Shown here: positions 1-40,992 of the stretch, one piece after another | How the letters are laid out: every line of letters begins with the position of its first letter | Numbering within the stretch: the stretch's first letter is position 1 | Source: a virus | Length of the DNA stretch: 40,992 bases | Virus record (IMG/VR): IMGVR_UViG_3300010354_019506 | Coordinates: 1 to 40,992 of that record | Reading direction: 5' to 3' (one strand) | Translations under genes and position numbers: made by a program | Notes under the pieces: model-generated | Told to the model about the DNA's origin: nothing | Seen by the model: only the letters and a program-made list of their open reading frames with translations | Databases searched by the model: none

Positions 1-40
1 TCTACTTATGTTATGGAACAGCGGAGCTAAGAGGATTAAA

Positions 41-313
41 ATGCGTACCAAAAGAATCATCGACGGTTTCCATAATAGCCAAAAATTCCGATTTATTCTC
101 ACTGCCCAAAGCGGCGAGGATGTAGGTATGGTGATCACTGTCCAACAAATGTCAGACACTTTTGCCACACGAGATGCACGAGTGGCAGTATGGACCGCTC
201 TGGAGCTACTGGCTTCGCAGCGTCGAGTAGCCCGGCATCTTGGTGAGACCCTGCCTACTGGACTGGTCACTGACGCACAAGGTTTCCGTCAAGTACAAAT
301 TGATCTGCACTAA
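41..313 (+). CDS. small protein of unknown function
   Basis: A 90-residue protein that I do not recognise. It starts MRTKRIIDGF and ends QVQIDLH. The start at 41 is chosen over an in-frame ATG at 8 because a purine-rich Shine-Dalgarno stretch (taagagga, 28-35) lies just upstream of it. It has no signal peptide, membrane segment or cysteine cluster. The N-terminus is basic and the middle is Ala/Arg-rich and probably helical. The gene is followed after 15 bases by another small gene with its own ribosome binding site, so the two probably share a transcript that begins before the window. It could belong to the many small early or host-takeover genes of T4-like phages, but nothing in the sequence shows this. 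Confidence 0.65.
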   Translation: MRTKRIIDGFHNSQKFRFILTAQSGEDVGMVITVQQMSDTFATRDARVAVWTALELLASQRRVARHLGETLPTGLVTDAQGFRQVQIDLH

Positions 314-328
314 TAACAGGAGTTAAAA

Positions 329-523
329 ATGATGAAAGTTATTACTAACAGTCTAGGCAGCGGAGATTGGATCGTTGTCCAAGGTGTATCTGGAAAAACA
401 CTGTTCAGCGGGCATAGAGTCGGTGCTCGTGATCTGCAGGAGATCTTGGATATTGTTGCCCGTACGGGTTGCAAATTGATCGAAGTTACTGATGAACAGT
501 TAGAAGAAGAGATCGAAGAATAA
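329..523 (+). CDS. small acidic protein of unknown function
   Basis: A 64-residue protein that I do not recognise. A good Shine-Dalgarno AGGAG (318-322) sits six bases before the ATG at 329; a second ATG follows directly at 332. The C-terminus is strongly acidic (DEQLEEEIEE). The N-terminal half is predicted to be beta-rich (WIVVQGVSGKTLFSG). The gene lies 15 bases after the preceding small gene, so co-transcription is likely. The next gene is separated by an 84-base gap that holds a tandem promoter, so this gene probably ends its transcription unit or is read through into the RNA ligase. Confidence 0.65.
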   Translation: MMKVITNSLGSGDWIVVQGVSGKTLFSGHRVGARDLQEILDIVARTGCKLIEVTDEQLEEEIEE

Positions 524-529
524 TGTCTA

Positions 530-558
530 TTGACAGCTCAAGCCAAATCCGCTATAAT
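530..558 (+). promoter_or_regulatory. sigma70-type promoter for the RNA ligase operon
   Basis: Perfect consensus hexamers: TTGACA at 530-535 and TATAAT at 553-558, with a 17-base spacer. It lies in the intergenic gap and points toward the RNA ligase gene 50 bases downstream. Expected to be read by unmodified host RNA polymerase, so it should give early expression of the block from RNA ligase to the small gene ending at 3849. Confidence 0.85.
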
Positions 559-559
559 C

Positions 560-567
560 TATAAATA
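560..567 (+). promoter_or_regulatory. T4-type late promoter
   Basis: TATAAATA, the exact T4 late promoter box, begins one base after the -10 hexamer of the sigma70-type promoter and lies 40 bases before the RNA ligase start. The tandem arrangement suggests that the downstream block is transcribed both early and late. Confidence 0.7.
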
Positions 568-607
568 GAAATATAAAATATTTTCACTGTTTTCTAAACA
601 AAATCCC

Positions 608-1780
608 ATGCGATATCAATTTCCGGTGATCGAGCACATCGATCAAGTTCGTGCAGCGATTCAAGATTACCCTGAGTTCATTGTAGCCGACCGTGAGCAT
701 ATGCTTGTAGTCAACTACAATGTAAACTTGGAAAACACCTTTGGTGATCCCACTGATCCAATGGCCCGAATCCGTCGTGAATGCCGTGGACTAAAGTTTG
801 ACGCTGCCAGTGGGTTGATTATCGCCCGCCCTTACCACAAATTTTTCAACGTAAACGAACGAGCAGAGACTCAGGCCAACAATCTGGATCTCAACGAACC
901 CCATCAAATTCTAGACAAGCTAGACGGAAGCATGATCCATGCTGTGCCTGTTGGTCGTGAATTTCGTTTCTGCACCAAAATGGGCATCACCGATGTCAGC
1001 TTGCCCGTGGAAGAATTTGTTGTTCGTAACCCTCGTTACTACCAGCTGGTTCGCGATATGTTCGAATTAGGTACCACTGCCATCTTTGAGTGGTGCAGCC
1101 CAAAACAACGTATTGTGATTGACTACGGTCACGATCAACTTATCTTGACTGCTATTCGTAATCTAGTCACCGGCGAGTACTGGACCTACGATAACCTTCG
1201 GGCTATCGGAATAGAGTACAATGTTCCGGTAGTAGGACAATTAGCTGGTACTATGACCAATATGGAACACTTGATCGCCCATACTCGAGATCTTGTAGAC
1301 GTGGAAGGCTATGTGGTACGTTGGGCCGACGGTCATATGACCAAGATCAAGGCTGATCATTATGTGCTGCTGCACCGCACTAAAGACCAAGTTCGGCAAG
1401 AAAAGTCTGTTGTTGAACTGCTAGTGTCTGAGCGTGTAGATGATGTTAAGCCGTTATTGGATAACAACGATCTGGATAAACTAAATCGTTTCGAAAACGA
1501 CTTTTGGCTTGGTGTTGATCAGACTACTGTACAGTTAGAAGAAATCTATGCTCAAGGAAATCGGTATGAGTCTCGGCGTGACTTTGCTGTAGAGTTTGTA
1601 AATCAGCAGCCTGCACACTTGCGTCCATTGTTGTTTTCAATGCGTAACGGTGAGCAGGCACGTGATCTTGTGGTAAAAAGTATTGCTGGCAGTACCAGTA
1701 GCCAAAGCCGTATTGATGCAGCACGTTGGCTTTGGGGCAACCATAGTTGGAACGAACAAATTTATATCGGGGATAATTAA
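608..1780 (+). CDS. rnlA: RNA ligase 1 (T4 gp63-like)
   Basis: ATP-dependent RNA ligase that joins 3'-OH to 5'-phosphate RNA ends. In T4, Rnl1 works with polynucleotide kinase-phosphatase to repair host tRNA cut by the anticodon nuclease defence, and it also helps attach tail fibres. At 390 residues it is close to T4 Rnl1 (374). The nucleotidyltransferase motifs are all visible: motif I KLDGS with the adenylated lysine at K104, upstream conserved RECRGLKF and RPYHKFFNVNE (about 57-84), motif III FEWCSPKQRIVIDY, motif IV EGYVVRW, and motif V KIKADHYVLLH. It follows tandem early and late promoters and is followed after one base by a membrane protein. There is no clear Shine-Dalgarno before the ATG. 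No kinase partner (pseT) is seen in this window. Confidence 0.95.
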   Translation: MRYQFPVIEHIDQVRAAIQDYPEFIVADREHMLVVNYNVNLENTFGDPTDPMARIRRECRGLKFDAASGLIIARPYHKFFNVNERAETQANNLDLNEPHQILDKLDGSMIHAVPVGREFRFCTKMGITDVSLPVEEFVVRNPRYYQLVRDMFELGTTAIFEWCSPKQRIVIDYGHDQLILTAIRNLVTGEYWTYDNLRAIGIEYNVPVVGQLAGTMTNMEHLIAHTRDLVDVEGYVVRWADGHMTKIKADHYVLLHRTKDQVRQEKSVVELLVSERVDDVKPLLDNNDLDKLNRFENDFWLGVDQTTVQLEEIYAQGNRYESRRDFAVEFVNQQPAHLRPLLFSMRNGEQARDLVVKSIAGSTSSQSRIDAARWLWGNHSWNEQIYIGDN

Positions 1781-1781
1781 A

Positions 1782-2111
1782 ATGATCAGTGAAGTTATTG
1801 CAACCTTTTTTACTACAATGGGTATGGTATGGGTATTTTTGATGTTTTTAGGGTTTCTGGGCCGTATAGGAAATCGAGACTTGACAGAAAAACCCGAATA
1901 TGCTAAAGTAGATGATGAGCTGTATGCACTAAAAGATATAGTGTTAGCTGAAGCCGAGTTTGTTGAGCAGGGCAGTTATCGTGGGTGGTTGCTGTGGGAC
2001 CCAATGTCGAAGAAATTTTTAGGTCAGACCACCGAAGCTGATAAATGTGTTAGTGTACTTCAAGAACGTTTTCCAGGCAAAACTATCCTAATCAAAGGAC
2101 TTCCTAAATGA
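1782..2111 (+). CDS. single-pass membrane protein of unknown function
   Basis: A 109-residue protein with one hydrophobic segment near the N-terminus (about residues 5-26, rich in Phe, Met and Val), then a basic junction (RIGNRD) and a soluble C-terminal domain of about 80 residues. The positive-inside rule suggests the C-terminal part is cytoplasmic. I start it at 1782, one base after the ligase stop. A longer frame opening at 1683 would run inside the ligase and is unlikely. Its stop overlaps the next start (ATGA), so translation of the two is coupled. I do not recognise the family. Confidence 0.7.
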   Translation: MISEVIATFFTTMGMVWVFLMFLGFLGRIGNRDLTEKPEYAKVDDELYALKDIVLAEAEFVEQGSYRGWLLWDPMSKKFLGQTTEADKCVSVLQERFPGKTILIKGLPK

Positions 2112-2503
2112 CTATGCATCTTGCTCATCCCGCTTTGTCAATGACTGGACGAAAGAAAGGTCCGAAAAAATGGGCTAGTGCTGAGCAAAAACGTCAGCAT
2201 GAAGAACTTGAACGTGAATGGAAACAGAAAACCGAAGAATTTCGACGTATGAGTAAGCCTGTAATTTATAAGCCCGCACCACGCAGTGCTGAAGCGTTGC
2301 GTCCACGTATCCCGCCCGGTCGTTTTACTACACAACATATTCCTAGCGTAGATACTGGGCATCGTGGTGCTGTATCTAGTCCTACGACTCCTCAGTATAC
2401 CGGCGATGCTGTGGTTGGTATCGCTATTATGCACAAGAGCTGCCTGCAGCCTGTGTTCAGTCAAGAAGCTGCTATTGATAGTGCCCGTATGCGGCGTGGT
2501 TAA
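2108..2503 (+). CDS. conserved T4-like phage protein of unknown function
   Basis: 131 residues. The N-terminal third is highly charged and helical, a likely coiled coil ([20 protein letters not shown], residues 26-45). A proline-rich linker follows ([10 protein letters not shown]), then a compact C-terminal motif [13 protein letters not shown]...[14 protein letters not shown] recall that C-terminal motif as recurring in uncharacterised proteins of marine T4-like phages, so I am fairly sure this is a real conserved phage gene, but I know of no function. The start overlaps the preceding stop by four bases (ATGA). The infA homologue follows five bases after its stop. Confidence 0.75.
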
Positions 2504-2508
2504 TTTAT

Positions 2509-2730
2509 ATGCCTAAAGATGATCTAATTAAAATGCTCGGAGAAGTAGAAGAAGTTCTTCCTGCTGCAATGTTCCGAGTTCGTTTGGATGATAGTAAACA
2601 ATTGATTCTTGCTTATTTAGGAGGAAAAATGCGTCAACATAGCATTGAAATCCTACAAGGGGATCGAGTCGAAGTCGAAATTAGTGTTTACGATTTATCT
2701 AAAGGAAGAATTGTCTATCGCCATAAATAA
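2509..2730 (+). CDS. infA: translation initiation factor IF-1 homologue
   Basis: A 73-residue protein that aligns end to end with bacterial IF-1 (72 residues in E. coli). It keeps the opening KDD.I.M.G.V.E.LP..MFRV, the central GKMR..I.IL.GD.V.V and the terminal [11 protein letters not shown] block. This is the single S1/OB-fold that binds the A site of the 30S subunit during initiation and acts with IF-2 and IF-3. The start at 2509 gives exactly the family length. There is no strong Shine-Dalgarno (TAATTTAT precedes it). It sits between a conserved phage gene and a superoxide dismutase in the same operon. Differences from the host type cluster in the middle ([12 protein letters not shown]). 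It could tune initiation on phage mRNAs or bind RNA in another role; the function is inferred from similarity only. Confidence 0.93.
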
Positions 2731-2734
2731 TGGC

Positions 2735-3277
2735 ATGGACGATATAAGACGCACACTCACCTTACTAGAAGCTCGCCAAGAACTCCAACTAGATCGTCTC
2801 AGTTATGAACTGGGCGATCTAGATCCTGTTCTCAGTCGCGAAAACGTCGCAGCACATTACAATAAACTAGCTCGTACCTACGTAAAAAGGTACAATGCCA
2901 AAGAAGGCGACGACGATTTTAATCAAGCCGGAGCATACCTACACAATATGCTCTTTGCTCAATTTCAAGCACCTAAAAGCACTAATCGTCCCACTGACAG
3001 CAGCCTAGCACTGATCGAAAGTCGCTGGGATAGCTGGGATAACTTTCGTAAAGAGTTTGAACGTGTAGCCATGAGTATACAGGGCTCGGGCTGGGTCTAC
3101 ATGAGCCGCAGTGGCGACATCAAAACTATACGAAATCATCAGATACGTCGTGATATTGCCCTACTAGTTGACTGGTGGGAGCATGCCTGGTACATGGACT
3201 ATGGCCCCGATAAAGCGGGCTATTTGAACAATATTTGGCGTATTATTGATTGGTCTGTGGTAAACAGTCGACTTTAG
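2735..3277 (+). CDS. sod: Fe/Mn-family superoxide dismutase
   Basis: Converts superoxide to O2 and H2O2 in the cytoplasm. The four metal ligands of the family are all present: H41, H70, D146 and H150 (the last two in DWWEH). The second-shell tyrosine Y49 is eight residues after H41, as in E. coli enzymes. The C-terminal signature WWEHAWYMDYG...YLNNIWRIIDW is intact. At 180 residues it is somewhat short; the loop before DWWEH is reduced. Glycine (G66) four residues before H70 and glutamine Q136 look more Mn-type than Fe-type, but metal use cannot be settled here. The pair of histidines usual after the first ligand is replaced (HYNKLARTY). The start at 2735 leaves about 20 residues before the family core; a longer frame from 2645 would overlap infA. 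Confidence 0.9.
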   Translation: MDDIRRTLTLLEARQELQLDRLSYELGDLDPVLSRENVAAHYNKLARTYVKRYNAKEGDDDFNQAGAYLHNMLFAQFQAPKSTNRPTDSSLALIESRWDSWDNFRKEFERVAMSIQGSGWVYMSRSGDIKTIRNHQIRRDIALLVDWWEHAWYMDYGPDKAGYLNNIWRIIDWSVVNSRL

Positions 3278-3288
3278 AGAGGTACTCA

Positions 3289-3660
3289 ATGAATAAACTC
3301 AAATTATCAGCCGCAGCACTAGCACTAACTTTGCTGTCGGGCTGTGCCGCTGTGGATACAGTTAAAAAGTATTGGCCCAGAGCACATGATCCAGTTATGT
3401 TTAATCAACTAGTACAGGTTGATATTGCAATTGAACATGTTGATTGTAATGCTCCGAATTGGGCCAAAGTTGTTCCACTAAGTGAAAATTTAGCTAAGTA
3501 TGTGGAATGGCGTCGTGATCCCCAAGCTGAAAATATAAAAGGATTACATAGTCATGTAGAGCGTATGACCCGAGGTGGTTCAAAAACTTTTTGCGAATTA
3601 GGAAAGAAAACAGCCAGTCAAAGAATTGCTGCTGCAAAATCTGCTTGGGAGGGTAGATAA
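3289..3660 (+). CDS. lipoprotein of unknown function
   Basis: 123 residues beginning with a basic N-terminus (MNKLKLSAAAL) and a hydrophobic stretch that ends in a clear lipobox, LLSGC, with the acylated cysteine at C19. It should therefore be exported and anchored in a membrane. The mature part has two more cysteines (in VDCNAP and TFCELG) that could form a disulfide, and is helical and charged. A strong Shine-Dalgarno GAGAGG (3277-3282) supports the start at 3289. Phage lipoproteins of this size can be superinfection-exclusion proteins or outer spanins, but it lacks the proline-rich character of Rz1 and I see no spanin partner. Its stop directly abuts the next start. Confidence 0.75.
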   Translation: MNKLKLSAAALALTLLSGCAAVDTVKKYWPRAHDPVMFNQLVQVDIAIEHVDCNAPNWAKVVPLSENLAKYVEWRRDPQAENIKGLHSHVERMTRGGSKTFCELGKKTASQRIAAAKSAWEGR

Positions 3661-3849
3661 ATGACACAACTAGTACAAGAAATCGAACAAATTGCCAACG
3701 AGTATCGTGCTGGAAATATCACTGAAGAAGAACGGAATTACTTGTTAGCTGAGATACGCGATATTCGAGCAGCACAAGAGTGTGCCGGAAACGAACAATT
3801 ATTTCGTCATGTGGTACAGGCTTGTAATATAGCAATGGCTATAGTTTAA
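3661..3849 (+). CDS. small helical protein of unknown function
   Basis: 62 residues, largely helical and acidic, beginning [15 protein letters not shown], with a C-terminal patch [14 protein letters not shown] that is more hydrophobic. Its ATG directly follows the lipoprotein stop, with an excellent Shine-Dalgarno (GGGAGGG, 3647-3653) inside the end of that gene. It is the last gene of the first block, and its stop codon overlaps the stop of the convergent erpA gene within the four bases TTAA (3846-3849). I do not recognise it. Confidence 0.7.
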
Positions 3850-4166
3850 ACTGTAAAACTGCTACCACAGCCGCAAGTAGATACAGCATTTGGGTTGTTG
3901 ATTACAAAATTAGAACCTTCTAGTTCTGAACGATAATCAATTTCGGCACCGTCGAGATATTGCATACTCATAGCATCGATGACGAGTTTAAATTTTTCAA
4001 CATCGATTAAAAAATCATCGTCATCGATCTGATTATCAAATGTGAACCCATATTGAAAACCTGAACATCCACCACCTTGCACAAAAGTGCGTAAATAAGT
4101 GTCAGGTCCCTCTTTCTCTAAGAGATGAAAAATTTGATCTTTAGCTGAATTAGTTACAGTAATCAT
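3846..4166 (-). CDS. erpA: ErpA-type iron-sulfur carrier protein
   Basis: A-type Fe-S carrier that receives clusters from the scaffold and delivers them to apo-proteins. 106 residues from the ATG at 4166. The three cluster-binding cysteines are present: C34 in [14 protein letters not shown], and C98 and C100 in [18 protein letters not shown], the LEGS motif and [13 protein letters not shown] match ErpA better than IscA. It is the only clear minus-strand gene in the window, convergent with the first block and divergent from the isc genes. Extending the frame upstream to 4286 adds about 40 residues unlike any family member, so I reject that start. No Shine-Dalgarno or promoter is obvious. The first bases of the gene overlap an opposite-strand late promoter. 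Confidence 0.93.
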
Positions 4167-4173
4167 ATAAATA
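4166..4173 (+). promoter_or_regulatory. T4-type late promoter for the isc genes
   Basis: TATAAATA lies 23 bases before the start of the 48-residue gene and, through it, iscU and iscA. The first base overlaps the first base of the erpA start codon on the other strand, so a late polymerase complex bound here would sit on the erpA translation start region. Confidence 0.7.
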
Positions 4174-4196
4174 TTTAGTAGATTTTTGAGATAGTC

Positions 4197-4343
4197 ATGT
4201 ACAAATATCAACTTTGGGTAAGAATAAATAATTATCAAACGGCACATACTATAATTTGGGCCTCTGATGATTTTCAAGCTAAACAATTAGGTGAAGCTCA
4301 ATACGGTGCGGGTAATGTATTAAATTATACAAGGATCGAATAA
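4197..4343 (+). CDS. 48-residue conserved small phage protein
   Basis: A short gene starting [10 protein letters not shown] and ending [17 protein letters not shown]. Evidence that it is real: it fills the gap between a late promoter and iscU, it ends one base before the iscU start, and its C-terminal pattern ([16 protein letters not shown]) is one I recall from small proteins in marine T4-like phages. It appears to be a single alpha/beta unit with no cysteines or membrane segment. Function unknown. It overlaps the 5' leader of the minus-strand erpA gene. Confidence 0.72.
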
Positions 4344-4344
4344 T

Positions 4345-4743
4345 ATGGCTTACAGCTCTCGCGTGATTGATCATTATGAAAATCCTAGAAATGTAGGAAG
4401 TTTTGATAAAAATGACCCTGATATAGGAACCGGATTAGTTGGTGCACCAGCTTGTGGTGATGTTTTAAAATTACAAATTAAGGTCAACAAAGATGGTATT
4501 ATCGAAGATGCTAGATTTAAAACCTATGGATGTGGATCTGCTATTGCATCAAGTAGTCTGGTTACCGAAATGATTAAAGGGCTAACCTTAGATGAAGCCG
4601 GGCAAATAAAAAATTCTGCCATAGCCGAAGAATTAGCGTTGCCTCCGGTGAAGATTCATTGTTCCATTTTAGCTGAAGATAGTATAAAAGCTGCTATTGC
4701 TGATTATAGGAAAAAACGTGATTCATCTCACCCCAACAGCTGA
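4345..4743 (+). CDS. iscU: IscU Fe-S cluster scaffold
   Basis: Scaffold on which 2Fe-2S clusters are assembled from IscS-derived sulfur. 132 residues, near-identical in long stretches to the E. coli protein (128). The three ligand cysteines C37, C63 and C106, together with D39 and H105, are intact. So is LPPVK (99-103), the HscA chaperone binding motif. It should therefore still be able to dock on the host IscS and HscA/HscB machinery, none of which is encoded here. The C-terminus carries a few extra residues (KKRDSSHPNS) created by the 26-base overlap with iscA. The high similarity suggests fairly recent acquisition from a proteobacterial host. Confidence 0.97.
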   Translation: MAYSSRVIDHYENPRNVGSFDKNDPDIGTGLVGAPACGDVLKLQIKVNKDGIIEDARFKTYGCGSAIASSSLVTEMIKGLTLDEAGQIKNSAIAEELALPPVKIHCSILAEDSIKAAIADYRKKRDSSHPNS

Positions 4744-5038
4744 ACAACAAATAAAGAATCTTTTAAGTAAACGATCAGCAGGACTGGGTATAAGATTAGG
4801 TGTTAGAACCACAGGATGCTCGGGTTTGGCTTACAAATTAGAGTATGTAGATAAAAAACAACCTGAAGATGTAGAATTTGCTTTTACAAGTTTTTTAATT
4901 TTTATAGATCCAAAATCTCTTTCTTATCTGTCAGGGATGACGTTAGATTATATTAAAAAGGGGTTAAACGAAGGATTTGAGTTTATTAATCCCAATGAAC
5001 GAGCACGTTGCGGTTGTGGAGAAAGTTTCACTATTTAA
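4718..5038 (+). CDS. iscA: IscA-type iron-sulfur carrier protein
   Basis: A-type carrier paralogous to erpA in this window. 106 residues with cysteines C34, C98 and C100 in the motifs TTGCSGLAY and RCGCGESF. LGVRTTGCSG, LDY.K.GLNEGF.F.NPN and CGCGESF identify it as IscA. I choose the GTG at 4718 because the product then aligns from its first residue with bacterial IscA and AGGA (4708-4711) is correctly spaced; an in-frame TTG at 4697 is less likely. It begins inside the 3' end of iscU in another frame, so translation is probably coupled. Confidence 0.93.
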   Translation: MIHLTPTAEQQIKNLLSKRSAGLGIRLGVRTTGCSGLAYKLEYVDKKQPEDVEFAFTSFLIFIDPKSLSYLSGMTLDYIKKGLNEGFEFINPNERARCGCGESFTI

Positions 5039-5053
5039 TTTTGATTTGATTTT

Positions 5054-5061
5054 AATAAATA
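5054..5061 (+). promoter_or_regulatory. T4-type late promoter (AATAAATA)
   Basis: AATAAATA lies 18 bases before the start of the first collagen-like structural gene, in the short gap after iscA. It fits the NATAAATA late consensus of T4-like marine phages. It would leave a very short leader. Confidence 0.5.
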
Positions 5062-5079
5062 TTAAAAACGATCAAAAAT

Positions 5080-5493
5080 ATGGCACAACAAATAATCAAT
5101 GTAGGCACTGGTCCAAATACCGGAGACGGCGACGATCTTCGTACTGCATTTACAAAAACTAACGATAATTTCACAGAATTATATAATAACCTTAATGGAA
5201 ATGGACCTACAGGGCCCACAGGACCTCGAGGATTTGATGGATCTCGGGGTCCACAAGGATTTCAGGGAGCAACGGGCCCTATTGGACCTTCGGGAAGTTC
5301 GGGACCAACTGGTCCCCGTGGGGTAACAGGCCCGACTGGTGTTCCAGGACCTCAAGCATCTTTTTCAAACAGCCCCGAAATAGATTTAACCAATCTAACC
5401 AACGGATCACTGTTAATATACAATGATACCACTGAAGTGTGGGAAGCTTCTATATTGTTAGAAAGTCAAATCATCAATGGTGGGCAATATTAA
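5080..5493 (+). CDS. short collagen-like virion protein
   Basis: 137 residues in three parts. Residues 1-41 ([28 protein letters not shown]) are an N-terminal segment widespread in tail and baseplate-associated proteins of T4-like marine phages. Residues 42-91 are Gly-X-Y collagen-like triplets rich in Pro and Thr ([10 protein letters not shown]), which should trimerise. Residues 92-137 form a small beta-rich C-terminal cap. It opens the structural region and shares its general plan with the larger collagen-like genes downstream. Unlike those, it uses Pro in the X position (GPTGPT) rather than Gln-rich triplets. Probably a small fibre or fibre connector; the exact virion location is unknown. 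Confidence 0.8.
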
Positions 5494-5504
5494 ATCCCAT
5501 TTTG

Positions 5505-5512
5505 GATAAATA
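5505..5512 (+). promoter_or_regulatory. T4-type late promoter (GATAAATA)
   Basis: GATAAATA lies in the 48-base gap before the 1125-residue fibre gene, 29 bases before its start. A good Shine-Dalgarno (TAGAGGA, 5528-5534) follows, so leader and ribosome binding site are both well formed. Confidence 0.7.
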
Positions 5513-5541
5513 TATTAACTTAAGAAATAGAGGATTCGACA

Positions 5542-8500
5542 ATGTCAACAATTCTTAGAATAAAACGATCAGAAACAGCCGGTAATCCATCTGTCTTGGC
5601 CGCCGGTGAACTTGCATATTCTGCTTTCAATGGGTCCGGCGGCGACCGTTTGTATATTGGTATGGGTGCAGAAACACTAGGAGATGCCGCTAATCATTTT
5701 GTAATCGGTGGAAAATATTTTACCGATATGATGGACCATACCGTAGGAACATTGACTGCAAGTTCGGCTCTTTTAGTTGATTCTAATAAAAAAATTGATG
5801 ACTTTTATGTTGATGATATTCAATTAAATGGTAGTACTATAAGTACTACCGCAGTAGACACCGATTTAACTATCAGCCCAAACGGAACAGGTAAAGTTCA
5901 TATTACTAAAAATGTAGAAGTCGACGGGGATCTTAAAGTCGATGGCGGGGATATTACTTTAACAGATGCAGCTACAAATATTGCTATTAGAGATAATGAG
6001 GCTAGTGCATTAACAATTAAAGAAGGAACAAATAATTATATCACGTTAAACACCTCTAACGGTACCGAAAATATCACACTAGGACAATATTCGGTTATTA
6101 CTAAAGATGATAGCGATAATAATGCTGTAAGTTATGTACTTCAAGTTGAGCATACCACATCGGGAACACCAGCTGCTGGAATCGGAACTGGTATACGTTT
6201 TGTAACTGAAACTGCTGGTGGTAATAACGAAATTGGCGGGACAGTAGAATTTGTAACTACAGATGTTACCAACTCTAGTGAGGATTTTGATTTTGTTGTT
6301 AAGGCAATGATAGGCGGTGCTGCGGCAGCACAAATTATTAAAGGCAATGATACTACACTACAAATTGGTGCTAGTGGTGCTAATGCAGTATTAACTACAT
6401 TAGGAGCCTCAGATCTAACATTAAGTACTAATAACGGAACCAATAGTGGCACAATAAAAATAAATGACGGAACCAATGGTGATATTGAGCTAACACCAAA
6501 TGGTACTGGTGATGTTGTATTATCTGCCGATACAGTTAAAGTAGGAGATAGTAATGCTGATGCTACTATAACTACAGATGGCACTGGCGATTTGATTCTA
6601 AATACTAACTCCGGAACAAACAGTGGAACAATTAGAATTTACGACGGAGTTGACGGTGATATAGTCTTAACTCCCAATGGTACCGGTGATGTGTCTTTAT
6701 CAGCCGATACAGTAAAAATTGGTGATAATAATGCCAATGCTACACTAACCACAAATGGTACCGGCGATCTAATACTTAACACCAACAACGGAACAAACAG
6801 TGGTACCATTAGAATTTATGATGGTGTTAATGCCGATATAGAAATCGAACCCAACGGTACCGGAGACATATTTTTAAATGCTGATATTGTTCGAGTCGGA
6901 GACGGAAACCTTGATGCTGAAATTACTTCAAACGGTTTAGGCGATCTAGTATTAACCACAAATAATGGATTACTAAGTGGCAATATTAGAATTCATCAAG
7001 GAGCCGACGAAAACATCGAAATTACCACCAATGGTACAGGAAATGTTTTAATAAATGCAGATACACTCCGTGTTGGTGATCAGAACGCCGATTCTACCAT
7101 AACAACTTATGGTACCGGTGACTTAATACTTAATACTAACGAAGGTACTAATAGCGGTTCTATTAGAGTTTATGATGGATCAAACGCCGATATTGAAATA
7201 GCTCCAAACGGAACCGGTAATATATTACTAAGTGCAGATACTGTTCGAATTGGTGATCAAAACGCCGATGCTACTCTAACTACATACGGAACCGGTGACT
7301 TAATATTAAGTACCAATGAAGGCACCAATAGTGGAACAATTACCATTTATGACGGAACCAATGGTAACATCGAATTAGTACCGAATGGAACAGGAAAGAT
7401 AGAATTTTATAATGCTTATACTTTTCCATCCGCTGACGGAACCAATGGATATGTATTAACCACTAACGGAGCAGGAGCAATTAGTTGGGCAGCAAGTAGC
7501 TCTACTTTGTCAATTTCAGACGATGTAACACCGACTGCCGGCACTGATACTATTAACTTATTAACCGAAGTACTTACATTTGCTGCCGGCGAAGGCATCA
7601 ATACCGCAGTAACCGCTAATACTGTAACAATTTCGGCCGAATTAGCCACTGCCGGGGCTAACGTTGGAGCTTCGAATATTGGTAGTGCAGCATTTGATAG
7701 TGCAACTTTTGACGTTACATCTGGTTTCGTTACTGTTAAAACTAGTGGTATCAGTAACACACAATTAGCTAACAGCTCAATTACTGTTGGTACCACTTCG
7801 ATATCATTGGGTTCGAGTTCAACCACTATTGGAGGGTTAACCCAAGTAGATATCAACAACATTAGAATAACCGGAAATGAAATTAGCTCTACTAATTCCA
7901 ATGGTAATATTAGTTTAAATCCTAATGGAACCGGCAGTATCGATGTAAATAGTGCCAAAATTATTAATGTAGCCGATCCTTCGGATCCAACGGATGCTGC
8001 TAATAAAAAATATGTCGATGCTGCACGTAGTGGATTAGATGTAAAACAATCGGTAAAAGTAGCTACTACTGCTTCATTATCTGCAGACTATGATAATGGA
8101 ACCAGCGGATATTTGGCCACATTAACTAATAACTCTACACAGGCTGTGTTAGAAGTTGACGGTGTTACTCTAGCTAACGGAAATCGAATATTAGTTAAAA
8201 ATCAAGGTACCGCAGCACATAACGGAATATATGAGGTCACAGATGCCGGATCCATATCTACCAATTGGGTGCTAACAAGGGCGTCAGATGCCGATAATTC
8301 TCCTGGAATAGCCGGTGCTGAAGTTACTTCAGGTATGTTCTGTTTTGTAGAACAAGGAAGTACCAACGGTGACTCAGGATTCGTGCTTACTACCAATGAT
8401 ACTATTACTTTAGGAGTTACTGGATTAAACTTTACAGTGTTTGCTACTTCAGGAACTTTAGTAGCCGGCGAAGGTTTAAGTAAAGACGGAGATACTCTTA

Positions 8501-8919
8501 AAGTTAATGTTGCAGCCACCGGCGGAATAGAAATCAGTAGTGATAGTTTACAATTAAAAGCCACTGTAGCCGGCGATGGTCTTACACTAACCAATGGAGT
8601 TTTAGATGTGGCTGGAACCACAGACCGTATTTCGGTTACTGCTAATGCTATAGATATTGCTACTACCTATGCTGGACAATCCTCGATCACTACTTTAGGT
8701 ACCATCAGTACTGGTATATGGCAAGGAACCACTGTAGCAGCAGCCTATGGGGGAACTGGGCAAAATACCTATGCCATTGGCGATTTGATTTATGCTTCTG
8801 CTTCTACTACATTAAGTAAACGCACAATAGGCTCAGACGGACAAGTATTACAAGTAGCTCTAGTTGGAGCTGATTTGTTACCGGTTTGGGCACATTTAGA
8901 TGGCGGGACATACAGTTAA
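5542..8919 (+). CDS. large repeat-containing tail fibre protein
   Basis: 1125 residues. The N-terminus (TILRIKRSETAGNPSVLAAGELAYS...RLYIGMG) is the attachment-type domain common to fibre proteins of marine T4-like phages. Residues 285 to about 630 hold six tandem copies of a 59-residue unit (TT.GTGDLILNTN.GTNSGTI then IYDG, PNGTG and SADTV..GD). These are likely beta-solenoid or triple beta-helix rungs. After an Ala/Thr-rich stretch, residues about 810-970 contain a tail-fibre domain with DAANKKYVDAA and GNRILVKNQGTAAHNGIYEV, known from many phage fibres. The C-terminus has the fibre motif AYGGTGQNTYAIGDLIYASA. The whole is very rich in Thr, Ser, Asn and Gly. It is expressed from its own late promoter with a good ribosome binding site and closed by a strong terminator. 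It lacks collagen triplets. Confidence 0.85.
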   Translation: MSTILRIKRSETAGNPSVLAAGELAYSAFNGSGGDRLYIGMGAETLGDAANHFVIGGKYFTDMMDHTVGTLTASSALLVDSNKKIDDFYVDDIQLNGSTISTTAVDTDLTISPNGTGKVHITKNVEVDGDLKVDGGDITLTDAATNIAIRDNEASALTIKEGTNNYITLNTSNGTENITLGQYSVITKDDSDNNAVSYVLQVEHTTSGTPAAGIGTGIRFVTETAGGNNEIGGTVEFVTTDVTNSSEDFDFVVKAMIGGAAAAQIIKGNDTTLQIGASGANAVLTTLGASDLTLSTNNGTNSGTIKINDGTNGDIELTPNGTGDVVLSADTVKVGDSNADATITTDGTGDLILNTNSGTNSGTIRIYDGVDGDIVLTPNGTGDVSLSADTVKIGDNNANATLTTNGTGDLILNTNNGTNSGTIRIYDGVNADIEIEPNGTGDIFLNADIVRVGDGNLDAEITSNGLGDLVLTTNNGLLSGNIRIHQGADENIEITTNGTGNVLINADTLRVGDQNADSTITTYGTGDLILNTNEGTNSGSIRVYDGSNADIEIAPNGTGNILLSADTVRIGDQNADATLTTYGTGDLILSTNEGTNSGTITIYDGTNGNIELVPNGTGKIEFYNAYTFPSADGTNGYVLTTNGAGAISWAASSSTLSISDDVTPTAGTDTINLLTEVLTFAAGEGINTAVTANTVTISAELATAGANVGASNIGSAAFDSATFDVTSGFVTVKTSGISNTQLANSSITVGTTSISLGSSSTTIGGLTQVDINNIRITGNEISSTNSNGNISLNPNGTGSIDVNSAKIINVADPSDPTDAANKKYVDAARSGLDVKQSVKVATTASLSADYDNGTSGYLATLTNNSTQAVLEVDGVTLANGNRILVKNQGTAAHNGIYEVTDAGSISTNWVLTRASDADNSPGIAGAEVTSGMFCFVEQGSTNGDSGFVLTTNDTITLGVTGLNFTVFATSGTLVAGEGLSKDGDTLKVNVAATGGIEISSDSLQLKATVAGDGLTLTNGVLDVAGTTDRISVTANAIDIATTYAGQSSITTLGTISTGIWQGTTVAAAYGGTGQNTYAIGDLIYASASTTLSKRTIGSDGQVLQVALVGADLLPVWAHLDGGTYS
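6394..7430 (+). repeat. six tandem 177-bp coding repeats in the fibre gene
   Basis: Six in-frame copies of a 59-residue unit, each with GTGDL/I, NTN.GTNSG, IYDG or similar, PNGTGD and ADTV.VGD. The fourth copy is the most diverged (GLLSGNIRIHQGADEN) and the last is truncated after PNGTGKIEF. The DNA copies differ at many synonymous sites, so the array is old or kept divergent. Confidence 0.85.
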
Positions 8920-8934
8920 GATTATTTTTTAATT

Positions 8935-8963
8935 AAAAAAGCGGCTTCGGCCGCTTTTTTTTT
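8935..8963 (+). terminator. rho-independent terminator, probably bidirectional
   Basis: Perfect GC stem gcggc (8941-8945) and gccgc (8950-8954) around a stabilising TTCG loop, followed by nine T and preceded by six A, so the A and T tracts extend the stem. It lies just after the 1125-residue fibre gene and before the late promoter of the next one. Confidence 0.95.
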
Positions 8964-8987
8964 GATTATCCTCTTCGTTCGGTATTT

Positions 8988-8995
8988 CATAAATA
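8988..8995 (+). promoter_or_regulatory. T4-type late promoter (CATAAATA)
   Basis: CATAAATA lies between the terminator and the collagen-like fibre gene that starts at 9047. Short arms TTCAT and ATGAA (8986-9001) flank the core. The leader of about 45 bases lacks an obvious Shine-Dalgarno. Confidence 0.7.
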
Positions 8996-9046
8996 TATGA
9001 ACCTTTCGAGTTTAGTATTCCCTTGAATTTACTAGAAACCTAAAAA

Positions 9047-12000
9047 ATGGCAAATTTAATTAGACATAAAAGAAGTGCAGTACAAGGATTAGTCCCGTCA
9101 ACATCAGATCTCCAATTAGGTGAAATAGCAATAAACACCTATGATGGAAAATTGTTTATTAAACAGGACAACGGAACTCAATCAATTGTTGCAATCGGCA
9201 CTCAAGGTATTCAAGGAACACAAGGTTTACAAGGCAGACAAGGAATTCAAGGAACGATCGGGCCTTCATCGAGTTTATTTTATTATGTTGCCAAAACAAC
9301 AGCAACTTCGGGCTATCCCGGAGATGGATATATTTTATGGGATAATGCCACTCAAACTAGTGCCGGAAATATAATAATTAGTCATCTTACCGAAGACATA
9401 ACGGACATAGATCGTATTCTTGCCACAATGGTTGTTACTGAACAATTTATTTTGCAAGACCGTAATGTAAGTTCAAATTATCAAGTTTGGCAAATTTCGA
9501 ATACTCCAACTAATACTAATCCCGGAACTGCAACTAGTTATTGGACTTTTCCTGTTACCTTAGTTGATTCCGGCGGCACCGGTACAACTGGATTTAGCGA
9601 CGGGCATGAATTATTTTTTGCAGTTATTCGAGGGTCAACTGGTGCTCAAGGTATTCAAGGAACACAAGGTTTACAAGGTCCACAGGGCATTCAAGGTATT
9701 CAAGGAACACAAGGTCTTCGTGGAAATGACGGTACTTCTGTAACTATTCAGGGTAGTGTATATGAACCTGGCGATTTGCCAGGTTATCCAAATTCCTATA
9801 CTGGATCTATCGGAGATGGTTACATAACCGAAATTGACGGTCATTTATGGGTTTGGGGAGGATCCAGTTGGTCCGATGCAGGTTCAATTAAAGGACCGCA
9901 AGGTATACAAGGATCTCAGGGTACACAGGGAACCACCGGTGCTCAAGGTATACAAGGATTGAGGGGTAATCAAGGATTACAAGGCACACAGGGGTTACAG
10001 GGAAGACAGGGAATTCAAGGTACTACAGGCGAAAAGGGTGAAACTGGAGAATTCGGTGGTGCTAGCTTTGATTTCACATACTTGACTGCAACGACAAATT
10101 CTGATCCTGGGGCAGGAAATCTTAAATTAAATCCCGGGACATTCTCATCGGCATCGAGTTTATACATAGACGAACTCGACGGAGATTCGAATAATATTAG
10201 TAGTTTCATGCAAACTATTAATGATAGTAATTCGGATATTAAAGGTTATATTAAAATATCTTTATTAAGTGATCCAAACGATTTCGTTTTTTATTCGATC
10301 ACAAACGTAATAACCAATAATACCGGATGGTTTACGGTCCCGATATCATATCTATCCGATAATGCGACCTCTTGGTCAAATTCCAGTGCTGTTGTTATTA
10401 CTTTTGCTGTTAGCGGTAATAGAGGAGATTCCGGCCCACAAGGGGTACAAGGAAATCAAGGTATACAAGGTTATACCGGGGACCTAGGCCCGCAAGGCAT
10501 ACAAGGTACACAGGGTATTATTGGTCAACAAGGTGTACAAGGTGCTGTTGGCGAACAGGGATTACAGGGAACACAAGGTATACAGGGACCACGTGGATCT
10601 CAAGGTGTACAGGGACGACAAGGAATTCAAGGTACTACCGGCGAACAGGGATTACAAGGAACACAGGGATTACAAGGTATACAGGGATTAACTGGACAAG
10701 GTATACAGGGTACTCAGGGTATACAGGGAGAAACCGGTATTCAAGGTATTCAAGGTACACAAGGTACGCAAGGAATACAAGGAACACAAGGTCTTCAAGG
10801 TATCACTGGTGCTCAAGGTATACAAGGAACACAGGGCACACAAGGAACACAGGGAATTCAAGGTATCACTGGTGATCAAGGCATACAAGGAACCACCGGT
10901 ACTCAGGGTATACAAGGGACACAGGGTGTACAAGGCACCACTGGTGCTCAAGGTATACAAGGAACACAGGGTATACAAGGGTCACAGGGGACACAAGGTA
11001 TACAAGGTACCGACGGAGGCATGCTAACACCGGGTACCTATGTAATGCGAGCCGTAAAAGACGGTTCTGCTCAAACAATAAGTTATGATACTGATACTGT
11101 TGTTACATTCATAGACGATTTTGATCCGCAAGGGTGGTTCACATCTAATCAGTTTAAGCCAACAGTTGCTGGTTACTACAGTATATACGCTCAGGTCTGG
11201 TGGGATGCAGGTGCAGTTACAAACAATCAAACAAACATTCAGTTTAGAAAAAATGGTTCGACACAACTTGCAATTGACCAAGCTCAAATAGTAACTGGAT
11301 CAGGTTATGGACAATCGATAGATACAATAGCTTACCTCAATGGTACAACTGATTATGTCGAAGTTACTGCATATACCGGTAACACAACATCGCAGAATAT
11401 TAATGGCAGTGCAAACGGAACATTCTTTACAGCCGCACTATACGCCTATGGTCAAGATGGTGCTCAGGGAACACAAGGTATACAAGGAACACAAGGTACC
11501 ATTGGTGCACAGGGTATACAAGGTACCATTGGTGCTCAAGGGATACAGGGAATACAGGGGACAGATGGTGCTCAGGGTATTCAAGGAACACAAGGAACCA
11601 CCGGTGCCCAGGGTATTCAAGGAACACAAGGAACCACCGGTGCACAGGGCATACAGGGAACGCAGGGAACACAAGGAACCACCGGTGCACAGGGTATACA
11701 AGGAACACAAGGAACCACCGGTGCACAGGGTATACAAGGAACACAAGGAACCACCGGTGCACAGGGTATTCAAGGAACACAAGGAATCACCGGTGCACAG
11801 GGTATACAAGGAACACAAGGAACCACTGGTGCCCAGGGTATTCAAGGAACACAAGGAACCACTGGTGCACAGGGCATACAGGGGACGCAGGGAACACAAG
11901 GAACCACCGGTGCACAGGGTATACAAGGAACACAAGGTATTCAAGGCACTCAAGGCACTCAAGGCACTACTGGACAACAGGGTATTCAAGGAACCACCGG

Positions 12001-12793
12001 TGCTCAAGGTATTCAAGGTACCACTGGACAACAAGGTATACAGGGAACACAGGGTATAACTGGACAACAGGGTATAACTGGACAACAGGGTATTCAAGGA
12101 ACCACCGGTGCTCAAGGTATACAAGGTATCACTGGTGCTCAAGGTATACAAGGTACCACTGGTGCTCAGGGTATACAGGGGACACAGGGTATAACTGGAC
12201 AACAGGGAAGACAGGGAATTCAAGGTACTACTGGTGCTCAGGGCATACAGGGAACACAGGGAATTCAAGGTACCACTGGTGCTCAAGGTATACAAGGCAC
12301 CCAGGGAATAACTGGACCTTCTACCGATATTTTTGCAGTAGACGATTCATCTACCACTTTACTGTATCCAGTAATGGTAGCTACTCAAGGTATTAATTCA
12401 ACTGCTAAAGTTTCTATAACTAAATTCAAATTTAATGCCAACACTGGTGCATTAAGAGCAAATGCTATTTCAACGGCACAACAAAGTATTACAGTTAGTG
12501 GAGCAACAACTAATTTAGATTTTGGGTCGTATGACCATTTTTATATAACAATGACCCAAAATACATCTTTTACAGTTTCTAATGTTGCCGATAAAATTGG
12601 TAGTTCTGGCAACATTGTTATTAAACAAAATAGTACTGGCGGATGGTCATTTACAAAAGCTACCGAAATGAAAACTCCGCTAGGCGGAGCTTCGATTGTA
12701 CAAGTTACAACTGCAAATAGTCTTTCGGTGTTAGCTTACTATGTTGTTGATGCAAGCACAATACTAGTAAATTACATCGGAAACTTTGCATGA
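9047..12793 (+). CDS. collagen-C1q-collagen tail fibre protein
   Basis: 1248 residues. N-terminal attachment domain ([16 protein letters not shown]...[16 protein letters not shown], 1-50). Collagen-like Gly-X-Y tracts, mainly [12 protein letters not shown] and GTTGAQ, occupy parts of 53-335, then about 460-658 and 805-1088. Inserted modules include a [11 protein letters not shown] motif near 270-282. Residues 659-804 read as a C1q/TNF-like jelly roll: [14 protein letters not shown], then [21 protein letters not shown] and a closing FFTAALY. Residues 1090-1248 are a beta-sandwich tip ([22 protein letters not shown]...[10 protein letters not shown]) shared with other marine phage fibres. Proline is almost absent from the triplets; Gln and Thr replace it. 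The ATG is preceded by a late promoter. The last codons overlap the next gene (ATGA). Likely a trimeric adhesive fibre. Confidence 0.85.
9200..12315 (+). repeat. collagen-type 9-bp and higher-order repeats
   Basis: Blocks of near-identical 9-base and 18-base units (ggaacacaaggtatacaa and variants) encode GTQGIQ. The densest part, about 11460-12310, has a higher-order unit of about 36 bases encoding [12 protein letters not shown], repeated many times with few changes. The tracts are broken by globular inserts. Confidence 0.85.
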
Positions 12794-15700
12794 CTGGTGT
12801 ATTTGGTTTTTTACCGATTTATGAATGGCAGACCAGTGTCGGTACTACCTATTCTACTTCAACTACTTGGAACACTACTAATACTACAACATTCTCTACT
12901 CAACAAAGTACTACATTAACTACCAATCAAAATACTACAACATCTTGGTCAACTAGTCAAAGCACTACAACATCTTGGTCGACTAGTCAAAGCACTACAA
13001 CATCTTGGTCGACTAGTCAAAGCACTACTTTTAGCACTAATACAACGTGGTCAACAAGTGCTAGCACAACTACGTCATGGAACACATCATTTAGTACAAC
13101 TACAACGTGGTCCACTAGTCGAAGTACTACATTCAGCACTACTACTAGTTGGAGCACTAGTCAAAGTACTTCAACAACGTGGACCACCAATTGGAATACT
13201 ACTTTTAGTACTACTACAACCTGGTCTACTAATTTTAGTACTTCGTTTAGCACCAATATTGTAACTGCATTTAATACTACATTTAGTACTACCACGACGT
13301 GGAATACCAGTCAAAGTACCTCTACAACGTGGACTACTAATTGGAATACTACCTTTAGTACTACCACGACTTGGTCAACTAGTTTCAGCACTAATCGAAG
13401 TACCACTTTTAGTACTAGTTTTAATACTACTTTTAGTACCACTACAACTTGGAGTACCAGTCAGACTACTACTACCACTTGGACTACCAATTGGAATACT
13501 ACTTTTAGTACTACAACCACTTGGAGTACTAGCCAGACTACTTCCACCACTTGGACTACTAATTGGAATACTACCTTTAGTACTACCACGACTTGGTCGA
13601 CTAGTTTCAGTACTAATCGAAGTACCACTTTCAGTACTAGTTTTAATACTACTTTTAGTACTACTACAACTTGGAGTACCAGTCAGACTACTACTACCAC
13701 TTGGACCACAAACTGGAATACTACTTTTAGTACTACCACGACTTGGTCAACTACTTTCGCTACCAGTATTAATACTACTTTTAGCACCAATTTTAATACT
13801 ACTTTTAGTACTACAACCACTTGGAGCACTAGTCAGAATACTACCACGTCGTGGACGACTAATTGGAATACTACTTTTAGTACTACCACAACCTGGAGTA
13901 CCAGTCAGACTACTACCACCACTTGGACCACAAACTGGAATACTACTTTTAGTACCACTACAACTTGGAGTACCAGTCAGACTACTACTACCACTTGGAC
14001 TACTAATTGGAATACTACCTTTAGTACTACCACGACTTGGTCGACTAGTTTCAGCACTAATCGAAGTACCACTTTCAGTACTAGTTTTAATACTACTTTT
14101 AGTACTACTACAACCTGGAGTACCAGTCAGAATACTACCACATCGTGGACTACCAATTGGAATACTACTTTTAGTACTACAACCACTTGGAGCACTAGTC
14201 AGAATACTACTACCACTTGGACCACAAGTTGGAATACTACTTTTAGTACTACTACAACGTGGGTTACTACTTTTAGTACTACTACAACTTGGACTACTAA
14301 TTTTAGTACCAGTATTAACACTACAACTTCTTGGACTACAAGTTTTAGCACTAATTTTAGTACCGCATTTAACACAACATTTAGTACTAGTTTTAATACT
14401 ACAACATCATTCAATACAACATTTAGTACTACAACAAGTTGGAGTACCAGTTTTAGTACTAATCGGTCAACTTCGTTTAATACAACATTTAGCACATCAT
14501 TCAACACCACAACGACGTGGACTACTAGTTTTAATACTACAACATCTTGGACGACTAGTTTTAGTACCAATGTGAATACTACAACTAGTTGGAATACTAC
14601 TTTTAGTACCACTACGACCTGGACTACAAGTTTTACGACTTCTACAACTTGGACAACCTCTTGGACCACTACATGGAATAATTACATTGATCCTGCTAAT
14701 TATTTTAATCCAAGTAATTACGTAGTAGCCAATGCTTCTCGAAGCACTACATTTAGTACTTCTATTAACACCACCACGTCGTGGAATACAACTTTTAGTA
14801 CTACTACGGTCTGGACTACAAGTTTTACGACTTCTACAACTTGGACCACAAGTTGGAATACTACATTTACTACCGCAACTGCATTTAATACAACATTTAG
14901 CACTGCTACAAATTTAACAACTACTTGGACAACTTCTTTAAACACAAATTGGACTACCAATTGGAGTACTACATTTAGTACCACCACAACTTGGAGTACT
15001 AGTCAAAATACTACTACCTCCTGGACCACGAACTGGACTACCTCTTGGAATACAAATTGGACCACGAACTGGACTACAACTTTTACTACTGCAACTACGT
15101 GGACTACAAGCTGGAATACTACTTTTAGTACTACAACAAGTTGGAATACTACATTTAGTACCACTACAACTTGGACAACTAGTTTTAGTACTAGTGTGAA
15201 TACTACAACTGTATTCAATACAACCTTTAGTACTACAACTACTTGGAATACTAGTTTTGGTACTAGTCGTAATACTACAACATCATTTAATACAACATTC
15301 AGTACCACCACAACTTGGAGTACCAGCTGGACAACTAGTTGGACTACAAACTGGACCACCAATTGGAACACAACATTCAGTACCACCACAACTTGGAGTA
15401 CCAGTTTTAGCACCAGTGTAAATACTACAACTGTATTCAATACAACCTTTAGTACTACAACAACTTGGACAACCAGTTTTAGTACTAGTTTTAATACTAC
15501 AACCGTATTCAATACAACATTTAGTACTACAACTACATGGAATACCAGTTTTAGTACTAGTCGCACCACTACAACCGCATTCAACACAACATTTAGTACC
15601 ACAACTAACTGGACAACTAATTGGACAACTAACTGGACAACTAATTGGACCACAAGTTGGAATACTACATTCAGTACCACTACAACTTGGAGCACTAGTT

Positions 15701-16599
15701 TTAGCACCAGTTTTAATACTACAACATCATTTAATACAACATTCAGTACCACTACAACTTGGAGTACTAGTTGGACAACTGGGTGGACTACAAATTGGAC
15801 TACTAATTGGAATACTACCTTCAGCACCACCACAACTTGGAGTACCAGTTTTAGTACCAGTGTGAATACTACAACCGTATTCAACACAACATTCAGCACC
15901 ACCACAACTTGGAACACTAGTTTTAGTACTAATCGAACTACTACAACCGTATTCAATACAACCTTTAGTACCACCACAACTTGGAGTACTAGCTGGACAA
16001 CTGGTTGGACTACAAATTGGACCACAAACTGGAACACTACCTTCAGTACTACTACAACTTGGAGTACTAGTTTTAGCACCTCAATAAACACAACAACCAA
16101 TTGGAATACTACATTTAGTACTACTACAACTTGGACTAGTGCCTGGACAACTAACTGGACTACAAATTGGACTACAAACTGGAACACTACCTTCAGTACT
16201 ACTACAACGTGGTCAACTAGTGCTAGTACTTCGTTTAGTACTACTACAACATTTAATACTTCATTTAGTACTACTACAACTTGGACTACTTCGTGGAACA
16301 CTACCTTTAGTACTACCACAACCTGGTCAACTAGTTTCAGTACTACAACAACATGGAATACAACGTTTAGTACAAATACCACATGGACTACAAATTGGAC
16401 TACAACCTTTAGTACTACCACTACCTTTAACACCACATTTAGTACAACTACTACTTTTGGCACTACCTTTAGCACTACCACTAATTGGACCACAACATGG
16501 ACTACAAATTGGACAACCAATTGGTCTACAAGTTTCAATACCACTTTCAGTACAACGACCAGTTGGACTACTACAAGAACCACTAATTTCTATCAATAA
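12790..16599 (+). CDS. Thr/Ser/Asn/Trp-repeat fibre-like protein
   Basis: 1269 residues made almost entirely of Thr, Ser, Asn, Trp and Phe. After a short N-terminus ([18 protein letters not shown]) the chain follows a strict rule. An anchor residue, usually W or F and sometimes Q, R, I, V or L, is followed by three polar residues (NTT, STS, TTN), or by five in a longer unit (STTTT, STTTS). Anchors are thus always four or six residues apart, so all would lie on the same face of a beta strand. A common 24-residue compound is WNTT-FSTTTT-WSTS-QTTTTT-WTTN. The pattern breaks once near the midpoint, about residues 628-653 (NNYIDPANYFNPSNYV). I know no family with this pattern. Its place among fibre genes, and its ATGA overlap with the collagen-C1q fibre, suggest a virion surface or fibre component. 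The dense hydroxyl residues and N-X-T/S sequons would suit glycosylation. Confidence 0.8.
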   Translation: MTGVFGFLPIYEWQTSVGTTYSTSTTWNTTNTTTFSTQQSTTLTTNQNTTTSWSTSQSTTTSWSTSQSTTTSWSTSQSTTFSTNTTWSTSASTTTSWNTSFSTTTTWSTSRSTTFSTTTSWSTSQSTSTTWTTNWNTTFSTTTTWSTNFSTSFSTNIVTAFNTTFSTTTTWNTSQSTSTTWTTNWNTTFSTTTTWSTSFSTNRSTTFSTSFNTTFSTTTTWSTSQTTTTTWTTNWNTTFSTTTTWSTSQTTSTTWTTNWNTTFSTTTTWSTSFSTNRSTTFSTSFNTTFSTTTTWSTSQTTTTTWTTNWNTTFSTTTTWSTTFATSINTTFSTNFNTTFSTTTTWSTSQNTTTSWTTNWNTTFSTTTTWSTSQTTTTTWTTNWNTTFSTTTTWSTSQTTTTTWTTNWNTTFSTTTTWSTSFSTNRSTTFSTSFNTTFSTTTTWSTSQNTTTSWTTNWNTTFSTTTTWSTSQNTTTTWTTSWNTTFSTTTTWVTTFSTTTTWTTNFSTSINTTTSWTTSFSTNFSTAFNTTFSTSFNTTTSFNTTFSTTTSWSTSFSTNRSTSFNTTFSTSFNTTTTWTTSFNTTTSWTTSFSTNVNTTTSWNTTFSTTTTWTTSFTTSTTWTTSWTTTWNNYIDPANYFNPSNYVVANASRSTTFSTSINTTTSWNTTFSTTTVWTTSFTTSTTWTTSWNTTFTTATAFNTTFSTATNLTTTWTTSLNTNWTTNWSTTFSTTTTWSTSQNTTTSWTTNWTTSWNTNWTTNWTTTFTTATTWTTSWNTTFSTTTSWNTTFSTTTTWTTSFSTSVNTTTVFNTTFSTTTTWNTSFGTSRNTTTSFNTTFSTTTTWSTSWTTSWTTNWTTNWNTTFSTTTTWSTSFSTSVNTTTVFNTTFSTTTTWTTSFSTSFNTTTVFNTTFSTTTTWNTSFSTSRTTTTAFNTTFSTTTNWTTNWTTNWTTNWTTSWNTTFSTTTTWSTSFSTSFNTTTSFNTTFSTTTTWSTSWTTGWTTNWTTNWNTTFSTTTTWSTSFSTSVNTTTVFNTTFSTTTTWNTSFSTNRTTTTVFNTTFSTTTTWSTSWTTGWTTNWTTNWNTTFSTTTTWSTSFSTSINTTTNWNTTFSTTTTWTSAWTTNWTTNWTTNWNTTFSTTTTWSTSASTSFSTTTTFNTSFSTTTTWTTSWNTTFSTTTTWSTSFSTTTTWNTTFSTNTTWTTNWTTTFSTTTTFNTTFSTTTTFGTTFSTTTNWTTTWTTNWTTNWSTSFNTTFSTTTSWTTTRTTNFYQ
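12840..16580 (+). repeat. 12/18-bp-based low-complexity coding repeat
   Basis: Coding repeat built from 12-base (four-codon) and 18-base (six-codon) blocks, such as aatactacttttagtact. Synonymous variation among act, acc and aca and among agt and agc is high, so the protein pattern is better preserved than the DNA. The coding strand is poor in G, which comes mainly from TGG and AGT/AGC codons. One non-repeat island lies at about 14671-14745. Confidence 0.85.
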
Positions 16600-16628
16600 T
16601 TTTTAAAATCTTTAATCAAAATAAATCT

Positions 16629-16657
16629 TTGATATATACAGTGATCAATGGTACAAT
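16629..16657 (+). promoter_or_regulatory. possible sigma70-type promoter
   Basis: TTGATA (16629-16634) and TACAAT (16652-16657) with a 17-base spacer, each one mismatch from consensus, in the 90-base gap before the gene at 16690. A near-match to the late box, AATAAATC, lies at 16620-16627. Confidence 0.4.
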
Positions 16658-16689
16658 AACCAAATTTAATCGAATAGGAAATTATACAT

Positions 16690-17562
16690 ATGGATATGTT
16701 CAACAAAACCTCAATGAAAGATCGGATTGGGGATATTCAAAAAAATGCCAGTTTATATCATTTAAAAGATGTAGAAAAATATTTTCTAAAAACCATAGAA
16801 AAATATAAAATCGAAGTCAGTTATGATGTTATCGCCAACGAATTACCGTATTTTAAAACATTGAATTATACCGAATGGGCTCATTCTTTTATGATGCATC
16901 CGTTACAGCAAGAGCATCGAGTACGACAGATACAAGATGCCTATGATGATAATTGCGATGTTAAAGTCGATTGGATGGAATATTTTCGACATCGAATTCT
17001 AGAAGGGCAAAGTAATAAGTATACTCATATCGAAACCGGTCACAATATTCAAGCTCGAGAAGCTTTAGTAGTATTAGTAGGATCAAATAAGCTCAAGGAG
17101 CGTATCTGTTTAAACAAATTACGATGGGTTCGAAATAGATATGATGACGATGTTTATTTTAAACCTCACCCATTAACCACACATCAATTAGTTGGAGAAT
17201 TAAGAGATTTATTTGGATCTAAAAATGTTTTAGAAAGAGACCTCGATATGTATTCGATTTTAATTGACAGTGAAGTAATTTTTACCAGTCATATGAGTGA
17301 GTCGGCTGTGTATGCTGTAGCCTTAGATAAGCGAATTGAACCTATCGATGTTTATAACAAAGTCGAGCAAGGTAGCTTTTATCACGTAAACAAGTATCTT
17401 TTTAATGTTGATGATCCAAAAAATTGGATGAATCGAGCATTAAACAGTTACAAATGTGGTATAGTAAATCCCGAAATAGAAGAAAATTGGCAGAAAAAAA
17501 TCGATTCGTATTTAGAATACATCATGGCTCAGCGAAATAAAAATAAAAATAAATATGTATAG
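16690..17562 (+). CDS. capsule-synthesis-like GT-B transferase protein
   Basis: 290 residues. The first half is helical with no motif I recognise. The second half resembles the C-terminal Rossmann part of GT-B enzymes of the capsule polysaccharide (KpsS/KpsC-like) and polysialyltransferase type. It has a strand ending VVLVGSNK (about 126-133), a VYFKPHPLT motif, a following MYSILIDSEVIFTSHMSES segment where a nucleotide-sugar site is expected, and ALDKRIEPIDVYNK. The KPHP motif is typical of this group. The catalytic N-terminal half of a full GT-B fold is not evident, so activity is uncertain. AGGA at 16676-16679 precedes the ATG. It stands apart from the main sugar cassette, between a Thr/Ser/Trp fibre and a small tail protein, which hints at modification of a nearby fibre. 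Confidence 0.6.
   Translation: MDMFNKTSMKDRIGDIQKNASLYHLKDVEKYFLKTIEKYKIEVSYDVIANELPYFKTLNYTEWAHSFMMHPLQQEHRVRQIQDAYDDNCDVKVDWMEYFRHRILEGQSNKYTHIETGHNIQAREALVVLVGSNKLKERICLNKLRWVRNRYDDDVYFKPHPLTTHQLVGELRDLFGSKNVLERDLDMYSILIDSEVIFTSHMSESAVYAVALDKRIEPIDVYNKVEQGSFYHVNKYLFNVDDPKNWMNRALNSYKCGIVNPEIEENWQKKIDSYLEYIMAQRNKNKNKYV
17548..17555 (+). promoter_or_regulatory. T4-type late promoter (AATAAATA)
   Basis: AATAAATA lies in the last codons of the preceding gene, 30 bases before the start of the small tail protein at 17586. A strong Shine-Dalgarno AAGGAG (17575-17580) follows. Confidence 0.6.
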
Positions 17563-17585
17563 AATTCGAATCTCAAGGAGACAAG

Positions 17586-18110
17586 ATGGGTACTGTTTAT
17601 CTATATAATACTGCGGCACCGGATGGGACCTATTCCAATAAGGGTGGTGTGTCCATAACCGGTGCCGAAATGGACGGTAACTTAACATTTTTTCTTCGTA
17701 ATGATGTAGCAGATACGGCTAGCGGCACGATTACCTTTAGTAATGGTGCTTCATTTGGTAGTACCGCAGTTACTCAACCAAGATTCACCGATTATCGATT
17801 AACTGTATCAGCATTGGGTACTGTTTCGGGTACCGCTACAGCTAATTTGGCCAATGCTAATTATTTTACTGCAACATCCAGTGGTGCTGTTTCCTGGACC
17901 TTTAGTAATCCGGCCTCATCAGGAACTGCCTGCGGGTTTATTTTAGAGTTGGTAAATGGTGGGTCAGGAACTCAAACATTTCCCAATACACGCTGGGCTG
18001 GCGGATCTGCTCCTACTTTAACTGCATCAGGAACAGATGTTTTAGTTTTTATAACCGATGATGGTGGTACAAATTGGCGTGCAGTAGCCAGTATGTTAGA
18101 TTCTAAATAA
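17586..18110 (+). CDS. small tail/fibre protein with beta-sandwich tip
   Basis: 174 residues. The first 60 residues (VYLYNTAAPDGTYSNKGG...EMDGNLTFFLRNDV) look like a fibre connector. Residues about 75-174 form a beta-rich domain common at the C-termini of phage tail proteins: NYFTATSSGAVSWTFSNP, then LVNGGSGTQTFPN, and a closing FITDDGGTNWRAVASM. The same kind of domain ends the collagen-C1q fibre. An excellent Shine-Dalgarno and a late promoter precede the gene. It is followed directly by a tail assembly chaperone, a neighbour that usually stands next to tail fibre genes. Probably a virion protein. Confidence 0.75.
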   Translation: MGTVYLYNTAAPDGTYSNKGGVSITGAEMDGNLTFFLRNDVADTASGTITFSNGASFGSTAVTQPRFTDYRLTVSALGTVSGTATANLANANYFTATSSGAVSWTFSNPASSGTACGFILELVNGGSGTQTFPNTRWAGGSAPTLTASGTDVLVFITDDGGTNWRAVASMLDSK

Positions 18111-18116
18111 TAAATA
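18109..18116 (+). promoter_or_regulatory. late-promoter-like box abutting a start codon
   Basis: AATAAATA lies only five bases before the ATG at 18122 and overlaps the preceding stop codon. If used, it would produce a nearly leaderless mRNA for the chaperone gene; otherwise it is a chance match in AT-rich sequence. Confidence 0.35.
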
Positions 18117-18121
18117 TAGAT

Positions 18122-18625
18122 ATGGCAAACTGGGTATACATCGAAAATGGTGAGATTAAACAATATTTTGAATCTCTACCGACATATTGGGAAACCGAAA
18201 CAGAATCCTACGTTGGTTTTAATTTATCTGAAAACAATTTATCTTGGTTAAAAGAAAGAGGATGGTATCCCGTAAGAAAAGTGCAGATCGATATTGATAC
18301 AAATTTATCTACTGTTGAATCTTATCATTATGAAATATCCGATAACGAAGTAATCGAAACCCCTATAATAAGAAATTTTACTGCTAAAGAAATTGAAGAT
18401 CTAAAATTTGATTCATTTCTTTCTTTTTTAACCACTACTCGACATCTTCGCGATTATAAATTAAAAGAATCTGATTGGACTCAAATGCCCGATGTCCAAG
18501 AAGGAAAATCAGAATCTTGGAAAACTGCTTGGAAAGTATATAGACAAGAATTAAGAGATCTTCCATCTACTATCACAGAAATAAATCAAGTGCAATGGCC
18601 AACGGAGCCAAGTGATGTTAGTTGA
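18122..18625 (+). CDS. tail assembly chaperone-like protein
   Basis: 167 residues with the two hallmarks of the phage tail-fibre/tail assembly chaperone family. One is an N-terminal segment WVYIENGEIKQYFESLP.YW followed by LKERGWYPV. The other is a C-terminal helical signature R.YKLKESDWTQ...WKTAWKVYRQELRDLP. Proteins of this kind help fold or oligomerise a fibre encoded beside them, here most likely the RCC1-repeat protein whose start overlaps its 3' end, or the small tail protein before it. The sequence before the ATG shows no Shine-Dalgarno, only a late-promoter-like box. Confidence 0.8.
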   Translation: MANWVYIENGEIKQYFESLPTYWETETESYVGFNLSENNLSWLKERGWYPVRKVQIDIDTNLSTVESYHYEISDNEVIETPIIRNFTAKEIEDLKFDSFLSFLTTTRHLRDYKLKESDWTQMPDVQEGKSESWKTAWKVYRQELRDLPSTITEINQVQWPTEPSDVS

Positions 18626-21600
18626 AAAATTATTGATGAAAGGTGCTTCTTCGGTGGCCGCCGGGACTAGATGTTATTTGCATACTTGGGGAGTGCAACC
18701 AATTCCCGCTCAACCACAATCGGGAACTATAAGATCATGGACAGCTATTGCTAGCGACGATCTAAATGGCACTTTTTTTGGAATTACATCGACCGAATTG
18801 GGACTTTATTCGTGGGGAAGAGAAGTAGCCGGTCAACTCGGTCAGAATCAGGCAGCAAGCGGAATTTTTCCTCCTGTTGGGTTTGAGGCTCCAGTTAGAA
18901 TAGGAACTAATTCTTGGACCGCAGTCGATGCTGGAGATGGTTTTGCAACCGCAATAAGAGCCGACGGAACTTTATGGGGATGGGGATGTGGACTTTGCGG
19001 AAGAGCCGGATTATCGATTACTACTAATAGATCAAGTCCGGTTCAAATAACTGTTGGCACCGGTTCCTGGACCGCAGTGGCAGCAGGTGCATTTATCGGA
19101 CTTGCGATAGCAAATAACGGTACTTTATGGGGATGGGGGGGTGCAAGAAATAGTGGATCCGGGATCGATTGCGGAGGGTTTTCCACGACTCCTGGTTGCT
19201 GCGATCGCCCGGTTCAGATAAGCAATTGTACCAATTGGTCAAGAATTTCCACTGGGCCAGTAACTGGTGAAATCTGTTGGGTTGATGGACATTCATTGGC
19301 TCTTGACACTCTCGGAAGATTATATGCCTGGGGTAGTAATGGATGTTGGGAATTAGGTGTCAATAGACAACACCCGGTCGGAAGACCTGTTAATACTTGT
19401 TCAGTAAGTTCTACTACTCGCACTATAGCTGCTGGTAGATATGCTATTGCTTCAATACTAAATCCAACCAGTGGTGCTAGCAGTGGATTTTTATCAACCG
19501 CCGGGTGCGATCCGTGTTTCGCAACAGGAAGATGTCATTGCCGATATAGTACTACTCTAGACAATGGATTGTTGTTCGCCCAAAAAAATTCAATGCATGC
19601 CATAGTAAATGATAGATGTTTTAATGTTGTTTCCTTAGGAAGCTGGCATGGATTAGCGATCGACCAATTTTCTTCATTGTTTGCATGGGGTCGAGGAGAT
19701 TGTGGAGAATTGGGTCTAAATCGAAGATGGAAATGTGTACAAAACAGAAGTGTCGGCAATATAGTACTGGCCTTAGATTTTGATAATAAATTGTGGGTTT
19801 GGGGAGCTAATTGTGTCGGTGAGCTTGGACTTAATTGTCTCAATGGGGGTCGAGTAGATCCAGTACAAGTCGGTACTTCGTCGTGGACTGCAATATCTGG
19901 AGGATTACACGGGGCACAACTTGCGATTCGCAGTGACGGAGCACTATTCACATGGGGATGTAATCTTTATGGTCAGTTGGGACTAAACGATACTATTAAT
20001 CGATCTAGCCCAACTCAAGTTGGTACTTCGTCTTGGACTGCTGTGGCAACAGGCCAGCAAACATTTGGTGCTCATTCACTTGCTATTCGTCTTGGCGGAA
20101 ATTTATTTGCATGGGGGTATTCCTTTGAGGGACAATTAGGAAATAATAGTACAACTAATCAATCCAGCCCGGTCCAAATCGGATCAGGTACCTGGTGTCG
20201 AATAAGTGCCGGGGATGGTTTTACGACTGCAATTCTGACCACTGGAGAAATTTTTAGTTGGGGATGCGGAGGACTTGGTCGATTAGGAAACGGAGTTACA
20301 ACTAATAGATCGAGTCCACAACAAATTGGTACTTCGTCTTGGTCGGCGGTTTGTTCAGGTCTGTGTCATACAGTGGCTCTTAGAAATAATGGCACTTTAT
20401 GGGCGTGGGGAGGAAATGGCAGTGGCAGATTAGGTAATGGTAGTACTATTAATCAAAGTAGTCCTGTTCAAGTTGCTGGTTCCTGGCTAGCTATTTCGGC
20501 AGGCGGGGGTCTTAACGGAATAAGTCATGCAATTAGTACAACAGGTGGACGTTTATGGGCATGGGGAGATAATTCTTGCGGGCATCTCGGTGATGGTACT
20601 TCAACAAGTAGATGCAGTCCCGTTGCTGTAGGCACTTCTTGTTGGATAATGGTAGAATCAGGATGGAACCGATCTTTTGCAATAAGAGGCGATAATACAT
20701 TGTGGGTTTGGGGTAATAGTTGTGGCGGCGGAACAAATCCCACATTTATATGTACACCAGTTTTTGGAAATAATAGTTTAGTTACTTCAATTGCTTCACC
20801 AGTTATGGCAGGTACCGGAGTTATAAATCCGGTTAGAGTATCAAATGATTCTTGGATAGCAGTCTCGGCCGGTGCTAGATTTAGTCTTGGTATTAAATTA
20901 GGAAACACGTTATGGGCGTGGGGAGAAAATAACGGAGGTCAGTTAGGAATTGGTGCTGCTTCGACTACCTGTCAATTTGCTATATCTCCAGTTCAGATAG
21001 GTAGTGGAACAACTTGGTGTGTCGTTGAAGCAGGAAATTGTACAGGAGCTGCGATAAGAGGTGCTCCTGCATTGGCAACCGGTGAATTATTTATTTGGGG
21101 GTTTAATACTCAAGGACAATTGGGAGATTCTACTACTATTTCAAAATCTAGTCCTATTCAAGTTGGAGTAACCCAAGGGTGGACTGATATAAGTTTAGGA
21201 GTTGCTCATGCACTAGCTGCTTGTAATGGCGGGTTAACATCCTGGGGATGTAATAATCAAGGACAATTGGGTAACGGTGATTCTGTAACTAGATCTAGTC
21301 CGGTTGTTATTTCAGGAGTATGGACCGGAAGAATCTCTGCTCATTTAGCTAATCACAATTTAGCAGTAAAAAGTGGTGGTGCTTTATGGTCGTGGGGTTG
21401 TAACATTGTGGGTCAATTGGGAGATTCTACTGCCACATCAAGAGCTAGTCCGGTACTAATTTGTGCTGGTGCTACTTCTTGGGGTAATGTTGCAGCTGGG
21501 CTGTTCACAAGTATGGCTGTGCAGTGTTGTACAATAACCAATCAATGCGAAATTTTATATGCGTGGGGAGATGGTGCGTCAGCGGCGGTTCCGTATTATC

Positions 21601-23159
21601 CGTCACTAGGACAACGTACTCCACGTGTTTTAGTTGAAACAGTTTCTCCTACTCAAATAGGTACTTCGTCATGGTCTGCTATAGCGGCCGGCCCCAGAGT
21701 TTCATACGCAATACGCAGTGACAATACATTATGGGGGTGGGGAGCAGGAGGCCAATTACCTTTCAACGACAACCTTGATCGATCAAGTCCAACACAAGTT
21801 GGAGCAGGTACCTGGTGTGTAATCAATGCAACTTGTGCTGCAGGTGTGTTTGGTGTTACAACAACCGGTAGCTTATTTCAATGGCGAGGTAACGTCTTTT
21901 GCCCGACTGTAAAAAATATTCTTGTTCCTAGTAGTCCGGTACAAATAGGAAGTGCAGCATGGAAAACCACAAATAATAATGCCATAATGGCGGGAAATTC
22001 TCAATGTTCATTTTATGGGATTCAGAGCGATTTAAGATTGTATTCGTGGGGAGGGCCACCAGGTCAATTGGGACAAGGATGGAGATTTTGTGCTGCTCAA
22101 GACACTACCACAATTTGTTTAAGAGATCCCATTGCAGTAGTATCTAACTGTGTCCGATCATCACCTACTGTAATGGGATCTCTTAGTTGGTCAGCTGTAG
22201 CTTCTGGAGCAAATCACTTTTTAGCTATTAGAGGTGATAGAACATTATGGTCTTGGGGTTACAATGCCGATGGACAACTAGGGTTAAATGATATATTGGA
22301 CCGATCTTCGCCGACACAGGTAGGAACTAGTCAATGGACGGCTATTTCGGCTGGACAATGGCACAGTTTAGCTATTAGATCGGGCGGAAACTTATTTGCA
22401 TGGGGATCCAACAATTGTATCTTTGGCGGGCAACTTGGTGATCAGACTATAGTTTCCAAATCTAGTCCGGTACAAATAGGAAGTGGTACGTGGAATCGTG
22501 TTGCGGCCGGTGTCTATCATAGTCTTGCTGTTTCCTCAACTGGAACTTTATGGGGTTGGGGTCAAAATGGGTGTGGACAATTAGGTCAAGGAACCACAAC
22601 TTTACTTTGCTGTTCGCCGGTTTCTGTGGGATCTTCTAGTTGGTCAGCAATTTCAGCGGGATGTGACTTTTCGGCAGCTATAAGGTCCGATGGTGCTTTG
22701 TTTACTTGGGGATTCAATTGCGGAGCAATTGGAGATAATACTTTCACAGGTTTAACACATCGGTCTAGTCCGGTGCAAATAGGAACTAATTCATGGTCGG
22801 CTGTTTCAGCAGGAACTGTTATTGTTCATGCCATAAGATCCGACGGAACTTTATGGGGATGGGGTTGTAATGCGGGCGGGCAAGTAGGTGTTGGGACAAC
22901 AACCACAACATGTAGCCCGGTGCAAATAGGAGCAAACACTAATTGGTCGATTCTTCCTTCAACGAGACGTGATATTGCGAGAAGTGCAGCTATAACTAAC
23001 ACCGGAGATCTATATGCTTGGGGATCAAATGAGTTTGGAATCCTCGGTGATGGAACTACAATTTGCAGATGCAGTCCGGTGCAAATCGGATCTGGTGTTA
23101 AAAAATGGAGCGAGATTTCTTTTGGTTGTCGACAATGGTTAGGTAGACAAGATATATAA
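18615..23159 (+). CDS. giant RCC1-repeat beta-propeller adhesin
   Basis: 1514 residues built almost wholly of RCC1-type blades of about 50 residues. Each has a core WGWG/FAWG, then a G.LG motif, a SSPVQIG strand, W.A(I/V)(S/A)AG and HS.AI.. strands. I count about 26 to 27 WG-type blade cores, which would suit four seven-bladed propellers (28) with some degenerate blades, for example around residues 260-350. It is unusually rich in Cys for a phage fibre, often in WGCN or GCGGLG-like loops. The ATG at 18615 has GGAG (18604-18607) seven bases upstream and overlaps the end of the chaperone gene. RCC1 propellers bind proteins or surfaces in eukaryotes; here the context suggests receptor binding. 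No signal peptide or membrane segment. Confidence 0.85.
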   Translation: MLVEKLLMKGASSVAAGTRCYLHTWGVQPIPAQPQSGTIRSWTAIASDDLNGTFFGITSTELGLYSWGREVAGQLGQNQAASGIFPPVGFEAPVRIGTNSWTAVDAGDGFATAIRADGTLWGWGCGLCGRAGLSITTNRSSPVQITVGTGSWTAVAAGAFIGLAIANNGTLWGWGGARNSGSGIDCGGFSTTPGCCDRPVQISNCTNWSRISTGPVTGEICWVDGHSLALDTLGRLYAWGSNGCWELGVNRQHPVGRPVNTCSVSSTTRTIAAGRYAIASILNPTSGASSGFLSTAGCDPCFATGRCHCRYSTTLDNGLLFAQKNSMHAIVNDRCFNVVSLGSWHGLAIDQFSSLFAWGRGDCGELGLNRRWKCVQNRSVGNIVLALDFDNKLWVWGANCVGELGLNCLNGGRVDPVQVGTSSWTAISGGLHGAQLAIRSDGALFTWGCNLYGQLGLNDTINRSSPTQVGTSSWTAVATGQQTFGAHSLAIRLGGNLFAWGYSFEGQLGNNSTTNQSSPVQIGSGTWCRISAGDGFTTAILTTGEIFSWGCGGLGRLGNGVTTNRSSPQQIGTSSWSAVCSGLCHTVALRNNGTLWAWGGNGSGRLGNGSTINQSSPVQVAGSWLAISAGGGLNGISHAISTTGGRLWAWGDNSCGHLGDGTSTSRCSPVAVGTSCWIMVESGWNRSFAIRGDNTLWVWGNSCGGGTNPTFICTPVFGNNSLVTSIASPVMAGTGVINPVRVSNDSWIAVSAGARFSLGIKLGNTLWAWGENNGGQLGIGAASTTCQFAISPVQIGSGTTWCVVEAGNCTGAAIRGAPALATGELFIWGFNTQGQLGDSTTISKSSPIQVGVTQGWTDISLGVAHALAACNGGLTSWGCNNQGQLGNGDSVTRSSPVVISGVWTGRISAHLANHNLAVKSGGALWSWGCNIVGQLGDSTATSRASPVLICAGATSWGNVAAGLFTSMAVQCCTITNQCEILYAWGDGASAAVPYYPSLGQRTPRVLVETVSPTQIGTSSWSAIAAGPRVSYAIRSDNTLWGWGAGGQLPFNDNLDRSSPTQVGAGTWCVINATCAAGVFGVTTTGSLFQWRGNVFCPTVKNILVPSSPVQIGSAAWKTTNNNAIMAGNSQCSFYGIQSDLRLYSWGGPPGQLGQGWRFCAAQDTTTICLRDPIAVVSNCVRSSPTVMGSLSWSAVASGANHFLAIRGDRTLWSWGYNADGQLGLNDILDRSSPTQVGTSQWTAISAGQWHSLAIRSGGNLFAWGSNNCIFGGQLGDQTIVSKSSPVQIGSGTWNRVAAGVYHSLAVSSTGTLWGWGQNGCGQLGQGTTTLLCCSPVSVGSSSWSAISAGCDFSAAIRSDGALFTWGFNCGAIGDNTFTGLTHRSSPVQIGTNSWSAVSAGTVIVHAIRSDGTLWGWGCNAGGQVGVGTTTTTCSPVQIGANTNWSILPSTRRDIARSAAITNTGDLYAWGSNEFGILGDGTTICRCSPVQIGSGVKKWSEISFGCRQWLGRQDI
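18690..23140 (+). repeat. tandem RCC1 blade repeats
   Basis: Roughly 27 coding repeats of about 150 bases with diverged DNA but a conserved frame. The same short DNA words, such as ggtacttcgtcttgg and agtccggtacaaatagg, recur at many blades. Confidence 0.8.
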
Positions 23160-23198
23160 ATCTATATAAAATTATGTTTTTCAAAATTAAATTTCATT

Positions 23199-24221
23199 AT
23201 GCATTTAATCGATCAAGAACTAAATTTAATGATTCGAGGAAGATTTGAGGAAGGATGGCAAATCGCAGAAGAAATCGAACGAACCGATCCAAACAATCCA
23301 CGTGGAAAATTTAATCGTGGATGGTTTTTAATTCATCGGGGGCAATTTCAGGAAGGTTATCGTTGTCTCGAAAATGGAAGATTCCTTGATGTTTATGGAA
23401 GTCCGCCCCTTAAAACTAATAAACCAATTTGGAGATATCAAGACTTAAAAAACAAAGTAGTTTTGATTAATCTAGAAGCTGGGTACGGAGATCAAATTAT
23501 TAGTTCTAGATTTGCCATTGATGTAGAAAATCGTGGCGGTAAAGCTATTTTAGCTTGCACTCCAGATATACATTGTCTCTTTAAGAGAATACCAGGATGT
23601 TTCAAATGTATAGAGTATACCGAAATATCAAATACAAGATTTGATTATTGGATTCCTGGATTTAGTTGCGGGTGGCTTTTTGGGCATACATTCGATTCGT
23701 TACCAAATCAACCGTATATTTTTTCAGATCCAACATATGTTCTTAAATGGAAAAAAATTTTAAAAACCGATCGAAAGTTTCGAGTAGGAATTCGATGGAG
23801 TGGAAATCCCAAATTTGAGCATCAACAATTTAGGACTTTTCCGGCTGATAATTTAATAAATTTATGCAAAAAATATAAAAATATTCAATTTTATAGTTTA
23901 CAGAGAGACAACGATCTAAGAGAATTGCCTGAAGAAATAATCGATCTACAACATCAATTAGAAACATGGGATGATACTGCTGCCTGCATAGAAAATCTCG
24001 ATTTAGTTATTAGTTCTTGTACAAGTATCGCACATCTGTCAGGAGCTATGGGTAAAAAAACATGGGTCATAGTACCAATTTTGCCATATCATGTATGGGC
24101 ACATGGTAACGAGCATTCACCATGGTATGGTACTAATACTAAAATTTATAGACAAACTAAATTCGGAGATTGGTCGGAAACTTTTATTAAAATAAATGAC
24201 GATTTAAATAAAAATTTTTAA
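23199..24221 (+). CDS. TPR plus GT9-like glycosyltransferase
   Basis: 340 residues. Residues 1-60 form a TPR-like helical pair (GRFEEGWQIAEEIERTDPNNPRG..NRGW.L...GQFQEGYRCLENG). Residues about 85-335 resemble the heptosyltransferase/GT9 fold seen in TPR-GT9 proteins: VLINLEAGYGDQIISSRF at the N-terminal Rossmann strand, VGIRWSGNPKF in the middle, FYSLQRDND, then DLVISSCTSIAHLSGAMGKKTWV. The last segment contains the (S/D)(T/S)..HL.GA motif of the nucleotide-sugar site. It opens the sugar cassette after a 39-base gap with no Shine-Dalgarno. A TATAAATC near-match to the late box lies at 23156-23163. Confidence 0.8.
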   Translation: MHLIDQELNLMIRGRFEEGWQIAEEIERTDPNNPRGKFNRGWFLIHRGQFQEGYRCLENGRFLDVYGSPPLKTNKPIWRYQDLKNKVVLINLEAGYGDQIISSRFAIDVENRGGKAILACTPDIHCLFKRIPGCFKCIEYTEISNTRFDYWIPGFSCGWLFGHTFDSLPNQPYIFSDPTYVLKWKKILKTDRKFRVGIRWSGNPKFEHQQFRTFPADNLINLCKKYKNIQFYSLQRDNDLRELPEEIIDLQHQLETWDDTAACIENLDLVISSCTSIAHLSGAMGKKTWVIVPILPYHVWAHGNEHSPWYGTNTKIYRQTKFGDWSETFIKINDDLNKNF

Positions 24222-24240
24222 TCTTATGTTATTATCATAC

Positions 24241-24259
24241 ATAAAGTTTTAAACTTTAT
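24241..24259. repeat. AT-rich perfect inverted repeat before the sulfotransferase gene
   Basis: ATAAAGTTT and AAACTTTAT around a single central T. A stem of seven with a five-base loop could form in RNA. It occupies most of the gap before the start at 24269. Confidence 0.6.
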
Positions 24260-24268
24260 GAGTCATTG

Positions 24269-25063
24269 ATGAAAGAAATTTATTTTATATCTGGATTGCC
24301 ACGTAGCGGAAGCACTTTAATTGCAAATCTTTTGAAACAAAACGATAAAATTCATGGGGAATCTGTTAGTGCCTTGGCTACACTAATTAGTACAGTTCAT
24401 CATAATTGGCATACTATCGAAACAGTCGATGAGTACAATAACTTAGAAAATAAACAAGGGTTATTAAATGGTATGTTACAAGGCTATTATTCTCATTTAG
24501 AAAAAAATATTGTATTTGATAAAGATCGGGGATGGATTCCTATAATCGGTCTAATCGAAGCTTTCACACAAAAAGAAGTAAAAATGATAGTGTGTGTTAG
24601 AAATCCAGCAGAAATTTTAACTTCGTTTGAACGAATAAGAAGAGAAAATCCTTTATACAATATACTGCCCGACAGAGAACTTAGAGAAAAATCCTCTATC
24701 GCATCACGAGCATTTTATTATTCAAGTCCAGATGGCCCTCTCGGTCTGAGTCATAGAAATTTACAAGATGCTATTGTTATGGGATATCTAAATAGAATGT
24801 TGTTTATAGATTATAATCGATTTTGTAATAGTCCAAGAACTCAGATGAAAAGAATTTATGATTTTTTTAAATTTCCTTATTTTGAACATAATTTTGAAAA
24901 AATCGTTCAAGACGAACACTATAATCATTATGCACAAGGATTACCTAATCTTCATAAAATAAAAGAATCGGTAGTTAAATCAACTGTTAATCCAGTCGAA
25001 TATTTAGGTTTAGAGTTGTATGAACAATATAATCGAGAAATTTTTTGGAACGCTTGGATTTGA
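24269..25063 (+). CDS. PAPS-dependent sulfotransferase-like protein
   Basis: 264 residues. Predicted to transfer sulfate from PAPS to a hydroxyl or amine acceptor, most likely a sugar in this context. The 5'-phosphosulfate loop is FISGLPRSGSTLIANLL (PRSGST at 11-16). The 3'-phosphate-binding region matches VRNPAEILTSF (about 110-120) with the expected Arg and Ser-type positions. The DKDRGWIP region precedes it as in this family. I use the ATG at 24269 rather than the TTG three bases before. The start is preceded by a short ATG-AGT-CAT-TGA reading frame whose stop overlaps this ATG. It ends two bases before a methyltransferase gene, so they form an operon. Confidence 0.82.
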   Translation: MKEIYFISGLPRSGSTLIANLLKQNDKIHGESVSALATLISTVHHNWHTIETVDEYNNLENKQGLLNGMLQGYYSHLEKNIVFDKDRGWIPIIGLIEAFTQKEVKMIVCVRNPAEILTSFERIRRENPLYNILPDRELREKSSIASRAFYYSSPDGPLGLSHRNLQDAIVMGYLNRMLFIDYNRFCNSPRTQMKRIYDFFKFPYFEHNFEKIVQDEHYNHYAQGLPNLHKIKESVVKSTVNPVEYLGLELYEQYNREIFWNAWI

Positions 25064-25065
25064 AT

Positions 25066-25671
25066 ATGATTCCCGAACAAACACAATTAAATATGGGATG
25101 TGGTTTTAAAAAATTAAACTCTTTTTGGAACGTAGACATAGAACCCAAATGTAATCCCGATCAAGTTTTAGATTTTGAACAAACACCTTGGCCTTACCAA
25201 GATAATTTTTTTGAAAAAATTAATGCCGATAACATATTAGAGCATTTAGGACAGGATCCGAAAGTATTTACTAACATCATCAAAGAGATGTATCGAGTAA
25301 GTAAACCCGATGCTGAATGGTTTATTCGAGTCCCTCATCATCGCTGTGACCTTTTTTGGGACGATTATACTCATGTCAGAGTTATAACCGAAAAAACTAT
25401 TCGAATGTTTGACCAAACTATAAATTGGAATTCTATACAAAATAATATAAGCGATTCTACTTACGGTATCTATCATAATGTAGATTTAGAATTACTTGAT
25501 GTAGAGTATAATTTAATCCATCAATGGAAAGAATTATTGAACGAAGGAATGATCGGGCACAAACAATTAAATATAGCACTTAATACAAAATCTAATGTAG
25601 CTGAAACTGTGTCGATGTTTGTTCGTGTTCATAAACCCGGCCGTTGTTCACATCTTTTAAATAAAATTTAA
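25066..25671 (+). CDS. SAM-dependent methyltransferase (class I)
   Basis: 201 residues. The N-terminal Rossmann motif is LNMGCGFKKLNSFWNVDIEP (8-27), followed by DQVLDFEQTPWPYQDNFFEKI and DNILEHL. This is the Methyltransf_11-like pattern seen in sugar-cluster methyltransferases, where motif I is LN.GCG. The acceptor cannot be read. The ATG at 25066 sits two bases after the sulfotransferase stop; an upstream in-frame TTG is less plausible. It is followed by an FkbM-type methyltransferase seven bases later. Confidence 0.82.
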   Translation: MIPEQTQLNMGCGFKKLNSFWNVDIEPKCNPDQVLDFEQTPWPYQDNFFEKINADNILEHLGQDPKVFTNIIKEMYRVSKPDAEWFIRVPHHRCDLFWDDYTHVRVITEKTIRMFDQTINWNSIQNNISDSTYGIYHNVDLELLDVEYNLIHQWKELLNEGMIGHKQLNIALNTKSNVAETVSMFVRVHKPGRCSHLLNKI

Positions 25672-25678
25672 TTTGTTA

Positions 25679-26467
25679 ATGATTATCGGAAACAAATCTA
25701 GACGTAATATTCTCGTCAGTACCGATCACGGATTGATGATAGTCAACAGATTTGATTATTTTGTTGGTGATAACAACGAATTGATCGGACACGGACAATG
25801 GTTGTTAGATCACGGAAATTGTGACACAGTTGAAGCATTTATCTGTTTAAGAATGTTAGAGTCTTTTAAAGATCCGGTGATGTTTGATATAGGATCAAAT
25901 ATAGGAACAATAACTACATTAATTGGAAATATTCTAGAATCTACTCAAATATATTGTTTCGAACCACAAGAGGATGTGTACAAAATTTTATGTGGTAATT
26001 TAGCTATTAATAACTTACACAACTGTCATCCTTATAATATTGCTTTCGGAGGCGAGGATAAAACTATAACTGTCGACGAACCTGACTATAGCAAACCAAA
26101 TGATTTTGGAATTTTTAGTTTAATTGAAAATAAAATATCAAATACCAGCGGAAGAAAAATTGTCGTTGATGTTTATCGACTTGATACATTTATAGAAAAA
26201 TATAATATTCAAAAATTAAATCTTTTAAAGATTGATGCCGAGGGTATGGATTTGCAAATTCTGCACGGAGCAACTAACACGATAAAAAAATTTAATCCCG
26301 TAATTCTAGTTGAATACTCTGATAATCGAATTTCAATTAAAGATCAATTAGAGCAATATCTTTCAAAAGAAAAATATAATTTTATTACAGTAGGAAATAA
26401 TTTACTATCTATACCAAAAGAATATCCTATGCCTGATCTTCGAGAATTTCGAAATTTTATCCGATGA
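25679..26467 (+). CDS. FkbM-type methyltransferase
   Basis: 262 residues. SAM-binding motif VMFDIGSNIGTITTLIG (about 67-83), acidic strand YCFEPQ, and the FkbM signature LNLLKIDAEGMDLQILHGA near 182-200 followed by NPVILVEYS. FkbM enzymes O-methylate hydroxyls, often on sugars. I use ATG 25679 over the TTG at 25673; neither has a Shine-Dalgarno. The stop overlaps the next start (ATGA). It is one of several FkbM domains in this cassette. Confidence 0.85.
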   Translation: MIIGNKSRRNILVSTDHGLMIVNRFDYFVGDNNELIGHGQWLLDHGNCDTVEAFICLRMLESFKDPVMFDIGSNIGTITTLIGNILESTQIYCFEPQEDVYKILCGNLAINNLHNCHPYNIAFGGEDKTITVDEPDYSKPNDFGIFSLIENKISNTSGRKIVVDVYRLDTFIEKYNIQKLNLLKIDAEGMDLQILHGATNTIKKFNPVILVEYSDNRISIKDQLEQYLSKEKYNFITVGNNLLSIPKEYPMPDLREFRNFIR

Positions 26468-27249
26468 AAATAGAAATCTTTTTAAGGACTCATGATGCAT
26501 CTAATGTTCATGCTGGTGCAGAAAGATATTGCAATTTTTCTAAATCAACATTGGCATTAGGTTGCACTCGATCATTGATTCGATCATTGAATCAGTTCAG
26601 AGGAACTGTCCAACTTATAGTATCCGATGATCATAGTTCCGACAGTTTTGTCAACGATCTGAAAGAATCCTTAACACACTGTCGATTTCCTTACAAATTA
26701 ATTCATTTGGATCAGTCAGGAAATAATTATAGCTGTCTAAAACAATTTGAACTTTGTCATGACAGTACAGCAGATCTAGTTTATTCTGTTGAAGATGATT
26801 ATTTGCATTGTGAATCGGCTATATCCGAAATGGTAGAGAATTATCTTTATTTTAAATCAAAGTTAAATAACGAAGTAGCTATGTTTCCGTATGATGCAGT
26901 TGAAGAATACGAACCGCCATGGCTAGGTCCCAGTGTATTAGTAAGAGGAACTCGTCGTCACTGGAAAACTGGTCCTAATACTACCGGAACATTTATGTGT
27001 AGTCCAGAAATAGTTAGAAAATACTGGCATCATTTTTATGATTTAGCTACCTATTATGTTCCTTGGCAAGATCATAAACCAGGACAAACATCTAAATCCG
27101 AACAAGAAACTATTTGTCAAATTTGGAAAAATCATGTAACTAGATTTAATCCTATTCCCAGTCTAGCACTGCATATGCAATTCGAACAACATAGAGATCC
27201 CTATATCAATTGGCAAGATTGGTGGGATCGATATGCCTGCTCATTCTAA
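26464..27249 (+). CDS. GT2-like glycosyltransferase
   Basis: 261 residues with a GT-A fold pattern. The N-terminal strand IEIFLRTH is followed by LIVSDDHSSDS (D55, D56), the nucleotide-binding site, and by LVYSVEDDYLHC (E110-D112), the metal-binding DXD-like motif. A C-terminal region with many Trp and His (YWHHFYDLATYYVPWQDH) is likely the acceptor side. It begins in the overlap with the FkbM gene. A 58-base gap follows, so it probably ends a coupled subgroup. Confidence 0.8.
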   Translation: MKIEIFLRTHDASNVHAGAERYCNFSKSTLALGCTRSLIRSLNQFRGTVQLIVSDDHSSDSFVNDLKESLTHCRFPYKLIHLDQSGNNYSCLKQFELCHDSTADLVYSVEDDYLHCESAISEMVENYLYFKSKLNNEVAMFPYDAVEEYEPPWLGPSVLVRGTRRHWKTGPNTTGTFMCSPEIVRKYWHHFYDLATYYVPWQDHKPGQTSKSEQETICQIWKNHVTRFNPIPSLALHMQFEQHRDPYINWQDWWDRYACSF

Positions 27250-27294
27250 ATATTTTACTTTTACCACACTTTTGTAGTTAAATACTACTCTTAA

Positions 27295-27302
27295 CATAAA
27301 TC
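27295..27302 (+). promoter_or_regulatory. weak late-promoter-like box (CATAAATC)
   Basis: One mismatch from NATAAATA, six bases before the start at 27308. A short hairpin GTAGT-taaat-ACTAC lies at 27274-27288 in the same gap. Confidence 0.25.
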
Positions 27303-27307
27303 AATCT

Positions 27308-28294
27308 ATGGACAATTTTGCAAAACTTGTAATCGATCATGGCGGTTCTATACATCCATTGATCATTCCTTCGTCAATCACACGTGGCACCGGATTAATG
27401 AATCCTAGCATCTTCAATGATAACGGAAAACTATTAGTTAATCTTCGTCATGTAAACTATACTTTTTATCACAGCGAAGAAAAACTTTTTCAACATCCTT
27501 GGGGACCACTGACTTATATACATCCCGAAAACGATATGCATCTTCGAACAGATAATTATTATCTTGAATTAAATGATCAATTTGAAATAACAAGATATAA
27601 TAAAATAGATACCAGTCTATTTGATACATATGAACCCCAATGGGATTTCGTAGGATTGGAAGATGCCCGAATTTTTCGGTGGGATGGAAAATTATATATT
27701 AGTGGAGTACGTCGAGATACTACGACCAATGGACAAGGCCGAATGGAACTAAGTGAAATCATAGTCAGACCTGACCATGTAAAAGAAATTTCACGATTTA
27801 GAATTCCTCCTCCCAAGGATCTTAATTCTTATTGCGAAAAAAATTGGATGCCTGTTTTAGATCAACCATATACATATGTAAAATGGTCAAACCCTACCGA
27901 GGTAGTACAAGTTAACCCCGAAGATCAAAGTTGTAAAACGATTACATTAACAAAACAAATCGATCTTCCAAGAGACCTCAGAGGTGGGAGCCAAGTTCTA
28001 AAATTTGGCGATATGTATATGACTGTTACACACGAAGTGATGTTGTTTAATAGTGAGGTAGGTAGAAAAGATGGTGTATATCGACATAGATTTATAGTAT
28101 GGGATCAAGATTGGAATATTGTTAAAACTTCTAAAGATTTTGCTTTTCTTGATGCCGATGTTGAATTCGCTGTTGGTATGTGTAAATGGAACTCTGATGA
28201 ATTATTAATTACATTTGGGTTTCAAGATAATGCTGCTTTTCTTTTAAGAACTCCAATGGTTGTTTTTGAAAAATTTATCAATGGCGAATTATGA
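27308..28294 (+). CDS. GH130-like five-bladed propeller protein
   Basis: 328 residues resembling glycoside phosphorylases and hydrolases of family GH130 (beta-mannoside phosphorylases) and related propellers. Typical segments are MNPSIFNDNGKLLVNLRHVNY (about 31-51), the LEDARIFRWDGKLYIS motif (about 117-132), EKNWMPV, LRGGSQVLKFGDMYMTVTHE and ITFGFQDNAAFLL. The catalytic acid of GH130 is an Asp; candidates in LEDAR exist but I cannot assign it. It could cleave or phosphorolyse a mannose-type linkage, or only bind a sugar. The stop overlaps the next gene by four bases. Confidence 0.75.
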   Translation: MDNFAKLVIDHGGSIHPLIIPSSITRGTGLMNPSIFNDNGKLLVNLRHVNYTFYHSEEKLFQHPWGPLTYIHPENDMHLRTDNYYLELNDQFEITRYNKIDTSLFDTYEPQWDFVGLEDARIFRWDGKLYISGVRRDTTTNGQGRMELSEIIVRPDHVKEISRFRIPPPKDLNSYCEKNWMPVLDQPYTYVKWSNPTEVVQVNPEDQSCKTITLTKQIDLPRDLRGGSQVLKFGDMYMTVTHEVMLFNSEVGRKDGVYRHRFIVWDQDWNIVKTSKDFAFLDADVEFAVGMCKWNSDELLITFGFQDNAAFLLRTPMVVFEKFINGEL

Positions 28295-29601
28295 AAATTG
28301 TTAATTGTTTTCCTTATCTCGGAAATAACGAATTACTAGAATTACGTATTAGATTGTTATATGATCATGTTGACAAATTTATTATTTCTGAGGGTGATAG
28401 AAACATTGACGGAAAACCAAAACCTTTTATTTTAGATTCGATAATCAAGAAACTAAATTTACCTGATGATAAAATTGAAATCGTTAAAGTAAATCTGCCT
28501 AGGGCGGTCACTAACGAAGAAAGAATTACTATTCAAAGAAATGCATTAAGCAATAGCATAGACGAAACTACTATTGCCTTTGTCACTGACGAATACGAAA
28601 TAATCGATCCTACCTACATAAAATACTACGCAATAATGGCTCAAAATAATCTGTTTGGTATTTTGAGAATTCCAATGGCTGTTCTTGTTGATGGAGCTAA
28701 TTTTAAAGCCGAACAGCTTAATCAAACTCCTATTTTATGGGCGTCGGGTTTTGTTTGTTTGTTATCTCATATAGAAAAATTCAATCTCTCAGAGATTAGA
28801 CAAGGATACGAATTTGATCAAGAAAATTCTGACTTTCCGAATTTATTTCTTAAAGATAATAATCTCATTGAAGATGCCGGATGGTGTTTTAATAACATCC
28901 CTTGCAGTAGAAAAAAATATCCAAGAGATCGACTACCCAAGATTATTTTCGAACACAAACATTTAAATGATTATTTTTTAATAGATCAAATTAATAATAA
29001 AACTGGATTCACTGTGGTACAAGTTGGAACCAATGATGCCAACGATGATATTTCTAAATATATTTTAGAAAATTACAACGATGTGAAATTAGGAATTTTC
29101 GTCGAACCGAATGCATTGCATCATCCGTTAATTAAACAAAGATATTCAAGTTATTCTAATATTTTTGTTGAACATAAAGCTATTGTTACTTCAACAATCA
29201 GCGAACCTGTGATTCCTTTCTACTATCAAACAAAAGAATTACCAAAATATTATTCGTCGAGTATCAATATAGATTATATTATTCAAAAAGTTATCGACAA
29301 TGACAATTTAAAAGGTGGAGAAATTAAGTCGTTTGACGTCAATACAATTACACTAGATAATCTATTAGATTCGTATAACTTACAAAAACTAGATTGGCTT
29401 GTTTTAAACGCCGAAGGCATAGATGAACAAATTGTTTTAGAATTTCCGTGGTCAAGATATAATATCAAAAGAATAGAAATTAAAAACTATTGGATCACCG
29501 ACTCTGAGGACATTCTCAAAACAACATTTTTAGATATCGGGTATAAAAAAGTCCAATCAGTAAACAATTCATATTTCGCATTTCAACGAATTGATGAATA
29601 A
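28291..29601 (+). CDS. GT17-like glycosyltransferase fused to FkbM methyltransferase
   Basis: 436 residues in two domains. Residues 1 to about 235 match the GT17 (beta-1,4-N-acetylglucosaminyltransferase) pattern: IVNCFPYLGNNELLELRIRLLYDHVDKFIISEGDRNIDGKPKP at the start, then TIAFVTDEYEIIDP. Residues about 238-436 are an FkbM-type methyltransferase: TVVQVGTNDANDDIS at the SAM loop, LGIFVEPN at the acidic strand, and LDWLVLNAEGIDEQIVLEF at the signature strand. A sugar could be added and then methylated by the same protein. Starts within ATGA of the propeller gene, and its 3' end overlaps the next gene by eight bases. Confidence 0.82.
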   Translation: MKIVNCFPYLGNNELLELRIRLLYDHVDKFIISEGDRNIDGKPKPFILDSIIKKLNLPDDKIEIVKVNLPRAVTNEERITIQRNALSNSIDETTIAFVTDEYEIIDPTYIKYYAIMAQNNLFGILRIPMAVLVDGANFKAEQLNQTPILWASGFVCLLSHIEKFNLSEIRQGYEFDQENSDFPNLFLKDNNLIEDAGWCFNNIPCSRKKYPRDRLPKIIFEHKHLNDYFLIDQINNKTGFTVVQVGTNDANDDISKYILENYNDVKLGIFVEPNALHHPLIKQRYSSYSNIFVEHKAIVTSTISEPVIPFYYQTKELPKYYSSSINIDYIIQKVIDNDNLKGGEIKSFDVNTITLDNLLDSYNLQKLDWLVLNAEGIDEQIVLEFPWSRYNIKRIEIKNYWITDSEDILKTTFLDIGYKKVQSVNNSYFAFQRIDE

Positions 29602-30568
29602 AAAAATATTAATACACTGTAACAGTCTAATCGAACGCGGTGGCTCTATTGCATGTTTTGACTATGCTTATTATCTACGACAATTTTTCAACATAGATCC
29701 CTATGTTGTTTATGATTTAAAGAATACAAATAGAGAGGATGTTGTAGATCGATTCCAAAAAGAATTTTTTACCTATGGTTATGAACATTTTGACCAAGTT
29801 CAATCTATCATCGATCAACAAAAAATTGATTATTTTTATGCATTAAAATACGGCATTATTGATCATATAGAAGTTAAAAATGCTCGCAACTTAATTCATA
29901 GTGTATTTTCAAGGGATCCGTCTCAGGTTCACGGCGATGTTTATGCTTTTATATCTGAATGGCAAAGCATTATGTGTCAACGAAAACTACCCTTTGTTCC
30001 CCATATGTTAAATCTTCCAAAACATGACAAAGATCTTAGAAATAAACTAAACATACCTCAAGACTCGATTGTCGTCGGAAGGTCGGGCGGAAAAGAAACT
30101 TTTAATATTCATTTTGTTTTTGAAGTGATACAACAGATTCTTGATTGTAGAGATGATATCTATTTTTTGTTCATTAATACCCCGGCTTTTTGTAATCATA
30201 ATAGATGTATTTTTTTAGATACTATAGTAGATTTAGATTATAAAGTCCAGTTCATTAATACATGTGATGCTATGCTACATGCTAGAGATTATGGGGAAAC
30301 CTTTGGAATCGGTGTACTAGAGTTCGCTAGTAACGGAAAACAAATTATTTCTTACAACAATCCAGAATTACAAAATACTCATCCATTGGGTGGAAGAGCT
30401 CATTTTCTTTACTTGGGTAATAATTGCCATAAGTATACCAATGCTCAAACCTTAACTGAGATTCTTTTAAATTTGGAAAAACAAAATCCATTTAATACAG
30501 ATTACTTAAATGAAATTTATTCTCCTAAACGAGTAACAAATCAATTTTATCAGGTGTTTTTACAATGA
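29594..30568 (+). CDS. GT-B (GT4-like) glycosyltransferase
   Basis: 324 residues. N-terminal KKILIHCNSLIERGGSIACFDYAYYLR is a GT-B acceptor domain opening with a glycine-rich loop. The C-terminal donor domain has IVVGRSGGKETFNIHFV, VQFINTCDAMLHARDYGETFGIGVLEF with the family E-x7-E-like site, and NGKQIISYNN. Typical of GT4 enzymes with nucleotide-activated sugar donors. The ATG at 29594 lies within the end of the preceding gene; the TTG just upstream is less likely. Ends in an ATGA overlap with the next gene. Confidence 0.8.
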   Translation: MNKKILIHCNSLIERGGSIACFDYAYYLRQFFNIDPYVVYDLKNTNREDVVDRFQKEFFTYGYEHFDQVQSIIDQQKIDYFYALKYGIIDHIEVKNARNLIHSVFSRDPSQVHGDVYAFISEWQSIMCQRKLPFVPHMLNLPKHDKDLRNKLNIPQDSIVVGRSGGKETFNIHFVFEVIQQILDCRDDIYFLFINTPAFCNHNRCIFLDTIVDLDYKVQFINTCDAMLHARDYGETFGIGVLEFASNGKQIISYNNPELQNTHPLGGRAHFLYLGNNCHKYTNAQTLTEILLNLEKQNPFNTDYLNEIYSPKRVTNQFYQVFLQ

Positions 30569-32058
30569 ACTATTGTTATCTTTTCGTCGACAACTTAAAT
30601 GGGCATCCATATGTTGACGGTTTTCATGAACTAACCAAATCTATCTCTGTACTTAAACAAACACAAGGCAAAGAAAATCCTGTGTATGTTTTTAATAACG
30701 AAATCGAAGGAAAAATATTTGATTTCTGCCAACAACAAAACTTAACACACATTTATCACCCATTGACTAGAAATTATTCTGGGTCAGACAAAATTAATCC
30801 TATTAGTATTTTGGTCGAAAAAATTAATGTTCTTAATAGATTCGACGAAAATCAAGACATCGTCTTTTTAGATACAGATACAGCATTCACCCAGAAAGTC
30901 GACGAGCAGTATTGGGATGAAAATCATGTTGTATTACACAATATAGAATATTTTCTTTGTGATTGGCGTAATTTAGGATCGATTCTTCCTAGACTAGACT
31001 GGAAACAGATTGGGGTCGAGTTTGATCGAACTTTTCCTATGTATAATACTGGTGTAATATATATCCCCAAGAGATTTCGAAAAGAATTAACAGAAAAAGC
31101 ATTGTGGATCGTCGATCAACTAAACAATGGGGAATTTCCGCCTGAAGAAAGAATGGGCAATAAACTTGATGAACAAATTGCATTGAGTATTGTACTACAT
31201 GATACATTCGGTCGATATGGACATATTAAACTATGTCATGACTCAATATATCATTATTGGGCCGAGAAACAAAACGGTATCAAATGGTGGGAAAATCCGA
31301 TTGATCAAAACATTAAACAAATTAAAATTCACGATAAGGATTTTCAGGTCGTGGGAAAATTTGAAGGATCGGATTGGAAACAATATTGGGATAGTGTTAA
31401 TGCTGGCACATGGGAACCGGAAACATTTCAAATCTTACGTCGATTTTTAGATCGAGATCATTCTTTTCTTGATATTGGTGCTTGGATCGGTCCAGTAACA
31501 TTATATGGATCGCAATTAGCTAAACACTGTTATTCTGTCGAACCAGACCCGGCTGCTTTTAAACAACTAAGCAAAAATGTTCAGTTGAATCAATTTGATA
31601 ATGTCACTCTTTGTAATGATGCAATACATACTTATAATGGTGAAACTCGTATGGGCAATCGTCAACATACACAAGGAAATAGTATGTCCGGTATATTATG
31701 GTCCAATGAGTCTGGATGGGATGTCAATTGTTCGACATTTGTTAATTTTTTTCAAAAGCATATTATCCGAGACTGTAATTTTATTAAAATGGATATCGAA
31801 GGTACTGAGGTAGAGTTGATACAAAGCAATATTAATTTTTTAAAATCTTTTGATCATACTTTATATGTTGCTCTCCATCCTATATATTATTCAAACTATT
31901 ATAGTTTTAGAGGTGTGTTAGAAACTATGCAACAAATTTATGGTAATCTTTATTTAGAAAATGGTCAACCATTGGATATAAACTTTGTTGTCGATAATTA
32001 TCGAAACTCTCTTTTTAGCGTGTTAGCCAGTAAAGTGCCTTTATCTCAACTATGGTGA
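30565..32058 (+). CDS. GT8-like glycosyltransferase fused to FkbM methyltransferase
   Basis: 497 residues. Residues 1 to about 245 have a GT-A fold: YLFVDNLNGHPYVDGFHELTKSI at the start, IVFLDTDTAFTQKVD with a DXD motif near 101-106, and a later FPMYNTGVIYIPK, as in GT8-like enzymes. From about 295 an FkbM-type methyltransferase follows: SFLDIGAWIGPVTLYGSQ, YSVEPDPAAF and NFIKMDIEGTEVELIQ. A hinge rich in Trp and charged residues joins the two. This is a second transferase-methyltransferase fusion in the cassette. Ends four bases before the next gene. Confidence 0.82.
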   Translation: MNYCYLFVDNLNGHPYVDGFHELTKSISVLKQTQGKENPVYVFNNEIEGKIFDFCQQQNLTHIYHPLTRNYSGSDKINPISILVEKINVLNRFDENQDIVFLDTDTAFTQKVDEQYWDENHVVLHNIEYFLCDWRNLGSILPRLDWKQIGVEFDRTFPMYNTGVIYIPKRFRKELTEKALWIVDQLNNGEFPPEERMGNKLDEQIALSIVLHDTFGRYGHIKLCHDSIYHYWAEKQNGIKWWENPIDQNIKQIKIHDKDFQVVGKFEGSDWKQYWDSVNAGTWEPETFQILRRFLDRDHSFLDIGAWIGPVTLYGSQLAKHCYSVEPDPAAFKQLSKNVQLNQFDNVTLCNDAIHTYNGETRMGNRQHTQGNSMSGILWSNESGWDVNCSTFVNFFQKHIIRDCNFIKMDIEGTEVELIQSNINFLKSFDHTLYVALHPIYYSNYYSFRGVLETMQQIYGNLYLENGQPLDINFVVDNYRNSLFSVLASKVPLSQLW

Positions 32059-32062
32059 TAAC

Positions 32063-33763
32063 ATGAAATTGCCTATTTCGATTGGTATACTGGCCTGGAA
32101 CAGTGGCGAAACTTTAATTAATACACTGAAAAGTTATCAGAATAACGGATTATTTGATTTAGTCGAAGATGTTACTATCTTTTTTCAAGAAATCACCGAT
32201 GAAGATAAAAAAATTGCTGAGCAATTTAATTTAAGTTATATAGAATCAGAATCCAATGTCGGCATTGGTGGTGGATTTTATAAATTAGCTCAAGCTGCTC
32301 GATCTGAATTTATTTTACTATTAGAACACGACTGGGAATTAATCGAAAATTATGAGATAACTAAAAAAAGATTAACCGATGCTATTACAATGTTAGATAC
32401 ATGTTCTGTAGTAAGATTGAGACATAGACATAATCCGGGTTATCCATTGTATGTTGAACAGGCCTATAGAGGAAAAGAATTAGAACATTACGACACTACA
32501 ACAAAATTAATCAGCCCCCATTTAATCGAAGCTGCACATTGGATAGCTGACCCTGACCGACAATTTCCTGACAAAATTCGATTAGTTAACAATCATTACG
32601 TAACAACTTGTCGTTGGTCTTCTTGGACTAATAATCCTTGTTTATATCGTAAACATTTTTATCTTTCTATTGTCAGTGGATTTTATGATAAACATATTCA
32701 TTTAGAACCGGCGATTAGCTATTGGTGGTCTCGGCAACAATTTTCAATCGCTAGCGGTACTGGATTGTTTAGTCACAATGATTTGAAAAAACATGGATCG
32801 ACAAACCATATCCCTGTGATTGCTCAAAATAATACAGAAACTATCACTATCCGATCGGAAAAAAAATTAAATTCTATTGCATTTATTTGTGCTCATAGAG
32901 AAACCGACATTTGGACTATTCCGATATCATTGATGAACGAATTTAAATCTCGAAATTGGGATGTAAAAGTATATTCTCTTTTTGATTCTGCCGATAATTA
33001 TGTCGACGATAATCTAACAGAACTTTTAACCACCAACCCAGACATAATAATTCATCTTGATTGGGGCAGGCATCAATCTCCTATATTAGCTGAATTGAAA
33101 AAAACTGGGGCTTTTTGTGTAATGGAATCTGGAGATGATCCTCAACAATTTGAAAGAAATTTTGTTAAGGCTAAATGGTTTGATATTGTGTTAAGCAATG
33201 ATTATCAGTCAACAGAAAAATATAAATCCAATGGCTTTAATGCCTTTTGGTGGCCTCCATTTGCTGATAAACATTTATATCAACCGATGGACATAGAAGA
33301 AAAATATATAGCAGTAAGCAGTCGAGGAATGAACAATGGTAGTTGGCTATTAGATTATTTGGCTACTACTTTTGAAGGTACTATTGTTAATCAAAATGGA
33401 TGGATCGCCGAAAAACATACAGAGTTTTTAAACAGTGGTAAAATAGTTTTACAGCACAGTAGACACGGAGAACTTACCAGAAGAGTATTCGAAGGATTGG
33501 CCTGTAAAAAATTAATACTAACAGACAAATTAGATAAATCTACTAGAACAGATACTATATTTGAACACGAAAAAGATTTAGTGTATTATAATAGTCTCGA
33601 GGATTGTATTGACAAAATTATTTACTATGCGAATAACGATAACGAGAGACTAAAAATAGCCGAAAATGGATATAATAAAGTATTAAACGGTCATACTCAA
33701 GTTCAACGAGTTGATTTCATAATAGAACAATGGAAAAATTTTAAAAATACCAAACATGAATAG
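32063..33763 (+). CDS. GT2 fused to CgeB-like GT-B glycosyltransferase
   Basis: 566 residues. Residues 1 to about 260 form a GT2 GT-A domain: ISIGILAWNSGETLINTLKSY, SNVGIGGGFYKLAQAARSEFILLLEHDWELI. The last segment replaces DXD with EHD. Residues about 268-566 form a CgeB-like GT-B domain: FICAHRETDIWTIPISLMNEF, VMESGDDPQQF, GKIVLQHSRHGELTRRVFEGLACKKLILTD and a terminal YYANNDNERLKIAENGYNKVL. Two transferase folds in one chain suggest that it adds two sugars in sequence. Overlaps the next gene by eight bases. Confidence 0.8.
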   Translation: MKLPISIGILAWNSGETLINTLKSYQNNGLFDLVEDVTIFFQEITDEDKKIAEQFNLSYIESESNVGIGGGFYKLAQAARSEFILLLEHDWELIENYEITKKRLTDAITMLDTCSVVRLRHRHNPGYPLYVEQAYRGKELEHYDTTTKLISPHLIEAAHWIADPDRQFPDKIRLVNNHYVTTCRWSSWTNNPCLYRKHFYLSIVSGFYDKHIHLEPAISYWWSRQQFSIASGTGLFSHNDLKKHGSTNHIPVIAQNNTETITIRSEKKLNSIAFICAHRETDIWTIPISLMNEFKSRNWDVKVYSLFDSADNYVDDNLTELLTTNPDIIIHLDWGRHQSPILAELKKTGAFCVMESGDDPQQFERNFVKAKWFDIVLSNDYQSTEKYKSNGFNAFWWPPFADKHLYQPMDIEEKYIAVSSRGMNNGSWLLDYLATTFEGTIVNQNGWIAEKHTEFLNSGKIVLQHSRHGELTRRVFEGLACKKLILTDKLDKSTRTDTIFEHEKDLVYYNSLEDCIDKIIYYANNDNERLKIAENGYNKVLNGHTQVQRVDFIIEQWKNFKNTKHE

Positions 33764-36700
33764 AACTGATATCTTAAACATTTTAGCTAAAAAAATTAAT
33801 GCCCAGACCTATCTCGAAATTGGTGTCGATAATGGCATTAGCTTTGAAAAAATTAAAGTTTCACACCGAATCGGTGTAGACCCAAATAAGTCAAGTCCAG
33901 CAACATATCATATGACTTCGGACGAATATTTTGCTCATCATAATGATAAGTTTGATCTTATATTTGTTGATGGTTTACATCTTTGTGAGCAGGTCGAAAA
34001 GGATATAGAAAATTCTTTAAAAAGACTAAACACCGGTGGATATATTGTTTGTCATGATGCAAATCCTCCGTCTGAAGAATATCAAATTGTTCCATATTCC
34101 GGCGGGGCATGGACTGGGGATGTATGGAAGGCTATTGTAAATCTAAGAAAAACTCGTCGAGATTTAAAAATTTTTACCGTGGATACAGATTTTGGTTGCT
34201 CAGTTATACAAGTAGAACCCTCAGAAACATTAGAAGATAACAAGGAACTAACTTATAAAAATCTCGACCAGAATAGAAAGTTATGGCTAAACTTAATTAG
34301 TGAAAAAGAATTTTACGATCAATTTCGTGATGATCCACTGGACAATCTACTTTTAACTTATATCAACAATCCGGTAGATCCAGAAATAAATTGGAAATTA
34401 GCTCTTTACTATCATGACATAGGACAGACAGCTAGTGCAGTTTCTTTTTATATACGAGCGGCAGAAAGAGCGACTGACACCCTTGTCCAATACGAATGTT
34501 TAATTAGAGCTAGTATGTGTTTTGCATCGCAGGGCACACGAGGACTATCTGTACGTGGACTATTACAAAGAGCTATTTCGGTTCTTCCGAGTCGACCCGA
34601 AGCTTATTTTCTATTAAGCCGATATTATGAAAAAGAAAATGCAGCCGATAGTTGGTTTAATTCATATATGATATCCTGTATAGGTGACCAACATGCTTAT
34701 AAAGATCTTGTTCCTCTTAGAACCGAGATAGATTATCCAGGATCTTATGGTTGTTTATTTCAAAAAGCAATTAGTAGTTGGTGGTGTGGACTCTGCGGAG
34801 AAAGTAGAGAATTATTTAAAGAATTAATTACTAAACATCCATTGAATGAATCATTTAGGAATTCTGTAATCTTTAATTTAAAAAGACTTAACGAATTAGT
34901 ATCCAAAGAGATATCGTTTTATAACGATACCAAACACAAAGATCTTATATACAAATTTCCGGGCTCTGAAAACATTAAACGCAACTACAGTGAAAGTTAT
35001 CAAGATATGTTCATATTGAGCATGTTGAATGGTAAAAAGCAAGGAAAATATTTAGAAATAGGAGCAGGAAATACTTTTCATGGTAATAATACTGCTTTAC
35101 TAGAAACTGAATTTGGATGGACCGGAGTAAGTTTAGATATCGACGAAAGATTTGTACAATCATTTGCCAAGGAAAGAAAAAATCCTTGTTTATTAAAAGA
35201 TGCAACTTTAGTGGATTACGAAAAATTTTTGACCGGACAAGGATTTGAAAAAGATATAGATTATCTACAATTAGATTGTGATCCTCCTGATGTTACTTAT
35301 AAAGTTCTATGTAGTATACCGTTCGAAACTCGAAAATTTGCTATAATCACTTACGAGCACGATTACTACTGTGACGAATCTAAATCATTCAGAGAAAAAT
35401 CTAGAAAATATTTAACCAGTTACGGATACAAATTAGTAGCCGGTAATATAGCACCCGACAATTGGCGTAATTACGAAGATTGGTGGGTTCATCCTGATTT
35501 GGTTGATCCTAACATTCTTAAAAAATTATTACCAGCCAATGACGAAACTAAAAAAGCCGAAGATTATTTGCTAGGGCGTGTTCCGATGGCAAAATCGTTT
35601 GATTGGGGAGAGATAGCCGAAAATAATTGGTTTTTGAATACAGTCATTGATGAAATCTTCACTCAAGACATTTATCAAAAGTTTTTTAAAGTAGAACCCG
35701 GGGAAACAGTAGTAGATATCGGTGCTAGCGTAGGACCATTTACTCATCACATTCTTAAACAAAAACCACAGAAAGTATATTGTCTTGAACCACACAAAAA
35801 ATTATTCAAAACTCTATCCTCTAATCTATTTGACAACAAAAATGTAGTTTTAATAAACAAAGGTATAGCAGATCAAAGCGGTGAAGTTATATTCAAAGGG
35901 CTATACAATAAAGATTCTAGCGAAATGTGGTCGAAAGAAGATCGAGCAGATGCAATAACATTTCGAGATTTTATTAAAGAATACGGTATATCCACAATCG
36001 ATTTTCTAAAAACCGATTGTGAAGGTGGCGAGTACGACATTTTTACAGAAGAAAACTTTGATTGGATTCAACAAAATGTTCGCAAGATTTCCGGAGAATG
36101 GCATCTAAGTAACGATTATCTAAAACAAAAATTTAGACAATTCAGAGATTTATATCTAAAAAATTTCCCCAATCATCAAGTATATTCTATGGATGGAATA
36201 GATATTAAATGGGCTCTATGGTCAGATGAATTCATTAATTACTATGCAACAATAACTGTTTGGATAGATAATTCTGTCCCTGTAATAAAAAATACAGCAT
36301 TTGACTGGGGATCCTTAGAAAAAAATACTTGGATGATCCCAGCACTAAGAAAGGAATTTGAAGAAAATAATTATGAAAAGTTTTTTTCTGTGGAACAAGA
36401 CGATGTTGTAGTTGACATCGGAGCCAGTGCAGGGCCCTTTGCTTTTGGTATTCTAAAACAAAAACCCAGTAAAGTTATTTGTTTAGAACCGCATTCTGCC
36501 TTATTTCAAACTTTAAAGAAAAATTTCGATGAAAATCACAATGTGATTTGTTTAAATCAAGGTATAGCTGCATCTGATGCAAATGTACTATTCACCGGTT
36601 TGTATAATGACGATTTAGATTCATCCTATGTAGGCGATCAACTTTGGTCTAAAACACAATTAGGGCAGGGTATTACATTTAAAACATTAATTCAAACACA

Positions 36701-37013
36701 AAATCTCAACCACATTGATTTTTTAAAAATTGATTGTGAAGGCGGAGAATATGATGTTTTCAATGAAGAAAATTTTGATTGGATTATGAAAAATGTTCGT
36801 AAAATAGTAGGTGAGTGGCATTTTCACAGCTCAGAATTAAAAGAAAAATTTCTTAAATTTAGAGACCTATATCTAAAACAATTTCAAAATTATCGTATAT
36901 TTTTTGTTGATGCTGATTCTAATTTTTATGATATAAAAAGTTCTTTGTGGGATGACAGTTTTGTGCATCGTTACGCTTGGGTAAATATATACATAGATAA
37001 TAGAAATTCATGA
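33756..37013 (+). CDS. multi-domain protein with four methyltransferase domains and TPRs
   Basis: 1085 residues. Domain 1 (about 1-165) is a Methyltransf_24-type unit: TYLEIGVDNGISFEKI, DLIFVDGLHL and GGYIVCHDAN. About 205-310 is TPR-like (LALYYHDIGQTASAVSFYIRAAE). Domain 2 (about 410-580) has KYLEIGAGNTFHGNNTALLE and IDYLQLDCDPP, a diverged FkbM-like fold. Domains 3 and 4 (about 600-845 and 850-1080) are a tandem pair of FkbM units, with VVDIGASVGPF and VVDIGASAGPF, then DFLKTDCEGGEYD and DFLKIDCEGGEYD. Units 3 and 4 are clearly similar and about 236-239 residues apart, so they arose by duplication. All four motif I loops look intact. Substrates unknown; possibly successive methylation of a repeating glycan. 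Confidence 0.82.
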   Translation: MNRTDILNILAKKINAQTYLEIGVDNGISFEKIKVSHRIGVDPNKSSPATYHMTSDEYFAHHNDKFDLIFVDGLHLCEQVEKDIENSLKRLNTGGYIVCHDANPPSEEYQIVPYSGGAWTGDVWKAIVNLRKTRRDLKIFTVDTDFGCSVIQVEPSETLEDNKELTYKNLDQNRKLWLNLISEKEFYDQFRDDPLDNLLLTYINNPVDPEINWKLALYYHDIGQTASAVSFYIRAAERATDTLVQYECLIRASMCFASQGTRGLSVRGLLQRAISVLPSRPEAYFLLSRYYEKENAADSWFNSYMISCIGDQHAYKDLVPLRTEIDYPGSYGCLFQKAISSWWCGLCGESRELFKELITKHPLNESFRNSVIFNLKRLNELVSKEISFYNDTKHKDLIYKFPGSENIKRNYSESYQDMFILSMLNGKKQGKYLEIGAGNTFHGNNTALLETEFGWTGVSLDIDERFVQSFAKERKNPCLLKDATLVDYEKFLTGQGFEKDIDYLQLDCDPPDVTYKVLCSIPFETRKFAIITYEHDYYCDESKSFREKSRKYLTSYGYKLVAGNIAPDNWRNYEDWWVHPDLVDPNILKKLLPANDETKKAEDYLLGRVPMAKSFDWGEIAENNWFLNTVIDEIFTQDIYQKFFKVEPGETVVDIGASVGPFTHHILKQKPQKVYCLEPHKKLFKTLSSNLFDNKNVVLINKGIADQSGEVIFKGLYNKDSSEMWSKEDRADAITFRDFIKEYGISTIDFLKTDCEGGEYDIFTEENFDWIQQNVRKISGEWHLSNDYLKQKFRQFRDLYLKNFPNHQVYSMDGIDIKWALWSDEFINYYATITVWIDNSVPVIKNTAFDWGSLEKNTWMIPALRKEFEENNYEKFFSVEQDDVVVDIGASAGPFAFGILKQKPSKVICLEPHSALFQTLKKNFDENHNVICLNQGIAASDANVLFTGLYNDDLDSSYVGDQLWSKTQLGQGITFKTLIQTQNLNHIDFLKIDCEGGEYDVFNEENFDWIMKNVRKIVGEWHFHSSELKEKFLKFRDLYLKQFQNYRIFFVDADSNFYDIKSSLWDDSFVHRYAWVNIYIDNRNS
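35600..37010 (+). repeat. internal duplication of an FkbM domain
   Basis: Two in-frame copies of about 710 bases, starting around 35595 and 36300 (both encode AFDWG or SFDWG followed by ..E.N.W) and ending at the YA.I.V.IDN motif. Protein similarity is high but the DNA has diverged, so the duplication is not recent. Confidence 0.8.
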
Positions 37014-37933
37014 ATATGCATAAAATTAAAGTTTATCCGGGTGTTTGGTTAGAGAAATGGAAATTTACTGAATGGCCGACATTAGAAATTACCACTATTA
37101 TACCCGAAAAAGGTTGTGTAGTAGATTGCGTGTTTTGTCCTCAAAGAACGTTAGAAAAAATATATCAAGGTGAAAGAATACTTAGTTTAGATGGATTTAA
37201 AACTATAATCGACAAAATTCCTAAGGAAGTTCGTATAACTTTTGCAGGATTTGTTGAACCTTGGATGAATAAAAATTGCACTGATATGGTACTTTATGCC
37301 CATGAGCAAGGTCATCCTGTTAGTATTTTTACCACTGCGATCGGTATGAGTATCGAGGATGTTGAGCGTATTAAACATATCAAATTTGCACCAAATCCTA
37401 ACGGAGGATTTGTTTTGCATTTACCCGATGAACAACGACTAGCAAAACATCCAATAACGAAAAGATTTATGAAGACTATGGAGTATATTCATAGTGTTCA
37501 AGATGAAATTACCAATTTTCAAGTTATGAGTATGGGTCCTGCACATTCTTCTATACGACATTTATTTCCAAATCCAGTTGTAGGAGACATGTGGAGCCGT
37601 GCCGGTAATCTATTAGGTGAAGCCATTCTAAAACCTTCACTAATTAATTTAAAAGACAGCTTTCGAGCAGTTTATCACGGCGAAAATCCAATGACATGTA
37701 ATTGTCCAGAAAAAGTTTATCATAATGTATTATTACCAAACGGAGATGTGAGTCTTTGTTGTATGGATTACGGATTGGAACATATTTTAGGTAATTTATA
37801 TCAACAAAGTTATGAAGAAATCTTGCCAAATCCTTATTCTTGTTTTGATTTGTGCAGATATTGTGAAAACGGTATTAGTCCCGATTCGGAAAAAATTAAA
37901 CAAGAAAAATCTTTAATGAAATTAAAACCATGA
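37010..37933 (+). CDS. radical SAM enzyme with SPASM-like C-terminus
   Basis: 307 residues. CVVDCVFCPQ supplies the CX3CX2C motif (C36, C40, C43) that binds the radical-SAM 4Fe-4S cluster. The C-terminal region has CNCPEKVYHNVLLPNGDVSLCC and CFDLCRYCENG, a SPASM-like pattern that would hold an extra Fe-S cluster. Members of this type act in peptide or sugar modification. The ATG overlaps the end of the multi-methyltransferase gene (ATGA), and its own end overlaps a GT2 gene. It would need Fe-S clusters, which the phage's isc module could help supply; that link is inference. Confidence 0.85.
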   Translation: MNMHKIKVYPGVWLEKWKFTEWPTLEITTIIPEKGCVVDCVFCPQRTLEKIYQGERILSLDGFKTIIDKIPKEVRITFAGFVEPWMNKNCTDMVLYAHEQGHPVSIFTTAIGMSIEDVERIKHIKFAPNPNGGFVLHLPDEQRLAKHPITKRFMKTMEYIHSVQDEITNFQVMSMGPAHSSIRHLFPNPVVGDMWSRAGNLLGEAILKPSLINLKDSFRAVYHGENPMTCNCPEKVYHNVLLPNGDVSLCCMDYGLEHILGNLYQQSYEEILPNPYSCFDLCRYCENGISPDSEKIKQEKSLMKLKP

Positions 37934-38712
37934 GTATACCAGTTATAGGAACAGCAGTAGTTAATAGCAGTTATTGGGTAACACGATTATTAATGAGTGT
38001 TGATTACCCCGTTGATAATTTTGTTATTATTAATAATAACGGAAGAGGACAATTAGACGAAGATCTAGATCGTCTAAAGCACATTAAACATCGTTTTATT
38101 AAACGTATCACAGTATCACATATGCCATCTAATATCGGATGTGGAGGAGCGTGGAATCTTATAATAAAAAGTTTCATCAATTGTCCTTACTGGATTATTG
38201 TTAACGATGATGTAGCCTTTGGTAAGGGCTTTTTAGAAGAAATGTATACAGAAATAGAAAAAGATCCCGAAGTAGGCATGATTCATGGGCATAGTGGTGA
38301 CTTTGGTGTAGGAAGTTGGGATTTATTTTTAATTAGAGATACTGTTATAAGAGAATTTGGGCTCTTTGACGAAAATTTGTATCCTGCATACTGCGAAGAT
38401 GCCGATTATATTATGCGTATGTCTTATAAACCCATTAAAAAAATAATGAATCTTAAAGCAAACTATTTTCATGGCATGGGCAATAAGGAAGATTACTATG
38501 AACACGGAAGTCAAACACGTAAAACAGATTTAGAGTTAGTACCAAAGCTAGACTACGCCAATACTACTAATTTTGAATATATGAACAAGAAATGGGGAAC
38601 AGGTTGGAGAAATTGTATGCCTACCGCTGGCCCTTTTGAAAATCAACCTATACCGATTAGCTATACTAGCTATGACATAGATTTTGTTAGAAAAAAGCAT
38701 CTCGGGTTTTAA
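37930..38712 (+). CDS. GT2-like glycosyltransferase
   Basis: 260 residues with a GT-A fold: VIGTAVVNSSYWVTRLLMSV, FVIINNNGRG, SNIGCGGAWNLIIKSF and YWIIVNDDVAFGKGF carrying the NDD metal site near 89-93. A YCEDADYIMRM segment later provides the usual catalytic ED pair. Closest in pattern to rhamnosyl-type GT2 enzymes of phage and bacterial sugar clusters. It closes the cassette. Confidence 0.82.
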   Translation: MSIPVIGTAVVNSSYWVTRLLMSVDYPVDNFVIINNNGRGQLDEDLDRLKHIKHRFIKRITVSHMPSNIGCGGAWNLIIKSFINCPYWIIVNDDVAFGKGFLEEMYTEIEKDPEVGMIHGHSGDFGVGSWDLFLIRDTVIREFGLFDENLYPAYCEDADYIMRMSYKPIKKIMNLKANYFHGMGNKEDYYEHGSQTRKTDLELVPKLDYANTTNFEYMNKKWGTGWRNCMPTAGPFENQPIPISYTSYDIDFVRKKHLGF

Positions 38713-38732
38713 AAATCTAAAATTTAGACATC

Positions 38733-38773
38733 GGTTAAACTAAATTTTATCATAAATAACTTTTAGTTTAACC
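38733..38773. promoter_or_regulatory. 12-bp inverted repeat enclosing a late promoter
   Basis: Perfect arms GGTTAAACTAAA (38733-38744) and TTTAGTTTAACC (38762-38773) around a 17-base loop that contains the late promoter box CATAAATA (38751-38758). It lies between the last sugar gene and the next collagen-like fibre gene. It could serve as a terminator-like hairpin in RNA or as a binding site around the promoter. Confidence 0.75.
38751..38758 (+). promoter_or_regulatory. T4-type late promoter (CATAAATA)
   Basis: CATAAATA, 31 bases before the start of the collagen-like gene at 38790, located in the loop of the inverted repeat. Confidence 0.7.
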
Positions 38774-38789
38774 ATATCGAGATTGATTA

Positions 38790-40992
38790 ATGTCCACCAT
38801 AGACTTTCCAACTACTGGCCTGGTAGCAGGTGTTACAACTTACTCATACGCAGGAAAAACATGGCTTTGGAACGGCGAAGCCTGGGACTTAACTAGTGCT
38901 ACTAGTGCTCCTGCCGGTCCCCAAGGAATTCAGGGACTACAAGGTACACAAGGATTACAGGGTACACAAGGATTACAGGGGACCGATGCCAATGTGCAAG
39001 GTATTCAAGGAACCGTCGGAGGCCAAGGCCTGCAAGGCACACAAGGATTACAAGGATCTACTGGACAACAAGGTCTGACTGGACAAAGTATTCAAGGTAT
39101 ACAAGGGGGCGAAGGTTTACAAGGATTACAAGGATCTACTGGACAACAAGGTCTAACAGGACAAGGAATCCAAGGTACTCAAGGTATTACGGGACACCAG
39201 GGCGTACAAGGAAATTCCGGACAACAAGGTTTAACAGGGCAAGGAATACAAGGCACTCAAGGAATAATCGGTCACCAGGGTATATCAGGTTCCCAAGGAT
39301 TACAAGGAAATAAAGGCGACCAAGGGACTTCGATTACAATTATTGGCTCTGTATTAGATGTTAATGTTGCACCACCGGGAAATCCTCAAACTACTCTTAA
39401 TACTGCATTTCCTAGTGCCGTAACCGGCAATGCAGCAATCGACGAAGCAACAGGAGATTTATGGGTTTATGATGGGGCTTCATGGTCTAATGTAGGACAA
39501 ATCGTCGGGCCACAAGGGGCTCAAGGTCTACAGGGACCTCAAGGGACACAGGGACAACAAGGATTACAAGGAAGTGGCGGATCACAAGGATTAACCGGAC
39601 AGGGTATTCAAGGATCACAAGGTACACAAGGAATTCAGGGCACACAGGGCTTAACTGGACAAGGCATTCAGGGCACACAGGGTTTACAGGGACAACAAGG
39701 CACACAGGGACAACAAGGATTACAAGGAAGTGGCGGATCACAAGGATTAACCGGACAGGGCATTCAAGGATCACAAGGTATACAAGGCATTCAAGGGACA
39801 CAAGGCTTAACGGGTCAAGGCATACAGGGATCGCAAGGGACCCAGGGACAACAGGGATTACAAGGATCACAGGGTACGCAAGGACAACAGGGTGTACAGG
39901 GAAGACAGGGCACACAAGGACAGCAAGGCATAACTGGTTCACAGGGATTACAAGGAACAGATGCCAATGTTCAAGGTATTCGAGGGTCCCAGGGTATACA
40001 AGGAACTCAAGGACCACAGGGTGTACAAGGATCACAAGGTACTCAGGGGCAACAAGGCATCCAAGGGCAGCAAGGTCTACAAGGAACTAATGCTAATGTT
40101 CAGGGCATACAGGGATCACAGGGCACTCAGGGGCAACAAGGTATACAGGGACAGCAAGGTGTACAAGGATCACAGGGCACTCAGGGGCAGCAAGGTGTAC
40201 AGGGGACTAATGCTAATGTTCAAGGAATAAGCGGCCCACAAGGTCTACAGGGCACACAAGGCCAACAAGGCATACAGGGACAGCAGGGTATACAGGGACA
40301 GCAAGGTCTACAAGGAACTAATGCCAATGTTCAAGGAATACAAGGAACTCAGGGATTAACCGGGCAAGGTATACAAGGGCCACAGGGCACACAGGGGTTA
40401 CAAGGTATACAAGGAACTAATGCTAATGTTCAGGGTATACAGGGACAACAAGGTATACAAGGAACTCAAGGAAGACAAGGTATACAAGGACCACAAGGCA
40501 CTCAGGGGCAACAGGGTATACAAGGAACTAATGCTAATGTTCAGGGCATACAGGGATCACAGGGCACTCAGGGGCAACAAGGTGTACAGGGATCACAGGG
40601 CACTCAGGGGCAGCAAGGCATAACCGGTTCACAGGGATTACAAGGAACAGATGCCAATGTTCAGGGAATTCGCGGTCCTCAGGGTATACAGGGTACACAG
40701 GGTACACAGGGACAACAGGGTATACAGGGAACTCAAGGACAACAGGGTATACAAGGAACTAATGCTAATGTTCAGGGTATACAGGGATCACAAGGGACCC
40801 AGGGACAACAGGGTATACAGGGAACTCAAGGGACCCAGGGACAACAGGGTATAACTGGTTCGCAGGGATTACAAGGAACTAATGCTAATGTGCAGGGTAT
40901 ACAGGGAACACAAGGCCCACAGGGTACTCAAGGACAACAGGGTATTCAGGGAACTCAGGGAACACAAGGACAACAAGGTATACAAGGAACCA
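38790..40992 (+). CDS. collagen-like tail fibre protein, 3' end beyond the window
   Basis: The frame stays open from the ATG at 38790 to the window edge (more than 730 residues), so the C-terminal domain is missing. N-terminus: [33 protein letters not shown], a short beta domain. Collagen-like triplets follow from about residue 42, mainly [12 protein letters not shown] and GTQGQQ. A globular insert around 187-232 (SVLDVNV...[15 protein letters not shown]) matches the module in the collagen-C1q fibre. From about residue 390 on, a GTNANVQG or GTDANVQG interruption recurs every 97-129 bases. Gln and Thr fill the X and Y positions and Pro is rare. Weak GAG before the start. Confidence 0.88.
38920..40992 (+). 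repeat. collagen-type coding repeats with regular NANVQG interruptions
   Basis: Nine-base triplet blocks (caaggaacacaa-like) with at least ten copies of a segment encoding GT(N/D)ANVQG, at about 38982, 39955, 40084, 40203, 40314, 40411, 40525, 40645, 40756 and 40876. The last nine form an array with a period of 97-129 bases. Confidence 0.85.

Follow-up and report, generated by a model that had tools for sequence, protein, structure and literature searches.

The question raised by the locus described here is what structure, if any, is written into a long open reading frame of low complexity. The window, by which we mean the whole 40,992-base virus record of IMG/VR that was analysed, belongs to a T4-like phage. 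Its fibre region contains a gene for a protein of 1269 residues that is composed largely of Thr, Ser and Asn, and this gene lies among the following features.

608-1780: gp63-like RNA ligase / tail fibre attachment protein, 46% identical to its best relative, in Synechococcus phage B23
2645-3277: phage-encoded iron/manganese superoxide dismutase (Pfam Sod_Fe_C, E 4e-21)
4345-4743: NifU-like Fe-S cluster assembly protein (PHROG 8429, E 2e-39)
5542-8919: tail fibre gene; relatives in Pelagibacter phage Mosig and Methylophilales phages Melnitz
9047-12793, plus strand: collagen-repeat tail fibre gene (Pfam collagen match)
12790-16599, plus strand: 1269-residue fibre protein, proposed to be a self-complementary hairpin of Thr-rich strands
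16690-17562, plus strand: gene Z, the partner gene (PHROG 26179/30602)
18122-18625: tail fibre assembly chaperone
18612-23159: RCC1-repeat (beta-propeller) protein of 1515 residues, directly 3' of the chaperone
24266-25063: sulfotransferase
28291-29601, 29591-30568, 32063-33763 and 37930-38712: glycosyltransferases
37010-37933: radical SAM/SPASM protein

The stop codon of the collagen-repeat gene and the start codon of the Thr-rich gene overlap in the sequence ATGA, and the two genes are likely to be on the same transcript. A gp63-like attachment catalyst, two tail fibre genes and an assembly chaperone are all present in the window. Because tail fibre genes adjoin the Thr-rich gene, its product is probably a virion fibre, with a tail or adhesion fibre as the most likely kind.

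Composition and spacing of the Thr-rich protein

The protein contains 607 Thr, 220 Ser and 125 Asn residues (T/S/N = 75%) together with 117 Trp and 111 Phe, while Gly (7), Pro (3) and Asp (1) are rare and charged residues are nearly absent. All 227 spacings from one Trp or Phe to the next are even (4 residues, n = 127; 6, n = 58; 10, n = 26; 8, n = 12; 2, 14, 16 and 18 once each), compared with a mean of 102 and a maximum of 130 even spacings in 2000 permuted sequences. An earlier note on this DNA had reported that no odd spacing occurs outside a central island; the even parity continues across the island as well. Its count of about 54 Trp in the first half was also correct (54). The same note described a strict 4/6 code over a wider set of anchors, and this was borne out for the most part only. 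When Q, R, I, V, L and Y are added to the anchors, there are 173 fours and 77 sixes, but also 30 odd spacings, which are due to outward-facing Val (as in TTTVF), to a single QQ, to the chain ends and to the island.

Thr is found at position -2 of Trp or Phe in 222 of 224 cases and at +2 in 221 of 224, which supports the suggestion that the anchors occupy one face of an extended strand. This anchor face consists of Trp, Phe and Thr, with Ser present once in ~610 positions, and the face opposite the anchors is a free mixture of Ser, Thr and Asn. The 24-residue compounds that had been read as a sign of a regular coil do occur, but the coil length is not fixed; the autocorrelation periods are sums of 10 and 14 and vary from relative to relative. 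Of the earlier proposal of a new beta-solenoid or fibre fold, the fibre half is supported, and the solenoid half is not, as no constant period is found. All four Thr codons are used in the gene, which indicates that the pattern is held at the level of the protein.

Searches of Pfam and PHROGs returned no match to the repeat protein, and a PDB sequence search returned nothing meaningful. The single NCBIfam match, to the serine-rich protein NF033849, scored 45 bits against a cut-off of 650; the likeness is one of low-complexity Ser/Thr composition, and since the same model also matches 6 of 14 control genomes, the match was regarded as compositional. No match in phages was obtained by tblastn, probably because the low-complexity filter removes the protein, and relatives were found by pattern scans instead. 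A scan of genome contigs for the F..W pattern gave 14 chance-like matches that lacked the grammar, a phage search with the islands and tip domains of relatives gave no useful match, and no description of such a fibre was found in open-access papers. These results agree with the earlier statement that no described family has this grammar. Many odd spacings or a match to a known repeat family had been named in advance as findings that would count against the reading in the earlier note; both were looked for and neither was seen.

Mirror register about the central island

The protein can be divided into two long arms on either side of the island.

12790-12843, plus strand: conserved N-terminal base motif, residues 1-18, with GFxxIYxWxT common to relatives
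12844-14676, plus strand: arm 1, residues 19-629; residue i is predicted to lie opposite residue 1280-i of arm 2
14677-14739, plus strand: central island, residues 630-650, NNYIDPANYFNPSNYVVANAS, the predicted turn or tip, at 0.50 of the chain
14740-16575, plus strand: arm 2, residues 651-1262, the predicted antiparallel return along arm 1
16576-16596, plus strand: conserved C-terminal base motif RTTNFYQ, predicted to lie at the same hairpin end as the N-terminus

The N-terminal motif is also present in L001, L044, L069, L085, L130, L131 and L139 and in the A proteins of the two-gene systems described below. Endings of the R[ST]T[NSD]FY type occur in L032, L055, L058, L065, L078, L133, L139 and others, and the island is similar to those of L138 and L032. 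Nine complete one-gene members from viral contigs, the window protein included, were compared (285-1701 aa), and in all nine the only major non-repeat island is located mid-chain (0.50-0.52).

Window protein: 1269 aa, arms 633/624
L001: 1701 aa, arms 820/811
L032: 573 aa, arms 280/279
L061: 714 aa, arms 368/340
L078: 623 aa, arms 271/263
L131: 860 aa, arms 398/399
L133: 747 aa, arms 329/321
L138: 285 aa, arms 137/127
L139: 540 aa, arms 268/261

An island at the middle of the chain suggests a hairpin, whose second arm must then repeat the spacings of the first in reverse. Fours and sixes do follow one another as a palindrome on the two sides of the island, which had been missed in the earlier note. 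The mirrored spacing and the complementarity of the arms point to a hairpin turn at the island rather than to a simple interruption. In the mirror register i+j=1280 (1-based), 129 anchors face one another out of 133 and 137 per arm, compared with 47.6±4.2 (at most 64) when the spacings are shuffled (z 19), and the match across the nine one-gene members has z values of 7.6-25. There is zero register slip over the 614 paired residues of the window arms, and the 13 unmatched anchors are mostly outward Val. The second-best register matches 91 of 132 anchors, with mixed identities. A palindrome at the DNA level was rejected as the cause, as there are no DNA inverted repeats and no 15-mer has an inverted copy; mirrored Thr codons are identical in 72 of 228 cases, which is about the chance level. 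Exact direct repeats of at least 30 nt cover 31% of the gene (12790-16599), which suggests that the arms grow by local duplication; the mirror register is nonetheless kept.

The facing residues are complementary rather than alike. In the window register there are 90 W:F pairs, no W:W and one F:F, and the pairs in shifted registers are mixed. Complementarity as a by-product of directional F-STTTT-W units was considered and rejected. When only anchors with a four-spacing on both sides are counted, 32 W:F pairs and no homotypic pair are found in the window, and 126 complementary pairs versus 1 in the two-gene systems; a local F-STTTT-W unit cannot produce complementarity at such anchors. In an antiparallel beta pair, residues that face each other across the two strands project on one and the same side. 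The even parity, together with facing anchors at i+j=S, would accordingly be that of an antiparallel beta ribbon, and pairing of the arms in this register is, as judged from the sequences, almost certain.

Two-gene systems, short relatives and the pairing code

In many contigs, two Thr-rich genes lie side by side, here called A (product beginning with MKN.GF..KDFW) and B (product beginning with MPNT/MANT), so that the mirrored anchors characteristic of the proposed fibre class are found either within one gene or between two adjacent genes. The anchors of A and B match in antiparallel orientation in 14 of 14 pairs (z 6.6-36). Parallel pairing was rejected, as its score was lower in all 14. Complete pairs share a common end-to-end register (S minus B length, -18 to +7), and incomplete pairs match at the place expected from the part that is absent. 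A held-out set comprised ten previously unused pairs of the same contig or the same type; nine of them match antiparallel (z 6.8-24) and L079 failed. The L122 and L135 pairs match less completely (0.42-0.44 of anchors).

The composition of the pairs was determined in 12 two-gene systems. Aromatic:polar pairs number 1394 in register and do not exceed 623 at the other even shifts, with only 27 aromatic:aromatic and 12 polar:polar pairs in register. Phe is paired with Arg (202), Lys (189) and rarely Gln (3); Tyr with Lys (259), His (191) and Arg (113); and Trp with Arg (169), Gln (129) and Lys (125) but never with His (W:H 0). The values for W:H and F:Q indicate that the code is narrower than "aromatic with polar". 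On the non-anchor face, Ser:Asn is enriched threefold (690 versus 228 in two-gene systems, 193 versus 58 in one-gene members and 69 versus 21 in the window) and Thr:Asn is depleted. There is thus little doubt about a code of Y:H/K/R, F:K/R and W:K/R/Q in the relatives and of W:F in the window phage.

Related two-gene systems also change in a correlated manner. From L056 to L029, gene A has gained 24 residues after position 642 and 10 after 755, and gene B has gained 10 after 170 and 24 after 265; with S=926, the mirror sites in B should fall at 171 and 284. The longer indel is located in repeats, where its place in the alignment is ambiguous. From L122 to L135, the indels in gene A are -12, +8, +2 and +22, and those in gene B, in mirrored order, are -12, +8, +2 and +21 (the last in two pieces), at observed positions 243, 142, 128 and 20-40 compared with expected positions 256, 144, 127 and 80. 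Substitutions at facing anchors are correlated, with odds ratios of 4.7 (p=5e-5) and 5.2 (p=0.012). They include exchanges (F:R to Y:H, H:Y to R:F), a swap of sides (Y:K to R:Y) and a joint loss on both sides of a pair (W:R to T:T). A comparison of L001 with L130 had zero usable positions for the substitution test.

A proteins carry Hint/intein-like, S74-like or Cys-rich domains at the predicted tip end. A Hint/intein-like domain was observed at the C-termini of L029, L051, L071, L072 and L056 (Intein_splicing match in L029, E 1.2e-4), which would point to a self-cleavage or ligation step at the tip of the fibre. The C-terminus of L112 is S74-like (PHROG 6121, E 3e-11; Pfam S74, E 0.03, below the cut-off) and gives a weak hint of a trimer.

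Relatives in cultured phages were reached through gene Z. This gene occurs in unrelated phages near the fibre gene or adjoining it, namely in L001, L032/L147, L144-L146, L061, Caulobacter phages and Vibrio phages including KVP40, and its association with Thr-rich hairpin proteins is conserved across T4-like, Autographiviridae (Caulobacter) and KVP40-like phages. It is possibly a modifying enzyme or a chaperone of the fibre; a weak match to glycosyltransferases was obtained for one homologue (E 0.011, below the cut-off). When gene Z homologues were traced in named phages, short Thr-rich relatives were found directly upstream, namely KVP40.0254 of Vibrio phage KVP40 and the corresponding proteins of V07, F86, D479 and D484. 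These have a virion-type N-terminal domain followed by two ~55-residue arms and a Gly/Lys turn, which is flanked by Cys on both sides in F86, D479 and D484. The arms end flush in their best register, where 52 of 52 facing anchors are aromatic versus R/K/H/Q, with none alike (p 0.001-0.016 for each protein versus relabelled anchors). Since the spacing is uniformly four residues, identity alone sets the register in these proteins.

KVP40.0254 (PHROG 30374), a hypothetical protein, resembles the long fibres in its Thr-rich arms, its mirrored complementary anchors and the gene Z homologue directly downstream. It differs in its short arms, uniform spacing and virion-type N-terminal domain, and it is without a Hint or S74-like tip domain. 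A search for virion data on KVP40.0254 found none. The Caulobacter proteins Lullwater gp41 and BL199 gp42 show weak symmetry only (p 0.01-0.03); Lullwater gp41 and its relatives are probable divergent members and were kept as candidates. The pattern is absent from the cultured relatives of the window phage (Melnitz, Mosig, B23 and DC31).

As a rule, the way in which proteins pair is deduced from their folded shapes. In these fibres it appears to be readable from the sequence with a few rules: aromatic residues versus K/R/H/Q, Trp versus Phe, Ser versus Asn and Thr versus Thr, with the spacings in mirrored order. We know of no earlier natural strand pair with sequence complementarity, here up to ~800 residues per strand, and of no protein with a hairpin of such length. 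The code would turn uninformative low-complexity open reading frames of environmental viruses into a readable class, predict contacts without a structure and offer a testable route to programmable beta-strand pairing. Cultured cases for such tests are KVP40 and other Vibrio phages, and probably the Caulobacter phages.

Proposed fibre and alternative explanations

The explanation that best accounts for the data, to which we assign a probability of about 0.88, is a virion fibre built as an antiparallel two-stranded beta ribbon that runs from the base to the island and back. The chain would leave the conserved base, turn at the island and return, with residue i opposite 1280-i over ~614 residues, which would give a fibre of ~200 nm in the window phage (614 x 0.33 nm). 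The conserved N- and C-terminal ends would come together at the base, probably for attachment to the virion, and the variable island would be at the far end, where it is somewhat more likely than otherwise to serve as the receptor-binding tip. In the two-gene phages, separate proteins of adjacent genes would serve as the outgoing and the returning strand, paired in the same way.

Register would be specified in two layers, namely a mirrored order of the irregular 4/6 spacings and complementary residues on the anchor face, with Thr:Thr between them and Ser:Asn favoured on the other face. Irregular spacing combined with unlike pairs makes one register far better than any other, so that each strand pair, whether of one chain or of two co-evolving genes, could carry its own register address. 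It is highly probable that phages build very long, thin fibres by such a residue-by-residue complementarity code, similar in logic to base pairing, which aligns antiparallel strands over hundreds of residues. The anchor face might be buried by the packing of several ribbons together; a trimer is a tentative suggestion for this. AlphaFold monomer models were made of the window tip (7 rows) and of L138 (5 rows). The island-flanking strands of the window-tip model are symmetric about the predicted axis, but the models were excluded as evidence because of their low mean pLDDT (31.5 and 31.1, respectively).

Several known structures share parts of this arrangement. In the T4 gp37 needle, a homotrimer that has six antiparallel strands, each chain runs out and back. 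The gp37 needle, at the tip of the long tail fibre (PMC7291167), is ~150 Å long (PMC3004832), compared with arms of 50-820 residues in the present class, and is similar in being a fibre tip with antiparallel strands along the fibre axis and a receptor-binding part at the end. Searches of Pfam, PHROG and PDB sequences found no homology of the Thr-rich protein to gp37 or another solved fibre. To our knowledge, neither a pairing code nor a Thr-rich grammar nor a two-gene split is known for gp37. Trpzip peptides and other designed hairpins have cross-strand Trp-Trp or cation-pi pairs (e.g. PMC12271999, PMC2705519), and their aromatic pairs on one face likewise stabilise an antiparallel hairpin. 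However, trpzips are short designed peptides with Trp:Trp pairs, whereas the natural fibres avoid like pairs, are hundreds of residues long and encode their register in the irregular spacing. The triple-stranded beta-helix of the T4 gp5 C-terminal domain (PMC3004832, PMC4576200) is also a beta-structured phage fibre with an even repeat, but it consists of three intertwined chains with an octapeptide repeat and has neither hairpin symmetry nor complementarity. The octapeptide VxGxxxxx was not found in the window protein, where the spacing is 4/6 and Gly accounts for 7 of 1269 residues. The Gly-X-Y pattern of collagen is also absent, and the Pfam collagen model matches the upstream gene (9047-12793) only.

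The same mirror register and complementarity would be expected if two copies of the protein were paired head to tail as an antiparallel dimer, with arm 1 on arm 2, the islands mid-fibre and the length doubled; the two-gene systems pair separate chains in any case. A dimer of this type would, however, have two identical ends and an island at its middle, which is awkward for a virion fibre with one attached end. The short Vibrio members, with their Gly/Lys turn, Cys on both sides of it in three proteins and flush arms, also argue against the dimer, as do the extra domains located exactly at the tip end of the A proteins. We therefore regard the dimer as improbable and, from these sequence features, a hairpin as very likely for the one-gene members.

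Even less probable is a beta-solenoid or beta-helix coil in which the mirror symmetry arises as a by-product. A Thr-rich, repetitive sequence nearly free of charged residues and with repeats of 10 and 14 residues would suit a coil of this kind, but the coil length is inconstant, the turn residues Gly, Pro and Asp number only 7, 3 and 1 in 1269, and a solenoid predicts neither the mirror register, nor the complementarity between genes, nor the mirrored indels. We give equally little weight to a disordered, mucin-like rod that is glycosylated at Ser and Thr and decorated by gene Z and the downstream transferase cluster. Strict parity and residue complementarity would be needless in such a rod, and the decoration genes could serve the collagen fibre instead, although the 75% S/T/N content, the glycosyltransferase, FkbM methyltransferase and sulfotransferase genes at 23199-38712 and the conservation of gene Z, with its one weak glycosyltransferase match, are all in its favour. 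A hairpin could well be glycosylated on its S/T/N face, so the mucin-like explanation may be partly true as an addition to it.

Two further observations concern the region downstream of the fibre gene. The RCC1-repeat protein is a candidate receptor-binding or structural protein. The block of glycan and protein decoration genes at 23199-38712, which includes several FkbM methyltransferases in addition to the genes listed above, has a low GC content (31-34%), is flanked by two tail fibre gene groups and may modify the fibres.
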